Part shown: positions 1 to 64,000 of the stretch, piece by piece | Position numbering within the stretch: position 1 is the stretch's first letter | How the letters are laid out: each line of letters starts with the position of its first letter | From: Persicirhabdus sediminis | GTDB lineage: Bacteria > Verrucomicrobiota > Verrucomicrobiia > Verrucomicrobiales > Akkermansiaceae | Assembly (NCBI RefSeq): GCF_016595495.1 | Contig: NZ_JAENIM010000039.1 | Coordinates: forward strand, 1-64,000 | Direction: 5' to 3' | DNA length: 64,000 nt | Made by a program: the position numbers and the translations under genes | The notes under the pieces: generated by a model | Databases searched by the model: none | What the model was told of the DNA's origin: nothing | The model's input: the letters and a program-made list of their open reading frames with translations, nothing else

Positions 1-286
1 ACGGTATTTTCAGAGCACTTCCAGCCTCTGGCCTGTAGCTCTTTAGTCATTCGAGGCGAGCCATAAACCTTAAGGTTGTGGTCTTTATGTATGGCTTTAA
101 TTTCTGCAAGCAATTCTAACTGAGTGCATTTTCTCTGAGTTGACGGCTGGCTAACATAGTACCTATAACCAGCTCTTGAAACGCCGAAAGCTGCGCACAG
201 CTCTAGCTCCGAATAGTTACCCTGATCCTTCATTTTCTGAACTAGCTCATATTGTTGTGAGGATCGTTTCCCAATATGAGCGCAGC
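1..286 (-). CDS. IS3-family transposase OrfB, N-terminal part (partial)
   Basis: Translating the minus strand one frame back from OrfA gives an open frame running off the left edge. It reads YELVQKMKDQGNYSELELC, then VSRAGYRYYV, then YGSPRMTKELQARGW. This is the N-terminal helical region and the start of the integrase-like part of IS3/IS150 OrfB proteins. The catalytic DDE residues would lie beyond the window. No good start codon precedes the domain, so it is probably made as an OrfAB fusion by -1 frameshifting. The frame is uninterrupted as far as it can be seen. Confidence 0.85.
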
Positions 287-577
287 CTTTTTTAGGATTT
301 CTTCACGGCGCTGTGACTTGGCTAGCTCTTGGCGCAGCCTCCTAACTTCCTCAGCTAACTCTGCGACCGAAGCCTCCTTGGGGACTTCGTTCATGCCCTC
401 GCCTGAGGCTCGGTCACTCTCTGCGTCCCCAAGGAGCTTCTTTTTCCAGGCATAAAATTGGCTGGGCGAGATTTGGAAGTCTCTACAGATTTGGGTTACG
501 CTTTTTGCACTACTCAGAAAGTAATCGATGACTTCCTGCTTAAATTCTTCGCTATGTCTTCTACGTGGTTGTGTCAT
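242..577 (-). CDS. IS3-family transposase OrfA
   Basis: This 111-residue protein has the HTH_Tnp_1 fold that recognises the element's terminal repeats. It opens with RRRHSEEFKQEVIDYFL, and a helix-turn-helix covers residues 25-50 (VTQICRDFQISPSQFYAWKK). A coiled coil with a leucine-zipper pattern follows at residues 72-96 (VAELAEEVRRLRQELAKSQ), used for dimerisation. Its last codons overlap the orfB frame. Length and domain order are typical for the family, and there are no internal stops. Confidence 0.92.
   Translation of the reverse strand: MTQPRRRHSEEFKQEVIDYFLSSAKSVTQICRDFQISPSQFYAWKKKLLGDAESDRASGEGMNEVPKEASVAELAEEVRRLRQELAKSQRREEILKKAALILGNDPHNNMS
287..293 (-). promoter_or_regulatory. 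Programmed -1 ribosomal frameshift heptamer A AAA AAG
   Basis: On the minus strand OrfA reads CTA AAA AAG near its end, placing the classic slippery heptamer A_AAA_AAG in the correct phase for a -1 shift. After the slip the frame continues into OrfB without a stop. This is the established mechanism for making OrfAB transposase in IS3-family elements. The frame relation was checked by hand; use of the site is inferred. Confidence 0.75.
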
Positions 578-656
578 GGTCTCTATGATTTCTTGGTATC
601 AATTAGGAGACCTGCTGGCTAGTATTTTGGGGAAGTTCAGTCTCATTTTTTTCTGT

Positions 657-776
657 GCCTAACGTAAAGCTCAACCGCTGCGCATCAGAGAGGGAATAAA
701 CTTAGAGCAATGTGAAAATGTGACTATTCCACCGGCTCAAAGGCGGTTAGCATTCGGATGCGGTAATTTGTTAGGA
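657..776 (-). repeat. attC-like site (subfamily I) after the leftmost cassette gene
   Basis: The plus strand starts with GCCTAAC (657-663) and ends with GTTAGGA (770-776), just before the stop codon of the gene at 780-1088. On the minus strand the outer site is GTTAGGC, a perfect GTTRRRY core. The inner arms ACCGC (674-678) and GCGGT (760-764) pair, and GCGCAT (680-685) partly pairs with the stretch before the right arm, leaving unpaired bases. The length of 120 bp resembles Vibrio VCR sites. Confidence 0.7.
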
Positions 777-779
777 TAG

Positions 780-1088
780 TTAGTCTTGAGGTGATTCGAC
801 AAATAATATCACGTCGTACGGCACCCAACGCTCAGCATCCGTGTCCGCCACAACAATTCCTCTCTTGCCGACCTCAACTAGAATTCCGCTCATTGATGTC
901 ATGGCTCCATTAATATTATTTGTCTTGGGGGGAATAGGTAGATTACTGGCGGCACCTAGTGAATCACGTCTAAATTGAACGGTCACCTTCTTATCCACTA
1001 AATTGGGTAAGTGAGATGGTTCATCGCGATTACAGCTGCTCAAAGCAACAGCCAATACACCGTATAATGGTAGTATTTTGAATTTCAT
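780..1088 (-). CDS. Small putative lipoprotein, cassette gene, function unknown
   Basis: With the ATG at 1088 the product has 102 residues and starts MKFKILPLYGVLAVALSSC, a signal peptide with lipobox LSSC, so it is probably a membrane-anchored lipoprotein. A GTG 21 bases further upstream (1109) would overlap the attC-like core ACCTAAC of the preceding cassette, which argues for the ATG. The mature part has no motif I recognise; it may form a small beta domain (residues 30-100, with VTVQFRR and GILVEVGKRGIVVAD). It lies between two attC-like sites. The function is unknown. Confidence 0.7.
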   Translation of the reverse strand: MKFKILPLYGVLAVALSSCNRDEPSHLPNLVDKKVTVQFRRDSLGAASNLPIPPKTNNINGAMTSMSGILVEVGKRGIVVADTDAERWVPYDVILFVESPQD

Positions 1089-1107
1089 TCTATAGGAAAA
1101 CTTGGCC

Positions 1108-1200
1108 ACCTAACAGTGGCGGTTCGTAGTAATTGGTGGTGGATTTAACATTTTTCAGAAATCCAATTAGCCGAGGCTACGATCATTATTTTTGTTGAGC
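1108..1200 (-). repeat. attC-like site (subfamily II)
   Basis: The plus strand reads ACCTAAC (1108-1114), a perfect RYYYAAC, through to GTTGAGC (1194-1200), a perfect GTTRRRY. Two inner arm pairs match: TCGTAG (1124-1129) with CTACGA (1177-1182), and TGGATTT (1140-1146) with AAATCCA (1159-1165). A loop of about 12 bases and unpaired bases on one side complete the picture. This is the best-formed hairpin of the array. A second copy at 6221-6311 is nearly the same sequence. Confidence 0.75.
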
Positions 1201-1348
1201 TGGCGGGCGGCATGTTTAGTCAGATTGAAAGGAGTCATGATGATGGTGGGCTGCGCTCTTGGTTAGTAGAGGAAATTTTTCAGTTTTCAGTGAACCTAAT
1301 GCAGGGTGATAGAATTCTCTAATGAGTCAATGGATAACTAGCTGATAG
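1201..1348 (-). repeat. Conserved spacer following attC-like site, copy 1 of long direct repeat
   Basis: This stretch lies between the attC-like site and the 3' end of the gene at 1429-2445. It is closely similar to 6312-6457; shared landmarks are GGGCTGCGCTCTTGGTTAG and CTCTAATGAGTCAATG. Weaker relatives occur at 2542-2600 and 3166-3200. I see no open reading frame or terminator in it. It could be a conserved 3' untranslated region carried by related cassettes. Confidence 0.6.
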
Positions 1349-1428
1349 TCTGCTTGATCTCACTTTGCTAACTATAATCATCTAGCGGCCTATCCATTTT
1401 GCCGACGGAGCATCGAGTGGTACTGCTT

Positions 1429-2445
1429 TTAGTTTTTTGTATAAAACAATCTCTCATTGGCTTGAAACCATTTGGCCCGGTTTTCATAATCGCTTATCAA
1501 CTTTCGGATGTCTGCCAATTGGGCTTTACCAAAATGACCTCGGCTAGCTTCACGATTGTTGAAAAAATTGCCTGGCTGTAGCTCCACATCTGCCTCCATG
1601 GTTGCGAGGTTGACGGTTACGGAGTATGAGCTACCGGCCACCTCATTTGATTGAAATGAATAGGCTCTGCCATTCACAGTGGCGTCCAATGCTATTGAGA
1701 TCTCCTTTAAGAGGTCGGCTACCCAGTCTCCGCTGAGACTTCCAGTTTCTTCACCTTCTTCGGAATAAAGGCATAATTCGTGCTCTATACGATATTCTGG
1801 ATCACCTTCAGATGAAAAGCTAGTAGCTGCAACCTCGTAGCCAAGTCCTTTTCCTGACACTGTACCAATCGTCGAAATCAAGTTATAGCTGCTAGATCGA
1901 GGTGGTCTAGCCTCATCATTTGGCTCGGGGAGAACCTCATCCAACAGTAATTTTTTGTACCATGCTTCTGCGGATCTTGCTTGTGCCAGCGCTGCGCGTA
2001 CTTTAGCGGCTTCAGCGGGAACAAATTCCGCCTGTTCTACACCTCGGCTCATGCGCACTAACTTCTCACCTCCAACATTTACCACTTCATAGATAGTCTC
2101 TTGATCTCCTCTGAAAGTTTCAGTCGTTACCACATGCCGAAATTCCTCACCTTCCTGAGCGGCATCACCAGCTGCTAAGAACGCTTCAATGTCATCATCT
2201 GTTAGCATGCGCTGCCATGATTCGAATGTATAACAGTACACCCGAATCGAGCTTGAGCCATTTGGCTTGTCAGCACTTCGCGAAATACTAACCGAGACAT
2301 TCAAGCGGTCTCCTTCATCTCTACGAGCAAACCAATCATTAGTCTCCACACTTACATAGAAGTCTTTGTATGGAATCAAATCGCCTGCAAATAGAGGCAG
2401 TGATAGAACTAAGGAAGCTATTATGGACAATTGAGAAGTCTTCAT
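1429..2445 (-). CDS. Secreted protein of unknown function, cassette gene
   Basis: The product has 338 residues. MKTSQLSIIASLVLSLPLFAG is a cleavable signal peptide ending near residue 21, so the mature protein is periplasmic or extracellular. The rest is acidic and looks mainly beta-stranded, with no transmembrane segment and no motif I recognise. It is the largest gene of the array. The ATG at 2445 is the only sensible start. On its 3' side is the conserved spacer and attC-like site at 1108-1348. Its function cannot be stated. Confidence 0.7.
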   Translation of the reverse strand: MKTSQLSIIASLVLSLPLFAGDLIPYKDFYVSVETNDWFARRDEGDRLNVSVSISRSADKPNGSSSIRVYCYTFESWQRMLTDDDIEAFLAAGDAAQEGEEFRHVVTTETFRGDQETIYEVVNVGGEKLVRMSRGVEQAEFVPAEAAKVRAALAQARSAEAWYKKLLLDEVLPEPNDEARPPRSSSYNLISTIGTVSGKGLGYEVAATSFSSEGDPEYRIEHELCLYSEEGEETGSLSGDWVADLLKEISIALDATVNGRAYSFQSNEVAGSSYSVTVNLATMEADVELQPGNFFNNREASRGHFGKAQLADIRKLISDYENRAKWFQANERLFYTKN

Positions 2446-2454
2446 ATTTTCAGA

Positions 2455-2541
2455 GCTGTAATGGGTTATCGTAGTGATGGCGTGATTGATTCTAGCTGTG
2501 GCTAGATTAGCCGAGCTTTGAGATCATGCATTGCGCTTAGC
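2455..2541 (-). repeat. Degenerate attC-like site (subfamily II)
   Basis: This stretch aligns with the sites at 1108 and 6221 over TCGTAGTGATGG and GATTAGCCGAGC, and ends GCTTAGC where the others end GTTGAGC. The left core is poorly preserved (CTGTAAT region). It is followed by the same conserved spacer motif, GGGCGGGATGTTTAGCTAG. It is likely a decayed recombination site behind the gene at 2676-3107. Confidence 0.5.
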
Positions 2542-2675
2542 AGACGGGCGGGATGTTTAGCTAGATTGATCGTGTTCATGCTGGGGCGGGAGCCCCTTAG
2601 CTAGCGGTGGTAAGTTTTCATAGAATGAAGCCAGCAGCTAACATAGTTGAGCGCTAGCCATGATGCCTGTTGGCG

Positions 2676-3107
2676 TCATTTGCTGTCATTGTCTTTTTGG
2701 AGCGTCTCTAACTTCTTCTTTTCTCGTGCTTTCTGACTCGCTGCGCCACCAATGTTCCAGTTCATGAGATGATTAATCGCTTCGATAGTTTCCTCTGCGC
2801 GATGGGAAACTTGCGGCACTTCATCAGCGAGCGCACGGAGCAGCACGGGCTTCACTATATTCTTCTCTATTCGCCCCTTAAATCTCGCTGCATATTCAAT
2901 ACCGAAAAGGGAGTTGGCGCGGACACTAGGGTCTGAATGTTCTGAGAGCCTAACGCTGATGTCCTGGATAAACCGCCAGTTGTCGTGGTGAAAGCCGAGT
3001 TCAATCGGGATCATTAGAAGCCGCTCGACGTCATTTTTCTCTATCGCCTCGAAGACCTCCTTCTCGGTAATTGGCTTAGGTTCTTCATAGATGAGCTGCG
3101 GGTTCAT
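2676..3107 (-). CDS. HEAT-repeat-like helical protein, cassette gene
   Basis: This 143-residue cytoplasmic protein has no signal peptide. Residues 15-120 are helical with a repeat-like pattern (SDPSVRANSLFGIEYAARF, then KPVLLRALADEVPQVSHRA), which resembles tandem HEAT helices that bind other proteins. Small proteins of this build occur among immunity proteins of polymorphic toxin systems and in cassette arrays, but I cannot assign a partner here. The C-terminus is lysine-rich and probably disordered. No toxin gene is evident next to it. Confidence 0.65.
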   Translation of the reverse strand: MNPQLIYEEPKPITEKEVFEAIEKNDVERLLMIPIELGFHHDNWRFIQDISVRLSEHSDPSVRANSLFGIEYAARFKGRIEKNIVKPVLLRALADEVPQVSHRAEETIEAINHLMNWNIGGAASQKAREKKKLETLQKDNDSK

Positions 3108-3115
3108 ATTTCTTC

Positions 3116-3165
3116 TGGCTTAAGACTAGGGGGGAGGGGCTATATCTCAGTGAGCTGGGTTAGCT
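3116..3165 (-). repeat. Short, degenerate attC-like site
   Basis: The right end GTTAGCT (3159-3165) is followed by a spacer alignable with those after the other sites: GGCGCGCTAGG, then TTTAGCTAGATTG and TTCATGATG. The left core is near GGCTTAA at 3117. The block is only about 50 bp, so it may be internally deleted. It precedes the start of the gene at 2676-3107. Confidence 0.35.
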
Positions 3166-3360
3166 GGCGCGCTAGGTATTTAGCTAGATTGTTAGTTTTT
3201 CATGATGTGTCGGCAGTTCGCTAATTTTGTCAGCCGAAAGTTTTCTGTTTTGCAGGTTAAAATGCCTTGCTAACATTATTATAGTTTTTGAAATATGATA
3301 GAAATTAATAAATCGTCAATATAATATCTAGCGGTTAGTTTGCTTGCATGCATCCGCTGG

Positions 3361-3942
3361 TTATGTGCTATTAGGCGATGACAGTTGGCTACATACAGCT
3401 CTAAAAGTGTCATTGGCTCGCTTCGCAGGGAACGAGGCTACGAATCCTGTGCGTTCGCAGAAGTTTGACTTGCCGTCCGCTGAGCAGACGGTGAAAATCC
3501 CGTGAGCCCTCCCAAACTGAGCAGGCAACCTTTGCCGGCAGATCACATCCGCCACGTCAGGAGGAATCGCAGCTTGGTGGACTATGAGCGTGGCGGTGTA
3601 AGTAACACTAGATCGAAACCACCAGGGTGATAAATGCAATCGATCTGTATGCGTTCGACTAGCGATGTGAAGGGTAGAAAGCAAGGCCATCGACGGCTCG
3701 ACGATCTCTGGCAATCGGTAAATGTAGAATCGGTCTACGTATGAAAGCAGAGACCGACCGCCGCGTTTGCTATAGAGGCGGGTGGCTGTATGTGAACCGA
3801 TAGAAACGTCCTTCTCGCATATGAATCTGTGCTGTTCAAACGTTGCGTGCATCATTTCAAGCACGTCTGGCTGATCGAGGGGCGTGCGAACGCCCGAGTC
3901 TGAAAGTGCTACATCTGCGGTGGGCGATTCGTAGGGATTCAT
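3361..3942 (-). CDS. MNPYESP-type protein of unknown function, cassette gene
   Basis: The product has 193 residues and begins MNPYESPTADVA. An MNPY(E/Q)SP start is common in hypothetical proteins of Planctomycetes and related PVC bacteria, so a PVC origin of this cassette is plausible. There is no clear signal peptide or membrane segment. The middle section (residues 60-130) looks beta-rich, and three cysteines lie in the C-terminal half. I recognise no domain. Base composition appears higher in G+C than that of the neighbouring cassettes, which fits independent acquisition. Confidence 0.65.
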   Translation of the reverse strand: MNPYESPTADVALSDSGVRTPLDQPDVLEMMHATFEQHRFICEKDVSIGSHTATRLYSKRGGRSLLSYVDRFYIYRLPEIVEPSMALLSTLHIASRTHTDRLHLSPWWFRSSVTYTATLIVHQAAIPPDVADVICRQRLPAQFGRAHGIFTVCSADGKSNFCERTGFVASFPAKRANDTFRAVCSQLSSPNST

Positions 3943-3964
3943 TTAGATCGAGTAGTCGTCTTGC

Positions 3965-4056
3965 TGAGAACAGTATTGATTCGTTGTAATACTTACGAAA
4001 ATTAACTCATCTGTGGCGAGCTTAGCCGAGGCAGCCATCAATCTAAATGGTTCAGC
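3965..4056 (-). repeat. attC-like site (subfamily II) of an apparently empty cassette
   Basis: The plus strand reads TGAGAAC (3965-3971) through to GTTCAGC (4050-4056), with arms ATTGAT (3975-3980) and ATCAAT (4037-4042) pairing perfectly. The internal GCTTAGCCGAGGC matches the sites at 1108 and 6221. Only about 34 bases separate it from the next attC-like site at 4091, too few for a gene. Confidence 0.6.
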
Positions 4057-4090
4057 TTCTATTTTGTGTAATTCCATTATTTTAATTTCA

Positions 4091-4203
4091 GTCGAACGTA
4101 AAGGACAGGCATCCGCCAGTGGGTTTCGTTGTTCTGTTGCTTTTTAGAGTTTTACGGGCGGGTTAGCGGGTTGTCCTGCTCCGGCTGGTTTGAAGAGTTA
4201 GTG
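4091..4203 (-). repeat. attC-like site (subfamily I)
   Basis: The plus strand starts GTCGAACGTAAAGG and ends GTTAGTG (4197-4203), directly before the stop codon of the gene at 4204-4497. The left part shares GAACGTAAAG with the site at 657 (TAACGTAAAG). The internal arms are weaker than in the other copies. Confidence 0.5.
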
Positions 4204-4497
4204 TTAAAATTGCTGAGACACTCGAAAGAAGAAGGCTGCCCCAATGATGAAAAGCACTGGTGTCGAATACAGCATCAGCCTGACTTTCTTCAGCTTAGCT
4301 TTCTCTTCTTCGTTTTTCTCCTCGCTAATAGCTTGCGCAATCATCTTGAAATCCCGGAAGTGATGAGAAAACCAGCTGTATGGATACCCCTTCTTTTTTA
4401 GGGCGAATTTAGCTCGATACCCAATTGCATTGCAAAGGAAGATAACAAACATGCCGACAATGACCAACGGTGAGTATTCAAAGGGAGGGTGATTCAT
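4204..4497 (-). CDS. Small two-helix membrane protein, cassette gene
   Basis: The product has 97 residues with a membrane helix at 9-27 (PLVIVGMFVIFLCNAIGY) and another near 74-92 (MLYSTPVLFIIGAAFFF). Between them is a charged region with KKKGYPYSWFSHHFRDF. Similar short proteins with a GY-AKF-L--KGY--SWF pattern are, from memory, frequent among uncharacterised integron-cassette and proteobacterial proteins; no function is known. The stop codon touches the attC-like site on its 3' side. It is probably an inner-membrane protein. Confidence 0.65.
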   Translation of the reverse strand: MNHPPFEYSPLVIVGMFVIFLCNAIGYRAKFALKKKGYPYSWFSHHFRDFKMIAQAISEEKNEEEKAKLKKVRLMLYSTPVLFIIGAAFFFRVSQQF

Positions 4498-4506
4498 TTG
4501 ATTTTT

Positions 4507-4615
4507 TTCGAACGTCTTAGCTCACAGTATCCCCGATCGGGAGAGAGCGTTGATTTCAGGGTTAAGGGGTGAATGGTCATGGAAAATTCGACTCGGTGCG
4601 GATTAGCGGTTAGTT
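4507..4615 (-). repeat. attC-like site (subfamily I) overlapping a gene end
   Basis: The plus strand runs from TTCGAACGTCTTAGCTCA to GTTAGTT (4609-4615). The left part aligns with GCCTAACGTAAAGCTCA of the site at 657. The stop codon of the gene at 4603-5040 lies inside the right end of the site, as is common for cassette genes. Confidence 0.5.
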
Positions 4616-5040
4616 GATGCGGCTTGTTCTGCCTCTTGTGTGCCTGGCAACGATTCCTCACGCCAAAGTTCGGCATCTGGGGATACAAAAACCACTGAGC
4701 GTGAATCTGGACTCCACTTGATCCAGTCTTCAGCAGATCCCATGCGGAAATTAAGTGGCATCCGTTCGACTCTTATTCTTCTAGACCTTATGGTCTCGTT
4801 ACTCGCTGTTGATACCACGAACTCGTAGTAGGGAGGCAATCCAAGCTCCTTATCTGCATACTTATTTTTTATGTGGGCAGTCATTTTCTGATCTGGCGAA
4901 TCAAGGAAGCATCCGCCTCCGTCTGGGCCTCGCTCTATCGCCTCACCCACTGTACTCAGTATGAATTTTAGCGTGATGCATCCATAAATGATAGTACTAA
5001 GGATTATCCCACTCAGAACGCCGAAAATATACTTTTTCAT
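4603..5040 (-). CDS. Membrane-anchored WSPDSR (TolB-like) protein, cassette gene
   Basis: I choose the ATG at 5040, giving 145 residues starting MKKYIFGVLSGIILSTIIYGC. That is an N-terminal membrane helix, possibly with a lipobox ending in Cys21. The GTG at 5061 would overlap the attC-like core GCCTAGC. The C-terminal half holds IKWSPDSRSVVFVSPD, the PD40/TolB beta-propeller blade signature, but there is room for only one or two blades. The gene at 5664-6212 encodes the same motif. The function is unknown; it may be a cell-surface binding domain. Confidence 0.65.
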   Translation of the reverse strand: MKKYIFGVLSGIILSTIIYGCITLKFILSTVGEAIERGPDGGGCFLDSPDQKMTAHIKNKYADKELGLPPYYEFVVSTASNETIRSRRIRVERMPLNFRMGSAEDWIKWSPDSRSVVFVSPDAELWREESLPGTQEAEQAASTNR

Positions 5041-5052
5041 TTTCTGCAGAAT

Positions 5053-5166
5053 GCCTAGCACACCAACCGCTGACCACTCAGCGCGCTACGTTTTTGGGGT
5101 TGGATTGAAATTGTCATGAAGGGTATTAATTCGGCGGGGCGCGGATGGGGACTGCACTTGTTAGCC
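5053..5166 (-). repeat. attC-like site (subfamily I)
   Basis: The plus strand reads GCCTAGC (5053-5059), then ACCAACCGCTG matching the site at 657, and ends GTTAGCC (5160-5166), four bases before the stop codon of the gene at 5170-5625. The right part CGGATGGGGACTGCACTTG aligns with CGGATGCGGTAATTTG of the first site. A G in place of the first core A (CTAGC) suggests slight decay. Confidence 0.55.
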
Positions 5167-5169
5167 AAG

Positions 5170-5625
5170 TTAGTTTTGAGAGAGTGACTTTATGAACTGC
5201 TTCGGGTTTTGAAGTAGTATAGTTAGGTTTGAACTGGATCCATCATCGTGAGTGTATTTAAGATGCGTTGCGTTACCTCTTTGTTCGACTGAAACGATGT
5301 TTTTGAGTGGAACTATGTGATCTAAATCAAACTTCTCGTTGAGTAAATTAAATGGAAATGGAGTAGTGATAGCCAAAACATTTTCGGTCACTAGCACCGT
5401 TAAGCAACGTGAAGCTCCACCCAATCGCGTAAAGATTGTTTTATGTGATGAGCCTGATGCTTTGAATTCCGAAAACACCACGCCTTCATCTGTTGGATTG
5501 GGGAATGTTAGCCCTTTCTTTTTTCGTTTCCATACTAAATAGCTGAAGCAGACTACATACCATAAAGTAATCAAGCCGAAGCAGAGGGCAAAGTTATTAA
5601 AGACAAATTCAAGAATGCTCTTCAT
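5170..5625 (-). CDS. Membrane-anchored PH-like domain protein, cassette gene
   Basis: The product has 151 residues. One membrane helix covers residues 12-32 (FALCFGLITLWYVVCFSYLVW), then KRKKK faces the cytoplasm. The soluble part (residues 45-148) is beta-rich and ends in an amphipathic helix (NPKQFIKSLSQ). The pattern CLTVLVTENVLAITTPFPFNLL is one I associate with an uncharacterised bacterial family with a PH-like fold. Its function is unknown; a membrane-proximal sensor or scaffold is possible. It is framed by attC-like sequence on the 3' side. Confidence 0.65.
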   Translation of the reverse strand: MKSILEFVFNNFALCFGLITLWYVVCFSYLVWKRKKKGLTFPNPTDEGVVFSEFKASGSSHKTIFTRLGGASRCLTVLVTENVLAITTPFPFNLLNEKFDLDHIVPLKNIVSVEQRGNATHLKYTHDDGSSSNLTILLQNPKQFIKSLSQN

Positions 5626-5663
5626 GTATTTATTTAGGCTATGCTAACATGTTCTGCTCGTTT

Positions 5664-6212
5664 TTACTTGAGATCGACGACCTTGGACAGCTCCGCAGAT
5701 CCACCATAAATATCCAACTTTATTTGGTAACGATACCAGTTTTCAGGCGAATCCCTCGGATTGCTTACACCATCCAAAAGGCTTCCCTCGCTGGAGAACG
5801 TCAACGTGCTGCCTGTCCACGTGATCTGACGAGCAAAGCTGTAGCGACCACCACTGACCAAATTGTGACGCCCCAACAAATTGAGTCGATAGTCGGGAAT
5901 CTTGACCTGTGTTACGCCGCCGGCCTCGAATCGATAAATTTCCAAACTTACTGTTGTCTTGGTTCCTCTGGTAGTTACTGCGAGATAGCGTGAGTCCGGT
6001 GACCAAACGATCTCCTCATACCCCTGTCCTCCGACGCCAGATGAGAAGGCCTGATAAAGAACTTTTTTGTCGGAAGTCCTTATGAAATCGACGTCGGACT
6101 CGGAGGCTCCAGCCTTGCGATATTCAACAGCAAAGCTCTTGTTAGGTGACAGCGTTTGCGAATGCGAAGTTGGCGCACTCAGAAGGATGACGAATAGCGT
6201 GGCGAGTCTCAT
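5664..6212 (-). CDS. Secreted WSPDSR (TolB-like) protein, cassette gene
   Basis: The product has 182 residues with a signal peptide MRLATLFVILLSAPTSHSQ. Residues 19-35 (LSPNKSFAVEYRKAG) and 64-80 (IVWSPDSRYLAVTTRG) resemble consecutive PD40/TolB-type propeller blades. The rest is beta-rich. It shares WSPDSR with the neighbouring cassette at 4603-5040, though they are not close copies. Only about 38 bases separate it from the gene at 5170-5625, with a CTAAC but no full attC-like site, so these two genes may travel as one cassette. The function is unknown. Confidence 0.65.
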   Translation of the reverse strand: MRLATLFVILLSAPTSHSQTLSPNKSFAVEYRKAGASESDVDFIRTSDKKVLYQAFSSGVGGQGYEEIVWSPDSRYLAVTTRGTKTTVSLEIYRFEAGGVTQVKIPDYRLNLLGRHNLVSGGRYSFARQITWTGSTLTFSSEGSLLDGVSNPRDSPENWYRYQIKLDIYGGSAELSKVVDLK

Positions 6213-6220
6213 TTTTGTTA

Positions 6221-6311
6221 GCAGAACTGTATTGGTTCGTAGTAATTGGTGGTGGATGTAACATTTAAGAAATCCGATTAGCCGAGGCTTGTATCATTAT
6301 TTTTGTTGAGC
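6221..6311 (-). repeat. attC-like site (subfamily II), second near-identical copy
   Basis: The plus strand runs GCAGAAC (6221-6227) to GTTGAGC (6305-6311). Apart from the left core it matches 1108-1200 over nearly its whole length, sharing GGTTCGTAGTAATTGGTGGT and ATTATTTTTGTTGAGC. The inner GGAT/ATCC arms are retained. It starts nine bases upstream of the start of the gene at 5664-6212. Confidence 0.7.
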
Positions 6312-6613
6312 TGGTGGGCGATAAGTTTAGCTAGATTGATAGGTTTCATGATGATGGTGGGCTGCGCTCTTGGTTAGTAGAGGAAAGTTTTCAGTGTTCA
6401 GTGAAGCTAATGTAGGTTGCTAGAAATCTCTAATGAGTCAATGAAATAGTTAGATTGTGCCGCTCAGCGAGGCTCAGTGCATGAGATGAGCTAGGTCTTG
6501 GGCGGTTCCCAAGGCTACGATATGTGGTCACCTAGTGGCTGGCTAGAGCTCAGCGCGAGTAGAAGTCAGAGCTGTGAATGCCAATGTGTAAACCATGTCC
6601 TGAACTTTTACCG
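6312..6613 (-). repeat. Spacer: copy 2 of long direct repeat, then non-coding DNA
   Basis: Bases 6312-6457 match 1201-1348 closely (about 145 bp). Together with the attC-like heads the repeat is about 235 bp. From 6458 to 6613 the sequence is not shared with the other spacers and has no open frame I would support. It contains short inverted repeats but no clear terminator. Confidence 0.6.
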
Positions 6614-6928
6614 TCAATTGGTATATTTTCTGGATAATTGAGTGACTGTCTGAGCAGAGCAAACTTTACAGGTGTAGGTGACAGGATTCTTGTTAGTCAC
6701 CTTTAAGCTGCCATCACACTCTTCTTTCGAGCATTTTAATGCTAGGATTACGCCAAAAATATACCCAACGATTAGCTGCGACAGGATGACTGCAACAGCG
6801 AGGCATGGCATAAAAAAGCTGTTAAGTGCCAGTTGAGATCTATCAATCAGAATCACGGTTAAGATTGCAACGAAGAAGCTGCAAAACATTGATATTTGTT
6901 TAATAATGTAGTGAGAGATTGGAGTCAT
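6614..6928 (-). CDS. Small membrane protein with C-terminal zinc-ribbon-like tail, cassette gene
   Basis: The product has 104 residues. Two membrane helices cover about residues 8-30 (IKQISMFCSFFVAILTVILI) and 36-62. The cytoplasmic tail holds CSKEECDGSLK and then CKVCSAQT, a paired-cysteine arrangement like a small zinc ribbon. An internal methionine at residue 13 is a possible later start. I recognise no family. The conserved spacer and attC-like site follow its stop. It could be a membrane-tethered metal-binding adaptor. Confidence 0.6.
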   Translation of the reverse strand: MTPISHYIIKQISMFCSFFVAILTVILIDRSQLALNSFFMPCLAVAVILSQLIVGYIFGVILALKCSKEECDGSLKVTNKNPVTYTCKVCSAQTVTQLSRKYTN

Positions 6929-7383
6929 AATTATTCCTTATTTATAGAGTCACGGATGAAATGTAATTATTTCTAGCGTCGAGATTATTCGAGGATATCA
7001 CTATGACTTTATTCTAGCTTTGAAAAGCCTGAGGGAAATCTCTAATCAGTCAATGAATAACTAGCTGATAGGCGCTTGGTTTTACCATTTTGCCTCCCTC
7101 CTCATTCACTCTAAGTGTTAACGGAGACAGGGATGATAGAGATCTAACGTATGGCATGTTCAATAGATTGGTGGTCAGCTAGCTGGAGGTCTCGGCTCTA
7201 GCTCGTACGTCTTTTGGGAAATTATTAAACAGGCAATAGCATTGGCTTGTTGCTTCTAGCTCACAATTGTATGGTTATTCATTAGAAATACTAGACGCCG
7301 CAGAGGTGGTGGTGGCTGGCGCTGGGGCCTGGTAGATCAAGATTGTTAGCTATTTCGTTGACTAGGCGTTAAATCTCAGTGAG
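6929..7383. other. Gap without a gene; cassette remnant
   Basis: No convincing gene is present in 455 bases on either strand. Bases 7035-7110 align with 1312-1405, the sequence just 3' of the gene at 1429-2445, including CTCTAATCAGTCAATG, AATAACTAGCTGATAG and CCATTTTGCC. In the other copy a minus-strand gene follows; here none does. I read this as the tail of a cassette whose gene was deleted or decayed. ATCTAAC at 7143-7149 and GTTAAAT at 7368-7374 fit core-site consensus sequences. Confidence 0.45.
7286..7362 (+). repeat. Repeat family III, copy 1, upstream of plus-strand cassette gene
   Basis: This stretch aligns with 8066-8140 over about 75 bases. Shared elements are CTAGAC, AGAGGTGG, GGCTGG, CTGGGGC and a final GTTGAC. 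It is followed by GTTAAAT (7368-7374), a perfect GTTRRRY core, nine bases before the ATG at 7384. It may be a third, plus-oriented type of recombination site. Confidence 0.5.
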
Positions 7384-7926
7384 ATGGCTGTAGACCAAAA
7401 GAATCTATATCTAATGAGTTTCAAGAAGATCGTATTAGGAGTACTCGGCATTGTGGTAGTTGGCGGATTAATACTTTTGATTCTTATTTATCAATTCTTA
7501 ACAGGCATGATAGATGAGGAGGTTTCACAACATGATTTAGGCGTTGCTTATATGAGCTCAATTGATGAACAGGAAATGGTCATCATCATCAGAGAGTCAG
7601 ATATACTCATGGAGAAGTGTGACCCAAATAGCTTACCAAAAAACATGGGAGAGTTCTCTGAGGAAAAAGTTCCAGAACGTTGGGCTAATATTGGCGTTCA
7701 GGGGATCAGATATACAAACGAATCGGTTGTCTACTATTTTTGCGGCGGAGGCATGAGAGAGAGAACCCTTTTGAGAGTTCTAAAAAGTGATGACGAGAGC
7801 CACCTAGTACATGCTAGCTACCGAGATCAGACGGAATCCGTGCAACTTCACCCAAAAGCATCGGACGGTCCGCCCATAGAAACGGAGGTTCCAACAATGG
7901 CCCAGCCCGGGTCATGGCAGGAGTAA
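7384..7926 (+). CDS. Single-pass membrane protein of unknown function, cassette gene
   Basis: The product has 180 residues. A membrane helix covers about residues 15-40 (IVLGVLGIVVVGGLILLILI), with a short cytoplasmic N-terminus, so the remainder is periplasmic. A second in-frame ATG at 7417 (MSFKKIVLG) is an equally possible start. The soluble part has no recognised motif; a CGGG near residue 120 and an acidic character stand out. It and the next gene are on the plus strand, opposite to the rest of the array, and both are flanked by repeat family III. Confidence 0.65.
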   Translation: MAVDQKNLYLMSFKKIVLGVLGIVVVGGLILLILIYQFLTGMIDEEVSQHDLGVAYMSSIDEQEMVIIIRESDILMEKCDPNSLPKNMGEFSEEKVPERWANIGVQGIRYTNESVVYYFCGGGMRERTLLRVLKSDDESHLVHASYRDQTESVQLHPKASDGPPIETEVPTMAQPGSWQE

Positions 7927-7930
7927 TATC

Positions 7931-7980
7931 AGAGAGGCTCTTAGCTGGTGCTGCGGCCAGCTTTCAATATTCGCTAGATA
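7931..7980 (+). repeat. 3' flank repeat, copy 1
   Basis: The sequence directly after the stop of the gene at 7384-7926 aligns with 8946-8993 after the next gene. Shared elements are CTCTTAGCT, GCGGCCAGC against TCGGTCAGC, and TTTCAATATT followed by CTAGAT. Identity is roughly 70 percent by eye. Confidence 0.5.
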
Positions 7981-8065
7981 GCAGTTCAATGGTGTTAGTG
8001 ATTGTTTAAGAGATGGCTTAAGCCGAAGCGCCTAGTTGTTATAGAGCAAGATTGGCTAAACGTAA

Positions 8066-8140
8066 AAATGCTAGACACTGAAGAGGTGGGGGGCTGGAGA
8101 CTGGGGCTAAGTTAGTAAGACTAAACTTTATTTAGTTGAC
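8066..8140 (+). repeat. Repeat family III, copy 2
   Basis: This is the partner of 7286-7362, again placed upstream of a plus-strand gene. It is preceded by GCTAAAC (8055-8061), which fits RYYYAAC. The block contains the first bases of a longer alternative reading frame for the next gene, supporting the later start at 8220. Confidence 0.5.
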
Positions 8141-8219
8141 CTTAGATTCTAATAAAAGCAGTTTTCATATATCAACATTTCGAATATTCGTTTGTTGGTT
8201 ACTGATCCACATTGAGACA

Positions 8220-8891
8220 ATGAAATACACCCTTTTACTATTAGCGTCATTTACTGGGCTGGCGCACTCAGCCACGACATTTATTGATGCTGACTTTGAA
8301 GCTCCACATGTTTTGAATACAGCCCCAGCGACAGGCTCTGGTATCGGGCTAGTAAGTACTATAGATGGTGGTAGTCCGTTGATTGTCACAGGTGAACCAG
8401 CCTCAGGAAATGCCCTATCCTTACAGACTGGAGATGCGGTCATATTTGAGGTAGGTCAACGATTCAGTAGTTATGAGATTTCTTATGACTTAACATTTAT
8501 GAATTTCGAAGGCACTGCGTCTGAGTTTACGTTTTTCATTGATACACCTATAATCAGAAGGGTCGATATAGGTTCTTCGGAAACTCAAATTTTTATTCCT
8601 GGATCTAGTAGGAATGCGGAATTATTGATTTTAGATGATACTAATTATTCAATTTTGCATGAAGTTGATACTGCCGCAGATACTTGGGAGATCTCAGTAA
8701 ATGGGAGCTTACTTTATAGTGGTCAGATTGGGGCTGATGGTGTTGAAATGATTAGATTTTATAATATTGGAAGCGCTGGTGCTGAAGTGAAGTTAGATAA
8801 CTTGCTACTTACTGGGAATGCGATACCTGAGCCAAATACAAGCATTTTGCTTTTTGTGGCCTCAATAGGGTTATGGAAGCGAAAGAGATAA
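8220..8891 (+). CDS. PEP-CTERM surface protein
   Basis: Starting at the ATG at 8220 the product has 223 residues and begins MKYTLLLLASFTGLAHSA, a typical signal peptide; an ATG at 8136 would place 28 odd residues before it. The C-terminus is a PEP-CTERM tail: IPEPNTSILLFVASIGLWKRKR, that is PEP, a hydrophobic helix and a basic end. Such proteins are exported and processed by an exosortase, which is not in this window. The body looks like a beta-sandwich (residues 20-190), as in carbohydrate-binding surface proteins. It sits at the right end of the cassette array. Confidence 0.8.
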   Translation: MKYTLLLLASFTGLAHSATTFIDADFEAPHVLNTAPATGSGIGLVSTIDGGSPLIVTGEPASGNALSLQTGDAVIFEVGQRFSSYEISYDLTFMNFEGTASEFTFFIDTPIIRRVDIGSSETQIFIPGSSRNAELLILDDTNYSILHEVDTAADTWEISVNGSLLYSGQIGADGVEMIRFYNIGSAGAEVKLDNLLLTGNAIPEPNTSILLFVASIGLWKRKR

Positions 8892-9164
8892 TATCAGGCT
8901 CATATTCGGGCTGCCTCCTCGCGTCTAGGCATGAGTGATGCCTGATAGACTCTTAGCTTATTCTCGGTCAGCTTTTCAATATTAGCCTAGATGGCAAGCT
9001 GCCAGCTAGCTGGAATAGCTGGCGGGAACGAAGAGTGAATGGTGAGGAGATAGGAGTGAGCCCCAGCTAGATCTAACCTCGCCAGCTGGATTGGTGGGCT
9101 TTCACTCTTCTCTCTTTAATCTTCACTCTTCTGCCGCGCAGCGGCCTCTGGCCGTTCTCTTGTT
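8892..9164. other. Right boundary of the cassette island; repeat-rich gap
   Basis: The gap holds the second 3' flank repeat (8946-8993), a cluster of AGCTGG/CTAGCTGG words (9003-9090), and two oppositely oriented GAAGAGTGA / TCACTCTTC blocks (about 9030-9059 and 9102-9132). The second block is a copy of the sequence at 35638-35668. I see no gene in it. It marks the change from accessory DNA to housekeeping chromosome at ftsY. Confidence 0.55.
9102..9132 (+). repeat. 31-bp interspersed repeat, copy 1
   Basis: The block starts TCACTCTTCTCTC and ends CTTCACTCTTCT. Its reverse complement occurs at 35638-35668 with a single mismatch. A looser relative lies at 36237-36274. All copies sit at or just beyond gene 3' ends. 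Confidence 0.8.
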
Positions 9165-10016
9165 CTAGATGATTTCGCTAACAAACTCGTCTCTATCAAA
9201 GGCTTTGAACTGTTCTGGTTCTTCGCCGAGGCCGATGTAGCGTGGTGGGATGCCGAGTTCTTTCTGGATGATGACACCCACGCCACCTTTTCCTGATCCA
9301 TCTAACTTTGTGATAATCAGACCGTCCAAATCAATGGCTTTGTTAAATTCTTTGGCTTGAACGAGAGCATTGCCGCCAGTGGTAGCGTCGACTACAATGA
9401 GGTTCATGTGCGGAGCGCTATCGTCTTGTTTGCTGATGGTGCGGTGGATTTTGCCCAGCTCTTCCATCAGGTTGTGGCGGGTATGAATTCGCCCAGCAGT
9501 ATCGCAGATGAGGAATTGGTAGCCGTCGGTAATGGCTTTTTGGTGCGCTTTATAACAGACCGATGATGGATCAGCGTTAGGTGGACCTTTGACCATGTCA
9601 ATTTCCAGCCTTTGGCTCCAGCGCTCGAGCTGCTCTACGGCGGCGGCGCGGAAGGTATCAGCTGCTGCTAACAACACCGAGTGACCTTGGTTTTTGAGCA
9701 GCTTAGCTAGCTTGGCGGTGGAGGTGGTTTTGCCGGTGCCATTGACGCCAACAACAAGAATCACAAATGGTTTGCCATCTTCGCGTGGGGCAATGGGGGC
9801 GGGGTCAGCTGGTAGAATTTCAGCAATGTGGCGACGTGTGACATCAATGATGTCGTCGGCATCGATTTTGCGACCGAGGTTTTGCAGCTCGTCGACAATT
9901 TCCATGCTTGTGCGCGCTCCGAGGTCGGCCCCAATGAGTTCGGCCTCGATTTCTTCCCAGTCGATATCAGCACGATTGGTGACCTTATTGTAGAGTTTCT
10001 TAAAAAAACCAGCCAT
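9165..10016 (-). CDS. ftsY: Signal recognition particle receptor FtsY
   Basis: This SRP GTPase receptor brings ribosome-nascent chain-SRP complexes to the membrane. I choose the ATG at 10016, giving 283 residues that begin MAGFFKKLYNKVT; the first 13 residues of the longer frame do not resemble the family. The N domain covers residues 1-75. The G domain has P-loop GVNGTGKTTS, DTFRAAA, DTAGRIHTRHNLMEEL and TKLDGSGKGG, and the protein ends in the closing GLGEEPEQF-AFD motif. It lacks the long acidic A domain of E. coli FtsY. It stands alone, divergent from the plus-strand gene at 10151. Confidence 0.96.
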   Translation of the reverse strand: MAGFFKKLYNKVTNRADIDWEEIEAELIGADLGARTSMEIVDELQNLGRKIDADDIIDVTRRHIAEILPADPAPIAPREDGKPFVILVVGVNGTGKTTSTAKLAKLLKNQGHSVLLAAADTFRAAAVEQLERWSQRLEIDMVKGPPNADPSSVCYKAHQKAITDGYQFLICDTAGRIHTRHNLMEELGKIHRTISKQDDSAPHMNLIVVDATTGGNALVQAKEFNKAIDLDGLIITKLDGSGKGGVGVIIQKELGIPPRYIGLGEEPEQFKAFDRDEFVSEII

Positions 10017-10150
10017 AGACAGGAGCGGTTTAGCGCCCCAGCTGAGAGCGGGCAAGCATTATCACGCCTCATGTTTCTAGCTGGGAAAATTAATCAATGA
10101 AATGACCTAGAGTTGCCATCCGTATGGGATAAGGTAGTATCCGCAAGAGC

Positions 10151-11431
10151 ATGCAGAAAGATTCACAGAGGCGCAGTGCTAGCGTCGGTTCGACCTATCA
10201 GTTACCACAACGTAGAGGTGTTGGTAAATGGGCCTTTTTGGCCATTATTGCAGCGATTTTGCTGCATGTGTTGGCTTATATCGCTTTTAAAAATATCCAC
10301 ATTTTACTGCCTGCTGTGGAGAAAAGGAAAGAAGTGCAGACCAAAGTGGTGCGTACTAAAGAGATTGAAGTCGCCGAGCCGGGGCCAGAAAAAGAATGGA
10401 AAGCCAGTGATTCTGGTGAAATGGAGCCTGAGCCTGTGGCGATTGATGAAATCGAGGTGCTCGCTGAGCTGCCTGAAATGGACCTCGATATTCTGCCTGA
10501 CGTGAAAGAGCTGCAAGTGCCGCTAGAAGCAGTGGCTCCCGCCGCTGAAGGTGAGTTGCTAGCTGAAGCTATCGAGTTTGTTGAGGCGCCAGGCATCAGC
10601 ATGGACATCCCAGATTTAGGCAAAACGGAAGATTATTTTGACCGCGTGGCGGAGGGGCAAATTGCTGTCGACCCCGGTGGCCGGCTGGCTGATTCATTTG
10701 ATCCAGACGAGCTGCTAGAGGAAATGAAACGCAAAGGTGCTGATGGCTCCGCTGCTGATGGTGTACTGCAAGGTTTCACCACGCTGGACGATATGGCGCG
10801 CATGAGCGGCAGCCAGCTGCTTAGTGCCAAGGCGCTGATTGGTAGTGATTTGTTATTTGATTTCAATAAAGACCAACTCCGCCAGAGCGCGCGTGTTAGT
10901 TTGATGAAAGTTGCTTTCCTCATTGATAGACACCCTAATATGTTCTGCATCATTGATGGCCATACCGACCTTGTCGGCGGCGAGTCATTCAACCTCGCTC
11001 TCAGCGAGCGCCGCGCTGAAGCGGTGAAAAGCTGGCTGGTAGAATCCGTGCAAGCAGACCCAGAACGCATCATCGTTAGAGCATTTGGTAAATCGAAGCC
11101 GATTGTGCTAGAAGGAGATCAAGATGCTCAGGCACCTAACCGCCGTGTTGAGATTCGCATGCGTACTGAGCTAGCGGATTTGGAAGAAGATAAAGCTCAG
11201 GAGCTGCCAGAAGCTCAGGCTGATGAGCCAGAAAATAAAGCCATTTTAGTGAGACCAGCGCCACCTGAGAATGTGGCGGTTGTAGTAGAAGACCCAACAC
11301 CGCGCGCCACCGTCGTTGAAGAAGACGCTGATGTGGCTCCAGCTGCTGTGGAGGTGATAGAAGTAGAGCCACCACGCCGCGCCGTTCCCGTTGAGGAAGA
11401 TATTCCTGGCCGTGCATTGATTGTCGAGTGA
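10151..11431 (+). CDS. TonB-like N-terminus with OmpA C-like peptidoglycan-binding domain
   Basis: The product has 426 residues. A single membrane helix at residues 26-46 (WAFLAIIAAILLHVLAYIAF) leaves a long acidic, proline-rich periplasmic stretch (50-200) like those of TonB proteins. An OmpA-like domain covers about residues 235-340, with DLLFDFNKDQLRQSA, IIDGHTD, NLALSERRAEAV and APNRRVEIRM, the residues that hold diaminopimelate in peptidoglycan. The tail (345-426) is again acidic and repetitive (V-E-D-P). It probably links the inner membrane to the cell wall. A strong terminator follows. Confidence 0.8.
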   Translation: MQKDSQRRSASVGSTYQLPQRRGVGKWAFLAIIAAILLHVLAYIAFKNIHILLPAVEKRKEVQTKVVRTKEIEVAEPGPEKEWKASDSGEMEPEPVAIDEIEVLAELPEMDLDILPDVKELQVPLEAVAPAAEGELLAEAIEFVEAPGISMDIPDLGKTEDYFDRVAEGQIAVDPGGRLADSFDPDELLEEMKRKGADGSAADGVLQGFTTLDDMARMSGSQLLSAKALIGSDLLFDFNKDQLRQSARVSLMKVAFLIDRHPNMFCIIDGHTDLVGGESFNLALSERRAEAVKSWLVESVQADPERIIVRAFGKSKPIVLEGDQDAQAPNRRVEIRMRTELADLEEDKAQELPEAQADEPENKAILVRPAPPENVAVVVEDPTPRATVVEEDADVAPAAVEVIEVEPPRRAVPVEEDIPGRALIVE

Positions 11432-11504
11432 TCTAGCTGCCCGTTGCAGCTAGACCTATCAACTTTCCGAGATGGTTGGCATATGCCGGCTAGCTGAAGT
11501 TTTC

Positions 11505-11545
11505 GAGAGATGGCGCGGTTGACCGCTCCATCTCTCATTTTTTGT
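11505..11545 (+). terminator. Intrinsic terminator after the OmpA-domain gene
   Basis: The stem GAGAGATGG...CCATCTCTC (11505-11513 with 11528-11536) is extended by GCGGT/ACCGC and followed by ATTTTTTG. It lies between the convergent genes ending at 11431 and 11551. Confidence 0.85.
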
Positions 11546-11550
11546 GTGTA

Positions 11551-12981
11551 CTAGCGGACCTTTTTTCGCCGCATCATGACTAGTCCGGTGATAGAAACTA
11601 GGATGATCATGAGTGCGCTGAGAATGGAGACCACATCGCGGGTGTCTTTGCTGATGACATCGAGGAAATGAAGTTTGTGTAGGTTGATGAAAATCAAAGC
11701 ATCTACCACCTGCGCAGGTTTGCTACGCATGCTGAGATGAGAGTTCACCGTATCTACCGTGTATTGTTGGTATTCTTCTCCACGATAGCTTATGCGCCAA
11801 ACTGGTAGTCGCTTATAGATAAAGCCATAGTCTCTAGCAAATCGCGTGATCAATCTGCAGTCGCTGATAGATTCAGCTGGGTATTGGCTGAACTCACCAG
11901 CTAACTCACGTGCGTAGTCGGCATCGCTGTAGTCAGTGAGCTCACCAGTCATGGTATTTACATAGACGCTGGCCGCTGGATTTTGGCGGTCTAATAGCTG
12001 CACACGATAATAGCTAGAGTTAGCATTACTCGCTAGGCTGATTTGACTGGCGAGCTTACCTTGCGCCTTAAGTTGATCAATTACTGGCTGGATATGACTT
12101 TCCAGCTGGATCGTAGGCACTGTGCGTTCACTTGCCCTTAAGAAGCTTCTATCAAAACGTGTCTTTGCTGCAATTTGCCAGATAGCAGAGAAGCTGAACA
12201 TCAGATAGAATAAGCTGATGATAATGCCCAAGGAGCGGTGCAGTTTGCGGCTTAAGCCTAACTTTCTAGTTTGACCACTACTGGTGCGGTTCTTGAAAAA
12301 CACCCTCGTGACTATGCCTGAAACCCCAACAAATAGTGATAGGACTGAGCACAGCGCAACGATGATGATGCGTAGCCAGCTGGATTCATCACCTAGAAAA
12401 CTCCACGTGTGAGTGTAGCTGAATACCAATAGATAGAGGCGTTTGGCTGGTGTATCATGTGTCGCTAACTTGCTTGTTGCCGTATCGACGTAGACGTGCT
12501 GACCATTCTCAAACACCACTTTCCAGACTGGTAGCAGGCGATTGATGTAGCGGTAGGTTAGCGTGAAGTCTTCGACGAGTTCAGCCGACACGATATTTTC
12601 AGCTGGCTGACCAGAATAGCTACACGCTAGCTGGCGTGCATAACTATTCTGGCCGTCATTGATTTCAATCCCTGTGAGTACGCCGAAGTACCATTGCTTA
12701 TCGTTTCTATCTATCAATTGGTAACAATGAATGTCGTCTAACTCAACGATTCTCAGCTGGCGTAGCTCAGCAATACCGGCGGCTTCAGCAATTTCAGCTA
12801 CTGGTTTGGCGTGTGGCGGGACATCGAGTGCGTGTGGCTTGATGAATGGATTCTGAATTTCGGCTCGAAACCAGTTAGCCATCAAAGGATGGAGCAGGCC
12901 ACTGAATGACCAGAGTATTACTGGCACCGCCATGAGCAGGGCAATCTTGCGATGCCATTTGAAAAATTTGCTTTTCATCAT
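11551..12981 (-). CDS. PepSY-associated transmembrane protein
   Basis: The product has 476 residues and is an inner-membrane protein of the PepSY_TM type, found next to TonB-dependent receptors and thought to serve reductive release of iron from siderophores or haem. Helix 1 is at residues 12-34 (IALLMAVPVILWSFSGLLHP). There are paired helices near 205-225 and 250-270, and one near 450-470 (VVSILSALMIILVSITGLVM), ending in MMRRKKVR. Two periplasmic PepSY-like regions (about 50-180 and 285-420) contain the repeated ...YARELA... and YR-NRLLPVW / YKRLPVW motifs. It starts 9 bases after the receptor stop, so it is surely cotranscribed. Confidence 0.82.
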   Translation of the reverse strand: MMKSKFFKWHRKIALLMAVPVILWSFSGLLHPLMANWFRAEIQNPFIKPHALDVPPHAKPVAEIAEAAGIAELRQLRIVELDDIHCYQLIDRNDKQWYFGVLTGIEINDGQNSYARQLACSYSGQPAENIVSAELVEDFTLTYRYINRLLPVWKVVFENGQHVYVDTATSKLATHDTPAKRLYLLVFSYTHTWSFLGDESSWLRIIIVALCSVLSLFVGVSGIVTRVFFKNRTSSGQTRKLGLSRKLHRSLGIIISLFYLMFSFSAIWQIAAKTRFDRSFLRASERTVPTIQLESHIQPVIDQLKAQGKLASQISLASNANSSYYRVQLLDRQNPAASVYVNTMTGELTDYSDADYARELAGEFSQYPAESISDCRLITRFARDYGFIYKRLPVWRISYRGEEYQQYTVDTVNSHLSMRSKPAQVVDALIFINLHKLHFLDVISKDTRDVVSILSALMIILVSITGLVMMRRKKVR

Positions 12982-12989
12982 GGATCAAA

Positions 12990-15041
12990 TTACCAGTTCA
13001 TTTTCATGCCGAGGTAGACACTGCGCCCGTCACCAGGGTGATAGGCTGCTGGATCGGAGGAATCGCCATACGGGTTGATAGTGACTGACGAGACGTAGTT
13101 TTTATCAAACAGGTTGTCGACGCCTCCGTATATGGACAGGTTCTCATTCAGCTGGTACTCCGCTGATAGATCGAAAATGGCGTAGCCGCTAGATTGGCGG
13201 CTGTTATCATTATAGACGTAGAGACCTTGTGGAATATACTGCATGCCGATAGCGCTTTGCCATTTGCCGTCAGCTGATTGTAAACGCACTCGTGTGGTAA
13301 TGACATGCTCGGGAATTCCAGGCAGTTGTTTGCCGTCTAACTCACCATCAGCAAAGGTGAAATCATTCCACAAGTAGAGTTGGTCAAACAGGAGTTGTGC
13401 CCCTCCTTGTTGATTCATGAGCTGGCTAAGGTTAGTCGTTAGCGAGGCTTCTAGCCCTTGTTTTTTGCTATCAACGTTTTCAGGAGTGTAGCTTCCTTGC
13501 GCATTTTGGTATTCCACAAAATCATCATCAACCAGCGAGTAATAGTAGACGATTTCGGCTTGGGTAATTTCGCTTTGCCAGCGTGAGCCGATTTCGAAAC
13601 TGCGAGTTATAGCAGCCTCAAGTGCATCTTCAGCCTCTGATAGGGGAGGGATTTCGTAACTTTGGCTGAGGTTCGTAAAGACTTGGGCATACTCGTTAGC
13701 TTGGTAAATCATGCCAAGACGTGGCGTGAAATCGCTATAGCTTTCATCAAACTCACTCGCTCTGGAGTACACGTTATCGGCTTTGATTTTGCGTTCGCGT
13801 CGACCGTATTGCCATCCTAAGCCAGTGATAAGTTTCCACTTTTCAGCTAGATGGGCACGGTTTTCACCATACAGTTGGAAGTTACTAACGGTATCTTTGA
13901 GCGATTGTTTTTCACTACGTGGTGGCCCACCGCCATACACCGCACGGCTACCGTCATTGTCGATCTTACCGTAATTCAGCTGGCTGTTAAGTCTCCATGA
14001 GTTATCGATCTTAGCTAGCTGGTAGCTTCCCTCAGCTGATAGTGAAAGTCCAACTTCTTGGGTATTGTAATCAATTAGGTTATGAGGCTGGCGTTTTGTT
14101 AGGTGGTCAAAGTCGAGGTTCTGATAGTATGCGCCTAGCTGCCATTGTGTATCTCCAGCTATCCAGCTTGTTTTTTGTGCGATGCGGAAGGTGTTTAGAT
14201 CACGGTTTTCGTGTTCGCTGTTATATGACTGTATGGGGTCAAGCTGCGCGTCACCCTCTGTGAGGCCACTGGCTAGTTGGGCATTGGAATCGCTAGCGTG
14301 CAGGTAAAACCTGGTTTGCGCGTCATCACTCCACAGATACCCGAGGTTGGCATTGAGATGGCTTTGCTGCCAGTTTTGGTTTGCACGGTAGCCATTTGAG
14401 CGCCCGTACGAATAGCTGGCAAAGTAATCCCAGTTGCCGATTTGTTCACCGTATGAGAGATGCGCTCTAGCAGTGTCGAAGCTGCCGTATTCTAATAACA
14501 ATTCGCCGCCGGCGGAGTTGATGCCATTTTTCTGAATGAAATCTATCACTCCTCCTGGAGCTAGGCCGCCGTAGGGCATGCCATTAGCTCCACGGTAGAC
14601 GTTTAGATATTGGGTGGCTAACGGATCATAGGCGCGTGTATAGAAGCTGCCGTCAACGACATTAGCTGGAATACCGTCTAATGTTAGCGTGATGCCGCGT
14701 GCTCCGTACCTGCGTGTTGCGCCTGAACCACGAATGGCGATTCTACCGTCAGTTGCTGTGCCGCCATTGTTAGCGTAAACACCTGGTGTATAGCGAAATA
14801 CTTCGGCTGGTTTCACCACTCTACCTAACCAGATATCATTGACATTTTGTAAGCTGGCGCCTCCGGGAATATTCTCGACGCGTTCTTCTAGCATTTCTAT
14901 TGAGTCGACAAGATCTTGGTCGTGAGCGTCGATGACGGTTTCAGGCAGCATCTCTGGCTGCTGTGTTGGAGATTCGCCAAAACTATTTGATATAGCTAGA
15001 TTGGCGATGATGATGGTATTGATTGTATTTGAAAATTTCAT
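12990..15041 (-). CDS. TonB-dependent outer-membrane receptor
   Basis: I choose the ATG at 15041 (MKFSNTINTIIIANLAIS, signal peptide) over the TTG seven codons upstream, giving 683 residues. The plug domain spans roughly residues 55-165 (VFRYTPGVYANNGG, IAIRGSGATRRYGARGITLTLDGIP, YLNVYRGANGMPYGG). The 22-stranded barrel follows and ends LGMKMNW with a terminal aromatic residue. It resembles ferric-siderophore receptors more than B12 ones, judged by the plug and the PepSY partner; the substrate is not visible. It is the middle gene of the operon 15643-11551. Confidence 0.88.
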   Translation of the reverse strand: MKFSNTINTIIIANLAISNSFGESPTQQPEMLPETVIDAHDQDLVDSIEMLEERVENIPGGASLQNVNDIWLGRVVKPAEVFRYTPGVYANNGGTATDGRIAIRGSGATRRYGARGITLTLDGIPANVVDGSFYTRAYDPLATQYLNVYRGANGMPYGGLAPGGVIDFIQKNGINSAGGELLLEYGSFDTARAHLSYGEQIGNWDYFASYSYGRSNGYRANQNWQQSHLNANLGYLWSDDAQTRFYLHASDSNAQLASGLTEGDAQLDPIQSYNSEHENRDLNTFRIAQKTSWIAGDTQWQLGAYYQNLDFDHLTKRQPHNLIDYNTQEVGLSLSAEGSYQLAKIDNSWRLNSQLNYGKIDNDGSRAVYGGGPPRSEKQSLKDTVSNFQLYGENRAHLAEKWKLITGLGWQYGRRERKIKADNVYSRASEFDESYSDFTPRLGMIYQANEYAQVFTNLSQSYEIPPLSEAEDALEAAITRSFEIGSRWQSEITQAEIVYYYSLVDDDFVEYQNAQGSYTPENVDSKKQGLEASLTTNLSQLMNQQGGAQLLFDQLYLWNDFTFADGELDGKQLPGIPEHVITTRVRLQSADGKWQSAIGMQYIPQGLYVYNDNSRQSSGYAIFDLSAEYQLNENLSIYGGVDNLFDKNYVSSVTINPYGDSSDPAAYHPGDGRSVYLGMKMNW

Positions 15042-15247
15042 GTAGTTATCATTTTGAGCCAACTAGAGATTTCTAGCTGACTAGGGTGCGCGCGCACAGA
15101 TAGGCCAAGGGTTTCGAGGCCGTGCGCAGGGTGATAACGCCTTAAAAGTGGCGTGTTTCATGCCAATGAAGGTCTCATCGTAACAATATGATTAGATGTT
15201 AGCTTTGAGCCAAAACTTGGCAGGGTGATGATAGGCCAAAGGGCCAG

Positions 15248-15643
15248 CTACATGAATTGTGGAGGCGGACTGGGGACGGAGTCCGCCCACAGTGAGGCAA
15301 AGCGTTGCGAAAAGGGGGCTGCAAAAGCTAAATGTTTAATCTGCTTTGCGCTAGTGAGATGATGATTATCTAGCTGGATAGACCACTGGGGGAGCTTAAT
15401 TTTAAGCGATCTATCATTGTTGGGAGCTGGCTGGTTCTTTTCTTCTTGCTCCTTTAGTGCACTGACAGCCTTACACATCGGGCAGGGGTGGTCGCCGTCG
15501 AAGGTTTGGCTAAGCGCCTGTTGCACAGAACCGGTTTGCACAAAATAGCTAGGAAGCATGCCAGCCCAAGCACATAGCTGCAGCATGGCTCCTGAATCAC
15601 CACTGCCTAGCAAGGCGATGACAAAGACCATCAGCGTTGCCAC
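15248..15643 (-). CDS. Small protein with CPMC motif, first gene of the receptor operon
   Basis: The product has 131 residues. The N-terminus is a hydrophobic helix (MATLMVFVIALLGSG, probable signal anchor), followed by LQLCAWAGMLPSY and then FDGDHPCPMCKAV. The C-x-x-C pair suggests metal or haem binding, or a thiol-disulfide role. Small proteins with an HPCP-C motif occur in Verrucomicrobia beside TonB receptors; none has a known function to my knowledge. The start codon is GTG at 15643, with an ATG four codons downstream as an alternative. It precedes the receptor by about 200 bases on the same strand. Confidence 0.65.
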   Translation of the reverse strand: MATLMVFVIALLGSGDSGAMLQLCAWAGMLPSYFVQTGSVQQALSQTFDGDHPCPMCKAVSALKEQEEKNQPAPNNDRSLKIKLPQWSIQLDNHHLTSAKQIKHLAFAAPFSQRFASLWADSVPSPPPQFM

Positions 15644-15783
15644 CAGCCTGCGCAGGTGAGTGAATAGATTTTGCTGTAGCTTGGTGAGAATAAGTAGGTT
15701 TTAAAACCTTCTACGGAGAGGTCAAGAGGATAGATTAAGTGCTTGTTTTATCTTACCTCTGTCACCTAGCAAGGTTCGTTAGC

Positions 15784-16584
15784 TCATTCGCTAATTTTCA
15801 CCTTGTACACTTTGTTCCAGAGTTTTCCTGTGAGGTAAAAGTGCTTACTTTTTGTATCGTAGGCGATCCCATTGAGCACGGCTTCTGGGTTTTTAGGTCT
15901 TGGCTGACCAAGTGCAGAGCAGTCGAGCACGCCCATGACATGTCCGTTAGATGTGTCAATTTTGAGAATATCATCAGAGTGCCAAACATTGCTGTAGATG
16001 TAACCATCGACAAATTGCAGCTCATTGATGTTTTCCACCGGCCCCTTGTGGTTGCGCACCGTGAGTGTTCGTTCTACGGCTAAAGTAGCTGGATTGAGAA
16101 ATTGTAGTTCAGCGGAGCCATTGCTCATGATGAGGTGTTTGCCGTCATTGGTGAGTCCCCACCCTTGGCCGCTGTATTTAAATTGTCCGGTTTTTTCTAG
16201 CGTATTGCGGTTGTAAATAAAGCCAACTTCACTTTCCCATGTGAGTTGGTAGATTTTATCATTCATCAGCGTGACCCCTTCGCCGAAGAATTCTTTTTCT
16301 AGCAAACCGCCGCGCAAGATGTCACCTGTCTGTGGGTGAACCATGCGTATAGATGAGGCTCCGCGGCCACCGGTAGATTCGTAAAATAGCCCATTTTCAA
16401 AAATCAGCCCTTGGGTGAAGGCTCGGGTATCGTGAGGGGATTCCGCTAGAATCTGATAGCTGAGTGTCTTGGGTTCAGCGACAGGTGGGCCTTCATCTTT
16501 GGCTTGGCATCCGAGCTGGAAGCCTAGCGAGCAGAACATGACCGCCTTTAGCCAGGGCGAGATAGAAACATCAGCTACTTTCAT
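15784..16584 (-). CDS. Glutaminyl-peptide cyclotransferase, secreted
   Basis: The product has 266 residues and belongs to the five-bladed beta-propeller glutamine cyclotransferase family (PF05096), which converts N-terminal Gln of exported proteins to pyroglutamate. The visible family signatures are HDTRAFTQGL, YESTGGRGASS, FGEGVT, YQLTWES, NINELQFVDGYIYSNVW and NPEAVLNGIAYD. An N-terminal hydrophobic segment ending FQLGCQAK may be a signal peptide or a lipobox, which fits periplasmic action. The length is normal. It stands alone on the minus strand. Confidence 0.88.
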   Translation of the reverse strand: MKVADVSISPWLKAVMFCSLGFQLGCQAKDEGPPVAEPKTLSYQILAESPHDTRAFTQGLIFENGLFYESTGGRGASSIRMVHPQTGDILRGGLLEKEFFGEGVTLMNDKIYQLTWESEVGFIYNRNTLEKTGQFKYSGQGWGLTNDGKHLIMSNGSAELQFLNPATLAVERTLTVRNHKGPVENINELQFVDGYIYSNVWHSDDILKIDTSNGHVMGVLDCSALGQPRPKNPEAVLNGIAYDTKSKHFYLTGKLWNKVYKVKISE

Positions 16585-16658
16585 GCACGCAAGATAGCAA
16601 GCAGGCGAAACTTGGCAACTCGCAAGAGTTGATTCCAGCTATGGTTTGTTTGCTTGCC

Positions 16659-16901
16659 CTACTGTTGGCGAAAGTCTTCCAAATCAAAATCAGACCGTGG
16701 TGGATCTGGATGTTTGGGCCGAAAAATCAACCAGAGGATCAAGCCAACTGGAAATGTTAGCAGGACGATTAGGCCGACCCAGAATGGTGATTTCCCCCTC
16801 AAAACTGCATCCTTAGCCGTCCAGCTGATGAGAATTAGAGGCGCTGCTAGGTAGAGTGTAACTAGAAGAAAAGCCTGCAGAATTTCAGTGAATTCAGACA
16901 T
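16659..16901 (-). CDS. Small PLDc_N-type membrane protein
   Basis: The product has 80 residues with two membrane helices at about 9-27 (AFLLVTLYLAAPLILISW) and 38-60 (SPFWVGLIVLLTFPVGLILW). These are followed by IFRPKHPDPP, the pattern of the phospholipase D-nuclease N-terminal domain occurring alone. Such proteins have no proven function; relatives are often near the cell envelope. The C-terminal tail is acidic. The gene lies between the cyclotransferase and the aldo/keto reductase and is not obviously part of an operon. Confidence 0.7.
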   Translation of the reverse strand: MSEFTEILQAFLLVTLYLAAPLILISWTAKDAVLRGKSPFWVGLIVLLTFPVGLILWLIFRPKHPDPPRSDFDLEDFRQQ

Positions 16902-17131
16902 AATGAGCTAGATAGATATAGTGAAATTTAGCATGGATGCTGATGATGTATCTTCATTGTTAGTTTTCCTAAATGCAATGCATCGCAAACATTGGCTGAG
17001 TCGAATTAGAGAGTTTGTTGGAGTTGATTACAAGTGTATCCTTACTCAATCATATTTGACTATCATTGTGCAGCCTTTGCTTGGTATCTCAAATTACTTG
17101 CGAAACAGCCAACTGCGGGCATGATTTATAT

Positions 17132-18148
17132 ATGCAACAGAGACGACTTGGTAAATCAGGCATCGTGGTGAGTGAAATCTGCATGGGCACCATGACTTTT
17201 GGTAAACAATGTGATAGACAGCTGAGCTTTCGCATCATGGATAAGGCTCGCGACGCAGGGGTAGACTTTTTTGACACCGCTGAGATCTACCCGGTTACAG
17301 TGACTGCTGAGACAATCGGCCACACCGAGAGTATCGTCGGTGATTGGTTAGCATGTCATCCTCGTGAGAGTGTGATTCTAGCAAGTAAAGTAGCTGGTGC
17401 TGGCCACGGTTGGTGGAATGCACCACTGCGCGGCAACAAGTGTGCACTAGATAGAGTGCATTTGCGCAAAGCATTAGAGGGTTCATTGCGCCGCTTAAAG
17501 ACTGATTACATCGACCTCTATCAAGTGCACTGGCCAGACCACGGCATGCGCGCGGAGGAAACATTAGCCGTGCTCGATGAGTTTGTAAAAGAAGGCAAAG
17601 TGCGTGCTGTTGGAACGAGTAACGAAAACAGTTACGGGCTCATGAAATCGCTATGGTCTAGCGAGCGTGAAGGACTGGTGCGCTACGAAACTATCCAGAA
17701 CAATTTCTCATTTAACAACCGCCGATTTGAAGATGAAATCGCTGAAGTTTGCCGACGCGAACAAGTGAGTTTACTGCCATACAGCCCTCTAGCTGGTGGC
17801 GTGCTCAGTGGCAAATACAATGGTGGCGGGTTCCCCGAGGGATCTCGTTTTGCTCTCTATCGAGCCGAGGGTGAACGTCAGCGCATTATGACCAGACGAT
17901 TCATTAACGAAAAATCACTGCGTTCAACCATGCGCTTTATGGATGTCGCCGAGCGCGCGGGCATTGATCCTGTCACTCTAGCAACTGCCTGGAGCAAACA
18001 ACATGACTTCGTAGCCAGTACCATCGTCGGCGCCACTACCGAGGCTCAGCTGGACCCAATCCTAGCAGCTGCCGATATGACTATCGACGCTGAAATCATG
18101 GACCAGCTAGACGGCGTTAGCGAAGACGTACCCTATCCAATGGGCTAG
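17132..18148 (+). CDS. Aldo/keto reductase
   Basis: The product has 338 residues from the ATG at 17132 (MQQRRLGKSGIVVSEICMGTMTFG); the longer frame adds an unrelated 22 residues. It is an NADPH-dependent TIM-barrel oxidoreductase. The catalytic set is visible: Asp and Tyr in DFFDTAEIYPV, Lys in ILASKV and His in DLYQVHWPD. Cofactor-binding elements include TSNENSYG and the late LATAWSKQHDFVASTIVGATT. It is closest to the Tas/YajO-like subgroup of AKR proteins. The substrate is unknown. Confidence 0.9.
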   Translation: MQQRRLGKSGIVVSEICMGTMTFGKQCDRQLSFRIMDKARDAGVDFFDTAEIYPVTVTAETIGHTESIVGDWLACHPRESVILASKVAGAGHGWWNAPLRGNKCALDRVHLRKALEGSLRRLKTDYIDLYQVHWPDHGMRAEETLAVLDEFVKEGKVRAVGTSNENSYGLMKSLWSSEREGLVRYETIQNNFSFNNRRFEDEIAEVCRREQVSLLPYSPLAGGVLSGKYNGGGFPEGSRFALYRAEGERQRIMTRRFINEKSLRSTMRFMDVAERAGIDPVTLATAWSKQHDFVASTIVGATTEAQLDPILAAADMTIDAEIMDQLDGVSEDVPYPMG

Positions 18149-18209
18149 GCATCATCTTTTTTGGGCTGCGGTCAGCTGTGTGATGTTGGTATATGAGCCA
18201 GCATCAATG

Positions 18210-18234
18210 GGCTGCCGGCAGCCTTGTTTTGTTT
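18210..18234 (+). terminator. Terminator between convergent genes
   Basis: The perfect palindrome GGCTGCCGGCAGCC (18210-18223) is followed by TTGTTTTGTTT on the plus strand. It serves the aldo/keto reductase and lies just before the convergent chitinase stop. Confidence 0.7.
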
Positions 18235-18247
18235 ATGTTAGCCGCTA

Positions 18248-21200
18248 TTATTTGTCTGAAAAGACGAGTCGGTAGAAGGCTTTTTCCTCGAGGGTTTCTC
18301 CTTGAGGGATGGCGCTGAGCTCGATGAGCTGGCCGGTGCCCTCGAACTTTTCGCCAAGAGCTTGCCAGTCGTCGAGTGAGTCAGATTTTTCTAGCTGATA
18401 GAAAACACCTTTCTCAGTTTGTACTTTGATGGTGGGTTCGCCGTTATTTAGCTCAGGTAGTGATAGAGCTGGCTCGTCTTGTGGGCTCAGTGGATCGAGG
18501 CGCGCGAAGTATTCGGCGATATCGGTGAGTTCATCGCCGTCGAAGTTAGAAGTCTTGGTGGCGGTGGTTAAGTTGCCAAACCAAAGTATTTCCCAGCCGT
18601 CGTCGATGGTATCATTATCGCTATCGACCAAGGCTAGTCCGTCACTGATAGTTAGGAGTAGTTCAGTTCTATCAGTGTCTCCACGGTTGCTCCAGTAGAA
18701 GATGCCGCCGTAGCCTTGCTGACGTGAGTACTTGGCTTTTTCCAGCATGGCTTCAGGGTCGTCGTAAGAAATCCAGACGCCAGTTTTGCTGTCGTAGAGG
18801 TAGGGGACTTTAGCGTAGGCATCCCAGTAGCGAGGCATGTTAGCTATTTGTGTGCTGAGGTCGCGGTACAACGGTGCGCTGCCGCTACCTGAGTGACTTT
18901 GGAATGCGCCATTAGCTGTGTTATGTACACCGTAGAAGACGCGCCCGTAGAATGGTGCACCTACTAGCAGTTTCGAGCGAGGGAATCCACCAGCTTCATA
19001 TTGAGCGAGAACCGCTTCAATATTGAGCAGATTGCTAGCTGGGTCAGCAGAGTTATCATGCAGGCCAGCGTTGTGACCAGTATAGTCGTCCCAAGCTCCG
19101 TGCAGGTCGTATCCTTGAGCATTCACAAAATCAAACAATGGAGCTAGCTTGGCGAGTTCTAACTGGGCTATTCCATTTGGACTTGCCGCGGTGAATGCGG
19201 TGATTTCGTAATGGAGGTCATCAAGTGATTCTTGAGCGTCTAGCTCAGCTCTGAGAGCAGCGATGAGCTGGGTATAGTTAGGTCCATCTTTAGCCGTGGG
19301 AGTGGTTCCTGGGCCACCATTCACCCCAGGCCATTCCCAGTCGACATCGATTCCGTCTAGATTGTAATCATTTACGGCATCGCGGCAACTTTGCGCGAAG
19401 GTTGTTCTTCCTTCTTCGGTATCAGCGACGCTGGCGAAGTTAGCTGACCACGTCCAGCCACCAACGGAGACAAGGATTTTAAGCTCAGGGTTTTGAGCTT
19501 TCAGCTGGTTGAGCGTGGCAAAATGGCTGATTGCCGATTCAGAGATTTTCAGGGAGCCATCAGTATTCAAGTCGGCAAATGCGTACATGATATGAGTGAC
19601 CCGGTTAGGATCGGGGATGTTTAAGGTCCCGCTGGTTCCATCGATGTAGGCTACGACGCGTTGGCGACCAAAGGCATCGTTATCTATCTCGTTATCGATG
19701 ATTTGGCCAACTACGTGGTGGGTGACCAAATAGCCACCGGAGACGTTTGATAGAGTGAAATGAATTTTTTCTAATCGTTCATCCAGAGTGTCGCCAAGAA
19801 TGCTAACATTAATGGTCGTTTCCTGCTCTCCTTCAGCGAAAGTATAGCTGCCGTTGTTGGTGGTAAAATCTGATCCAGCGGTAGCGGTCATGCCGCTGGT
19901 GGTGTAGTCAAAGCTAACGACTTCATCACTTTTCACTGCACGGTCTAGCTTGACGGTGAAGGTCATGTTTTCGCTGCCAGAGTCACCTTCGATGACGATA
20001 TCACCAAAAGCAGTTAGGGATACTGGGCCATCGTCGTCGAGTATGGTGATCGTCGCTTGGCTATCTTGTGAGCTGGTGAAAACAGGCACGGTTTCACCAT
20101 CAACACCTGCTAGCTGGATAGAAAATGAACGATCTTCATCGATCAATCGATTACCGAGAATCTCAACATTGATAGACTTAGTTGTTTCACCGGGAGCAAA
20201 TTCCAAGGTGCCACTAGTGGCGGTGAAATCTGTGTCTGCTGTAGCATCACCATCAACGGTGATGTAGCTGACAAAAATGGATTCTGTATGTTCGCCTGAT
20301 AGGTTCACTGCTACTGAGCTAGTAAAGGTGCTGTCACCTTCATCGATTTCGCTGTCGGCAATGCTGACGCTCGGTGGTAGCAGTTCTAGATCATTGCTGC
20401 CAATAGAGACATCAAGGGGGGGAACTGGGTTAGACTGAGAATTCCAGCCGAATGTATAGCTACCACCAGCTGCGATAGGCACGTTGTTAGCAGGCAGGGT
20501 GATGGTATAAACATTGCCGTCAACCGTGTAGCTTTCAATGCCCCAGAAGTTAGGGTTATTGAGCTCAATTTCAATGACAACAGTTGAGCTCGTCCAAGCG
20601 GTGGCATCGTTATTTACTAATTTAAGCGAGGCTGAGTAGCCTGTTCCCCAATCGTCAGTGACGGTGAATCTGAATCCTCCAGCTGCGGTGCTGTCGTTGT
20701 CAGTGATGCTGAGTTGGGCGCTCATTTGCCCTTCGAGTAATCCTGTTGCTGAGCTTAATGTTAGTTTTAAGCTTTCGTCGCTTTCTTCGAGTTCGTCGTC
20801 AATGATAGGAATGACGATCGTCTTACTGATCTCGCCAGCGGCGAAGTTGAGCGTGCCGCTAGTACTTGTATAATCGACGCCTGCGGTGGCTGTGATGTCG
20901 CTAGTAGCAAAGTCAACACTAGCGATTTTACCGTCCTCTACAGCCTTTGATAGAGTGACGTTGAAGGTCGCTGTGGAGTTGCTTTCATTAACGCTGAGGT
21001 TACTGATAGAGACGACGGGGTCACCCTCGATTACGGAGGAACCGCCGAATGTGATGTCTGATAGAGAGAAGAATACTTCACCAACTGGATCAATTCTTTG
21101 CCAAGCCACATAGAGTACGTGCTGGCCTGTTCTTTCTGGTAGAGTGATAGGAACGTAATAATGCTGCCCCTCTTTGCTATAGGCGTCAGTACCAAATTTA

Positions 21201-21703
21201 CCTAGAAATTCTAGGTCGTCCCAAGTGATAGCCTGTTTGGGATTGAATCCTTCCTTACTGATCCAGACTTTAAAAAATGATGGATCGTGTGTCGCGGTGG
21301 CGATCCAGTCGATGGTCATTGGGCCAGCACTCACTTGAGTGGTTGGCCAGTCCCATGTATTGCTGAACAAATCGAGGCCTGCGAAGTTGAGCGTTGCTTG
21401 TTCGCGGTTGCCGGCGCTGGCTAGCTGGCCGTCTGGCACAACTGAGGCGTAGCTCTCGTTGAAAATAGCATCGTCATAGTTAGCTACATTCAGGGAGATT
21501 TGATTCCATGTGTAGTACTGGTTGGATCCAGCTAGCGTCACGGCTGCAATGGCAGATGCGGATTTTGGATTAGCTGGCCCTTCTTGAAAGATGCTGTAAA
21601 CACGGCTGATAGGGTCTGCGACGGTGCCGTGGGCTGATAGGTTTGCTGATGATGTGAGTAAGCACAGTGTGCTTAGTAAAAATGGATAGGATAGGCGCTT
21701 CAT
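18248..21703 (-). CDS. Secreted LPMO (AA10) - CBM2 - GH18 chitinase fusion
   Basis: The product has 1151 residues from the ATG at 21703 (MKRLSYPFLLSTLCLL signal). Cleavage after SANLSA leaves His at the mature N-terminus (HGTVADPISR), the copper ligand of AA10 lytic polysaccharide monooxygenases; the second His is in ATHDPSFF and the axial aromatic residue in VFFSLSD. Calx-beta domains lie at about 230-335, 435-560 and 560-675. A CBM2-like domain (DDWGTGYSASLKLVNN, NFWGIESYTVDG) is at 338-434. GH18 starts near 676, with catalytic DGIDVDWEW near 784. A short C-terminal region follows DNDTIDDGWE. It should oxidise and hydrolyse chitin outside the cell. Confidence 0.88.
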   Translation of the reverse strand: MKRLSYPFLLSTLCLLTSSANLSAHGTVADPISRVYSIFQEGPANPKSASAIAAVTLAGSNQYYTWNQISLNVANYDDAIFNESYASVVPDGQLASAGNREQATLNFAGLDLFSNTWDWPTTQVSAGPMTIDWIATATHDPSFFKVWISKEGFNPKQAITWDDLEFLGKFGTDAYSKEGQHYYVPITLPERTGQHVLYVAWQRIDPVGEVFFSLSDITFGGSSVIEGDPVVSISNLSVNESNSTATFNVTLSKAVEDGKIASVDFATSDITATAGVDYTSTSGTLNFAAGEISKTIVIPIIDDELEESDESLKLTLSSATGLLEGQMSAQLSITDNDSTAAGGFRFTVTDDWGTGYSASLKLVNNDATAWTSSTVVIEIELNNPNFWGIESYTVDGNVYTITLPANNVPIAAGGSYTFGWNSQSNPVPPLDVSIGSNDLELLPPSVSIADSEIDEGDSTFTSSVAVNLSGEHTESIFVSYITVDGDATADTDFTATSGTLEFAPGETTKSINVEILGNRLIDEDRSFSIQLAGVDGETVPVFTSSQDSQATITILDDDGPVSLTAFGDIVIEGDSGSENMTFTVKLDRAVKSDEVVSFDYTTSGMTATAGSDFTTNNGSYTFAEGEQETTINVSILGDTLDERLEKIHFTLSNVSGGYLVTHHVVGQIIDNEIDNDAFGRQRVVAYIDGTSGTLNIPDPNRVTHIMYAFADLNTDGSLKISESAISHFATLNQLKAQNPELKILVSVGGWTWSANFASVADTEEGRTTFAQSCRDAVNDYNLDGIDVDWEWPGVNGGPGTTPTAKDGPNYTQLIAALRAELDAQESLDDLHYEITAFTAASPNGIAQLELAKLAPLFDFVNAQGYDLHGAWDDYTGHNAGLHDNSADPASNLLNIEAVLAQYEAGGFPRSKLLVGAPFYGRVFYGVHNTANGAFQSHSGSGSAPLYRDLSTQIANMPRYWDAYAKVPYLYDSKTGVWISYDDPEAMLEKAKYSRQQGYGGIFYWSNRGDTDRTELLLTISDGLALVDSDNDTIDDGWEILWFGNLTTATKTSNFDGDELTDIAEYFARLDPLSPQDEPALSLPELNNGEPTIKVQTEKGVFYQLEKSDSLDDWQALGEKFEGTGQLIELSAIPQGETLEEKAFYRLVFSDK

Positions 21704-22106
21704 AACTGTGTGTGGGATGATCGGGAGCAATTATGGAGGTGGGAGATGGAGCGACTATAGGCGCTAGTCTAATTGATTTGCCATGAAGAATTTTCAAACT
21801 GAAATGTGGAGGAATGATTCAGTAATTTTTGTGATAGATATTGTGGTTTGTTAGTTTTTCGAAGATTCCCATAACTCAGTATATTAAACCGATTTACCTA
21901 TCAGGGCGGAAAATTGAGAGAAGTATCTTCATCCGGGCAAAAAAAGTTTTCCCCTCAGAGGATTTATTATGAGGGGTACCGTGGCCTTAGCTCAATTGGC
22001 TAGACCATGTGTAGCGGCTACCTGCCTTCAGGAGATGAAAGCAGAGCTGGCCTATCTAGCGGGAGCTAGTGAGAATGAGTGGCGACCTAGGGTGTTTGCT
22101 AAATTG
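21704..22106. other. Gap without a gene
   Basis: About 400 bases separate the chitinase start from the trmJ-like stop. A hairpin CCCCTCA...TGAGGGG (21953-21978) is followed on the minus strand by AAAACTTTTTTT and may end the trmJ-like transcript. The stretch after it, from 21980, looks superficially like the 5' half of a tRNA but does not complete one. Both flanking genes are minus, so the chitinase promoter probably lies here, but I cannot pick it out. Confidence 0.4.
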
Positions 22107-22838
22107 CTACGAAGACCGCTGCAGGGCGGTGATGATGCCGTGGAGGATTTTCACTTCGCGTTCGCTAGGTTCGGCGCGGTTGATGAGGTTGCGTATTTTG
22201 CCCATCATTGGGTCGCGGTTTTCTGGGATTGGGAAAAACTGCCCTTTTTCCAGCTGGCTCTCTAGGCGATCTAGCATAATATTGATAGACTCTGCTGGAG
22301 CGGTGTCTTCTTCTCTATCGTATTGCTGCGGTGTTTGTTCGCGAGCCATCCACCACTCCCAGGCAAACATCAAAACTGCTTGGGCGAGGTTGAGCGATGT
22401 GCACTCAGGGTTGACTGGATAGTGGACCAGACCAGTGGCGTAGCTGAGGTCGTCGTTGCTCAGCCCGGATGCTTCGGGACCAAATAGAATGGCTGATTTT
22501 TCGCTAGCTGGAAACTGGTGGATTTTTTCAGCGAGTGGGCGCGGCGGGTAGGCGGGGATGTCCAACTCGCGCACTCGAGCGGTGGTGGCAAAGATATGGT
22601 TGCAGTCTGCTGTGGCAGCGGCGACATCGTCGTAGATCTGGGCTTCTTCAATGACGCGCAAGGCGCCAGCGGCGGCACTGTTAGCTCCTGGGTTTGGCCA
22701 GCCGTCGCGCGGGGCGACGATGCGTAGCTCATCTAACCCGCAGTTGAGCATGGCGCGCGCGACCATGCCGATGTTGACGGCCATTTGTGGACGGACGAGG
22801 ATAACACAGGGGGCTGGATGGGCGGCGCTGGTTGGCAT
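22107..22838 (-). CDS. TrmJ-like tRNA/rRNA methyltransferase (SpoU/TrmH family)
   Basis: The product has 243 residues. It is a SPOUT-class 2'-O-ribose methyltransferase with the deep trefoil knot. Motif 1 is VRPQMAVNIGMVARAMLNCG, motif 2 ILFGPEASGLSNDDL, and motif 3 NPECTSLNLAQAVLMFAWEW. The pattern and the C-terminal helical extension match TrmJ, which methylates C32/U32 of tRNA. The ATG at 22838 fits the family start. The specificity is inferred from similarity only. Confidence 0.85.
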   Translation of the reverse strand: MPTSAAHPAPCVILVRPQMAVNIGMVARAMLNCGLDELRIVAPRDGWPNPGANSAAAGALRVIEEAQIYDDVAAATADCNHIFATTARVRELDIPAYPPRPLAEKIHQFPASEKSAILFGPEASGLSNDDLSYATGLVHYPVNPECTSLNLAQAVLMFAWEWWMAREQTPQQYDREEDTAPAESINIMLDRLESQLEKGQFFPIPENRDPMMGKIRNLINRAEPSEREVKILHGIITALQRSS

Positions 22839-22917
22839 GACATTGATTTACCAGCTAGGCTGGGTTTTGCCTAGCCGCGATGCAGACAATGTGTGCTGGA
22901 AAGCAGCTAGCTGGATA

Positions 22918-23550
22918 TTAGTTGATTTCAGCGAAGATCAAGGCGATGGCAAAGGCTGCAAAGATAAGACCTGATAGGCGGTAGAGGTAGATTTGCGCCT
23001 TGTCCGAATGGCGTAGAAAGCTGCCAATCTTATCTGCTAGGGTGGCAAAGATGAAAAAGATGATCATGCCAATGATGGCAAATAGGGCGCCTAATAGAAA
23101 GATTTGCGGTGCCATTGGCCCATTAGCTGGCGAGGCAAATTGTGGTAGAAATGCGAGGAAGAAGATGGATAGCTTGGGGTTGCTCATGCTCATGATGAGC
23201 CCTCGTCGATAGAGTTTTTTTAGCTGTAGCGGTGTGGATGTTAGCCCATTTTCTAGCTGGCTTGGTTTGGCACGAAATGATTGATAGGCGAGGTAGCTTA
23301 GGTAGATGGCGCCGAGGAATTTCAGCAGCTGGAAGGCGGTGGGAGAGCTCTGCAACAGGGCGGCAACGCCTAAGGCAACGGCGCAGGTGTGAACGATGAG
23401 TCCGGTGCACAGGCCGAGCGTGATGGTGAAGCCGGTTTTTTTGCCGTGAATGGCGGACTGGCTAAGCACAAAAAGGTTGTCTGGCCCCGGGCTGAGACTG
23501 AGCAGCATGGAGGCAAGTGAGAAGGCGATGATGGATTCGGCTGGAAGCAA
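22918..23550 (-). CDS. LysE/RhtB-family amino-acid exporter
   Basis: The product has 210 residues with six membrane helices. The family signature near the N-terminus is LSLSPGPDNLFVLSQS, followed by HGKKTGFTITLGLCTG. A central conserved stretch reads FLGAIYLSYLAYQSFR, and GLIMSMSNPKLSIFFLAFLPQF precedes helix 4. Members export amino acids such as lysine, threonine or homoserine lactone; the substrate cannot be told. It lies downstream of lepA on the same strand, but a terminator separates them. Confidence 0.9.
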   Translation of the reverse strand: MLPAESIIAFSLASMLLSLSPGPDNLFVLSQSAIHGKKTGFTITLGLCTGLIVHTCAVALGVAALLQSSPTAFQLLKFLGAIYLSYLAYQSFRAKPSQLENGLTSTPLQLKKLYRRGLIMSMSNPKLSIFFLAFLPQFASPANGPMAPQIFLLGALFAIIGMIIFFIFATLADKIGSFLRHSDKAQIYLYRLSGLIFAAFAIALIFAEIN

Positions 23551-23570
23551 GGGATGAAAAGAGTTTGTTA

Positions 23571-23592
23571 GTTTTCAGTTTTCAGTTTTCAG
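23571..23592. repeat. Three tandem GTTTTCA units, copy 1
   Basis: Three direct 7-base units, GTTTTCA repeated with a final G, lie in the gap between lysE and lepA. The identical 22-base sequence occurs at 26572-26593 in another gap. A shorter two-unit version is at 1280-1293. Confidence 0.8.
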
Positions 23593-23611
23593 ATGAGGCG
23601 TTTTTTTTAAG

Positions 23612-23643
23612 AAAAAAAATGCGCAGCTGGTGGGCGGCGCATT
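23612..23643 (-). terminator. Intrinsic terminator of lepA
   Basis: On the minus strand the stem ATGCGC...GCGCAT (23637-23642 with 23619-23624) is followed by a run of seven to eight T. It sits 36 bases after the lepA stop codon. Confidence 0.85.
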
Positions 23644-23678
23644 TTTATCTGATTGTGAAATCTATAAGCTGGCAGTGA

Positions 23679-25478
23679 TTAGTCGCCGCTTTTGAGCACT
23701 TTGATGAATGAATCCTGCGGGATGTTGACTTTGCCGATGGCCTTCATCTTGGCTTTACCTTTTTTCTGTTTCTCGAGCAGTTTACGCTTACGAGAAATAT
23801 CACCACCGTAACATTTGGCGGTCACGTTTTTGCGCATGGCTGAGATGGACTCACGGGCGATGATCTTGCCGCCGATGCAGGCCTGAATGGCGACTACAAA
23901 GAGCTGCTGAGGAATCACTTCCTTGAGCTTGGCGGCGAGGTGGCGACCGTAGGCTTCAGCTTTATCGCGATCAACGATGGTGGAGAAGGCGTCGACTGGT
24001 TCGCCGGCGATCATGATGTCCATTTTGACGAGTTTACCAGCTTTGTAGCCAGCGTGTTCGTAGTCCATAGAGCCGTATCCACGGGTCATGGATTTGAGTT
24101 TGTCGTTGAAGTCGACGAGGATTTCAGAAAGTGGGATGGTGCAGGTGAGCATGACTCGCACGTCATCGATGGTCTCGGTATTTTCGAGTTCACCACGTTT
24201 GTCCATGACGAGTTTCATGATGTCGCCGATGTAGTCACCAGGGGTCATCACGTAGATGCGTACGATTGGCTCGCGGATTTCTTGAATCGCCTGAGCTTCT
24301 GGCAGCATGCACGGGTTATCGACGAGGATTTCTTCGCCATCGGTCTGAGTGACTTCGTAAATTACTGACGGGTAGGTGGAGATGATGTCCATGTCGAACT
24401 CACGACGCAGGCGCTCCTGAATGATTTCCATGTGCAGCAGGCCTAGGAATCCGCAGCGGAAACCGAAGCCGAGCGCGACTGAGCTCTCTGACTGCCAAGT
24501 GAATGCGGCGTCGTTGATCTGCAGCTTGCCCATGGCGACTTTGAGTGCTTCAAAGTCTGAGCTGTCTACTGGGTAGATGCCGGAGAAAACCATTGGCTGG
24601 ATTTCTTTGAAACCAGGAAGTGGCTCTGGGCACTGGTGGGTATTGTCGGTGATGGTATCACCAATTTTCACCTCAGCGGCAGACTTCATGTTGCAGATGA
24701 CGTAACCCACATCACCAGCTACCAGCTGGTCACGTTTGGTCATTGCAGGGGTGAAGGCACCTACTTCTTTGATTTCGTAAGTATTTGGTGTGTGGAAAAG
24801 TTTCACTCGCTGGCCGCGTTTCATGGAGCCAGACATCACACGAACATAAGAAACAACGCCGCGGAAGTTATCGTAGATGGAGTCAAATACGGACGCTCTG
24901 AGTAGCTTGTCTTCGTTCTCTACTGGTGGTGGCACACGCTTGACGACGGCTTCGAGGATATCTTCGATGCCGATGCCATTTTTTGCTGAAGCGGGCACGG
25001 CTTCCTCAGCTGGAATGCAGATGATGTCTTCGAGCTGTTTGTGAACTTTAGGCAGGTCGCAGCTAGGCAAGTCGATCTTGTTGATCACCGGGATGATGGC
25101 TAGATCTTGCTCGTTAGCGAGGTGCAGGTTGGCCAGTGTCTGTGCTTCTACACCTTGTGCGGCGTCGACGATCAGCAGGGCACCTTCACAGGCAGCCAGT
25201 GAGCGTGATACCTCGTAGGAGAAATCAACGTGGCCGGGAGTATCCAGAAGGTTCAGCTGGTAAGTGATACCATCCTTCGCCTTGTAGTACATAGATACTG
25301 GGTGCGACTTAATCGTGATGCCGCGCTCACGTTCCAGGTCCATGGCATCGAGCAACTGGTCTTGCTGTTCGCGCTGAGAAATGGTCTGGGTAAACTCAAG
25401 CAAGCGATCGGAAAGAGTCGTCTTACCGTGGTCAATGTGAGCAATGATGGAAAAGTTTCTGGTCAGTTCGATGGACAT
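23679..25478 (-). CDS. lepA: Elongation factor 4 (LepA)
   Basis: The product has 599 residues from the ATG at 25478 (MSIELTRNFSIIAHIDHGKT), the family-typical start and length; the frame stays open 74 codons further upstream without similarity. This ribosomal back-translocase GTPase has G1 AHIDHGKTT, G3 DTPGHVDF and G4 NKIDL. The LepA-specific C-terminal domain ends KAKMKAIGKVNIPQDSFIKVLK. It acts on stalled or mis-translocated ribosomes and associates with the membrane. It is monocistronic by position. Confidence 0.97.
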   Translation of the reverse strand: MSIELTRNFSIIAHIDHGKTTLSDRLLEFTQTISQREQQDQLLDAMDLERERGITIKSHPVSMYYKAKDGITYQLNLLDTPGHVDFSYEVSRSLAACEGALLIVDAAQGVEAQTLANLHLANEQDLAIIPVINKIDLPSCDLPKVHKQLEDIICIPAEEAVPASAKNGIGIEDILEAVVKRVPPPVENEDKLLRASVFDSIYDNFRGVVSYVRVMSGSMKRGQRVKLFHTPNTYEIKEVGAFTPAMTKRDQLVAGDVGYVICNMKSAAEVKIGDTITDNTHQCPEPLPGFKEIQPMVFSGIYPVDSSDFEALKVAMGKLQINDAAFTWQSESSVALGFGFRCGFLGLLHMEIIQERLRREFDMDIISTYPSVIYEVTQTDGEEILVDNPCMLPEAQAIQEIREPIVRIYVMTPGDYIGDIMKLVMDKRGELENTETIDDVRVMLTCTIPLSEILVDFNDKLKSMTRGYGSMDYEHAGYKAGKLVKMDIMIAGEPVDAFSTIVDRDKAEAYGRHLAAKLKEVIPQQLFVVAIQACIGGKIIARESISAMRKNVTAKCYGGDISRKRKLLEKQKKGKAKMKAIGKVNIPQDSFIKVLKSGD

Positions 25479-25762
25479 AATAGCTGGCGAAATCTGGCTG
25501 GCGTCTGCGGTTGGGGGCTGCTTGTATTTAGTCAGCATGGCGGCGATGAACAGCCAAATTTTTCTGACAGCATGGAAAATATTTCCAAGCGCAGGACTCA
25601 ATGGCACAAAATGACGTGTTTGCCAAGGCGAGCGAGCAATGATTTCTTGCCTTTCTTGCCGTCTGTATTGCTCGCGGGGGAAATTTTGCCCAAATAGCAT
25701 GCTGTCAGCCAGCTGTTTAGAACTTCTGACTAGCCGTCATACAGGAAGTGTGAACTAGGGGG

Positions 25763-25792
25763 TTGCACCCTCAAGCCATTCATGTGTATAAA
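25763..25792 (+). promoter_or_regulatory. Putative sigma70-type promoter of the pseudopilin gene
   Basis: TTGCAC (25763-25768) and TATAAA (25787-25792) are separated by 18 bases, close to the bacterial consensus. Downstream lies an AT-rich leader with the hairpin GATAAATAGAAATTTATC (25809-25826), ending about 13 bases before the ATG. Confidence 0.55.
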
Positions 25793-25838
25793 TCATAGAC
25801 ATACTCGATAAATAGAAATTTATCATTGCTATAACATC

Positions 25839-26456
25839 ATGAAATACACACAGAAGACCAAACTCCAGCGAGGCTTCACCTTGGTGGAACTCCTTGTTGT
25901 CATCGCCATCATTGCTGCGTTGGCGGCGATGGCCTCTCCCGCAATCCTTAAAGCTCTAGAAAAAGGGCGCCAAACTAAGGCTCTGGCTACCTGTAAGGAT
26001 CTAGAGAACGCGGTGAATTCATTTGAAAATGAATACAGCTACCTGCCTTACCCATCTAATGGTGAGTATCCATCGTCTGATACCTCTACTGGTCAGCCGC
26101 TCAAAACCGAGCGCGGTGGCATTCTGCGTGTACTGGCTGGCTACGATACGTCTGTCAACAGCCGTGGCATCGCCTACTACTCACCTACTCAGCAGGCAAA
26201 AGCCGAAAAAGATGGTGCTGAAGTGACTGGCTCAGGTGATAACCAAGACATCGATCTTTGGGATCCATGGGGTAACTTCTACAACATGTACTTAGACTAT
26301 GATCTCGATGGCCAAATCGACAACCCACATTACGGCAAAGTCGATAGCGGTGAGAAATTCCGCTACGTCACAGGATTCAAAGTGCTGGTTCAGAGCATCG
26401 GCCCAGATGACGAAGCCAATACCAGAAACGACGTCGTCAACTGGAAGGTCAACTAA
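25839..26456 (+). CDS. Type II secretion/type IV pilin-like pseudopilin (GspG-like)
   Basis: The product has 205 residues. A short basic leader (MKYTQKTKLQRG) precedes the prepilin peptidase site G/FTLVELLVVIAIIAALAA, with the conserved Phe+1 and Glu+5, and a hydrophobic helix follows. The C-terminal domain contains DLWDPWGNFYNMYLDYDLDG and a later GPDDEANT, as in GspG-like pseudopilins that bind calcium with acidic loops. Verrucomicrobia carry many such stand-alone pseudopilins, and no other secretion gene is nearby. It has its own promoter and terminator. Confidence 0.85.
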   Translation: MKYTQKTKLQRGFTLVELLVVIAIIAALAAMASPAILKALEKGRQTKALATCKDLENAVNSFENEYSYLPYPSNGEYPSSDTSTGQPLKTERGGILRVLAGYDTSVNSRGIAYYSPTQQAKAEKDGAEVTGSGDNQDIDLWDPWGNFYNMYLDYDLDGQIDNPHYGKVDSGEKFRYVTGFKVLVQSIGPDDEANTRNDVVNWKVN

Positions 26457-26483
26457 GTCGCTAGAGGCTTAATTATTTCAACT

Positions 26484-26520
26484 AAAGAGCGGGGGATTTT
26501 TCCTCCGCTCTTTTTTTTGT
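26484..26520 (+). terminator. Intrinsic terminator of the pseudopilin gene
   Basis: The stem AAAGAGCGGGGGA / TCCTCCGCTCTTT (26484-26513) is followed by a run of eight T. It is 28 bases after the stop codon. Confidence 0.92.
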
Positions 26521-26571
26521 TCAAGTGATCGGTGTGCGGTGATCAGTGTGGAAGGAATAAAGGAGTTTAAA

Positions 26572-26593
26572 GTTTTCAGTTTTCAGTTTTCAG
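26572..26593. repeat. Three tandem GTTTTCA units, copy 2
   Basis: This stretch is identical to 23571-23592, in the gap between the pseudopilin and tyrS terminators. It is preceded by a GTGATC-rich stretch (26526-26548). Confidence 0.8.
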
Positions 26594-26670
26594 ACCGGTA
26601 TGATGAAGCGATGGTGCTCGTTTTGTGAGTTAGGGTGATTTCTTCATCTGTTGGGACATTTCGCTAGGAC

Positions 26671-26706
26671 AAAAAAATCCAGCCAGCTGGATCAGCTGGC
26701 TGGATT
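26671..26706 (-). terminator. Intrinsic terminator of tyrS
   Basis: The long inverted repeat AATCCAGCCAGCTG / CAGCTGGCTGGATT spans 26676-26706 and is followed on the minus strand by seven T. It lies 22 bases after the tyrS stop. Confidence 0.9.
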
Positions 26707-26728
26707 TGGAGATGGTTATTTGATTCGA

Positions 26729-27916
26729 TTAGATAAATCTAACGCTGTGCTTTTTGCTCATGCGTAGGATGTCGCCGGCGGCTGGTGAGACAGCTGCGTT
26801 AGCATCGAGGAGTTTTTCACCATTGAGCTGGACGGCGCCAGGAGTGATGAATTGCTTGCGCAGTTCGCCGTTAGACTTCTTCAGCTGGAATGCATTTTCG
26901 AAGGCGAAGGCGGCGATTTTGATGGTATTGAGCTCAGCTGGCAGATCGGCGATGGCGATTTCTGGAAGGTCGGCTGCGGCGAGGTCTTTTTTGGAGAAAC
27001 GAGTTTCCCAGTCGTCGCGCGCGGCTTTTCCTGCAGCTTCGTCGTGGAAGCGAGCGGTGATACGAGCGGCGAGTTGTTTTTTCGCTTCCATCGGGTGCAT
27101 GTTAGCGTCGAGTTCTTCGCCGAGCAGCAGCTGGTAGTAGCGCACCATGAGCTCGTCAGACACGCTCATGAGTTTACCAAACATATCGTTAGGCGCTTCA
27201 TTCACACCGACGTAGTTGCCGTAGGATTTGGACATTTTCTTAACGCCGTCGAGACCTTCTAGCAGCGGCATGGTCATCACAACCTGCGGCGCTTGGCCTT
27301 CGGCTTTTTGGAAATCGCGACCAACAAGCATGTTGAACAGCTGGTCAGTACCACCGAGTTCTACGTCAGCTTTGATCTCTACAGAATCCCAGCCTTGCAT
27401 GATCGGGTACTGGATCTCGTGTAAGCGTACTTCTTGTGCTTTATCGATGCGGTTTCTGAAATCTTCACGCTGCAGCATTTGCTGCATGGTTACTCTAGCG
27501 TTGAGCACGAGTACTTGCTCGTAGGTCATTTTGCGGAACCAATCACCATTGTAGACAATCTCAGTTTTCTCTGGGTCGAGGATTTTGAAGGCCTGGGTGG
27601 TGTAGGTTTCTGCGTTTGCTAGAACTTCGTCGCGAGTGATAGGTGGGCGAGTGGCTGAGCGGCCAGTTGGATCACCAACAGTAGCGGTGAAATCTCCAAT
27701 CAGTAGCACGGCGGTGTGGCCGAGCTCTTGGAATTGTCTGAGCTTCTCGATAGCTACTGAGTGACCGAGGTGGATGTCTGGAGCTGTCGGGTCGACGCCG
27801 AGCTTCACTCTGAGCGGGCGGTCTTCTTTGAGCTTTTCGAGCAGTTCTTTTTCGCTGTGAACTTTGGCGATACCTGCGGTCAGGTACTTCAGCGCTTCTT
27901 CTGGCGTGCGATTCAT
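26729..27916 (-). CDS. tyrS: Tyrosyl-tRNA synthetase
   Basis: The product has 395 residues from the ATG at 27916 (MNRTPEEALKYLT). It is a class I synthetase with the HIGH-type motif PDIHLGHSVAI and the KMSKS loop KKMSKSYGN. Tyrosine/ATP pocket residues lie around GGTDQLFNMLVGRD. A C-terminal S4-like RNA-binding domain (SNGELRKQFITPGAVQLNGEKL) ends the protein. The architecture is that of the TyrZ-like branch common in Verrucomicrobia and Bacteroidetes. It charges tRNA-Tyr and is monocistronic with a strong terminator. Confidence 0.96.
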   Translation of the reverse strand: MNRTPEEALKYLTAGIAKVHSEKELLEKLKEDRPLRVKLGVDPTAPDIHLGHSVAIEKLRQFQELGHTAVLLIGDFTATVGDPTGRSATRPPITRDEVLANAETYTTQAFKILDPEKTEIVYNGDWFRKMTYEQVLVLNARVTMQQMLQREDFRNRIDKAQEVRLHEIQYPIMQGWDSVEIKADVELGGTDQLFNMLVGRDFQKAEGQAPQVVMTMPLLEGLDGVKKMSKSYGNYVGVNEAPNDMFGKLMSVSDELMVRYYQLLLGEELDANMHPMEAKKQLAARITARFHDEAAGKAARDDWETRFSKKDLAAADLPEIAIADLPAELNTIKIAAFAFENAFQLKKSNGELRKQFITPGAVQLNGEKLLDANAAVSPAAGDILRMSKKHSVRFI

Positions 27917-28164
27917 GCCACGGTTTGTATGGTGTGTGGCGGAAGTTTCAACCAAAATTGCATCTACAGGTGAGATTGATTTCGCGAATCGCCTATGGTG
28001 GTGGATTTTTCTTCTGACCGAGTGAATATGTAAAATAATTCACCATCAATGGGTTGAATGTTGAGGGGTGAAAAAAAATGCATTTTGATGCATTTTTATC
28101 TTTCCAAAAGTGGGTAATCTGTCGTAGTTTGTCGCCGCCCGAGAGGGCGCAACAACGTGAACAT

Positions 28165-28240
28165 GGTGGCTGTAGCTCAGGGGTAGAGCCCCGGATTGTG
28201 ATTCCGGTTGTCGCGGGTTCAAATCCCGTCAGCCACCCCA
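28165..28240 (+). tRNA. tRNA-His (anticodon GTG)
   Basis: The acceptor stem GTGGCTG (28166-28172) pairs with CAGCCAC (28230-28236). The D arm AGCTCAGGGGTAGAGC, the anticodon loop TTGTGAT with GTG, and the T arm GCGGGTTCAAATCCCGT are intact. An extra G at 28165 (G-1) can pair with C73, the histidine identity feature, and CCA is encoded (28238-28240). Confidence 0.97.
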
Positions 28241-28313
28241 CGTTCACTAAATCTTTCTTAATGAGGTCACAAATTGATTGTGATCTTTTTTATTTTATAA
28301 CATGCTTTTGTTT

Positions 28314-28994
28314 ATGGCGCCATTAGAGGAAGCGATCGGATATAAATTTGTAAATTCACTATTGCTGGCTGAGGCGATGACTCACCCAAGCATGGCCTAT
28401 GAGACACAAAAACCCCACTTTGATAACCAGCGGCTAGAGTTTCTCGGCGATGCCGTGCTGCAGCTCACCGTTACGGAATGGCTCTATCAGCAGTTCCCTG
28501 GATTTAGTGAGGGCGAGATGACTAAGCTGCGTGCGCGCTTGGTCTCTGGCGCAGCTCTAGCTAGATTTGCTAAAGAGATTGGTCTTGGCCAATATCTCAT
28601 GATGGGCAAGGGCGAAGAGGCGAGTGGTGGACGTGCTCGAACTTCTACGCTGGCAGATGCTTTTGAATCGCTAACAGGCGCCATTTACATTGATGGTGGC
28701 TTTGATGAAGCAAAGAAGGTATTGCTGAATGTGTGTTCACGCCAGCTGGAGCATATTGCTAACGAGCCAGCTGAGGTGAACCCAAAAGGTCAGCTGCAAG
28801 AACAACTACAGGCGATTGCTCCTCAGAGCCCAATCTATCAGGTAGTTGGTGAGTCAGGCAAAGATCACTGCAAGGTATTTGAAGTGGAAGTGTGCTGGCT
28901 GGAAAAAGTGCTCGGCAAAGGAGTGGGTAAAAGTAAAAAAGATGCTGAGATCTCCGCGGCTAAGGCTGCTCTGGAGGCTAAGTCATGGGCGTAG
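28314..28994 (+). CDS. rnc: Ribonuclease III
   Basis: The product has 226 residues from the ATG at 28314; an ATG at 28302 would add four residues. It is a double-strand-specific endoribonuclease for rRNA and mRNA processing. The catalytic signature RLEFLGDAVLQ is at about residues 41-51, and the second acidic cluster is in LADAFESLTGAIYIDGG near residue 120. A double-stranded RNA-binding domain (NPKGQLQEQLQ... KKDAEISAAKAALEAK) fills residues 155-224. It lies about 70 bases downstream of tRNA-His. Confidence 0.95.
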   Translation: MAPLEEAIGYKFVNSLLLAEAMTHPSMAYETQKPHFDNQRLEFLGDAVLQLTVTEWLYQQFPGFSEGEMTKLRARLVSGAALARFAKEIGLGQYLMMGKGEEASGGRARTSTLADAFESLTGAIYIDGGFDEAKKVLLNVCSRQLEHIANEPAEVNPKGQLQEQLQAIAPQSPIYQVVGESGKDHCKVFEVEVCWLEKVLGKGVGKSKKDAEISAAKAALEAKSWA

Positions 28995-29130
28995 CTGGCT
29001 GGCTCTAACTGCTAGCTGGGAGTTGCAATGATTTTTGATTCTCCTTGCTATGCAAGTAGCTGCTAGTAGCGTGCTTTTATGAATTTTAACAACAGAGCTG
29101 CTGAGTGCTTTCTACGAGAAAGCATGTCTA

Positions 29131-29637
29131 GTGAGTGAGTCAAAGTTTCAACACATTCGTCATAAGCCGCCAGTTGAACTAACAACGCCAAGGCCGCTGA
29201 TCATTGCTTGTTCGCCGCTGCGCAGTAATGTAAATCTATCAACTATCATGCGCACGGCTGGCTGTTGTGGTGTTAGCGAAGTGATCGCTACGGGCAATGC
29301 TAAGGTAAACCCGAAGATTGCTCGCGATGGCGCAGAGGAGGTGAAGCTCACGGTGAAGCGCACATTGGTTCCCGTGCTGAAAAAACTCAAAGCTGATGGG
29401 TATAAGTTAGTTGGGCTCGAACAGACGACGAACTCAAGTGGTCTCGGTGACTATCAATTTCCTCATAAATGCGTATTGGTGATTGGCTCCGAGCGTGAGG
29501 GATTGGGGCAGGATAGTTTAGACCTGCTAGATGCGGTGGTGGAGATCCCAGTTTGGGGGTTGCCATTTAGCTATAATGTGGCGACGGCAACCAGCATGTG
29601 TCTCTACCAATACTGCGTGCAATATCCAGCTGGTTAG
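29131..29637 (+). CDS. SpoU/TrmH-family RNA methyltransferase
   Basis: The product has 168 residues from a GTG at 29131. It is a minimal SPOUT methyltransferase without an N-terminal substrate domain. The knot motifs are visible: SPLRSNVNLSTIMRTAGCCG (motif 1), LVIGSEREGLGQDSLDL (motif 2) and VWGLPFSYNVATATSMCLYQ (motif 3). It probably 2'-O-methylates a tRNA or rRNA position; the target is unknown. It is convergent with the L,D-transpeptidase gene, with only 20 bases between the stops and no hairpin terminator. Confidence 0.87.
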   Translation: MSESKFQHIRHKPPVELTTPRPLIIACSPLRSNVNLSTIMRTAGCCGVSEVIATGNAKVNPKIARDGAEEVKLTVKRTLVPVLKKLKADGYKLVGLEQTTNSSGLGDYQFPHKCVLVIGSEREGLGQDSLDLLDAVVEIPVWGLPFSYNVATATSMCLYQYCVQYPAG

Positions 29638-29657
29638 AAATTTCTAGCTGGAATTGA

Positions 29658-30185
29658 TTAGCAAATGCTCACCCGGGTATCAACCGGTGTGAGTGCGTAG
29701 AGCTCGACGATGTCGGCATTGTTCATGCGGATGCACCCGCAGCTAGCTGGCTGGCCGATGAGCTCTTCGTGGTTGGTGCCGTGGATGTAGATGTAGCGGT
29801 CTTTGGTATTGGCGTTGTGCTCTTCGAGCCCGTCGAGCCAAAGAATACGGCTGAGGATGAGGTCATCACCTGAGCGCGATCCGTCCCATTTTCCTACGGC
29901 TACACGACCTTTAAAAATGGTGTCAGGCACATCGTCACCGCCGAATTTCTCGGCGATGCGAAATTTGCCTAAGGGAGTTTTATGGCTGCCTTCTTCGCTG
30001 CCGCAGCCATTAGCGGCGGAGGAGATAGGGCAATCCATGAGAGTGCGCTCGCCATCTCTGAGCCACAGTCGCTGCTGGGCAATGGAGATTTCTATCTGCA
30101 GCTGTGGCTGGCTAGCTGGATGTGATGGAATCACGACGAGCGCTGGTGGTTGTCTAATTTCTAGCTGAGAGATTAGCAGCCGCAT
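29658..30185 (-). CDS. L,D-transpeptidase (YkuD domain)
   Basis: The product has 175 residues. The YkuD catalytic site is HGTNHEELIG followed by SCGCIRMNNADIVELY near the C-terminus, with the nucleophilic Cys and the preceding His. GSHKTPLGKFRI is the second conserved block. Such enzymes form 3-3 crosslinks or anchor proteins in peptidoglycan. No signal peptide is obvious from this start, which is unusual for a periplasmic enzyme. It starts inside the last codons of bioB (13-base overlap), so it is probably translationally coupled to it. Confidence 0.87.
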   Translation of the reverse strand: MRLLISQLEIRQPPALVVIPSHPASQPQLQIEISIAQQRLWLRDGERTLMDCPISSAANGCGSEEGSHKTPLGKFRIAEKFGGDDVPDTIFKGRVAVGKWDGSRSGDDLILSRILWLDGLEEHNANTKDRYIYIHGTNHEELIGQPASCGCIRMNNADIVELYALTPVDTRVSIC

Positions 30186-31207
30186 GAGCCAGCTGGCTCG
30201 GCGCTCTCTAGCGGGCAGTTAGGAGCGAGCGGCTTTTCGCCGTCCACTTCTGGCTGTTGGATTTGCGCTGGATTTGGCGCTTGAGTTTTCAGCCCAAGTT
30301 TTTCAATGAGCACGCGGTCTTTGTTCATTGTTGGGTTGTTGCCGGTGAGTAGTTTTTCACCGTAGAAAATAGAGTTGGCGCCGGCGTAGAAGCACATCAT
30401 CTGCGCTTCATCTGTAAGTGCTGCACGGCCAGCTGATAGGCGAACCTTTGATTTCGGGCAAGCGATACGAGCCAGCGCGATCATGCGGATGAGCTCGAGT
30501 GAATCGATAGGTGCATTTTCCGCTAGCGGTGTTCCCGGCATCGGCATGAGTGAGTTGATAGGCACACTCTCTGGCTGTGGGTTGAAGCTGGAAATAACCT
30601 CAAGCATTTTCAGGCGATCGGCTGATGTTTCACCAAGTCCGAGGATGCCACCGCAGCAAACACTCATGCCAGCATCTTGGGCGTGGCGGATGGTGCGTAG
30701 GCGGTCGTCGTAGCTGTGTGTGGTGACGATTTCTTTGTAAAATTCTGGAGAGGTATCAACGTTGTGGTTGTACGCGGTAACTCCTGCGTCAGCTAGCTTT
30801 GAGGCTTCTGTTTCGCCGAGCTCACCGAGGGTCACACAGACTTCCATATCCAGCTCAGCTACTGAGCGCACGATATCGAGGACTTGTTCGAAAGTTTTGC
30901 TGCCGTCGCGCACGCCTTTCCAAGCGGCACCCATGCAGAAACGAGTTGAGCCATTGGCTTTGGCCAAGCGGGCTTTTTCCATCACGGCGTCGCGCTCCAT
31001 CAATGGCTCGCGCTTGAGGCCGGTATCGTTGCGCGATGATTGCGAACAATAGGAACAATCTTCCGAGCAGCCGCCGGTTTTGATCGACAGTAGGGTGCAG
31101 AGCTGAACTTCTTGCTCAGGCCAGTTGGCTTCGTGAACATCGTGGGCTCGTTTGATCAATTCAAAGAGTGGGAGGTCGTAGATGGCTTTGAGTTCGTCGT
31201 AGGTCAT
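30173..31207 (-). CDS. bioB: Biotin synthase
   Basis: The product has 344 residues from the ATG at 31207 (MTYDELKAIYDLPLF). It is a radical SAM enzyme inserting sulfur into dethiobiotin. The SAM-cluster motif CSEDCSYCSQS (CxxxCxxC) is at about residues 47-57. Auxiliary cluster ligands and NHNVDTSPEFY, CCGGILGLGE and INSLMPMPGTPL are present. The C-terminus carries an extension with Cys (SAEPAGSCGC) beyond the usual end. No other bio gene is adjacent; birA lies 27 kb away. Confidence 0.96.
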   Translation of the reverse strand: MTYDELKAIYDLPLFELIKRAHDVHEANWPEQEVQLCTLLSIKTGGCSEDCSYCSQSSRNDTGLKREPLMERDAVMEKARLAKANGSTRFCMGAAWKGVRDGSKTFEQVLDIVRSVAELDMEVCVTLGELGETEASKLADAGVTAYNHNVDTSPEFYKEIVTTHSYDDRLRTIRHAQDAGMSVCCGGILGLGETSADRLKMLEVISSFNPQPESVPINSLMPMPGTPLAENAPIDSLELIRMIALARIACPKSKVRLSAGRAALTDEAQMMCFYAGANSIFYGEKLLTGNNPTMNKDRVLIEKLGLKTQAPNPAQIQQPEVDGEKPLAPNCPLESAEPAGSCGC

Positions 31208-31494
31208 GGAAAAAATGAGTGCAATGCGCCGCGGAGCGGGCTTCTGCAGATGACTTAACCCCAGAGTGCCACAATCATCCACCAAAAAAATGCGTTGGTG
31301 GTGAACTTTGTCCGCCGCAAATGATTTTGCGTTTAGTTATTGCGCAATAGGCCGCTAATAGATTGGTCGCAGGGAATGGATTTCTTTATCCAAGTAACTT
31401 AGCTCGAGTTGTTTTTCCCGTGTATCGATGTCGGCTGAATGAGCCTATTTGGCAAGCAATCACCAGCGGGGGATTTGTGACATCTAGCTGGTAA

Positions 31495-32070
31495 TTATTG
31501 GCTGTCTTGCAAGGTCAGTTCGCGGAATTCAAATGGCGCACCACAGCCGTCGTCAAATTCCGCTGCGGCAGCTACGCCGGCTTCGCAGATCTCGCGTGGT
31601 GTGAGCCCTTGCGAGTAGGCCAAATGCATCGCGCCAAAGGCGTAATCGGAGCCACTGCCAATGGCCCAAAATTTGGCTAGCTTGTCTACTGAGCGCAGTG
31701 GGGCGACGATGTAGGCTCCGGATTTGTTAGCCACAATGGCGGAGAAATGTGATGATTCTACCTCATCCTCATCGCCTTGCTGGCGGAGGTGGTAGTTTTC
31801 ATTGAGCCGCTGGTGTAGGGCATTCCAGCTTTTGAAAACATTCAGCTGGCTATCTAGCTTGAGCAGCTCTGGGTCATCTGAGATGATGGCATTTAGCGCG
31901 TCTGCTAGAACCGACATGCCGGTGGTGGCAATGTGGCTATCTGCAGTATCGATGATCTTACTAGCGGTGCCATTGTACTCGGCGCTCATCAGGTGTGATC
32001 CCCACGATGAAAGTGTGTCCGCTGCGAGACAGAGTTGATTGTCGCGAATGGCGACTAGGGCGATAGACAT
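31495..32070 (-). CDS. Proteasome/HslV-like Ntn-hydrolase
   Basis: The product has 191 residues from the ATG at 32070 (MSIALVAIRDNQLCLAADT), giving Ser2 as the likely N-terminal nucleophile after removal of Met. The layout resembles proteasome beta subunits: the opening strands, then LAADT, a central helix pair, and GSGSDYAFGAMHLAY, the equivalent of the conserved G-GS----A motif. Classic members use Thr; Ser would be a variant. An upstream in-frame start (32157) would add a hydrophobic leader and bury the nucleophile. No HslU or ATPase partner is adjacent. A peptidase role is inferred. Confidence 0.7.
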   Translation of the reverse strand: MSIALVAIRDNQLCLAADTLSSWGSHLMSAEYNGTASKIIDTADSHIATTGMSVLADALNAIISDDPELLKLDSQLNVFKSWNALHQRLNENYHLRQQGDEDEVESSHFSAIVANKSGAYIVAPLRSVDKLAKFWAIGSGSDYAFGAMHLAYSQGLTPREICEAGVAAAAEFDDGCGAPFEFRELTLQDSQ

Positions 32071-32110
32071 AGCGAAAATGAAAATTGTTAGTGAGGTAGG
32101 TAGCTGGAAA

Positions 32111-32794
32111 TTAATCTGACCAGCGTCCGCTAACAGTAGGCAGGCGACCTTGGCCAACTACGGTGTAGTCGGTTTTTCCCTCAGCGCCAATCAATGGCAT
32201 GCCGAGCGCTCTTTTCCAGTACGCGCTCATGCTTTCAGCTGTGTGGCACCCCCAGCTCTGGCAGTGGGCATTTTTGGCAAATACTCGGCGGCTGATTTTT
32301 TTCAAATCGTTCTGATGGATCCATGCCTTGCTGGCGCCCATGATCTGGTTGCTGTAGTCGAGCACCCAACAGTATTTGTTGGAGTGGCCAAAGAAATCAA
32401 ATGACACTACTGATTTTGACGGGCGTCGGTTGATCGCGCTGATTGCTTCGCCGCCGCCGCTAACCCAAACCAGTTGGGCTCCGTATTTTACCGCTAGGTC
32501 GTTGATCCAGCTGGTATATGGCTTGCCGTCTTCGCGGCCACGGGTGGTGTAGCCAGGTTTGTAGACGATCCAGATAATTTTTGCGCTGTCACCATAGGCT
32601 TTGTTAATCTCGGTCATGCGCAGCGTGGAGGCGCGGACAAAGTTTCCCCACCAGCGGTCGTGTTGGTCACGTTTGACGCGAAGATCTTCCCATTGCCTCA
32701 GGGCGGGGCCACCACATAAAATAACATGCTCACCACCCCGGACACTAGTCAGGGCAATGAGGAAAAATAGAAAACTAAGCAGTCGCGCATTCAT
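32111..32794 (-). CDS. Secreted protein with caspase-like His/Cys pattern, function unknown
   Basis: The product has 227 residues with a signal peptide MNARLLSFLFFLIALTSVRG. The core has alternating strands and helices: IIWIVYKPGYT, QLVWVSGGGEA, VVSFDFFGHSN and CQSWGCHTAESM. The GHS followed some 50 residues later by a Cys-containing SWGCHT resembles the His/Cys dyad region of caspase-like (clan CD) peptidases or related bacterial domains, but I cannot confirm this. Two further Cys residues may form disulfides. Its stop lies 40 bases upstream of the Ntn-hydrolase start, so the two may be cotranscribed. Confidence 0.6.
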   Translation of the reverse strand: MNARLLSFLFFLIALTSVRGGEHVILCGGPALRQWEDLRVKRDQHDRWWGNFVRASTLRMTEINKAYGDSAKIIWIVYKPGYTTRGREDGKPYTSWINDLAVKYGAQLVWVSGGGEAISAINRRPSKSVVSFDFFGHSNKYCWVLDYSNQIMGASKAWIHQNDLKKISRRVFAKNAHCQSWGCHTAESMSAYWKRALGMPLIGAEGKTDYTVVGQGRLPTVSGRWSD

Positions 32795-33371
32795 GGATTT
32801 ACTATCCGCTAGGGTCTCCTCGCTGTCCAGAAATTGTTTCTAGCTACTCTGTGTTAGCTAAATTCATTTTGCCGAGCATTAGCTGGCCATCGCTACAGCT
32901 GGGGGATTTAGCTGGCTAGGGTTTTCAGCTAGTCATTAGTTAGTTCGGCTGGCTATCTATTTATGCGTGAGGATAAAGTGCTGGATTTGAAGCTAGTTGG
33001 GCTAACGAATTCACGGACTGAAATTACTTATTAAGCGGTCCATTTTCTGGCGTGAAATGTGATTATTTGCTTTGGCTGCAGACTTAATTATTTAGGTGCC
33101 CCGCGCAATCTGTCGCACGGGCTTGTCTTTGGTTTGCTTCTGTCAGTTGAGTGTAATCCTTCGTAAGAATATCAGCTAGGTGAAATGGCCTGTTATCTTA
33201 GCTAACAATGGAAAAACGATCACTTGTTGCAATATACCCACATTGTTTGACGTAGCCTTGGCACAAGAGTCGGACATGCATTTTTTGAAAATCTGCACCG
33301 TAGACTTTGCTAGGCTGATAATGAAGCTGTCTAGTTATATGAATCTCAAGATTTTGATAGATACCCAATTT
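32795..33371. other. Intergenic gap before the sulfatase
   Basis: An open frame runs upstream of the sulfatase to 33180, but its first 64 codons resemble no sulfatase and precede a perfect signal peptide, so I leave them untranslated. The rest is AT-rich with many AGCTGG/AGCTAG words (32875-32955). I see no RNA gene or terminator. The two flanking genes diverge, so promoters for both probably lie here. Confidence 0.4.
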
Positions 33372-34976
33372 ATGAAAAAGATGAAACTTAAATCAGTACT
33401 GGCATCATTATTTATGTGTTTGTCGGCAACTGCTGCAGATAGACCTAATATTTTATTCATTCTAACTGATGATCAAACTATCTATGATTTGAAGGCCTAT
33501 GATGAAAAATCGCCATTACAAAGCCCTGTGCTCGATAAGTTAGCGGCTGAAGGAATGGTAATCGACGGCGCCTATCATATGGGTGCGAACAAGGGAGCTG
33601 TTTGTACACCTTCGCGTCACATGATCATGTCTGGCCGCAGTGTGTGGAGAATCCCAACTGGCGTGAAGAGTCTGATGGGAAATGCTTCAGCTGAAGAAAA
33701 AGAGCAGGTTTGCCCAAGTGATCTAGAAAACAATACCATAGCCGCTGTGTTCAACCGAGCTGGCTATGATACCATGCGTACTTGTAAAAAAGGCAACAGC
33801 TATTCGGCTGCTAACAAGCAGTTCACCATCTGCCACGATGTCACGAAACGCGGTGGAACCGATGAATCTGGGAGTGCTTGGCATGCCGAGAGAGTGCTGG
33901 ATTATTTGAACGACCGTGAGCAGAGTACGGAGAAAAAACCATTCCTCATCTACTACGGGTTTTCCCACCCGCACGATCCTCGTGAAGGCAAGTCTGAGCT
34001 GCTAGCTAACTACGGTGCCTTCAATCACCGCGATAAAACAACTCCGCCTGCATTGAATCCAAAAATGCCAGCGCTGCCGGTAAATTACCTAGACGCGCAC
34101 CCGTTTGAGCATGGCCATATTGGTTGCCGCGACGAGATTAACGCTGCTGGTGTGTGGAGAAATCGCGATGTTGCGACGATTCGTAACGAGAACGGACGCG
34201 AGCTAGCTTGTAGTGAAAACATCGATATCCAAATTGGTCGAGTATTAGACAAGCTGGAAGCGATGGGTGAGCTCGACAATACCTACATCATTTACACCGC
34301 GGACCACGGTATCGCCATTGGGCGTCACGGTCTGCAGGGTAAGCAGAACCTCTACGAGCACAGTTTGCGTGTACCAATGATTGTTAAAGGCCCTGGCATC
34401 CCAGCTGGCTCACGAGCTCAAGGCAACGTCTATCTGATGGATGTTTTAAGCACACTCTGTGATATGGCGGGCATCCCTGCGCCAGATACAAATGAAGGTA
34501 TCAGCTTCAAACCAGTTCTCGAAGGTAAGAAAGATACTGTGCGCGACAGCCTCTACGGTGTTTACTGTGGCGGAACCAAGCCGGGCATTCGCAGCGTACG
34601 TAAAGGTGACTGGAAGCTGATCCAGTATGATGGCATTGGTGGCACTGTACAAGAAACTCAGCTGTTCAATTTGGCTGAAAACCCACATGAGCTGCTAAAA
34701 GAGCACCATGCTGCTGAGCTGGTAAAAGCCATTGGCAATACACCATCCAAGAATCAAGTGAACCTAGCTGATGATCCTGCCTATGCAGCCAAGCTGAAAG
34801 AAATGGAAGAGCTGCTTCTTACAGAAATGCGCAAGCATGATGATCCTTATCGCATGTGGAACCAGCCAGACGAAGCATTGGTGAATAGAGAGACTGTAAT
34901 CGCGGATTACAAAAAATCACTGGAAACACAAAAGAACAAATCAAAGACTAAAGGGAAAAAAGGCGCTAAGAAATAG
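33372..34976 (+). CDS. Secreted sulfatase (formylglycine-dependent)
   Basis: The product has 534 residues from the ATG at 33372, starting MKKMKLKSVLASLFMCLSATAA (signal peptide). ADRPNILFILTDDQ gives the first metal-binding aspartates. The formylglycine site is VCTPSRHMIMSGR (C-x-P-S-R), and later TADHGIAIGRHGLQGK supplies metal and sulfate ligands. It belongs to the type I sulfatases, probably acting on sulfated polysaccharide, as expected for marine Verrucomicrobia. The C-terminus is lysine-rich (KSKTKGKKGAKK). Activation would need an FGE-type or anaerobic maturase; none is clearly present here. Confidence 0.92.
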   Translation: MKKMKLKSVLASLFMCLSATAADRPNILFILTDDQTIYDLKAYDEKSPLQSPVLDKLAAEGMVIDGAYHMGANKGAVCTPSRHMIMSGRSVWRIPTGVKSLMGNASAEEKEQVCPSDLENNTIAAVFNRAGYDTMRTCKKGNSYSAANKQFTICHDVTKRGGTDESGSAWHAERVLDYLNDREQSTEKKPFLIYYGFSHPHDPREGKSELLANYGAFNHRDKTTPPALNPKMPALPVNYLDAHPFEHGHIGCRDEINAAGVWRNRDVATIRNENGRELACSENIDIQIGRVLDKLEAMGELDNTYIIYTADHGIAIGRHGLQGKQNLYEHSLRVPMIVKGPGIPAGSRAQGNVYLMDVLSTLCDMAGIPAPDTNEGISFKPVLEGKKDTVRDSLYGVYCGGTKPGIRSVRKGDWKLIQYDGIGGTVQETQLFNLAENPHELLKEHHAAELVKAIGNTPSKNQVNLADDPAYAAKLKEMEELLLTEMRKHDDPYRMWNQPDEALVNRETVIADYKKSLETQKNKSKTKGKKGAKK

Positions 34977-35015
34977 TAAGCCATTGATCCCCTGATCACT
35001 GAAAGCTCCCAAACT

Positions 35016-35057
35016 AACGCAGTTCTATCAGCCTCGTGCTGGTGGGCTGCGTTTTTT
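35016..35057 (+). terminator. Intrinsic terminator of the sulfatase gene
   Basis: AACGCAG (35016-35022) pairs with CTGCGTT (35047-35053), with inner pairing around a CAGCC...GGTGGG stretch, and a run of seven T follows. Confidence 0.8.
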
Positions 35058-35192
35058 TGTTACCAGCACATCCAGCTGGCGTTGATCCTTGGTTTAGCTA
35101 TGGGCGGCTGAATGATACCTCTTTGATTGAGAATTGCTGCCTGATGTTTGCTTGTTGATTGCGCATTGGGAAAATTGCGACATGTTTCGGGC

Positions 35193-35654
35193 ATGGCTTT
35201 TAGTGAATATACACCAGCGGCTGAGGCTAGCTGGAGGGTAGCGAGTGGTGAAAATGATGATCTGGTCACCCAGGTGAAATATCGTGCCGACTTGGCTGAT
35301 TTTTCCCAAAAGAACGAACTCGCGCACCGTATGACGGTGAGCTGGACTTACGATGTCGATGAGGACGAAGAGACCATGGGGCTACCAAATACTGCCCAGC
35401 TGGCATTGATGCGTGAGTTTGAGGCCAAGCTAACATTGGCATTAGAGGAGGCCATGCTTGGTGTGTTAGCTTTCACATTCACCCGCAATGGTCAGCGCGA
35501 TTTTGATTACTATGTCGGAAACCTTGAGCTGCTAGAAACACTGGTGAACAAGGAATTCGAAGCCGGTTTGCCTATCCAGCTATCCATCCACGACGACGCC
35601 GACTGGGCCGAGTACGAGCACATGCTCGCAGGCGTGCAGAAGAGTGAAGATTAA
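35193..35654 (+). CDS. DUF695-type protein
   Basis: The product has 153 residues from the ATG at 35193 (MAFSEYTPAAEASWRVASGE); the longer frame from 35148 adds 15 unrelated residues. The sequence around MTVSWTYDVDEDEETMGLP and RDFDYYVGN matches the DUF695 family, whose role is unknown. It is acidic and cytoplasmic. Its last codons and stop lie inside the 31-bp interspersed repeat (35638-35668), so the C-terminal KSED is encoded by repeat sequence. Confidence 0.75.
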   Translation: MAFSEYTPAAEASWRVASGENDDLVTQVKYRADLADFSQKNELAHRMTVSWTYDVDEDEETMGLPNTAQLALMREFEAKLTLALEEAMLGVLAFTFTRNGQRDFDYYVGNLELLETLVNKEFEAGLPIQLSIHDDADWAEYEHMLAGVQKSED

Positions 35655-35668
35655 AGAGAGAAGAGTAA
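35638..35668 (-). repeat. 31-bp interspersed repeat, copy 2 (inverted)
   Basis: This stretch is the reverse complement of 9102-9132 with one mismatch (30 of 31). It overlaps the stop codon of the DUF695 gene. It reads AGAAGAGTGAAG... on the plus strand. Confidence 0.85.
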
Positions 35669-35715
35669 AATTCTTGTTTGCTAGATTTATAGCGAGATGA
35701 TGGCTTAGTGATTTT

Positions 35716-36072
35716 CTAATCATTCAGCTTCTTTACTATAGTGGTGAGAATGGCGATCATCTGGCTAGATTCCTCGAGTAGATCTTTGAGCTGTGACTCA
35801 GGAATCAGATTGCATTTGATTAACAAGCGCAGCCAGTAGTTCGTCTCTCTGGATTCTTTGCAGGCAATATACATCTTTGCACGGTAATCTTTCCTGCTCT
35901 GGCTGGCTTGTGCTTCTTCTATGTTAGCTCCAATAGAGGTTCCCGAGCGTAATAGCTGGTCTGCTAGTGTGCGTGAAATGCCAGCCGTCTTTTGCAGCTT
36001 ACTGCAGAGATTGACGATGCGTGCGGCGAAGTCAAAGCTACGTTCACAAAGCCCTTGTGGTTGAGCATTCAT
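35716..36072 (-). CDS. Four-helix-bundle protein (S23/IVP family)
   Basis: The product has 118 residues. The family is the 23S rRNA intervening-sequence-encoded four-helix bundle, also related to the Avd accessory proteins of diversity-generating retroelements. The signature SGTSIGANIEEAQASQSRKDYRAKMYIACKE is well conserved, and the C-terminus is the usual leucine-rich helix. These basic proteins probably bind nucleic acid; the exact role is unknown. No reverse transcriptase or rRNA is nearby, so it is a stand-alone copy. It is framed by related CACTCTTC-type repeats at 35638-35668 and 36237-36274. Confidence 0.88.
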   Translation of the reverse strand: MNAQPQGLCERSFDFAARIVNLCSKLQKTAGISRTLADQLLRSGTSIGANIEEAQASQSRKDYRAKMYIACKESRETNYWLRLLIKCNLIPESQLKDLLEESSQMIAILTTIVKKLND

Positions 36073-36236
36073 ATCCAGCTAGATTGCCACACAGCTGGCT
36101 GAAAATCAAATGGATGCAACATTTACATGCTTAGCTACATAGGAGGATAGAAAATTCCGCTAGGTACACTTTTCGCTCCCTAGCAATGATATCATGCGCC
36201 GAGAATCCAGCGAATGCTATCTAACGAGGTAAAGTG

Positions 36237-36274
36237 TTTCACTCTTCAACCTTTTCTCTTCACTCTTCAAACTC
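36237..36274 (+). repeat. CACTCTTC-type repeat, diverged copy 3
   Basis: TTTCACTCTTC, then TTCTCTTCACTCTTC, follows the pattern of the repeat at 9102-9132 but with a different centre. It overlaps the 3' end of ruvC. Confidence 0.6.
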
Positions 36275-36770
36275 TCGTGCGTTTGAGTACGCTGGCTTTG
36301 ATTGGGTCGCTGGCGCTGAGGTGGGCTAGGCCGATGGCTAGGGCGTCGGCGGCATCGTGGGGCGGCGTTTCTGCTAGCCCTAGCAGTGCGCGCACCATGA
36401 AGGCTACTTGTTGTTTGTCGGCGGTGCCTTTGCCGGTGATGGCTTGTTTCACCTTTTTGGGGGAATACTCGTAACAGGTGATGCCTTGGCGAGCGGCGGA
36501 GATTAGGGCGGCGGCTCGCGCAGCGCCCATGGAGATGGCGGTGCGGTGAGATTGCACAAAGATGATGCCTTCTACGGCGACTTCGTCCGGCTGGTATTTT
36601 TGAATCAAACCGTCGATGCCCTGTGATACTCCAGCCAGCGCGGCTGACTGGGGGAGGCGCTGCGGCATCGAGATGACACCGTAGTCGTGAACTTTTTGTT
36701 TTAGATGATCGCCTTCTAACACAGCGTAGCCGGTATTGCGCACAGCTGGGTCGATAGAGAGGACGATCAT
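36267..36770 (-). CDS. ruvC: Holliday-junction resolvase RuvC
   Basis: The product has 167 residues, typical of the family. It cleaves four-way junctions made during recombination, normally with RuvAB. The RNase H-like active site is visible: Asp in LSIDPAVRNTGYAVL, Glu in DEVAVEGIIF, and the late HDAADALAIGLAH. The conserved SPKKVKQAITGKGTADKQQV lies between them. ruvA and ruvB are not adjacent. It is downstream of the helicase gene, with 18 bases between them, so the two are probably one transcript. Confidence 0.95.
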   Translation of the reverse strand: MIVLSIDPAVRNTGYAVLEGDHLKQKVHDYGVISMPQRLPQSAALAGVSQGIDGLIQKYQPDEVAVEGIIFVQSHRTAISMGAARAAALISAARQGITCYEYSPKKVKQAITGKGTADKQQVAFMVRALLGLAETPPHDAADALAIGLAHLSASDPIKASVLKRTRV

Positions 36771-36788
36771 GGTTTTTCCAGCTAGATG

Positions 36789-37988
36789 TTAGCGGCGACG
36801 GCGGCGTGGAGCTGCTGGGCGCTTCTTGCGGATTGGGCGAGCTGGCTTGTCGTCTAGCAGAGCGGTGTAGGCGTAGTCGAATCCATCAATTTTCTCGCGC
36901 ATGATTTTTTTGCCAACGAAGTTTTCCACGGCTACAGCGAAGTCGAGTTCGTCAGCGGTTAGGATCGTATAGGCATCACCTTCAGCTTGGGCGCGGCCTG
37001 TACGGCCGATACGGTGGACGTAATCTTCAGCATTTTCTGGCACACGGTAGTTGATGACGTGTGAGACGCCTGAGATATCGATGCCGCGGGCGGCAACGTC
37101 GGTGGCGACGAGGATGTTGTAGTCACCATCTTTGAATCCTTTGAGCGCTTTCATGCGGTCACTCTGTTTGATGTCTGAGTGCATCACAGTCACCTTGTCG
37201 AGGCCATTTTGCGTGAGCATCTGTGAGACACTATCAGCTTCGCGGCGGGTGCGAGTGAAGATCATGATAGAGTGGAAATCGTCTTTGGCGATGAGGGCGA
37301 TGAGCAGCTCGTCTCGCTGGTCCATGGAGACTGGATAGAAGGCGTGTTTGACGGTGGCGGCCACTTCACGTCTAGCAACGGTGATTTCTGTTGGATCTGT
37401 GAGGCACCACTGGGCGAAGGTTGACAGCGCTGGTGGCATGGTGGCTGAGAAGAAGAGTGTCTGGCGGCCTTCCCACGGGCAGAGTGCTACGATCTTGCGC
37501 ACAGCTGGCATGAAGCCCATGTCTAGCATGCGGTCTACTTCATCGAGGATGAGGCATTTGATTTCACCAAAGCGCATGGTGGCACGGAAGAAGTGGTCGA
37601 GCAGGCGGCCAGGGCAGGCGACAACGATGTCGGCACCATTTTTCATTTGCTCGTCTTGTTTGCCGTAGCCGACACCACCGTGGATGAGGGCGACTTTGAG
37701 ACCTGTGTGTTTGCCGTATTTTTCAAACTGCTCAGCGACTTGATGGGCAAGTTCGCGAGTTGGCTCGAGCACGAGGATCTGTGGTTTGCCGAGTGGCTTG
37801 ATACGGGAAAGTGACGGCAACGCAAACGCTGCGGTTTTTCCTGTACCTGTTTGAGATGCTCCAATTACGTCTTTACCTTCTAGGCAGATAGGAATTGCCT
37901 TAGCTTGAATCTCGGTCGGAGATTCGTAGCCAGATTCGGTAATAGCGCGTAGTACATCTTCTGAGAGGCCCAATTCGGCGAAAGTCAT
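36789..37988 (-). CDS. DEAD-box ATP-dependent RNA helicase (RhlE-like)
   Basis: The product has 399 residues. Motifs in order: the Q motif around GYESPTEIQAKAIP, GASQTGTGKTAAF (I), EPTRELAHQV (Ia), LILDEVDRMLD (II, with DEVD in place of DEAD), FFSATMP (III), ATDVAARGIDI (V) and HRIGRTGRA (VI). The C-terminus is a short basic tail (RPIRKKRPAAPRRRRR) for RNA binding, as in RhlE. It unwinds short duplexes in rRNA or mRNA. It is followed closely by ruvC. Confidence 0.94.
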   Translation of the reverse strand: MTFAELGLSEDVLRAITESGYESPTEIQAKAIPICLEGKDVIGASQTGTGKTAAFALPSLSRIKPLGKPQILVLEPTRELAHQVAEQFEKYGKHTGLKVALIHGGVGYGKQDEQMKNGADIVVACPGRLLDHFFRATMRFGEIKCLILDEVDRMLDMGFMPAVRKIVALCPWEGRQTLFFSATMPPALSTFAQWCLTDPTEITVARREVAATVKHAFYPVSMDQRDELLIALIAKDDFHSIMIFTRTRREADSVSQMLTQNGLDKVTVMHSDIKQSDRMKALKGFKDGDYNILVATDVAARGIDISGVSHVINYRVPENAEDYVHRIGRTGRAQAEGDAYTILTADELDFAVAVENFVGKKIMREKIDGFDYAYTALLDDKPARPIRKKRPAAPRRRRR

Positions 37989-38160
37989 AAGAGCGGACTA
38001 TAGGTTTGTGGCCGATGAGTCAAGAGCCATAAAAGACGTACGTTCACTGATTTGTTTCCCTCGCTGGGCGGTAATGAGCAGATTTTTAGTAAAGAAATCC
38101 GTAAAAGTTATACGAATTGCTTGTAGTTAGTAGGGCTGCATGTGGTATATAGTCATTGTA

Positions 38161-38823
38161 ATGGCAGAGGAGAAAAAGCATAGTGATGATGCAATTCTGA
38201 AAGACGGGTACGCAAAGACCCGCAAGAGCTTGATTGCGCGTCTCGATAACTGGGAGGATCAACGGACGTGGGATGAGTTTTACCAGACGTATTGGAAATT
38301 GATTTATTCGGTGGCGATTAAGGCGGGACTGCGCTCGGAAGAAGCATTTGACGTCGTACAGGAAACGATTCTCTCTATCGCTAAGCAGAGCAAAAAGAAT
38401 ATGTATGACCCAGAAAAAGGGTCATTCAAATCATGGCTGATGAACATGACTCGCTGGCGAATTAATGATCAATTCCGTAAGCGTAAAAAAGACACCGCCA
38501 TGACTTTTGATGAGTTTGGTGATGAATCACGCAAGACCGCTGTGATTGAGCGCGTAGAAGATCCGAAGGGAGAAACTCTGGAACGCTTGTGGGAAGTTGA
38601 GTGGAAGAAGAACCTGGCTGACGCAGCTCTGGTGAAAGTGAAAGCTCAAGTGTCTCCAAGACAATATCAGATTTTTGACTATTATGTGATACGCCAGTGG
38701 GATGCCGATAAAGTGCAATCTCAGCTCGGTGTTAGTATGTCGCAAGTTTACTTGGCCAAACACCGAGTAGGGCGTCTACTGAAAAAAGAGTTAGCTAAGC
38801 TGCAAGAAGACGACGATGCGTAA
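38161..38823 (+). CDS. ECF-like RNA polymerase sigma factor
   Basis: The product has 220 residues from the ATG at 38161 (MAEEKKHSDDAILKDG). Region 2 is TYWKLIYSVAIKAGLRSEEAFDVVQETILSIA, and WLMNMTRWRINDQFRKR is the region 2.4 helix. Region 4 ends SQLGVSMSQVYLAKHRVGRLLKKEL. This group of sigma factors is common in Planctomycetes and Verrucomicrobia beside Ser/Thr kinases. Its stop overlaps the start of the kinase gene by 8 bases (ATG at 38816), so the kinase is translationally coupled and probably controls it. Confidence 0.87.
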   Translation: MAEEKKHSDDAILKDGYAKTRKSLIARLDNWEDQRTWDEFYQTYWKLIYSVAIKAGLRSEEAFDVVQETILSIAKQSKKNMYDPEKGSFKSWLMNMTRWRINDQFRKRKKDTAMTFDEFGDESRKTAVIERVEDPKGETLERLWEVEWKKNLADAALVKVKAQVSPRQYQIFDYYVIRQWDADKVQSQLGVSMSQVYLAKHRVGRLLKKELAKLQEDDDA

Positions 38824-41413
38824 ACCCGAAAGGCCACAGCCAGAAATTCCCGACCACGAAGTCGTTCGCAAAATTGGCGGAGGATCATACGGTGAAGTGT
38901 GGCTGGCCCGAGCGGTGACTGGCGCATGGCGCGCTGTTAAGGTAGTTTGGCGCGCTGATTTCAGTGATGATGTTAGCTTTGAGCGCGAGTTCAAAGGGAT
39001 CTTACAATACGAGCCAGTTTCACGAGATCATCCAGGGCTAGTGCATATTTTGCACGTGGGCCGCGGTGACGGTGATGAGGGCGCGTTTTATTATTATGTC
39101 ATGGAGCTTGGCGACGACGTCAGCTCAGGCACGGCAGTTGATAAGTCGACATATGAGCCGCGCACTTTGATGACGGACTTAAAGCGAGCTGGAGGAAAGC
39201 CGCTAGACGTCAACGACACGATGGATGCAGGTCTGCGCTTGGCGGAGGCACTGCAGTATCTACATAGTGTTGGGCTAGCACACCGCGATGTGAAGCCGTG
39301 TAATATTATCTTTGTTGGCGGCAAAGCCAAGCTAGCTGATATCGGGCTAGTAGCGCCACGGGGCCAGCATACTTTTGTTGGAACTGAAGGATTTGTGCCT
39401 CCAGAAGGTCCTGGTACTGGGCAAGCTGATGTTTATGGGTTAGGCAAAGTGCTCTATGAGATGGCTACTGGCCGCGATCGATTGCAGTTTCCTGAGCTGC
39501 CTGATGAACTGCCTGATAATTTTGATAGAAAGCGCTGGCTGGATCTCAATCAGGTCATCTGCGATATTTGTGAGCCGCGTGTATCTAAGCGGACAATTAA
39601 AAATGCACAGGAGTTAGCTGAAGCAATTCAGCGCCTGATAGATGGCCGCAAGTTTAGGAAAAAGCGTCGTCAGACATTATCTAAAGTCGCGCTTGTTATA
39701 TTAGTTCTGTCTGGCGTTTTGTTTGGGGTAAATTACTTCAATCGTCTATCAAGTGCCAATAATTTATCGGAATTCGCGCCAGAGGTAGAGCCGGAGAAAG
39801 AGCCGGAGTTTGGAAGTGTCAAAATCAACAGCATGCCGGAGGGCGCTAGTGTTTATGATAGAAAAGGTCGTTACCTAGGCGTTACTCCATATGGGCCAGT
39901 GACAGAGCCAGCTGGTGAATACGCTGAGTACGAATTAAGGCTAGAAGGGCATAGCACCAAACGTGACGGAGTTATGGTGGCGGCGGATAAAATGAATCTG
40001 GTGATTCCCAAATTAGATATCTTCTCGCCGCCGATAGAGGGCATCGAGTGGTCAGATAATATGGGATCATCCTATCAGCCGATTGGTGACTATCATCGCA
40101 GTTCATATTATGTATCAGGTAATACTTGGGATCGCTATCAGGCGACTTTACCTAAGGCGGTGATGCATTTCAAAATCAACCATAGCGAGAGTGGTTCAAA
40201 AAACCGCATCGTGCTGGTGCAAGAAGGTCAGGCAAAACTATTCTGTGACTGGCTTACAGCCAATAACTACCGTGACGGCTACCTGACCGATGATGAATAC
40301 ATGCATGCGGTGGTGGATAAGGAGTTTTCTTCAGCTGACTACAACCAGCAGCATAAACGTCAGAAAGTTTATCCATTCCGCGTTGAGGTGAAGAAGATTT
40401 CCTACAGTCAGTTAGTGGTGTCTAGTTCGCCGACGGATGCTGAAGTGATTATGGATGGTGTGTGGCAGGGGCTGACGCCGCTACAGTTTGATCGCATACG
40501 TCCAGATCAGATGATTAAGTTAGAATTTCGCTTAGAAGGTTACCGCCGGATTGTGCAGAAGATGAAGCTGCATCCAGGCCAGGAAAAAACCATCCACATT
40601 CAGATGCAGCGCAATGATAGTGTGATCTTTGGCTCAGAGTGGCAGAATAGCCTAGGCATGAAATTTGTGCCAATGGGTGATGATTTGTTAGTAAGTGCGT
40701 GGGAAACTCGCGTGCAAGATTACGCTGAATTCCTCAAAACGCAGAAGAATGCCAAGCACACATCACCACCATTTGCTCAGGGGCCAACGCATCCTGTGGT
40801 GAATGTTTCCCGTGATAATGCGCGTGCGTTTTGTCGCTGGCTAACTAACCACGATCGTCGCCGTGAGTTGATTTCGAATTCTGATTACTACCGCCTTCCA
40901 ACTGACTACGAATGGAGCCTCATGGCTGGACTGCAAGAAGATGTCGATTTGAAGCCAGCTGAGCGAGAGAGCCGCAAGAATCAATCTTTCCCGTGGGGGC
41001 CAGTATGGCCGCCTGAAGATGTCCCTTATATTAAGGTTGGTAATCTAGCTGATATTTCAGCGGCGCAGGCTCTATCAGTTCCTAGATCACGAGCACTGAG
41101 CAATTACGATGATGGTTTTGTTTACACCGCTCCAGTTGGTTCATTCCCGCCTAACTCATTAGGGATATTCGATCTATCTGGTAACGCCCAAGAATGGGTG
41201 GATGATGATTACAGCACCAGTGAAAATGGCTACGGCGTACTGCGTGGTGGTCATTGGAGAAGTTATAGCAAAGAGCACCTTTACATCAAAACGCGCAGCG
41301 TGATGAAGCGTGATCGCAAAGACGATACCTACGGATTCAGGGTGGTATTGGCAAAAAGAGCCGAGCCGGTAGACGATAAAGTTGATAGCAAGATGGACAG
41401 TAAAAGTCGTTAG
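38816..41413 (+). CDS. Ser/Thr kinase with PEGA and FGE-sulfatase domains
   Basis: The product has 865 residues. The kinase covers residues 10-275: glycine loop KIGGGSYGEVW, Lys42 in WRAVKVV, catalytic HRDVKPCN, and ADIGLV in place of DFG. A membrane helix at about 290-308 (KVALVILVLSGVLFGVNYF) separates it from the outside part. PEGA domains lie near 335-390 and 528-585. The first FGE-like stretch (400-510) is short and degenerate. The second (about 600-845; GMKFVPMG, LPTDYEWSLMAG, GIFDLSGNAQEWVDD, LRGGHWRS, YGFRVVL) looks complete. It is a receptor kinase that probably signals through the coupled sigma factor. Confidence 0.88.
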   Translation: MRKPERPQPEIPDHEVVRKIGGGSYGEVWLARAVTGAWRAVKVVWRADFSDDVSFEREFKGILQYEPVSRDHPGLVHILHVGRGDGDEGAFYYYVMELGDDVSSGTAVDKSTYEPRTLMTDLKRAGGKPLDVNDTMDAGLRLAEALQYLHSVGLAHRDVKPCNIIFVGGKAKLADIGLVAPRGQHTFVGTEGFVPPEGPGTGQADVYGLGKVLYEMATGRDRLQFPELPDELPDNFDRKRWLDLNQVICDICEPRVSKRTIKNAQELAEAIQRLIDGRKFRKKRRQTLSKVALVILVLSGVLFGVNYFNRLSSANNLSEFAPEVEPEKEPEFGSVKINSMPEGASVYDRKGRYLGVTPYGPVTEPAGEYAEYELRLEGHSTKRDGVMVAADKMNLVIPKLDIFSPPIEGIEWSDNMGSSYQPIGDYHRSSYYVSGNTWDRYQATLPKAVMHFKINHSESGSKNRIVLVQEGQAKLFCDWLTANNYRDGYLTDDEYMHAVVDKEFSSADYNQQHKRQKVYPFRVEVKKISYSQLVVSSSPTDAEVIMDGVWQGLTPLQFDRIRPDQMIKLEFRLEGYRRIVQKMKLHPGQEKTIHIQMQRNDSVIFGSEWQNSLGMKFVPMGDDLLVSAWETRVQDYAEFLKTQKNAKHTSPPFAQGPTHPVVNVSRDNARAFCRWLTNHDRRRELISNSDYYRLPTDYEWSLMAGLQEDVDLKPAERESRKNQSFPWGPVWPPEDVPYIKVGNLADISAAQALSVPRSRALSNYDDGFVYTAPVGSFPPNSLGIFDLSGNAQEWVDDDYSTSENGYGVLRGGHWRSYSKEHLYIKTRSVMKRDRKDDTYGFRVVLAKRAEPVDDKVDSKMDSKSR

Positions 41414-41489
41414 TTTTATTTATCGATTGGGCGGCGTGGCAAAATGAAAATGGCTTGTGAGCAGTGGCCTCTTGGTGCATTGATTAGTC

Positions 41490-41900
41490 ATGGTACAAAT
41501 CAATGTGGAATATCAAGGTGAGCTTCATTGCGAAGCGATTCACGGTCCATCGTCCTCAGTGTTAGTTACTGACGCGCCAGTAGATAACAATGGTAAAGGT
41601 GAGGCATTTTCTCCAACAGATCTGGTGGCTACTGCGCTGGCTAGCTGCATGGCCACTATCATGGGCATGCGTGCTGATCAGCTAGGTGTCGACCTCAAAG
41701 GAATGAAAATCGTCATCGAAAAAGAAATGAGCGCGGATCTTCCGCGTCGTATTATACGCTTGGCGGTTGTGCTTGATGTTCCCGTAGCTGCGGAGTCACC
41801 TCATTGTGCCGCGTTGATTCAAGCCGCTGACCATTGTCCTGTGAAACATAGCATCCACAGTGACATTGCAGTGGATATGCAATGGAATTGGTTAGGTTGA
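41490..41900 (+). CDS. OsmC-family protein
   Basis: The product has 136 residues. It is a thiol-dependent peroxidase-fold protein acting on organic hydroperoxides. Both redox cysteines are present: ASCMATIMGMRAD near residue 53 and ADHCPVKHSI near residue 112. The SPTDLVATALASC run is the family signature. The length matches the short YhfA-like OsmC group. It is monocistronic, convergent with glnD, with a shared bidirectional terminator. Confidence 0.9.
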   Translation: MVQINVEYQGELHCEAIHGPSSSVLVTDAPVDNNGKGEAFSPTDLVATALASCMATIMGMRADQLGVDLKGMKIVIEKEMSADLPRRIIRLAVVLDVPVAAESPHCAALIQAADHCPVKHSIHSDIAVDMQWNWLG

Positions 41901-41912
41901 AATATCTTGCTC

Positions 41913-41950
41913 AAAAAAACAGCTCCAGCTGATTGGCTGGAGCTGTTTTT
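41913..41950. terminator. Bidirectional terminator between osmC-like gene and glnD
   Basis: AACAGCTCCAGC (41918-41929) pairs with GCTGGAGCTGTT (41936-41947). T-runs follow on the plus side and, from seven A at 41913-41919, on the minus side. Confidence 0.93.
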
Positions 41951-41961
41951 GTTGGAACGAA

Positions 41962-44733
41962 TTATTGTGGTGCGATGACCTTATCGACCGCTTCTTGTAG
42001 TCGCTTGAGGTCTTCTTCATCCTCGATCTTACCGCCATCTGGCCAAGTGACATAGACGATGTCCATCGCGGCACCTTTTTCAGTGCAAATACGCGCGTGA
42101 ACGGTGGCCATTTCGAGTTTGCCAATATGATAGAATAGATCGTGGAGTAGGCCGATTCTATCTTTCGCTTGAATACTAACGGCGGTGGCTGTTGGACTGA
42201 GGTCGTTGCGGACTTCAGCGTAGATTGGAAATGGAATGCCTCCCTCGCTAATATCTTTCTGCAGCATGTTGACTTTCACCTTGAGGTATTTTTCAGGTGA
42301 GTAGCCAGCCTGTGGGTTAGGGTCTTTGTTGATCTCTTGGAAGGTTTTGAGTACGCGCTTACGTTTGACTTCGCTGGTGACTGGCTTGAGGTCTTTGGTG
42401 CAAACTTTGAACAAGTCACAAGCCATGCCGTCGGCGCGGGTGAAGACGTCAGCTGAGATGATGTTGATCTCCTGTGATGCGAGGGCGCAGCAGATTTTTT
42501 CGATCAATAGCGGGCGGTTCCAGGCGCTAACAAGAAGCTCAGTATGTGAGCGGTCATCGCGGTCGATCCAGCGCAAGTCACAGTTGAACTTTTCAGGATG
42601 CGATTTGTCTTTGAGGTAGAATCGTCTGGATGAGCGAATGTGAATGGCGATGTTTTTTGGCTCACGGAATCTGAAGTAGCGTTTCGGCATTTGCGCAAAG
42701 TGCATGTCTACATATTCGTGATATCCTTCTGGTAGAATTTTCTTACACTTGGCTTCTTGCTCACGGCGTTCATCTTCGGCTACGGCGCTGAATTGTTCTG
42801 CGCCCTGGGTGAGGAAGTCGCGAGTTGAGCGATAGAGCTGCAGCATCAATGACTCTTTCCACGGTGACCAAGCTTCGTCGTTAGTGCCATTAGAATCGGC
42901 CCAAGTGAAAAGAAGCAGCGCGTCGAGTCGGCGTTTGTCGCGGATGATGTTAGCAAATTCCTCGATCACGGCGACATCATCTAAATTACGGCTGGTAGCG
43001 TAGCGCCAGAAGGTAAGGTGGTGATCTACCAAGAACATAATGAGCGCGCGGCGACCTCCGGTGATGACCAGACGGCGGCACAGTTTATCCGCTAAGATTG
43101 TTGAGCCATCGATGTGTTCGCGAACGTTTTCGGCACGTCCAGTATCGTGCAGAATGAGTGCCAGATAGAGCGCGTATGGATCTTCTATCTTGAGCAATAA
43201 TTTGCGGTACAGTGACGCGTCACCTTTTGGTGTAGCGTCTTCGTCTAGCAAGCTATCTAGTTGGTCGATACAGCGCAATGTATGTTCATCGGCGGTGTAG
43301 CGGTGGAAGAATTCGTGCTGAACCAAACAATCTAGCGGGGCAAATTCCGGCAAGTAGTCGTCTAGCACATGTGACCGGTGCATGAGGCGCAGGATTGGCG
43401 CCACTTCACCTTTGCGCTCAAGGATGGCGCGGAATGTCTCGCGGTTAGCTTTGCTATAGCGGAATGACTTATTGATGAGCGGTCGATTCTCACTGATCGT
43501 TTTGCGCATTTCTGGCGTGAATCGCAGCTTTTGCAGCTGGACGATCTGATAGACCTTCATCATGCGGTGAGGGTCGTCGATAAAGGTATCTTTGTGCTCA
43601 GGGTAGATGCGGCCGTTGCGAATGATGAATCCATCAACAACTTGGCGTCTTTTTGTTGGGCTTTTAATGAATGATGCCCAGCGCAGCGTATTGCGGTTTT
43701 CGTGTTCAATCTCAAACCGCTCCATCAGTGAAGTGGTGTGCTGATAGACGTATCGCGTATGGCGGTAGTAGTCGCGCATGAATGCCTCACAGCGACGCAA
43801 GATCGTCTTCTGTGGGTATTTGAATTTATTGGCAACAACACCTTGCAGCTGGAGCGTTAGAATATCGGTGCAGCGACCATTGTGATAGTGCAGCTCGTTG
43901 CGCACGCGGTGGAGGAAATCGTAGGCTTCCTCAAATTCTTTGAGGGTATTTTTGGTGACGATTTTTTGCGACGCGAGTTCTTTGAGTGAATAAACACCGA
44001 GTTTGACACGTGAGATCCACAGGCTGTTATGGTAGTCACGCATGCCGCCGCAGCTTTCTTTAACGTGTGGCTCTTGCAGGAAAACTGTGTGTGAGTATTT
44101 GGCGTGGCGGCCTGCTAGGTCTAGCTGGCGCAGTTCGAGAAATTCGACGTGACTTTTAACCACGCATTCTTTTTCAAATCGCTGCTCGAATTTTTCGTAG
44201 AGTTCTTGGTTGCCGGTGATCATGCGGGCATCCATCAGGGCGGTCTTGTTCTGTTGGTCTTTACGCGCTTCGCTGATGCATTCGGTGATGGATCGGCATG
44301 CGTGGCCAACCTTACAGCCCATGTCCCAAAGTAGATAGAGCACTTCTTCTACCAGCTTTGATAGATGCGCTGGAAGTTTGTGAGATGCTTTTGGTAGAAG
44401 GAAAAGCAAGTCGATGTCAGATGCTGGGTTGAGTGTGCCGCGACCGTAACCACCTTGGGCAACGAGGGCGACTGAGCTGCTTTTTTTGCTAGTCGAGTTG
44501 ATAGCAGCTCTGAACATCATGGTGAGCACGGCATCTATGAGATCAGCGCGCGCGCAGGCGACCTCTAAACCGCCAGCTCCTTTATCGTGGCGTGCCTTGA
44601 TGGTGTCTTCCTCTTTTTGCATGAAGGCTTTGAATTTCTCAATTCGGTCTTCCTTGCTGATAGATGGTTGACAAACCTCATCTAGAAATGCCTCGGCACG
44701 TGGTAGTATTTCGTTTGTGCTAATTTCGCTCAC
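41962..44733 (-). CDS. glnD: [Protein-PII] uridylyltransferase/uridylyl-removing enzyme
   Basis: The product has 923 residues. It senses nitrogen status by uridylylating and de-uridylylating PII. The nucleotidyltransferase domain has GGYGRGTLNPASDIDLLFL near residue 95. The GlnD PII-UTase region includes FLQEPHVKESCGGMRDY. The HD domain has YTADEHTL and LALILHDTGRA. Two C-terminal ACT domains occupy about 700-915 (ELLVSAWNRPLLIEKICCALA; VSIQAKDRIGLLHDLFYHIG). No PII gene is adjacent. Length and order are standard. Confidence 0.93.
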   Translation of the reverse strand: MSEISTNEILPRAEAFLDEVCQPSISKEDRIEKFKAFMQKEEDTIKARHDKGAGGLEVACARADLIDAVLTMMFRAAINSTSKKSSSVALVAQGGYGRGTLNPASDIDLLFLLPKASHKLPAHLSKLVEEVLYLLWDMGCKVGHACRSITECISEARKDQQNKTALMDARMITGNQELYEKFEQRFEKECVVKSHVEFLELRQLDLAGRHAKYSHTVFLQEPHVKESCGGMRDYHNSLWISRVKLGVYSLKELASQKIVTKNTLKEFEEAYDFLHRVRNELHYHNGRCTDILTLQLQGVVANKFKYPQKTILRRCEAFMRDYYRHTRYVYQHTTSLMERFEIEHENRNTLRWASFIKSPTKRRQVVDGFIIRNGRIYPEHKDTFIDDPHRMMKVYQIVQLQKLRFTPEMRKTISENRPLINKSFRYSKANRETFRAILERKGEVAPILRLMHRSHVLDDYLPEFAPLDCLVQHEFFHRYTADEHTLRCIDQLDSLLDEDATPKGDASLYRKLLLKIEDPYALYLALILHDTGRAENVREHIDGSTILADKLCRRLVITGGRRALIMFLVDHHLTFWRYATSRNLDDVAVIEEFANIIRDKRRLDALLLFTWADSNGTNDEAWSPWKESLMLQLYRSTRDFLTQGAEQFSAVAEDERREQEAKCKKILPEGYHEYVDMHFAQMPKRYFRFREPKNIAIHIRSSRRFYLKDKSHPEKFNCDLRWIDRDDRSHTELLVSAWNRPLLIEKICCALASQEINIISADVFTRADGMACDLFKVCTKDLKPVTSEVKRKRVLKTFQEINKDPNPQAGYSPEKYLKVKVNMLQKDISEGGIPFPIYAEVRNDLSPTATAVSIQAKDRIGLLHDLFYHIGKLEMATVHARICTEKGAAMDIVYVTWPDGGKIEDEEDLKRLQEAVDKVIAPQ

Positions 44734-44869
44734 GGCGTTAGTATGGACGGAATTGGCAAAGTTTGAAGTCCGAATGTCGTGGATTTATTGTCATAATCGC
44801 AGTAGGATTCAGGCTTGCAAAAGTTGTCGAGAAGTCGATAGTCTGCGAAATTACTAGCTAGCTGAAACG

Positions 44870-45160
44870 ATGCGAGAGAAACGAGAACCACAAAAAGAGG
44901 GGGACTTCCGAGTTTATGTCATGATCAACCGCGGCAATCGTCGATTTGTTGATATTAGCGAAGATGTGGAGGGGGATGTGCGTATGCATAATGCTGGTAA
45001 GCAGAAGTGGACCGCACGATTCAAGCCATGGAAGCTAGAATGGAAAAGTGATCTGCTGGGTTATAACAAGGCGATCAAGCTGGAGAAAAAAATCAAAGGC
45101 ATGAAGTCTGGCCCTGGTGTACTGGCGATTATGGGTGAGTCTGGCGAATATATGTTATAG
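44870..45160 (+). CDS. Degenerate GIY-YIG-fold protein
   Basis: The product has 96 residues. The layout follows small GIY-YIG proteins: FRVYVMINRGNRRFVDIS at the strand pair, then VRMHNAG, then RFKPWKLEW, YNKAIKLEKKIKG. The catalytic signatures are altered, however. GIY is replaced by VYV, YIG by FVD, and the Arg of the first helix appears lost (VEGDV). I therefore expect no nuclease activity. It is cytoplasmic and lies 41 bases upstream of the gene at 45202. It may bind nucleic acid. Confidence 0.65.
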   Translation: MREKREPQKEGDFRVYVMINRGNRRFVDISEDVEGDVRMHNAGKQKWTARFKPWKLEWKSDLLGYNKAIKLEKKIKGMKSGPGVLAIMGESGEYML

Positions 45161-45201
45161 CCTAACTCACGACGAAAATTCCTAATTATAGAAATATATC
45201 A

Positions 45202-46410
45202 ATGCGCTGGTTGGCTACACTCTTAATCACTTTATTGGCAATAAACCCATTGATGGCTGATCGCTTGTCGACGAGCCAGCGTAGGATGAATCGCGCTGGC
45301 GAAGAATACGCCCGTGAGATTGTTAAGGCTTTGCCTGAGCTGCGAGACGGTGGGCGCACGGCTGCTGCTAGAGAAAAGTACTACGCTCAGCTAGTTAAAG
45401 ACAAGATTTTGTCGCTCACACCGCTCTTTGAGGGCAAGATCGAAGACGGCGAGAATTGCATTGATGAGAAAGAATATTCAGACTTGTTGGCGGTGTTTAC
45501 CGAGTCTGATTTTATCGCTGGCAACCAGCGACTTGAGTTTTTAGTGAAGTACGCTAGTGGGTCTAACTTGAAATCAGAGCAGCAGTTGTTGGCCTATCGT
45601 TTATTAAAAAAGGACGCTGGGCAGCTGACTAAATTAAAAGAGAACCGCCGTAAGGAAGTGATTAGCGCGGTAGCGCTGGCCTATCAGTCTTATGTGGAGA
45701 CATCTAAAGAAAAACCAGCTAGCCTGCATGATCTACAGTTAGCTGACGAGCATAAGGTTTATGCTGACGGGCAGGATTGGATTTACCTTGGCGGGGATCC
45801 GAAAGTGCTGAAGTTTTTTGGTAATGTTGTGTGTGTGATCGAGCCCGTGGCTACAGATGGCAAACGTGCTGTGGGATTTACTAATGGCAAAGTGTCTTTT
45901 TATAAAGAAGACTATATTGTTGAGCAGATTGAGGCGTATGCCAAACGCGTGGAGTCATCCAAGGCTAGTAGCACAAAAAAATCTCCCAAGCAGGACGCTC
46001 CAGCGGATTTGATGGAAGTCTCTAATGAGCAGTCTAACGAAAATGTCGTGGTTGCTAGATCAGTGTCATTAGATAATTGGCTTGCTGATAACGAGCTTGG
46101 TTTGCAGGCGGCTCTCGCAGCCTATCAAGAGTGGAGTCAGTTGCGCAATGAAGCGCCAGATCGGCTGGCTGATATGATGCTGGATGAAAACCACAGGGTA
46201 TGTCAGCGACGAAAAGGGCGCAATGCCGATTGGCTGTACCTCGGCGGGCGTGAGGCGGGAGCTTATCTTGATAGCGAGCGAGTCGTCTATTTGTCGCCAT
46301 TTGAGGTAGATGGCCACCGTATTGCAGCGCTGGCATCCTCAGAAGTTGTATTAATTTCAGCTGAGCAAGCTAAAGAATTGCTAACTCAAATACGCCTGCA
46401 AGCCCGATAA
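45202..46410 (+). CDS. Secreted protein with an internally duplicated domain
   Basis: The product has 402 residues with a signal peptide (MRWLATLLITLLAINPLMA). Residues 155-240 and 300-390 are related: LAYQSYVETSKEKPASLHDL... DWIYLGGDPK... GKVSF aligns with AAYQEWSQLRNEAPDRLADM... DWLYLGGREA... SEVVL. A lysine-rich linker joins them. I do not recognise the domain; the YLGG motif and the preceding helix recall pseudopilin-like C-terminal domains. It may share a transcript with the GIY-YIG-like gene just upstream. Confidence 0.65.
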   Translation: MRWLATLLITLLAINPLMADRLSTSQRRMNRAGEEYAREIVKALPELRDGGRTAAAREKYYAQLVKDKILSLTPLFEGKIEDGENCIDEKEYSDLLAVFTESDFIAGNQRLEFLVKYASGSNLKSEQQLLAYRLLKKDAGQLTKLKENRRKEVISAVALAYQSYVETSKEKPASLHDLQLADEHKVYADGQDWIYLGGDPKVLKFFGNVVCVIEPVATDGKRAVGFTNGKVSFYKEDYIVEQIEAYAKRVESSKASSTKKSPKQDAPADLMEVSNEQSNENVVVARSVSLDNWLADNELGLQAALAAYQEWSQLRNEAPDRLADMMLDENHRVCQRRKGRNADWLYLGGREAGAYLDSERVVYLSPFEVDGHRIAALASSEVVLISAEQAKELLTQIRLQAR

Positions 46411-46551
46411 GGCATAGCTTTGTCGAGTATTGTCAAGTATTGCAGTGATTTTTTTACTGTAACTTATTGCAAAAAAACGAATTAGGTGTCAGATCTAATG
46501 TTGTTCTGTGTTAATAATTGATTAATGCAGAGGAGCTAATGACCTGACATC

Positions 46552-47115
46552 ATGCTTTTTCCATACAAAAAACCAGCCCGCAAATGTGACCTCGACCATG
46601 GTGGTACGAGTGTATTTGAGTACGAACTGCCACATTGTAAAATATTCCCTGTAGGTAATTTTTTGGATCTATCACATAAATCCTTTAAGGTGAAAGTGGT
46701 GGTGAGCGAGTGGACTGAGGAATTGGTGACTGAAATGCGCGCTTTGATGCCTGAAGGGGTAGATGAACTTTCTGAGTTGATCGACCAGGCGCTGGAAAAA
46801 TATCATCAAAATATCAGCCCAGAAACGGTGATGGATAGGCTTGAAGATTGGGCGGTGCCAAAGCACATGGTAGACGAGACAAGTAACCCGTGTACCGAAA
46901 TGATTCGCATGGCATTTGCGCAGCATGGCATTAGGCCATTTCTGAAGTTGCGTGAACTCTATGTGGCGCCTGAGCGCGATTTGTATATTTTTGACTTCGA
47001 CTGTTTGCTTGATAGCTACCTGCACGAAAATGGATTTGGCGTGATGGTGAGTGAGGGAAAGGTGGATTTCATCATCCGCAATCTAGTGGAAAACTTTGCT
47101 TTTTCAGGAAATTAA
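46552..47115 (+). CDS. Hypothetical cytoplasmic protein
   Basis: The product has 187 residues, with no signal or membrane segment. It begins MLFPYKKPARKCDLDHGG and contains an acidic helical middle (residues 55-100) and a beta-rich end (residues 130-185, ELYVAPERDLYIFDFDCLL). I recognise no domain. It stands alone, with a bidirectional terminator after it. Confidence 0.6.
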   Translation: MLFPYKKPARKCDLDHGGTSVFEYELPHCKIFPVGNFLDLSHKSFKVKVVVSEWTEELVTEMRALMPEGVDELSELIDQALEKYHQNISPETVMDRLEDWAVPKHMVDETSNPCTEMIRMAFAQHGIRPFLKLRELYVAPERDLYIFDFDCLLDSYLHENGFGVMVSEGKVDFIIRNLVENFAFSGN

Positions 47116-47132
47116 GCACAGCTAACAAACGC

Positions 47133-47166
47133 AAAAAAGCACCTTCCTCGCGGAAGATGCTTTTTG
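47133..47166. terminator. Bidirectional terminator
   Basis: The stem AAAAAGCA-CTTCC / GGAAG-TGCTTTTT with the loop TCGC (47134-47165) serves the plus gene ending at 47115 and the minus gene aroF ending at 47192. Confidence 0.9.
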
Positions 47167-47191
47167 AGATTATGATTTCTAGCTGGCTGGA

Positions 47192-48232
47192 TTAGAGTGC
47201 TGCAGCTGACTCACGAATGAGTCGCTCAGTGGTATCCCAGTCGATGCATTGATCGGTGATAGATTTGCCGTAGACCAGCTCGTCAAGTGGCGCAGGGAAT
47301 CCCTGGTTGCCGTGCTCGATGAAGCTTTCTAGCATCGCACCGACGATGGACTCGTCTCCAGCTGCGCGCTGGCGCACGATTTCCTGATAGACGGCTGGCA
47401 TTTTGTCAGCGCTCTTGCCGCAGTTGGCGTGAGAGGCATCTACCATGATTGGTGTTGGAAGGCCTGATTTAGCGAGTTTTTCACGGCTTTCTGCGATGTC
47501 GTCAGCGCCGTAGTTAGGTCCCTTATCGCTACCGCGCAGGATGATGTGACAGTCTGGGTTGCCAGAAGTGGTAACGGCTGATGCCACACCTAGATCGCTA
47601 ACGCCAAGGAATGTCTGGCTGCAAGTAGCGGCTTTGATGGCATTCACTGCGGCGTCGAGATCACCAGTGGTGGTATTTTTAAAACCAAGTGGCATGGATA
47701 GGCCAGATGCCATTTGGCGGTGAGTTTGAGATTCTGTAGTGCGTGCGCCGATGGCTGACCAGCTAATCAGATCAGAGATGTACTGAGGAGTGATTGGGTC
47801 GAGCAGTTCGGTGGCTGTTGGTAGGCCAGTTTCGATAACTTCGAGAAGGAACTTGCGAGCTTGGCGCAGGCCTTCTGGAATATCAGCTGAGCCGTCAAGT
47901 TGCGGGTCCATGATGAGACCTTTCCAGCCGACTGTGGTACGTGGTTTTTCAAAGTAAACACGCATCACAACGTAAATTTTATCTTTGACCTCTTCGGCGA
48001 TTTTTGCGAGGCGCTTGGCGTAGTCGATACCAGCTTTGGTATCGTGAATTGAGCATGGGCCAACAATGAGGAGAAGGCGTTTGTCTTTGCCGTTGAGGAT
48101 GTCACGGATGATTTGACGAGACTCCGCCATAAAGCTGGCGTGCTCAGCGCTGCGAGGAATTTCCTCTAGGAGAGCCGCCGGAGTCGGCAGTGGTTCGTTG
48201 CTGGTGACATGTAAATCTGAGACTTGTGACAT
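47192..48232 (-). CDS. aroF: 3-deoxy-7-phosphoheptulonate (DAHP) synthase, class I
   Basis: The product has 346 residues. It is the first enzyme of the shikimate pathway, joining phosphoenolpyruvate and erythrose 4-phosphate. Signatures are LLIVGPCSIHD, MRVYFEKPRTTVGWKG, SWSAIGARTTESQTHRQMAS, GFKNTTTGD, VDASHANCGK and VGAMLESF. This is the AroFGH subtype with an N-terminal regulatory extension, normally feedback-inhibited by an aromatic amino acid. The symbol aroF is used for the family; which isoenzyme it is cannot be told. Confidence 0.95.
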   Translation of the reverse strand: MSQVSDLHVTSNEPLPTPAALLEEIPRSAEHASFMAESRQIIRDILNGKDKRLLLIVGPCSIHDTKAGIDYAKRLAKIAEEVKDKIYVVMRVYFEKPRTTVGWKGLIMDPQLDGSADIPEGLRQARKFLLEVIETGLPTATELLDPITPQYISDLISWSAIGARTTESQTHRQMASGLSMPLGFKNTTTGDLDAAVNAIKAATCSQTFLGVSDLGVASAVTTSGNPDCHIILRGSDKGPNYGADDIAESREKLAKSGLPTPIMVDASHANCGKSADKMPAVYQEIVRQRAAGDESIVGAMLESFIEHGNQGFPAPLDELVYGKSITDQCIDWDTTERLIRESAAAL

Positions 48233-48360
48233 GCGCGCAGTCTTGCTTTATAAGCGCAATTTTCAAGACCAAAACGCTGACAATCCAGTGATATGGGCAA
48301 ATTTCATGTAGTTTCTGGCTAGTTAGTTGCTAACGGCTAGCATTGTTGATAAGTACGGGC

Positions 48361-49431
48361 ATGAGTAAAACATCAGTAAATTTATTAAAAAGTCTGTGTG
48401 AAGCGCATTCTGTGCCGGGCTACGAAGATGAAGTTAGGCAGATATTTGCCAGTGAGCTGCAGGATCGTGGCGAGCTATATACTGATGGTTCTGGTTCGGT
48501 ATTTTGTGAGAATGGTGAGGGGCCACGTGTGATGGTGGCGGGTCACATGGATGAGGTGGGATTTCGTGTGCAAAATATTACTCGCGATGGATTTTTACAG
48601 TTTGTTACTCTCGGCGGCTGGTGGTCACATACTTTGTTATCTCAGCGTGTGGTGGTGAAAAACCGTGCTGGCCAGAAAGTACTCGGCGTGATTTCTAGCA
48701 AACCACCACATTTTCTATCAGCAGAGGCGCGCAACCGTGTGATGGACACCTCTGAGATGTTTATTGATATTGGCGCATGCAGCCAGCAGGAAGCAGTTGA
48801 ACGCTACGGAATCAGCCTCGGCGATCCTATCTGTCCGCAAAGTGAGTTTACCCAGCTGGCTAATCCAGATCTATTTATGGCCAAGGCATTTGATAACCGC
48901 GTCGGCATGGCTTGCGCGATTGAAGTCGCTGCGCAGTTAGATGAACATCCTAACTGCCTGGTTGCTTGTGGCACGGTGCAGGAAGAGCTTGGCTTGCGCG
49001 GTGCGAAAACGGCAGCGGCAAAGGCCAAACCAGATGTGGTCATTGTTTTAGAAGGTCCACCAGCGGACGATACACCTGGATTTAACCCAGCTGATAGCCA
49101 GGGGCGACTTGGTGGTGGTGTGCAGATCCGCATGCACGATCCATCAGCGATGATGAATCCAAAGTTAGTTGATTTTGCCGTTTCTACCGCAGTGGCTGAA
49201 GGCATTCCCTATCAGGTAACTGTGCGCACGTCAGGTGGCACCGACGCGGGTTCATTCCATCTCGCTGAGCAGGGTATTCCTTGTATCGTACTTGGTGTGC
49301 CATCTCGTTATATTCATTCGCATAATGGCATCATAAACATCAATGATTACCAAGATATGCTGCGTCTGGCGAAGGCGATGGTGCGCGGGCTTAATCAAGG
49401 AGCAGTGGATCAACTCACGACTTATCTCTAG
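48361..49431 (+). CDS. M42-family metallo-aminopeptidase
   Basis: The product has 356 residues from the ATG at 48361 (MSKTSVNLLKSLCEAHSVPGYED). The dinuclear metal site is visible: His and Asp in VAGHMDEVGF, Asp in KAFDNRVGMA, catalytic Glu and ligand Glu in CGTVQEELGLRGA, and the late IHSHNGI. Such tetrahedral (TET-type) peptidases trim peptides from the N-terminus in the cytoplasm; some relatives were misnamed endoglucanases. It is divergent from aroF with about 130 bases between. Confidence 0.92.
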   Translation: MSKTSVNLLKSLCEAHSVPGYEDEVRQIFASELQDRGELYTDGSGSVFCENGEGPRVMVAGHMDEVGFRVQNITRDGFLQFVTLGGWWSHTLLSQRVVVKNRAGQKVLGVISSKPPHFLSAEARNRVMDTSEMFIDIGACSQQEAVERYGISLGDPICPQSEFTQLANPDLFMAKAFDNRVGMACAIEVAAQLDEHPNCLVACGTVQEELGLRGAKTAAAKAKPDVVIVLEGPPADDTPGFNPADSQGRLGGGVQIRMHDPSAMMNPKLVDFAVSTAVAEGIPYQVTVRTSGGTDAGSFHLAEQGIPCIVLGVPSRYIHSHNGIININDYQDMLRLAKAMVRGLNQGAVDQLTTYL

Positions 49432-49596
49432 CAGTCTGCTAGCTAGTGCAGTTAGCCATGTCAAAACAGCTGTGTATAACAGCCAGCTGTTTGGCTGGCG
49501 AGGCGTATGGCCGTCTGCAATAGGTATTTGAAAAATCGTCTTAACTTTGCGTAATGTCTGATTGACCCGCGCGGCTTCTTGGTGTGATCTATCGCC

Positions 49597-50601
49597 GTGA
49601 TCGATTTTCTTCTAGCCACTTATGTGCATAATTTAGACCCAGTATTGGTCGACATCTGGGGGCCTCTTAAACTCCGCTGGTACGGGCTGGGGTACTTGTT
49701 AAGTTTTGTTGCGGCGTTTTTCTTATTGCGCTGGCTGGCGCGCAAAGATTTGTGGGTATTACCTGAAGAGAAGGTTTCTGACTTCATTGCTTACGCTGCC
49801 TTTTTTGGTGTCTTTCTCGGTGGCCGTCTCGGCTACATTTTGTTCTATCATATCCCAGAGTTTGGTTTCAGCCAGATTTCAGCTGACCCATTGCTGATTT
49901 TCCGCGTTTGGGAAGGTGGCATGGCCAGCCACGGTGGTATTTTAGGATTGATGATTTTCACCTTCATCTACGCCCGTAAACACAAGGTTTCTTGGACGGG
50001 GGTGGGCGATGGTCTGTGTGTGGTCGCTCCCTTGGGATTGTTTTTTGTCCGCTGTGCTAACTTCATCAATGGCGAGCTATACGGTCGCATCGATAAGACC
50101 TTTGCCTGGGCGATGAAATTTCCAGCTGCTTTTTCGCAGGACATGGATCACACGGATAAATTAACAGGCAATAGCTATGCTCGTGATAACGCATGGTTGC
50201 ACCTTACGGACATTGACCCTGAGCTTAACAATCAGCCCTACGAAGTGGTGATTGAAAAGGCACGTTCGAACCCAGAGTTGAGTGAAGCATTAGGTGAGCA
50301 CCTTCATCCTCGTCACCCATCACAACTCTACGAGGCTTTGCTTGAGGGATTGGTCTTATTTGCGATCTTGTTATTTATTCGCCTGAAGTTTCCTAAGCTA
50401 GCTAATGGTGTGCTGACTGGATTGTTCTTCATCCTCTACGCATCATTCAGGATCTTTGTAGAACAATTCCGCGAGCCAGATTCAGAGATGATTTTGCTGT
50501 TCACCAAAGGCCAGTTTTACTCGCTATTTATGATTGTGATCGGCTTAGGGTTCATCATCACGGCAGTGGTCAAGAAGCGTAAACAATCAGCTGACGCTTG
50601 A
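49597..50601 (+). CDS. lgt: Prolipoprotein diacylglyceryl transferase
   Basis: The product has 334 residues from a GTG at 49597. It is an inner-membrane enzyme that transfers diacylglycerol to the Cys of lipoprotein signal peptides. The multi-helix pattern and motifs fit: LKLRWYGLGYLLSF, GGRLGYILFY, WEGGMASHGG (catalytic His region), RCANFINGELYGR and HPRHPSQLYEALLEG. Compared with E. coli Lgt (about 291 residues) it has an insertion at about 180-230 (the MDHTDKLTGNSYARDNAWL region). Confidence 0.95.
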   Translation: MIDFLLATYVHNLDPVLVDIWGPLKLRWYGLGYLLSFVAAFFLLRWLARKDLWVLPEEKVSDFIAYAAFFGVFLGGRLGYILFYHIPEFGFSQISADPLLIFRVWEGGMASHGGILGLMIFTFIYARKHKVSWTGVGDGLCVVAPLGLFFVRCANFINGELYGRIDKTFAWAMKFPAAFSQDMDHTDKLTGNSYARDNAWLHLTDIDPELNNQPYEVVIEKARSNPELSEALGEHLHPRHPSQLYEALLEGLVLFAILLFIRLKFPKLANGVLTGLFFILYASFRIFVEQFREPDSEMILLFTKGQFYSLFMIVIGLGFIITAVVKKRKQSADA

Positions 50602-50658
50602 AAATGTCATCGCTAGCTGGGTCATGTGGTCCAGCTGGCTGAATCCCTGCGTTATTCT

Positions 50659-51009
50659 TTACTCTGTATCCGGGGCAGCTGAGAGCTCGTCGCTATGAAG
50701 CGGTGGCAGTAGGCCTCCTGAATACTCAAATCCTGAATCAGGCACGGGTGGTAGCGGGGTGAAGATAGCGGGAGCGATGAGTTCAGATTCCGAGCTGTAT
50801 TGGCTGTATCTTTTGTGGCGGCTATTCCACGCCAAATATCGCTGTTTGCCTGTTTTGATTTCTTCTAGGTCGTCGGCACGAACTTCGACGATGGGAACCT
50901 GAGAAGGTAATAGCTTAGCGACTGGATTTGAACTCGAGCTACAGCTGGAGACCAAGCCAGCTAGCGCGATGGGAAATATAGGGATAAGGAGATAATTTTT
51001 AGCACTCAT
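50659..51009 (-). CDS. Small putative lipoprotein
   Basis: The product has 116 residues. MSAKNYLLIPIFPIALAGLVSSC carries a lipobox (VSSC) at Cys23, so it is probably a lipoprotein. The mature part is proline-rich and contains DLEEIKTGKQRYLAWNSRHKRY. I do not recognise it. It is the last minus-strand gene of a small cluster of envelope genes (50659-52708). Confidence 0.6.
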   Translation of the reverse strand: MSAKNYLLIPIFPIALAGLVSSCSSSSNPVAKLLPSQVPIVEVRADDLEEIKTGKQRYLAWNSRHKRYSQYSSESELIAPAIFTPLPPVPDSGFEYSGGLLPPLHSDELSAAPDTE

Positions 51010-51137
51010 GATACGTTGAATTAAGCAGGGTATGATACCATGGGGGTCGCTTTGATCCTAGAGGCTTCTATTAGGGAGCTCACTGAGAGACGGCTGGATA
51101 ACGGCTAGGGTGGCTATCTTATATAAGTGTTAATAAT

Positions 51138-51641
51138 TCATTTAGCCGATAGATTTTGTTGATTGGCTGGTTCAGTGGGCATGTTGGATTTATTAGAAAC
51201 TCGTCGGTAGCTGTCGGCGAGCGAGCTCAGTGCGGCGACGGCTAGGTCAGCCTCTTCCATAGTTAGGGATAGTGTAGCACCTTCCTCACTATGGGTGAGC
51301 CGAATGCGATGACGCAAGGTATCTAAGGTGTGCACTAGATTATAGTTATTCCAGCGATCTTGCAGTTTATGACGTTTGATCACTGGATAGAGAACCTCTA
51401 AGGATTTGAAAACTCGAGTCGACGCCTCAATGTCAAATTCTTCAGCTGACTCGATAGTCATCGATGCGGTATGCTCAACAAATGGGCGCTCTACGGTGAC
51501 ACGGTTTTTTTGCAAATAATGCCATGATTGCAGAATCACGACGGCCAAAAAGATAGAAGCAAAAAAGGCGAGCCAAGGGATGAGTTGCTTAAATCCAATC
51601 TCCTTTGGCGCGAGTTCGCTTATATGGACAACGCGTCGCAT
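51138..51641 (-). CDS. Single-pass membrane protein, Wzz/chain-length-determinant-like
   Basis: The product has 167 residues. A membrane helix lies at about residues 22-42 (LIPWLAFFASIFLAVVILQSW). The periplasmic part has EHTASMTIESAEEFD and VFKSLEVLYPVIKRHKLQDRW, which resemble the early region of polysaccharide co-polymerases (Wzz domain), where E-L-S-EVL-PV---L-L--RW is typical. It lacks the long coiled coil and a second membrane helix, so it is a shortened or divergent version. Its role is uncertain. Confidence 0.55.
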   Translation of the reverse strand: MRRVVHISELAPKEIGFKQLIPWLAFFASIFLAVVILQSWHYLQKNRVTVERPFVEHTASMTIESAEEFDIEASTRVFKSLEVLYPVIKRHKLQDRWNNYNLVHTLDTLRHRIRLTHSEEGATLSLTMEEADLAVAALSSLADSYRRVSNKSNMPTEPANQQNLSAK

Positions 51642-51684
51642 CGTTATATTTGAGCATGCTCATCTAGCTGAAAACATTCAGTCA

Positions 51685-51957
51685 TTAGCACGGTTGATGT
51701 TTTCGGCGGATGAGTAAAAACATCGCAAGCCCGACCACACTAAGCAAAGTTTGTGATGGCTCTGGAACTTCCTCTTTTTTGCTATCTTTGAGTTCAGCTG
51801 GCTTATTTGTCAGGTCCAATGCGATCTCTATTTTCGCGGGGTCAGCCATGGTTTGAGCTGCTGCGGTGCTGTCAGGCTGGCCGTTCGCCGAACTGAGAAT
51901 CAGGGAGAGCGTTGTCACCAGTGCGGGGACGATTCTACTGTCTATGGAGGTATGCAT
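51685..51957 (-). CDS. Miniature PEP-CTERM protein
   Basis: The product has 90 residues. A signal peptide-like start (IVPALVTTLSLILSSANG) is followed by only about 40 residues and then VPEPSQTLLSVVGLAMFLLIRRK, a PEP-CTERM sorting tail. After export and exosortase cleavage the mature peptide would be about 40 residues and acidic. It is 44 bases upstream of the Wzz-like gene on the same strand, so the two are probably cotranscribed. Confidence 0.7.
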   Translation of the reverse strand: MHTSIDSRIVPALVTTLSLILSSANGQPDSTAAAQTMADPAKIEIALDLTNKPAELKDSKKEEVPEPSQTLLSVVGLAMFLLIRRKHQPC

Positions 51958-51991
51958 GGGAGTAGATGGTTAGAAATATACGAATATGAGC

Positions 51992-52708
51992 CTATTCGCC
52001 ACTGGCGGCAGGCTGAGCGGGTGTTTTTGTATGGGCAAGAATGTCTGTTTGAGCCGAATGCGTATTATCTTCATCTGACCAAATTGCCGCAATCGGGATA
52101 ATGTCATGACCGGTGACATGTTCTTTACTGGAATGTGTGCCCTTTAGGGCGAGCATGGCTGCCATGGCAAATGACAATACTGAAAACCCACCAGCGATGA
52201 TGGATAGTGGTTTCAGTGGGTTTTCATAAGGCGTAGGCGCGGGCACTAACTTAGCAACCATGGCTGGAGCCAGAAGTGCTGTTAGCAATAGGCTAACGAC
52301 TAGGAGGATGAAAAATGGTGATTCGGCTGATGTTCTCAGGTAGGCGGCTAGGCAAATACCAAATACCGAGAGTATGATGCAGAGGTAATGGAAGAGTTTA
52401 TTCAAGCCGAGCACGACCTTTTTCAGTTTGAGGTTTTTAGGCTGCACTTCAAAGGATTCGATTTTTTTAATTCTGGTTAGCTTGGCTGGTGCGGCACTTT
52501 GATATTGTTTTCTTTCTAGGCTGACTTCATAGTCTGAGATGAGTGTTTTTAACCTCAGCTGGGTATAGGCGGCAACAAATGCCTCGTGGCTACTCACTCC
52601 CTTTTCGTATACTTTCGACAAGGTGATTGGCTCGTAATCTTCATTTAAGATTTCTTGGCCAACTCTCAGCTGGATGGCATCAAGAGTTTTTTGTGAGAGT
52701 TTGTTCAT
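51992..52708 (-). CDS. Multi-pass membrane protein of unknown function
   Basis: The product has 238 residues from the ATG at 52708 (MNKLSQKTLDAIQLRVGQEI). The N-terminal 100 residues are cytoplasmic and helical. Three or four membrane helices follow between about 108 and 205 (LFHYLCIILSVFGICLAAYL; FFILLVVSLLLTALLAPAMV; LSIIAGGFSVLSFAMAAMLAL). The tail is acidic with His residues. I recognise no family. It lies 34 bases before the miniature PEP-CTERM gene, in the same direction. Confidence 0.6.
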   Translation of the reverse strand: MNKLSQKTLDAIQLRVGQEILNEDYEPITLSKVYEKGVSSHEAFVAAYTQLRLKTLISDYEVSLERKQYQSAAPAKLTRIKKIESFEVQPKNLKLKKVVLGLNKLFHYLCIILSVFGICLAAYLRTSAESPFFILLVVSLLLTALLAPAMVAKLVPAPTPYENPLKPLSIIAGGFSVLSFAMAAMLALKGTHSSKEHVTGHDIIPIAAIWSDEDNTHSAQTDILAHTKTPAQPAASGE

Positions 52709-52913
52709 TATCGTTAGAGGGGTAATCAGTATTGAAACGTTATTTAAAATAACGTTTAAGTGTTTTACGGTCAATCATATACGAGAATAATTTTCTGAAA
52801 ATGAATTATGCTGCGAGGAAGTCGCAGAATGATGGCAGTAGAAGCGGGAAATATGCGGTGATGTCTTCTTTTTGCTTTCATTATCAATGGATAAAGATTT
52901 ATGTTAGCGGTTA

Positions 52914-53597
52914 ATGAAAGAGCCTAACGCTAAACCGCGCAGCGAGCCCAGCTGGATAGATCAGTTTGATCTAGCTAGGAGCATTCCTACGGCTGCCGCA
53001 TTGTTGGTGGCCTCACTATCAGCCATCGCGATGTCATTTGTCATCGTCACCCAGAAGGGTGAGAGTTCCTCAGGAGCTGAGGAAGCAGGTTCATTAGCTA
53101 GTGAAGAAAATGTTATCGCACTTACTCCTGAGGATTATTCACTGAGCGATGATGATTTGGGACTTCTTAAAGAAACCTTCTTGGGCATGGGGTTCTGTAT
53201 TTACGATCACGGAACCATTATTTTGACTCAGCCAGCGGAGTCGCTCACACCAGAGGTGCTACACCATTTATTATTAATTCATTCATCGGTTCATACCGAG
53301 CAGCCAAAGATAGAAGAAGTGGGGGCGGGGAACTATATAGTGAGATACAGTGAACGCTTGGTTTCTTATATTACCCGTAGTCAGTTGGCTGATTTGGTCA
53401 AAGATAGATTCCGCACACGTGAGCTTAGATTAAAGTACGACGATGATTTGCACAATCATGCCGTGCAAGGCGAGCTCAGTGAACTTCTCTTTTTATTATC
53501 CATGAGCCACATGCATGAAGACCTAGAGGAGGCGAACATTGAACATCGCTGGCCGCTAGCTGAACAGGACGTGGTGGAGGCCAGTATGGATGACTAG
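52914..53597 (+). CDS. Membrane-anchored protein of unknown function
   Basis: The product has 227 residues. A cytoplasmic N-terminus of about 25 residues precedes a membrane helix at 26-47 (TAAALLVASLSAIAMSFVIV). The periplasmic domain is acidic with alternating helices and strands; EVGAGNYIVRYSERLVSYI is the most ordered part. I recognise no domain. It diverges from the small envelope cluster at 50659-52708. Confidence 0.6.
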   Translation: MKEPNAKPRSEPSWIDQFDLARSIPTAAALLVASLSAIAMSFVIVTQKGESSSGAEEAGSLASEENVIALTPEDYSLSDDDLGLLKETFLGMGFCIYDHGTIILTQPAESLTPEVLHHLLLIHSSVHTEQPKIEEVGAGNYIVRYSERLVSYITRSQLADLVKDRFRTRELRLKYDDDLHNHAVQGELSELLFLLSMSHMHEDLEEANIEHRWPLAEQDVVEASMDD

Positions 53598-53850
53598 CTT
53601 GTCACTTTGCTCAGCTCGTTTTCAGAGAGCAAAATATAGCAAGTAATCGCACTGGATCTAGCTAGCTATCATGCGATTGTTTGATTCTCTATTTCCTTCA
53701 GAAATCAGCGAGCTTAGCGTGGTGAAATACATCATTCGAATGGTGCCTGATACACACTTGTGAAAAGTTGTGCAGATCCTGAGAATGGGGTGATCTCATT
53801 TGACCTGACACGCTCTGAGGCCTATCTAGAGACCGTTCATTGCAACCACT

Positions 53851-54837
53851 ATGAAAACACCAATTACAGTATCTGTGACAGGTGCAGCCGGACAAATCGG
53901 CTACGCACTTCTTTTCCGCATCGCTTCAGGAGCTATGTTTGGTCCTGACCAGCCAGTTAACCTTCGCCTCATCGAGATCGAGCCTGCAATGGGCGCACTT
54001 GAAGGTGTTATCATGGAACTTGACGATTGCGCATTCCCACTTCTCAACGAAGTAGTTGCTACTTCTGACCTCAACGTAGGTTTCTCAGGTGCTAACTGGG
54101 CACTCCTCGTTGGTTCTGTACCACGCAAAGCGGGTATGGAGCGTGCTGACCTTCTTAAAATCAACGGTGGTATCTTCACTGGCCAAGGCAAAGCGATTGC
54201 TGAAAACGCAGCTGACGACATCCGTGTTGTTGTTGTAGGTAACCCATGTAACACAAACGCACTGATCGCTATGAACAGCGCTGCTGGTGTTCCTAACGAC
54301 CGCTTCTTCGCCATGACTCGCCTCGACGAGAACCGCGCTAAGTCACAGCTTGCTGCTAAGGCAAACGTGCACAACAGCGACATCACCAACATGTGCATCT
54401 GGGGCAACCACTCAGCAACTCAGTACCCTGACTTCACAAACGCGAAGATCAAAGGTCAGCCAGTTACTGATTTCATCAAAGACCAAGAGTGGCTCGAAGG
54501 TGAGTTCATCTCAACAGTTCAACAGCGTGGTGCCGCAATCATCAAAGCTCGTGGCGCTTCTTCAGCTGCTTCAGCTGCTAACGGCCTCGTTGACACAGTA
54601 CGCGCACTCACTACTCCAACACCTGCTGGTGACTGGACAAGCATCTGCGTATGCTCAGACGGTTCATACGGCATCGACGCCGGCCTCATCGCTTCTATGC
54701 CAATCTTCGTTAAAGAAGACGGCAGCTGGGACGTAGTTCCTGGTGTTGAAGTTGACGCATTCTCACGCGAGAAGATCGACGCTTCTGTTCAAGAGCTTCG
54801 TGACGAAAAGGCAGCTGTTGCTGACCTGCTTGCATAA
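53851..54837 (+). CDS. mdh: Malate dehydrogenase
   Basis: The product has 328 residues and interconverts malate and oxaloacetate in the TCA cycle. NAD-binding [19 protein letters not shown], substrate residues in [13 protein letters not shown] and [14 protein letters not shown], and the catalytic His in [11 protein letters not shown] identify the type 2 (GNHSATQ) group. Codon choice differs visibly from that of the neighbours: AAC, ATC, TTC, GGT and CGC dominate, as in highly expressed genes. I find no strong Shine-Dalgarno sequence before the ATG. Confidence 0.96.
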
Positions 54838-54881
54838 TTTAATTCAGCCTGTGGGCTGAATCATTGTCATACGTCAGTGGA

Positions 54882-54921
54882 GGGTGTCTGGATTATTTCC
54901 AGATGCCCTTCATGTTTTTTA
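54882..54921 (+). terminator. Terminator of mdh
   Basis: GGGTGTCTGGA (54882-54892) pairs with TCCAGATGCCC (54898-54908) with a short loop, followed by TTCATGTTTTTT. A first hairpin, ATTCAGCC...GGCTGAAT (54842-54861), lies just after the stop. Confidence 0.75.
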
Positions 54922-54976
54922 TACAAATGACACCCGCTAGCTTGCATCTAGCTGGGATTGGTTAAAAACTATCAGC

Positions 54977-55903
54977 ATGGAAAAACCACACCGTGCTGTG
55001 ATTGCTGGAGCTAATGGATTCATCGGTCAATTTCTATCCGCTCATCTCATCGCGCAGGGGTGGCAAGTCTGCGGTCTAGTTAGAAAAATCCCAGCCGAGC
55101 CAGTGGATGGTGTCAGCTATCAGCTATGGAATGGCCAATCATTAGGCGAGTGGACCAGCCAGCTGGAAGGTGCTGATTTGTTGGTTAATCTAGTTGGGCG
55201 CAGCGTGAATTGCCGGTTCACAGCAGAAAATCGCCAACAAATCCTCAACTCAAGAATTCAAAGCACCCAGCTGCTAGCTGAATCTATCAACCAGATAGAA
55301 ATGCCGCCGAAACTGTGGGTCAATGCCAGCGGTATCTCTGGCTATGCGCAAAATGGTGCGCCCGGCAATGATGAGAGCGCCGCGCTTGACGGTGAGGGGT
55401 TTCTCGCCGAAGTCGTTCGTCAGTGGGAAGATGCCCTATTTTCTGCTGAAATTCCCAGCTCAGTTCGCCGCATCGCCATGCGCACCGGAGTCGTTTTTGG
55501 AAATCATCCCGGCTCAGCGTGGACCAAGCTCACTCAGCTGGCGCGGCTCATGCTTGGCGGTCCCGTTGGCTCTGGCAAACAAGGAGTCAGCTGGATTGCC
55601 ATTGGCGACTACTGTCGTGCGCTCGAACATCTTTTTCATCAACACCAGCTGGCTGGCCCGGTCAATTTCACCAGCCCAAATCCACTCAGCAATGCCGAGA
55701 TGATGGCTGCGATCCGCCAGCTAGAAAACAGACCATTTGGAGCTCCTGCTTTCAGCTGGATGATCCACCTCGCCGCGCCCATTGTAGGCATTGACCCAAG
55801 CTTGGTGCTCGATAGCTATTGGTGCCTACCGGAAAAACTGCAGTCATCAGGTTTTCATTTTACCACCGCAAAAATCTCACAGATGGCCCAGTGGGGGAGG
55901 TAA
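54977..55903 (+). CDS. TIGR01777-family NAD-dependent epimerase/dehydratase (YfcH-like)
   Basis: The product has 308 residues. The Rossmann start IAGANGFIGQFLSAHLIAQG binds the dinucleotide. Further family marks are LVNLVGRSVNCRFTAENRQQILNSRI, WVNASGISGYAQNG, RIAMRTGVVFG and the C-terminal DUF1731-like region. These short-chain-type proteins have no settled substrate; one relative is called cell-division inhibitor SulA by error. The gene is monocistronic, ending in a shared terminator. Confidence 0.9.
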   Translation: MEKPHRAVIAGANGFIGQFLSAHLIAQGWQVCGLVRKIPAEPVDGVSYQLWNGQSLGEWTSQLEGADLLVNLVGRSVNCRFTAENRQQILNSRIQSTQLLAESINQIEMPPKLWVNASGISGYAQNGAPGNDESAALDGEGFLAEVVRQWEDALFSAEIPSSVRRIAMRTGVVFGNHPGSAWTKLTQLARLMLGGPVGSGKQGVSWIAIGDYCRALEHLFHQHQLAGPVNFTSPNPLSNAEMMAAIRQLENRPFGAPAFSWMIHLAAPIVGIDPSLVLDSYWCLPEKLQSSGFHFTTAKISQMAQWGR

Positions 55904-55905
55904 CA

Positions 55906-55941
55906 CAAAAAAACTCACCCAGCACAGCTGGATGAGTTTTC
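55906..55941. terminator. Bidirectional terminator
   Basis: AAAACTCACCCAGC and GCTGGATGAGTTTT (55910-55940) pair around ACA. Seven A at the left give a T-run on the minus strand for the sufT gene, and TTTTCTAT follows on the plus strand. Confidence 0.9.
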
Positions 55942-55965
55942 TATAAAAAGTATACTCGGGTGAGA

Positions 55966-56505
55966 TTACACCATGCCGAGTTTCATTTTGCCTTCTTCAG
56001 TGATCATGTCTTGGTTCCATGCTGGATCCCAAACAATGTCCACGCTGGCATTGTTGACACCTTTGATAGTCATGATACGAGCTTGTGCATCAGCCGCAAT
56101 CACTGGGCCCATGCCGCAGCCTGGTGCTGTCAGTGTCATCTTCACAGTCACGTTAGTTTGGCCATCTTCTTCAGCCACGGCACAGTCGTAAACCAATCCG
56201 AGGTTAACGATGTCCACGGGAATCTCAGGATCGTAAACTTCCTTGAGCTGAGCCCAAACACGATCTTCAAGTGACGCGTCAGCTGGTAGATCGCTAGTGC
56301 TTTCTTCGTTGCCTTCTTCATCCATGCCTAAGGCGTCTGCATCTTGGGAAGAAATGCGTGCCAGACCAGAATGGGTCGCCACGGTGAATGAGCCACCAAG
56401 CTTCTGCGTGATGATCACAGCGGTGCCTGCTGGTAAGATGAACGCGTCACCACTTGGGATCTGCACGGCGTGTACTTCGCGATTGAGGATGATCTCGGAC
56501 TGCAT
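55966..56505 (-). CDS. sufT: Fe-S assembly protein SufT (DUF59)
   Basis: The product has 179 residues from the ATG at 56505 (MQSEIILNREVHAVQIPSG). The C-terminal MIP18/DUF59 domain has YDPEIPVDIVNLGLVYD and MTLTAPGCGMGP with the conserved Cys. The N-terminal extension is that of the putative SufT family, which helps maturation of Fe-S proteins under high iron demand. Other suf genes are not in the window. The 21-residue longer frame is not needed and lies partly in terminator sequence. Confidence 0.88.
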   Translation of the reverse strand: MQSEIILNREVHAVQIPSGDAFILPAGTAVIITQKLGGSFTVATHSGLARISSQDADALGMDEEGNEESTSDLPADASLEDRVWAQLKEVYDPEIPVDIVNLGLVYDCAVAEEDGQTNVTVKMTLTAPGCGMGPVIAADAQARIMTIKGVNNASVDIVWDPAWNQDMITEEGKMKLGMV

Positions 56506-56569
56506 GTGCGCAATCTTGAGGAAGATCACCCACTTGTCAATGCGATGACATGATTGTTTTGTTGCCATA

Positions 56570-56598
56570 AAAAAGCCAGCTCGATGCTCGAGCTGGCT
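56570..56598 (-). terminator. Terminator of the PEP-CTERM gene
   Basis: The stem AGCCAGCTCGA / TCGAGCTGGCT (56574-56598) is followed on the minus strand by six T. It separates the gene ending at 56626 from sufT. Confidence 0.9.
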
Positions 56599-56625
56599 AG
56601 ATGATGAAATCTTAGCTCGTTGAGC

Positions 56626-57696
56626 TTATTTGCGACGGCGCAGCACAAAGGCAAATCCAGCCAAACCTAGCAGAGCCGCTGAGCCTGGCTCTGGGATTAC
56701 TGAGATGGTGCCAGTTGCATTAAATTGGCTGAAATCCCAGCTTAAACCGTCGGCTAACATAGCGTTTGAAGTGTCAAAAGTCGCTGTGCCTGTGATCGCG
56801 TCATTGTTGTTTGCCAACTGGAAGCTAGCACCTGATTCCAGCGCGTCTCCAGTTAGGTTGAGGGCGATGGTATGGCCATCAACATCGAGGTTAAATAGAT
56901 CTGAACCGAGATCCAAGAAGTCGTTGGTTAATACGCCTGCACTGTTATTCAAATCAAATTGAGAAGTGAATCCGCTTGCTAATTCTAGGTTATAGTTACC
57001 CCCCGTGGAGCCTGATGCTGAAATGGTACCAATCGTGCCGTCTGTCCCTAGCTGGAGTTGATTGATAACAACCGTGGCTACATCCCCATTTGAATTGCGG
57101 TTATTGATGAGTGAGCCATCGCCTCCCACTATGGCTAAAGTATTTGTGCTACCGTTAGTGAAACGTAATGCTAAGGAACCTCCTGCGAGGGTAACGCTAG
57201 CACTATTTGCTGAACTCGTTCCATTGTACTGGAGTCGTGAGGTAGAGCCAACGTTGAAGATAGAGCCTGAGTTAGTGCTAGATCCATTGTTGAATGCTAA
57301 GTTACCAGAGGTTTTGTTGAGGTTTATATTTCCTGTTAAGGTGACGCCATTTTGTAGGATAATGTTCTGGGTGCCGGTAATACTACCATTAACCGTTAGT
57401 GTTTTTGCTACGCCATTATCCTCAATACGGAGGCCTCCTGTACCAGTGTGGTTAAGCCCCGATGCCGTGATGTCTTCTTGTAAGAGAAGGTCTTTATTTG
57501 AGCCTGATGTATTGCTTACGTTAGCTGTATCTCCATTTTCCCAAATATCGGGGTTTATTAAACCTGCTTCTTGGAACCAGTTATTAGTAGAGGTATCCCA
57601 GTTTTGGTTGCCTGCAGAGATATCGATAAACAAATCAGCAGCTTGTACCGCCGGCAGGCTGAAAAGTATGATGGATCCTATGGTTTTTATTTTCAT
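56626..57696 (-). CDS. PEP-CTERM beta-helix (autotransporter-repeat-like) protein
   Basis: The product has 356 residues. The signal peptide is MKIKTIGSIILFSLPAVQA. The body has the Gly/Asn/Thr-rich, short-strand pattern of PATR-type beta-helices (SGLNHTGTGGLRIEDNG, LTVNGSITGTQNIILQNG, SLALRFTNGSTN). The C-terminus VIPEPGSAALLGLAGFAFVLRRRK is a canonical PEP-CTERM tail. It is therefore an exosortase-anchored surface protein, perhaps part of the extracellular matrix. It has its own terminator. Confidence 0.88.
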   Translation of the reverse strand: MKIKTIGSIILFSLPAVQAADLFIDISAGNQNWDTSTNNWFQEAGLINPDIWENGDTANVSNTSGSNKDLLLQEDITASGLNHTGTGGLRIEDNGVAKTLTVNGSITGTQNIILQNGVTLTGNINLNKTSGNLAFNNGSSTNSGSIFNVGSTSRLQYNGTSSANSASVTLAGGSLALRFTNGSTNTLAIVGGDGSLINNRNSNGDVATVVINQLQLGTDGTIGTISASGSTGGNYNLELASGFTSQFDLNNSAGVLTNDFLDLGSDLFNLDVDGHTIALNLTGDALESGASFQLANNNDAITGTATFDTSNAMLADGLSWDFSQFNATGTISVIPEPGSAALLGLAGFAFVLRRRK

Positions 57697-57952
57697 ATGT
57701 TCGTTGTTTCGTTGTTACTAGCACTTATTTTAGATGAACGTTCTATTATTAATATAGTAATACGGTTAACATCAAGCATTTAGGTGTTATGAAAATAAAT
57801 TTTATGGGTGAGTTGTTTGGTTGTTTGGGATTATTTTATTTATCCTACTAACATTCTGTAGGTTTATTCATGTTACTATCTGGCCATGCGTCACTTCATT
57901 TGAGGAAACAAATGATCTGGTCTGTAGGTCAAATTGATGCCATGAAATAGCC

Positions 57953-58702
57953 ATGCAGCAGTTTGATTTGGCCGAATATCAATCGTCAGGAGGAGTGGTC
58001 TCTGAGCTGGAAGTGCATGCCGAGATTGGCTCTACCAATACTCGCGCTGCTGAGTTGGCGCGAGCTGGCGCAGTCGAAGGATTCACGGTGTTAGCTGAGA
58101 GCCAGCTTGCTGGCCGTGGCCGCCGTGGCAGCCAGTGGCATTCGCCATTTGCGGCAAACTTGTTATTTTCTACCGTGTTGCGTCCACGTCAGCCACGCTC
58201 GCAGTGGGGGGTGTTAGCATTGTCCACCGGGCTGGCCGTAGCCAAATCTCTGGCTGAAAAATGCCAGCTAGATGGCAAAATCAAGTGGCCTAATGACCTG
58301 TGGATTAATGGCTTGAAGTGCTGCGGCATTCTTGTTGAAGCTGAAAATGATTTTGTCATCGCAGGTGTTGGGCTGAATGTTTCAGCTTCACCCGATCACC
58401 TCGCCGCAACTGACCTGCGGGCGCAAGGGTGCGATATTTCGCGTGAAGCATTGCTGGCCCATTTAGTCAGTCAAATTGTCAATTGCTCACTAGATGCCGG
58501 GCTTGATAAAAACAAACTGCTGGATGAAATCCGTAGCTACGACGGATTGCTAGGTAAGCGTATTTCGCTGCTCAGCCAAGGGAGTGAGCACCGTGGGACG
58601 ATGGCTGGTATTGGTGACGACGGTGAGATCTTGCTAGATTGCGGCGGTAAGATTGAATCATTTGTCCAGGCTGATCAGGTGCGTCCAATAGAGGAGCTCT
58701 AA
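57953..58702 (+). CDS. birA: Biotin--[acetyl-CoA-carboxylase] ligase
   Basis: The product has 249 residues. It attaches biotin to carboxylase carrier proteins. The biotin/ATP site is clear: IGSTNTRAAELA, SQLAGRGRRGSQWHS and KIKWPNDLWINGLKCCGILVEA, then AGVGLNVS. It has no N-terminal helix-turn-helix, so it is not a BirA repressor. A C-terminal SH3-like domain follows (LGKRISLLSQGSEHRGTMAGI). The start ATG at 57953 has no strong ribosome-binding site. It is convergent with the DUF2064 gene. Confidence 0.94.
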   Translation: MQQFDLAEYQSSGGVVSELEVHAEIGSTNTRAAELARAGAVEGFTVLAESQLAGRGRRGSQWHSPFAANLLFSTVLRPRQPRSQWGVLALSTGLAVAKSLAEKCQLDGKIKWPNDLWINGLKCCGILVEAENDFVIAGVGLNVSASPDHLAATDLRAQGCDISREALLAHLVSQIVNCSLDAGLDKNKLLDEIRSYDGLLGKRISLLSQGSEHRGTMAGIGDDGEILLDCGGKIESFVQADQVRPIEEL

Positions 58703-58715
58703 TCTAATCAATCTC

Positions 58716-59441
58716 TTACGGCAGTGGCAGCGGGTGATCACGTCCGCTGAGGTTTTTGTGAGCTTTGATCAGGGCGGCACCTAGTGGTGATTCAAGAATG
58801 ATTTCCCAGTCGCTGAACTCACTAACTTCAGCTAGCTCGGGTAAGAGCGCGTGTTTGTAGCCAGCAAGTCTAGCAGCATCCGCAGTTTGCTCGCAGCTAT
58901 CCCAAGTGATCGCGGGTGAGATGTTAGGCGCTTTTTTTGTCGCTACAAGGTGACAGCCACCAGCTGGAGTAGGGCCAATGCTCAGTTCGTGTTTCTGCAG
59001 CATGGAGAATGCTAGCTGGACCCAGCGAGATCCACACATCGGGCAGTCGCTAGTCATCACCGCCACTTCATCATAACCATCAGTGAAGGCATCCGTGAGC
59101 GCATGGTTAACAACGTGATCAAAGTCTAACTCAGCCTGCGGGTGAAATGAGATTTTCAGCTGGCTGGATGATTGTGGCCAGTGCCAGCTGTGATCGTCTA
59201 TAACTTGCAAATTTTCCAGCTGCGGAAGAATCCAGAATTTGATGCTATCGTGGGCATCTGCTGGCGCATAACAAAATCTAATGTCGCAATTTTCCAGCCC
59301 CTTGAGCTGGCGCAGCTGCACGGCTACGAGTGATTGATAGATGGTGTTTGCCTCTTCGTCGCCACAGCTTTTGGCGAGCTGTAGTTTGACTTGCCCAGCA
59401 ATGGGCTCTTGAAGAAAAACGATGAGTACTCGTGAGTGCAT
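58716..59441 (-). CDS. DUF2064 / TIGR04282-type glycosyltransferase
   Basis: The product has 241 residues from the ATG at 59441 (MHSRVLIVFLQEPIAGQVKLQL). The longer frame would start inside the terminator of the upstream gene. The family looks like a small GT-A transferase: FLQEPIAGQVKLQLA (usually PxPGxxKTRL), VAVMTSDCPMCG with the DXD-like SDCP, and IGPTPAGGCHLVATK. Members occur in arsenosugar synthesis and in cofactor F420-like contexts; the substrate here is unknown. The Arg of the usual KTRL is absent, so activity is uncertain. Confidence 0.8.
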   Translation of the reverse strand: MHSRVLIVFLQEPIAGQVKLQLAKSCGDEEANTIYQSLVAVQLRQLKGLENCDIRFCYAPADAHDSIKFWILPQLENLQVIDDHSWHWPQSSSQLKISFHPQAELDFDHVVNHALTDAFTDGYDEVAVMTSDCPMCGSRWVQLAFSMLQKHELSIGPTPAGGCHLVATKKAPNISPAITWDSCEQTADAARLAGYKHALLPELAEVSEFSDWEIILESPLGAALIKAHKNLSGRDHPLPLP

Positions 59442-59469
59442 GATCTCTTTATAAACACAATCCAGCGGG

Positions 59470-59510
59470 AAATCAAAAGCCGCAATCATGTGATTGCGGC
59501 TCGGATGTTT
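59470..59510 (-). terminator. Terminator of the sulfatase at 59521
   Basis: AGCCGCAATCA (59478-59488) pairs with TGATTGCGGCT (59491-59501) and is followed on the minus strand by TTTGATTT. Confidence 0.75.
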
Positions 59511-59520
59511 TGTTAGTGGT

Positions 59521-61068
59521 CTATTTTTCTATGGTATCTTGCGCGTCGTACTTGCTTTTAATCTCGTCGAGCTGGCTTTTGAGTTCTTTGATTTTGCCAG
59601 CGTACTCTGGGTTGTTATAGAGATTGTTCATCTCTTTGGGATCCTTTTCCAGATCGTAGAGTTCCCATTCGTTATGGGTATAGAAGTTGATTAACTTAAA
59701 TCGTTTGCCGCGAATGCCTTCATGTTTGGCGACTCGATGCCATGTTTCATCACCAGCGTAATAGTGATAGTAGAGGCTGTCGCGCCAGTCAGCTGGCGTT
59801 TTGCCTTTCAGCAGTGGAACAAGGCTTTTGCCCTGCATGTCAGCTGGAATTTCCACCCCAGCTAGCTCGAGAAATGTTTCAGCGTAGTCGATGTTCTGCA
59901 CCAGCTCGTTGCATACTGAGCCTGGCTTTGTGACGCCCGGCCAGCGAATGAGCAGGGGAGTGCGCATCGATTCCTCGTACATGAAGCGCTTATCAAACCA
60001 GCCGTGTTCGCCGAGGTAAAACCCCTGATCTGAGCTGTAGATAACCACTGTGTTATCTGCTAGACCCGAGTCGTCTAGATAATCTAGCACCTTGCCAACG
60101 CTCTCGTCTACTGCGGCAATGCAGCGCAGATAATCTTTTAAGTATCGTTGGTATTTCCAGCGCACTAATTCTTTGCCTTCTAGCTTAGCATCGAGAAATT
60201 TTTTGTTTTTTGGACCATAGGCGGCATTCCACTGAGCTAGCTCATCTTCGGTCATGCGGCCAAGGTTGTAGGTCCATAAGTTAGGTTTGCTGTCGTCCAA
60301 TTCCCAAACTTTGTTATCACCAGTTAGGCTCATGGTGATCTCAATGCTCATGTCTTGGTTTCTAGCTGCTTTGCCTCGCGTATTGTAGTCGTCAAATAAG
60401 TTGTCGGGCTCGGGGATGGTGACATCATCGTAGAGTGATAGATGGCGCAGTGCTGGCATCCACTCGCGGTGAGGCGCCTTGTGCTGCAGCATGAGCATGA
60501 ATGGTTTTTGCTTGTTGCGGTTTTCTATCCACTCGATGCCCTTGTCAGCCAGCATATCGGTGACGTATCCTTTTTCGGTCACCGTGCTGCCGTCCATTTT
60601 GATGAAGTCTGGGTTATAATAATGACCTTGGTTAGGTAAAATTTCCCAGTGGTCAAATCCAGTTGGTTCGGTCGCCAAGTGCCATTTGCCAATCAATGCG
60701 GTTTGGTAGCCAGCTGATTGTAGAAGCTTGGGAAATGTCTGCTGGCCGCCATCAAACTTGTCGTCATTTTTGCGGAAGCCATTGAGATGGCTGTGTTTAC
60801 CCGTTAGGATGGCGGCGCGCGCTGGTCCGCAGATAGAGTTGCAGACAAAACTCTCGGCAAACATCATGCCTTCGTTGGCGATGCGGTCGAGGTTAGGGGT
60901 TTCATTCAATGACTCAGGGTAGGCGCTGATAGCGCGCTGCGCGTGGTCATCGGTAAACATAAAGAGAATGTTCGGGCGGCTCTCAGCTAACGCGCTGGCT
61001 TGCAGTGAAAGCAGAACAAATGAGGCTTTTAGTGCGTGCCGAGTCGATTTGGTGGCATCGTTAAACAT
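59521..61068 (-). CDS. Secreted sulfatase (formylglycine-dependent)
   Basis: The product has 515 residues. The N-terminus includes a signal peptide ([17 protein letters not shown]), and then [15 protein letters not shown] holds the metal aspartates. The formylglycine site is [15 protein letters not shown] (C-x-P-x-R). [18 protein letters not shown] supplies Asp/Gln and Lys/His ligands. The layout resembles the N-acetylglucosamine-6-sulfatase/mucin-desulfating group. It probably removes sulfate from host or algal glycans. It follows the haem-binding gene on the same strand with about 180 bases between. Confidence 0.92.
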
Positions 61069-61177
61069 AATAATTATTCCTAGCTGGCTAGTTGCCGTTT
61101 GCCAAGTTCCTTGTTTTTTCTGGCTACACGTATGCCTGAAGGTGGCGCCTATCAGCTTGCTTAGCTAACAAGTTGAG

Positions 61178-61212
61178 ATGGCTGGTGGGTGATGAATCAC
61201 CGATGCCAGCCA
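61178..61212. other. Hairpin between haem-binding gene and sulfatase gene
   Basis: TGGCTGG plus GGTGAT pair with ATCACC plus CCAGCCA around a short loop. No T-run follows on either strand, so it is not a classical terminator; it could protect or attenuate a transcript. Confidence 0.45.
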
Positions 61213-61250
61213 CCTCAGCAGATGGAAGTTGTTTGAGTTTGTTTGGCGGT

Positions 61251-63812
61251 TTATTTTTGCTGCGCGCGGTAGTTGATATTTCCCTTCAGCTGGATGTCCA
61301 TGATTTCTACAGCCGCACCATCAGCGGAGAAGATTTTCAATACATGAGCTGGCTGGCCTGCGGGGAATTTGAAGACGGCTTTGTCACCCTCTTGGCTGGC
61401 GATGATGTCAGGGGTGAAGTCCTCAGGGATCACTGGCTGGATGGTTGTGCGTAGATTTGCCGCTTGCTCTGGGTCAGCTAGAGTGAGTGAAATCTCAGTG
61501 AGGATATGTGGCACACGCATGTGGAACTGCAGGCTGTTTTTCCATGAAAAATCTCCCTCGGCGATCCAGCTAGTTGGCTCGTTTTGGGTAACTAATGCCT
61601 GCGCTGCAGCTGGAGTGACTTTCCAATGAGCGATTGCTTGTGCGGGGATGTCATCTTGGTAGAACTCAATGGCTAATGGCTTCGTTAGTCGTTGTTGGAA
61701 TTCTTCCGCTGTCCACGGACTAGTGCGTTCATTTTCTAACTTACGCAGGTGGGTGATAGAATTTGGCCAGACTTCAGTTGGCGAACATTGCTGCGAGGCT
61801 CTGAGGTAGGAGACGAGACCGGCAATAGTTTTGTCATCTAAGTTAGGCATGGCTATCATTTGGTCGCCCGGGTAGCTTCTTCCGTCTAGCTCACCTTTGA
61901 GCCCGTGGAGCAATGTGAGGGCTGGGAGGTCAAAGCGCGCATTGACGCGTGGCGAATCTACCAGTGATGGCGCGAGAGGTTCCATACCTTTGGCATCCAT
62001 GCCGTGGCAAGCTGAGCAGATGGTTTGGAAGGTTTCGGCTCCAGCTGATAGGACTTCCACACCAAATGGTGATACGGGAGTGCGCCAGTTTTGCACCACC
62101 GCGGCAATAATAGGGTCGCCGCTGGTATTGAGCACTGGAAATAGCTCGGCAAAATAGTGGTTGTCTGGCTGCGCTTGCATGATCGATTGCTGAATTTTCT
62201 TCAGATCGATAGCGTCGATTTTCGATGCTGTTAGCGCGGCTTGGGTGACTACTGAGTTATCAGCTGAGCTGGCTAGTTTGCTGATAGCTACGTTGATAGC
62301 AGCTGACGACGGCTGGCTCTCAGCCACACGCATGGCGGTAATCTGCACATCTGCTGGAGCATTGGCGAGCAGCCCGAGTAAGAGGGCATCGTTCACTTGC
62401 CCGAGGCCTTCGAGCGTCCACAGCGCGTGAATACGCGAGTGGATGCTTGCGCCGCTGTTAGTGGCTAGGTTTTCTAGCTGCTCAGCTAGCTGGCTGAGTT
62501 GTTGGTCAATGATTAGGTGTTGGGCGCGCTTGCGCACCCAGTAGTTGCTAGATTGCAGGCTGGTGATGAGCTCATCCGCATTGGCATTTTCTAATGAGGT
62601 GGTTTCACGCTTTTTGAAATCCTCATGTACAATGCGGTAGATGCGGCCACGTGAGACGATTTTATCTAGCTGGAATTTATCAATCTGCTCGCGCAGGTAG
62701 GTGCCTTCCTTAGCCCAGTGGCCGTGCTGGATGATACCGCGGTACATGTCTACCAGATATAAATTTCCATCTGGCCCAGTGCGCATGTTGACGGGGCGGA
62801 AGAGTGGGTCGCGAGATCTAATAAACTCGCTGCCGGGGTCGGCATTTTTGGCGACGGTGCGCCCGTCAGCATGAGTGTCTAGCTGGAACCGGCGAACTAG
62901 TCGACCTACTGGCTCAGGCAGAAATGTTTGCCCTTGGAGTTCAGCTGGCAGGTTGTCGCCTTTGAATACTTCCTGACCGCCGCAGCCGGTGAATTTTTCC
63001 AGAGCGTTGTTTTTGATCGCCCCTGGGCCACCTTGCATGTCGGGTAAGTTAGAAATTGGAAATACGTACTTCTCGATTTCGGGAAGTTCCCAGCTTGGCC
63101 ACCAGAACCCGTATTGGATAGGGATTTGGAAGTCTTTGATGCCGTGGCCACCAGCTGCGTTAGAGAAAATTTGCTGTCCGCTACTGGTCTCAGTTAGCCC
63201 CCATTGACCATTACTGCGCGGGATGGTTTCAGCGATAAATTGTCCGTCCTGATATTTCCAGCGGGTTTTCCCCCAGGATGTATAGATCCAGTTATCTAGC
63301 GAGTGAATCATGCACCCTTCTTGGTGTTCTACATTGCCGCCAAATGAATCGACTTTGAAGGCGAGCGATTTTTCATCAGCCACGCCGTCGCCGTTGTTAT
63401 CTTTGAACCAATAAACTTCTTCGATGCCGGTTTCCTGAATGAGCAAGCCACCGCGAAATGGCACGATTGAGCGGGGGAGTACAAGTTTGTCGGCAAACAC
63501 AATGCGTTTGTCCATCATGCCGTCACCATTTTCATCACTGAGGAGAACCACGCGACTTTGCGGTGTGCGCTCGTCGCTAGACTCGATGTCCTGCATGTAG
63601 GTATTCATTTCCGCTACAAACAGGTCGCCATTGTCATTCCAGGCGATGGCGACTGGCTCTTGCACCATGGGCTCAGCGGCGACGAGTTCCAGCTGGAATC
63701 CAGCGGTGATTTCTGTTTGTTGGATAAACTCAGCTGGGCTGAGGGGAACGGGTGACTCGGCTGCTACAGCCAGAGCGGGTAGTAGGGTAAAGGGAAATGG
63801 GTATAATTTCAT
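61251..63812 (-). CDS. PVC-type haem-binding CxxCH protein
   Basis: The product has 853 residues with a signal peptide (MKLYPFPFTLLPALAVAAES). The first half (25-400) is a beta-propeller of the membrane-bound dehydrogenase type (VAIAWNDNGDLFVAEMNTYMQD, GPDGNLYLVDMYRG). Helical HEAT-like repeats follow (420-560), then a cytochrome c domain with the haem site CSACHGMDAKG near residue 600 and an axial Met in DQMIAMPN. The end resembles a beta-sandwich. The family is abundant in Planctomycetes and Verrucomicrobia; members are thought to oxidise sugars in the periplasm. Confidence 0.92.
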   Translation of the reverse strand: MKLYPFPFTLLPALAVAAESPVPLSPAEFIQQTEITAGFQLELVAAEPMVQEPVAIAWNDNGDLFVAEMNTYMQDIESSDERTPQSRVVLLSDENGDGMMDKRIVFADKLVLPRSIVPFRGGLLIQETGIEEVYWFKDNNGDGVADEKSLAFKVDSFGGNVEHQEGCMIHSLDNWIYTSWGKTRWKYQDGQFIAETIPRSNGQWGLTETSSGQQIFSNAAGGHGIKDFQIPIQYGFWWPSWELPEIEKYVFPISNLPDMQGGPGAIKNNALEKFTGCGGQEVFKGDNLPAELQGQTFLPEPVGRLVRRFQLDTHADGRTVAKNADPGSEFIRSRDPLFRPVNMRTGPDGNLYLVDMYRGIIQHGHWAKEGTYLREQIDKFQLDKIVSRGRIYRIVHEDFKKRETTSLENANADELITSLQSSNYWVRKRAQHLIIDQQLSQLAEQLENLATNSGASIHSRIHALWTLEGLGQVNDALLLGLLANAPADVQITAMRVAESQPSSAAINVAISKLASSADNSVVTQAALTASKIDAIDLKKIQQSIMQAQPDNHYFAELFPVLNTSGDPIIAAVVQNWRTPVSPFGVEVLSAGAETFQTICSACHGMDAKGMEPLAPSLVDSPRVNARFDLPALTLLHGLKGELDGRSYPGDQMIAMPNLDDKTIAGLVSYLRASQQCSPTEVWPNSITHLRKLENERTSPWTAEEFQQRLTKPLAIEFYQDDIPAQAIAHWKVTPAAAQALVTQNEPTSWIAEGDFSWKNSLQFHMRVPHILTEISLTLADPEQAANLRTTIQPVIPEDFTPDIIASQEGDKAVFKFPAGQPAHVLKIFSADGAAVEIMDIQLKGNINYRAQQK

Positions 63813-63918
63813 ATTTGTATTATATCTACTTATTACGTCCCGAATTGCCCATTTATACAGTAAAATAATAGAGTTTCTTGAGAATGCTAGCCTTGCCCAT
63901 TTTCCCTTTGCTTGAGCA

Positions 63919-63960
63919 CAAAAAAATCAGCCAGCAGAGCGAGGCTCCACTGGCTGAATT
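63919..63960 (-). terminator. Terminator of a minus-strand gene beyond the right edge
   Basis: ATCAGCCAG...CTGGCTGAAT (63926-63955) with inner GGAGCC/GCTC pairing is followed on the minus strand by seven T. The gene it serves would lie to the right of 64000. Confidence 0.75.
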
Positions 63961-64000
63961 ATTTGATCCACCTAGATGATAGAAATGAAAAATTAACGCA

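Follow-up and report, generated by a model that had tools for sequence, protein, structure and literature searches.

The window, a stretch of 64,000 nucleotides from Persicirhabdus sediminis, is the start of contig C39, where a row of genes lies between the end of an IS3-family insertion sequence and ftsY (9165–10055). The row comprises 11 small genes, two of which (7384–7926 and 8136–8891) lie on the plus strand and the other nine on the minus strand. Ten of the 11 were searched and none exceeds the Pfam or PADLOC cut-offs, and the eleventh is without an NCBIfam match. The picture of small, unrelated genes separated by spacers of common sequence, drawn in an earlier note on this DNA, is borne out, with 88% identity between 1153–1332 and 6264–6443 and further copies near 2457–2620, 3160–3325, and 3968–4040. 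No att site is seen at the two plus-strand genes, and the repeats behind them (7927–8135) have no further copy in the genome. An Rfam search of the window yields no att-related family.

Table 1. Predicted features between the contig start and position 7078 of the window; a slash marks the crossover point.
Feature	Position	Strand	Basis or detail
IS3-family insertion sequence end	1–639	-	orfA 242–577, orfB cut by contig start; NCBIfam NF033516
Classical attC of cassette 780–1088	657–776	-	R'' TCCTAAC, R' GTTAGGC, ending TTTACG/TTAGGC
Cassette gene, no assigned function	780–1088	-	ORF; family search
attI copy	1114–1345	-	crossover G at 1114; cassette start TTAGGT
Gene between attI copies, no assigned function	1429–2445	-	ORF; family search
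Diverged attI copy	2457–2620	-	edge CAG/CTCTGA
Gene, no assigned function	2676–3107	-	weak HEAT-repeat similarity, below cut-off
attI remnant, right end lost	3156–3325	-	repeat similarity; left-edge motif by eye
Cassette gene, no assigned function	3361–3942	-	ORF; family search
Right half of attI copy	3971–4040	-	edge CTG/TTCTCA
attC of gene 4204–4497, decayed	4091–4194	-	R'' TTCAAAC; R' ACG/TTCGAC
Cassette gene, small membrane protein (by eye)	4204–4497	-	ORF
Decayed attC of gene 4603–5040, poor fold	4507–4632	-	R'' GCAGAAC+AAG, R' ACG/TTCGAA
Cassette gene, no assigned function	4603–5040	-	ORF; family search
Decayed attC of gene 5170–5625	5046–5166	-	GGCTAACAAG ... GTGCTAGGCA/TTCTGC; same attC type as L037 17000–17723
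Cassette gene, no assigned function	5170–5625	-	ORF; family search
Collapsed attC, hairpin deleted	5643–5657	-	R'' GCAGAAC joined to R' GTTAGC; R'' matches attI edge GTTCTGC at 6227
Cassette gene	5664–6212	-	WD40-like PD40 match below cut-off
attI copy	6227–6455	-	edge ACAG/TTCTGC; 88% identical to 1114–1345 over 180 nt
Gene upstream of first complete attI copy	6614–6928	-	ORF
Truncated attI copy, upstream module only	7030–7078	-	repeat similarity

The array at 657–7078 is real integron material without an integrase, as the earlier note had proposed for its cassettes. Classical attCs in the same arrays as the shared repeat are approximately 115–128 nt long, start with NNNNAACAAG, and end with ACG/TT, and many of them form strong hairpins. 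A naive attC scan with any AAC and GTT arms gives no enrichment in the window over the control; the sites reported here come from our own scanner, to which the motifs AACAAG and ACGTT had to be added for it to work. The attC at 657–776, one of two sites singled out in the note, holds, and its 3' end is almost equal to that of the attCs of the relative G012 (L106). The other, at 1108–1200, does not, being the right arm of the approximately 240-nt repeat, which lacks a consensus fold. Additional sites absent from the note are the decayed attCs at 4091–4194, 4507–4632, and 5046–5166 and the hairpin-less one at 5643–5657. Meanwhile, decay is apparent in the window, where the last of these has lost its entire hairpin and the attI copies at 3156–3325 and 7030–7078 are truncated. 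With this scanner, the window contains at least two attCs and no nearby intI, the definition of a CALIN (657–776 and 4091–4194, in addition to the decayed 4507–4632 and 5046–5166), and no intI adjoins the array as in a complete integron. The CALIN label of the note is thus apt for attCs without intI, but the plain label hides the attI platforms that these arrays retain.

The note had also placed the array in the distal part of a chromosomal integron with intI to the left of the window and suggested the flanking chromosome as the place to find IntI. No intI match exists on C39, and tblastn of IntI against the window is negative; the only intact intI found is situated on contig C16 (983–1894; TIGR02249, 346.7 bits against a cut-off of 265). 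Furthermore, every cassette in the window is oriented leftward and points away from ftsY; what the window contains is therefore the upstream (proximal) portion of one array rather than the distal portion of an integron. The assembly consists of 47 draft contigs, its arrays break at IS3 copies, and it fixes neither the order of the arrays nor the left neighbor of the window. The IS3 end of the window also opens contigs C8 and C21 with the same sequence, and C14, as well as the start of C15, is bordered by IS3 orfB ends.

A sequence model of the approximately 240-nt repeat, run against the genome, gives 41 matches at E<=0.1 and 30 at E<1e-13, distributed over 12 contigs. The copies share a median identity of 76%, and mutations (GTC, GCT) affect several of their edges. 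The right edge is sharp, with ...ATTACTACGAACCAATACTG/TT followed by unrelated sequence, and the repeat of this genome ends in TACGAACCAATACTG/TT (AATACTG/TT). A short conserved ORF within the repeat (MKTINLAKHPARQL...SLG and a stop) was considered and rejected in the absence of a coding signature, the substitutions being spread as 103/110/105 over the codon positions and 20% of them synonymous versus 23–29% expected. A simple scan reveals no sigma-70 promoter above chance in the attI copies or next to intI.

In an integron cassette, the first bases, TTNNNN, complement the R'' of the attC that belongs to it, so that cassette starts can be located without assumptions on the site in front. Across 15 sites, the TTNNNN at the repeat edge agrees with the R'' of the next classical attC at 49 of 60 variable positions, some of the pairs (the second in C14 and window 776) having been placed by eye, where shuffling gives an expected 27.3 and none of 100,000 shuffles is as good. 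With attCs chosen blind to R'', 32 of 40 positions match the repeat edge (p=1.5e-5). In the window, GTTAGGT (1114) pairs with TCCTAAC (776) at three of four positions, and TTCTGC (crossover G at 6227) pairs with GCAGAAC (5657) at all four. Mismatches to the register exist as well: no match is seen for the pair at C15:16633, and an attC in C14 agrees with its downstream edge only. The agreement between the repeat edge and R'' indicates that cassettes begin at the repeat.

The position and the ending of the repeat point the same way. On C16 the right arm of the repeat (88–228) is located between the 5' end of intI and the first cassette, 309 nt separating its right edge from the start of intI; the cassettes there run to the end of the contig with intI behind them, the direction seen in any integron. 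On C42 a copy (60124–60257) adjoins an intI remnant (343 nt at 78%) and is followed by six classical attCs. At nine related intI loci, the first cassette was placed through the complement of its R'', and the site before it ends in ACTAATACTG, ACTAATAACACTG, ACTAATAAAACTG, CATTTAACTG, and similar sequences (ACTG/TT or a close variant), whereas the attCs there end in ACG/TT; in most of the nine this attI lies about 154–299 nt from the intI start. AATACTG/TT of the repeat corresponds to ACTAATANNACTG/TT of the relatives (ACTAATA..ACTG/TT). Taken together, the attI-type ending, the position beside intI and the intI remnant, and the cassettes that start there identify the repeat as attI. On this sequence evidence, the shared spacers (e.g., 1114–1345 and 6227–6455) are attI copies, not attCs; the equation of spacers with attCs in the earlier note applies to some spacers but not to these conspicuous ones.

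Identifiable cassettes stand in attI/attC register at about 15 sites of the genome. The usual order is attI, gene with attC, gene with attC, flank, and the next attI, each attI being followed by one to three cassettes, and contig C14 carries the order of attI, cassette, and flank three times in succession. The units that separate a final attC from the following attI start exactly at the attC crossover (GACG/TTCACCCC in C46 and GACG/TTCCCCCC in C21), which is as expected if this sequence was once the right flank of an attI. Arrays in C8 and C21 end before chromosomal genes in similar flank sequence. The attI arms at C21:2423, C46:65196, and C46:66672 are 94–97% identical and each is followed by different genes, indicating that the cassettes arrived after the copies arose.

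These features make it likely that the genome contains a chromosomal integron with many attI sites, in which the single IntI of C16 serves, or served, about 30 dispersed attI copies in trans, the CALIN of the window being headed by attI. The copies would have arisen by amplification of a unit of flank and attI. Circular cassettes, each consisting of a gene and a folding attC and captured in trans by the C16 IntI, would then have been inserted between the G and the TT of ...AATACTG/TT at each copy, resulting in an attI, one to three cassettes, the flank, and the next attI. Given the median identity of 76% and the mutated edges, many copies may be relics.

For part of the copies, the most serious competing explanation is ordinary loss of intI. 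Several independent integrons of the same lineage would have lost intI by deletion and kept attI, as in ordinary CALIN formation, and the copies would be relics, with no activity in trans. C42, with its intI remnant, attI, and six attCs, has exactly this structure, and the extra attI copies in G012 are only 69–76% identical to the intI-adjacent attI of that genome. However, about 30 copies exist here, many within one array at every one to three cassettes, C42 alone among the fetched copies has an intI remnant beside it, and the attIs that are 94–97% identical hold different, well-preserved cassettes. Overall, intI loss is conceivable but less likely.

Alternatively, attI-bearing units could be mobile themselves, as a second kind of cassette in which attI replaces attC and which is inserted by recombination of the attI of the circle with an attC; such a process would favor an alternation of attI and attC as in C14. 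This alternation is seen in C14 and parts of C15, and units without a sense gene are bounded by G/TT on both sides at C46:66207–66672 and C21:3897–4561. Yet amplification of flank and attI followed by normal insertions yields identical borders, the C21 units include sequence similar to the flank at which the C8 array ends, and elsewhere the alternation is not strict, which leaves mobility unlikely. Tentatively, the two processes might be combined: one IntI would fill dozens of attI copies in trans, and attI units may travel as cassettes of an attI type, recombining with attC and so seeding new landing sites within their own arrays.

Two related alternatives are quite unlikely: the repeat could be a long attC that folds poorly and is peculiar to this lineage, or it could be the 3' end of one gene-less cassette that was multiplied and of which a copy by chance comes first beside intI. 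Such a site would share the G/TT crossover, as the repeat does, and the repeat accommodates a weak hand-drawn stem (R''/L''/L'/R'); this 93-nt stem has 70% of its cells paired versus 18–44% in slid versions, with covariation little beyond that of shuffles. At C46:66207 and C21:3897, moreover, the repeat-bearing unit starts exactly at an attC crossover, but this is also the product of a normal insertion into attI. Folding of the candidates, as proposed in the note, favors many classical attCs but not the repeat: RNAalifold predicts 0 pairs for the family consensus, which shows no attC hairpin of R''/R' and L''/L', while the attC consensus of G040, a textbook array, folds at -18.2 kcal/mol with 7 compensated pairs. 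Candidates for R'' inside the repeat fit neither the R' of the repeat itself nor the edge before it. In addition, at least four of the genes checked in front of a repeat carry an R''+AAG of their own that agrees with the start of their cassette, which rules out the repeat as their attC. The edge of the repeat is ACTG/TT, like the attI of relatives, rather than ACG/TT. With neither a fold nor an R'' match, the repeat was rejected as an attC family of its own. Finally, an origin of the repeat as the non-coding terminus of an IS110/IS1111-attC type element that had inserted at attC crossovers is very improbable and was rejected. Truncated IS110-type transposase starts do adjoin attCs in C15 (where the sequence was read) and lie at the end of the C42 array, but the sole longer IS110 copy (C19) has no adjoining repeat and the repeat shows no linkage to a DEDD transposase, no intact IS with the repeat at its end was found, and the repeat occupies the attI position beside intI at two loci.

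Integrons with attI sites away from intI also occur among relatives. IntI above the cut-off is present in 24 of the 58 genomes from the order, to which G012 and G040 also belong. G040, a complete chromosome, carries a 96-nt attI copy, 95% identical, at 240 kb from intI, and G012 carries four further attI copies on its contigs C4, C6, and C13. No intI similarity was found within 1.5 kb of these extra copies in G040 (one) and G012 (four), and in four of the five cases the cassette that comes next has an R'' match of 4/4. G020 and G034 each have a single attI and no duplicates. The DNA repeat itself was not found in relatives, nor does the module-B profile find their attI, the sequence being too diverged to detect by sequence alone. 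Extra attI sites occur in other genomes too, but of the five that were examined, this one alone has dozens of them.

Integrons typically possess one attI close to the integrase (PMC9024848, IntegronFinder 2.0). The present system resembles a sedentary chromosomal integron in its IntI, its attI with a first cassette divergent from intI, its folding attCs, and its many small cassettes without assigned function, but differs from it in having about 30 attI rather than one, one to three cassettes per attI, and arrays at several places away from intI. Like a CALIN, it has attC cassettes without a neighboring intI, but its arrays contain attI platforms. Off-target events of IntI1 use short attI-like motifs (PMC10127599), and such secondary sites share with the reading of many attIs filled in trans the use of attI-like sites away from intI; however, those motifs arise by chance, whereas here approximately 240-nt homologous copies carry whole cassettes. 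G012 and G040 likewise combine an intI-adjacent attI with remote copies bearing cassettes in register, with one to four extra copies there compared with dozens here. In the titles and abstracts of open-access papers listed by the searches, no description was found of an integron with multiple attI, a duplicated attI, or a second attI.

If attI has multiplied and is used in trans, some arrays now called CALINs would be live capture platforms, and if a promoter travels with attI, every cassette would stay near one and position-dependent expression would look different. Because attI is not detected outside class 1 by IntegronFinder (PMC9024848), systems with many attI sites would escape the standard finder. 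The match between R'' and the cassette start offers a simple and general way to find the attI of any integron.

Two different antisense ORFs occur in units that carry an attI copy. The first, ending in MQNHICCCNSNKGITRSVLRELVYVMG directly before its stop, recurs at the left end of these units and at array ends; copies beyond integron arrays were looked for, and none was found. The second, beginning with MAKILARKVVLEDGRPAFSDPQG, is present in two copies (95%) inside two such units of contig C15, and tandem repeats rich in CCAGCCAGCCAC adjoin the duplicated ORF.

Coordinates of the features on contigs of the draft genome and in the window
Feature	Location	Coordinates
Antisense ORF, MQNHICCCNSNKGITRSVLRELVYVMG	C46	66205-66360
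	C21	3896-4045, 6351-6494
	C8	443-547, 2546-2692
	C14
	C9
Antisense ORF, MAKILARKVVLEDGRPAFSDPQG	L037 (C15)	about 12459-12755, about 15360-15644
attC without hairpin	window	5643-5657
	L037	about 15790
ACCTGCT repeat	L039 (C21)	6770-6870
Truncated transposase start	L037	about 10900-11080
	C42	54671-54796
Lone attI copy	L154 (C45)	56737-56825

Two attCs have lost the entire hairpin, leaving R'' and R' fused, with deletion endpoints at AAC/GTT or at direct GACG motifs. Truncated IS110/IS1111-type transposase starts lie within or directly behind attCs, a known behaviour of attC-targeting insertion sequences. On C21, a perfect tandem repeat of the 7-bp unit ACCTGCT is flanked by the array end on one side and a methyltransferase-like gene on the other. 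The attI copy on C45 is situated amid ordinary chromosome. A start codon comes after its edge, CTG|ATCTGC, and the copy is possibly a single-cassette site.

In the complete related genome G040, a large classical superintegron with approximately 18 or more homogeneous attCs (L118, C1:2974000-2992000) provides a useful reference array for the order.

Follow-up and report, generated by a model that had tools for sequence, protein, structure and literature searches.

A predicted secreted enzyme of Persicirhabdus sediminis joining an AA10 LPMO and a GH18 chitinase on a Calx-beta scaffold

Gene and domain organization

The window, i.e. the whole stretch of 64,000 nucleotides of Persicirhabdus sediminis DNA that was analyzed, contains one uninterrupted ORF of 1151 amino acids at positions 18248-21703 on the minus strand, with the ATG at 21703 and the stop codon at 18248-18250. 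The initial annotation had given exactly these coordinates, to which we add the strand and the lack of an internal stop. It had also described an LPMO and a GH18 chitinase in a single secreted chain together with three Calx-beta domains and a CBM2-like domain, and Pfam searches over the ORF bore out these assignments. The domain order is AA10-Calx-CBM2-Calx-Calx-GH18-Cterm, all encoded on the minus strand. A signal peptide (residues 1-24, MKRLSYPFLLSTLCLLTSSANLSA, 21632-21703), probably cleaved by signal peptidase I before His25, precedes the AA10 domain (residues 25-220, 21044-21631). The GH18 chitinase domain covers residues ca. 677-1022 (18638-19675). Both catalytic domains have intact catalytic residues and share one ORF with the signal peptide, which is the layout of a bi-catalytic enzyme. 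Base composition at third codon positions was similar from domain to domain (0.42-0.57), so nothing along the gene indicates a recent graft.

The Calx-beta domains matched Pfam in three stretches (E 4.8e-49, 165.8 bits), at residues ca. 227-343 (20675-21025), ca. 441-560 (20024-20383), and ca. 562-672 (19688-20020). Between the first and second lies the carbohydrate-binding domain (residues ca. 345-440, 20384-20671). Its CBM_2 match to residues 345-425 scored 24.2 bits, just over the cut-off of 24, which makes 'CBM2-like' the right label. Among homologues built the same way, CBM2 scored 47.8 bits in L049, 35.4 in L050, and 19.8-21.3 in L045, L046, and L083, whereas that of L082 (genome G676) stayed under the Pfam listing threshold. 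CBM2 modules bind cellulose or chitin. The last 129 residues form a C-terminal module (residues 1023-1151, 18251-18637) with an acidic, DxD-rich start that looks TSP3- or EF-like by eye; TSP3_bac matches were found in the homologues L082 and L083. This module occurs at 12 places in the window genome, its own copy counted.

The gene lies outside any chitin cluster, with an aldo/keto reductase, a glutamine cyclotransferase, a SpoU methylase, and a LysE transporter as neighbors. Two further GH18 genes and three GH20 genes in the same genome are consistent with chitin use. Elsewhere in the window a TonB-dependent receptor adjoins a PepSY-TM protein (11551-15062, minus strand), and the two probably serve the uptake of iron or siderophores. 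PEP-CTERM-like tails were seen by eye in the ORFs at 8136-8891 (plus strand) and 56626-57696 (minus strand); the chitin enzyme has no such tail.

AA10 domain and copper site

The LPMO_10 profile (PF03067) matched residues 25-217 over its whole length (1-183 of 183) with an E-value of 1e-37 and 131 bits against a cut-off of 23, and no other LPMO_10 gene was found in the window genome. The domain shares 44% identity with ScLPMO10D (PDB 7ZJB), with E-values of 4e-36 in a single-sequence search and 2e-48 by profile.

According to the initial annotation, the mature protein would start with a copper-binding histidine, and the proposal would fall if that residue stayed buried or if the second copper ligand was missing. 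The exposed histidine and the second ligand were both supported by alignment with chains of known structure. His25 (codon at 21629-21631) aligned with His1 of ScLPMO10D and of other solved AA10 chains, and His139 (mature His115, codon at 21287-21289) aligned with the second copper ligand. The two histidines, with Phe211 in the axial position, would thus form the putative copper site. A histidine corresponding to His139 was present in 52 of the 53 sequences of the AA10 alignment, including the window, the remaining one having an X at this position. The residue preceding the aligned His-Gly was Ala, Gly, or Ser in all 13 related loci whose N-terminus is complete, two further loci lacking theirs. 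This is the pattern expected for signal peptidase I and it fits a cleavage, predicted here by comparison, that exposes His25. Cys773 is the sole cysteine of the mature protein, so the AA10 domain would have no disulfide.

AlphaFold models were of low confidence. The AA10 domain, modeled from a 15-sequence alignment, had a mean pLDDT of 58.5, the values for residues 1-12 and 37-90 falling under 50, and the full-length protein, from a 3-sequence alignment, had a mean of 44.1. In Foldseek searches with the AA10 model, AA10 LPMOs ranked first, with 7ZJB as the best hit (E 1.2e-9, TM ca. 0.5). Because of the low confidence and the shallow alignments we did not base the copper-site assignment on these models.

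The surroundings of the copper site suggest which substrate is oxidized. In mature numbering, N43, T112, A113, R179, E185, and F187 are identical to their ScLPMO10D counterparts, and the N/T/A part of this set is kept in all 13 sequences of the AA10 clade to which the window belongs. In the mutagenesis described in PMC10067821, a cellulose LPMO gained chitin activity only when both residues equivalent to Asn76 and Thr131 of ScLPMO10D were changed. Arg198 and Glu203, also named there, are matched in the window as well. From this chitin-type second shell we predict that the AA10 domain is active on chitin.

A different division of labor would have the AA10 domain attack a polysaccharide other than chitin (cellulose, or the mixed walls of fungi or algae), with the GH18 domain degrading chitin in the same composite wall. 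The CBM2-like domain could bind either polymer, and AA10 domains are joined to GH9 in other Verrucomicrobiota (see below). The R179/E185 pair is common to cellulose-active AA10s as well, according to PMC10067821. The N43/T112 pair is nevertheless of the chitin type, and ScLPMO10D and CbpD, the nearest relatives with a solved structure, act on chitin. Both points make the composite-wall explanation improbable.

GH18 domain

The GH18 profile (PF00704) matched residues 682-1008 (positions 1-316 of 317, E 1.5e-74), and the domain is 66% identical to its best homologue. The catalytic motif DGIDVDWE, described as intact before, is indeed complete at residues 783-790 (19334-19357), and a Tyr-Asp pair follows downstream. 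The GH18 clade of the window has Q-x-Y-D/N where most other GH18 sequences in our tree have M-x-Y-D, the glutamine standing two residues ahead of the tyrosine of the catalytic region. In the relative L046/L024 the sequences DVDLE, GYN, and GGR replace DxDWE, GYD, and GGW, and hydrolysis may be weakened in that protein. Both the glutamine near the catalytic tyrosine and the substitutions in L046 would fit a protein of which the GH18 or AA10 domain has decayed to leave a mere binding function. Since every catalytic residue checked is present in the window protein, we consider such decay very improbable here.

Occurrence in related genomes

A domain-architecture search, as suggested with the initial annotation, found the combination in other genomes. 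Five more genomes of the order (G229, G236, G113, G676, and G708) have the complete architecture of the window protein in an intact ORF of 1150-1178 amino acids. The encoded proteins (L045/L027, L046/L024, L049, L082, and L083) share 47-63% identity with the window in the AA10 domain and 46-66% in the GH18 domain. In a further genome, G247, the same domain order occurs at L050 (4147-7676) with a frame change that places the AA10 domain in a different frame from the remainder, due to a sequencing error or a pseudogene. This frame break, and the adjacent separate genes in some Planctomycetota described below, could be taken to mean that the fusion in the window is an assembly or sequencing artefact of two genes. 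Recurrence of the intact ORF in five genomes refutes this explanation, to which we give practically no weight, and indicates a maintained enzyme.

The searches at family, order, and phylum level drew on overlapping samples. Within the family, 17 of 260 genomes had PF03067, with one gene apiece. GH18 was in the same ORF in five of these 17, four with the architecture described here (the window, G229, G236, and G113) and one with another GH18 type (G211). Five others were AA10-CBM2 proteins and another five were AA10-Calx-beta proteins, with a CBM2 according to Pfam in the one that was scanned (L041). The remaining two were the frame-broken gene of G247 and a gene cut by a contig end. The order-level search gave matches in 9 of 189 genomes, among them G676 and G708. 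At phylum level 8 of 387 genomes matched: four with GH18 (the window, G370, G559, and G606), two with GH9 and no GH18 (G539 and G376), and two with no second catalytic domain in the Pfam listing. Joining of AA10 to GH18, GH9, or both is therefore common among the sampled Verrucomicrobiota AA10 genes.

Several of these proteins differ in layout from that of the window. L042 (3923-7819, plus strand) is a second kind of fusion within the family, in which AA10 and Calx-beta are followed by a different GH18 type (65 bits in Pfam), then Calx-beta and CBM2; its GH18 was missed by searches with that of the window. Three catalytic domains in one chain were found in G559 and G606, where AA10, three CBM2 domains, GH18, and GH9 form single ORFs of 1623 and 1576 amino acids (L066, 1446-6314, and L067, 1653-6380, both on the plus strand). 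In L062, L064, and L081 a single ORF holds AA10, CBM2, and GH9, a cellulase family. L110 of genome G117 (925-5445, plus strand) has the Calx-CBM2-Calx-Calx-GH18-Cterm scaffold of the window with the AA10 domain replaced by another domain, which is GH18-like by eye, was left uncalled by Pfam, and is followed by an extra Calx-beta. This arrangement points to an exchangeable N-terminal slot.

In Planctomycetota, searched around a center chosen for having a fusion, 12 of 392 genomes had an AA10 domain. Three Phycisphaerales loci (L029, L033, and L034) encode AA10-CBM2-GH18 proteins. With the window GH18 as query, no partner was detected in the 11 Planctomycetota AA10 genomes besides the center, for which the loci are short. 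In L028 (465-4030) and L035 (1-3377) AA10 and GH18 are overlapping adjacent genes, with a separate signal peptide apparently encoded by the GH18 gene.

Phylogeny of the two catalytic domains

Trees were calculated for the AA10 domain (53 sequences) and the GH18 domain (23 sequences). In the AA10 tree the window fell within a clade of 13 Calx-beta-linked AA10 domains (support 83/93, not starred). A single origin of all AA10-GH18 fusions was rejected: constraining the 14 GH18-carrying sequences to one clade, a group named like the other constrained group after inspection of the tree, gave a p-AU of 5e-8. The seven sequences with the window architecture could be joined in one clade without rejection (p 0.09). 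At least five changes between the states with and without GH18 were required among the 47 AA10 sequences counted, each of which may be a gain or a loss. Two reference chains and four sequences that were truncated or incompletely read were left out of the count, and L050 was scored as fused despite its frame break.

In the GH18 tree, the AA10-associated domains of the window type grouped together with L110 (support 99/98) against seven others, which are merely the next-best matches of the same family and the same genome. Because the sampling of GH18 is this thin, the proteins may still go back to one old AA10-GH18 pairing with later losses and exchange of linkers.

The notion that the partner domain predicts the substrate type, with GH18-joined AA10 domains having the N/T pair and GH9-joined ones not, failed across phyla. 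All eight GH18-joined sequences of the AA10 clade of the window have N/T. Four AA10-CBM2-GH18 sequences (the three from Phycisphaerales and L063) and two GH18-GH9 sequences have H or S and H or P in place of the N/T pair, and with these six the rule breaks down.

Discussion

Judging from its sequence, the ORF very probably encodes a secreted bi-catalytic enzyme that degrades chitin by means of an AA10 and a GH18 domain. Signal peptidase would expose His25, which together with His139 would bind copper, and the AA10 domain would then oxidatively break chains at the surface of crystalline chitin. The CBM2-like domain and the three Calx-beta domains could anchor and space the enzyme, while the GH18 domain would hydrolyze chitin from the chain ends or loosened regions made by the LPMO. 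Processive action on crystalline chitin, as proposed in the initial annotation, may or may not accompany these steps. Both steps would be carried out by one molecule in the same place, with a synergy that we propose by analogy with Jd1381 of Jonesia denitrificans, an AA10-CBM5-GH18 protein.

Jd1381 is described in a 2023 review (PMC10154629) as the only bi-catalytic LPMO characterized by that date, and the full-length protein outperformed its separated parts in every combination, indicating intramolecular synergy. With this precedent and the frequent AA10-hydrolase joins in the sampled Verrucomicrobiota, the view that the fusion is so unusual as to be novel is not supported.

It is conceivable, if rather doubtful, that the domains act independently and that the fusion is a device for co-secretion or co-localization with no intramolecular synergy. 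The 12 genomic places of the C-terminal module suggest that parts of the scaffold are generic, and five close AA10-Calx-beta proteins lack any GH18. Against independent action stand the pairing in six further genomes of the family and order, of which one has the frame break, and the synergy reported in PMC10154629 for Jd1381.

For the bi-catalytic enzyme a wider reading with two parts can be put forward, which as a whole we regard as tentative. Its first part is that LPMO-hydrolase machines arise time and again in Verrucomicrobiota, and in some Planctomycetota, from modular scaffolds whose N-terminal slot can be exchanged and whose hydrolase varies (GH18 of this or a different type, GH9, or both GH18 and GH9). 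The second is that the branch of the window is an obligate two-step chitin enzyme in which Calx-beta domains, as calcium-stiffened spacers, would fix the distance between LPMO and chitinase, in genomes that, if this is true, have no free LPMO. Natural controls are at hand in AA10 homologues with and without GH18, the adjacent-gene Planctomycetota, and the GH9 and GH18-GH9 relatives. Their comparison would probe whether selection favors a covalent link between oxidative and hydrolytic activities.

Comparison with known systems

The AA10 domains of known structure closest to that of the window are ScLPMO10D (7ZJB), CbpD (7SQX and 8C5N), and Tma12 (6IF7). ScLPMO10D shares the His/His/Asn/Thr/Ala/Arg/Glu/Phe set but, unlike the window protein, is anchored to the cell wall and has no hydrolase. 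To our knowledge CbpD and Tma12 also lack an attached catalytic hydrolase. On the hydrolase side, the chitinases 5GZT/5GZU, which we take to be Paenibacillus ChiW, and 1ITX share the GH18 family and the aligned catalytic motif with the window, and we know of no LPMO domain in either. The Verrucomicrobiales proteins L045/L027, L046/L024, L049, L082, and L083, with the same AA10-Calx-CBM2-Calx-Calx-GH18 order, are uncharacterized. The Calx-beta architecture of the window was unreported in the open-licence papers searched. PMC11131199 states that no planctomycetotal LPMO had been analyzed and refers to a figure for their multi-modularity.

Jd1381 resembles the window protein in having an N-terminal AA10, a carbohydrate-binding module, and then GH18 in one polypeptide. 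The window protein has a CBM2-like and three Calx-beta domains in place of CBM5, and in addition the C-terminal module. The AA10 domain of Jd1381 (JdLPMO10A; PDB 5AA7, 5VG0, and 5VG1) is distant and of a different lineage, with a profile E-value of 0.078 for 5AA7 as compared to 2e-48 for ScLPMO10D, and it did not appear at an E-value of 10 in a single-sequence search with the window AA10. On this sequence evidence the window protein is built like Jd1381 with an AA10 from another lineage, and common descent of the fusion is unsupported. The distant AA10 lineage, the other spacers, and the other carbohydrate-binding module make it look like an independently assembled variant, so that its family would be a second, apparently independent version of the bi-catalytic LPMO beside the one listed as characterized in the 2023 review (PMC10154629).
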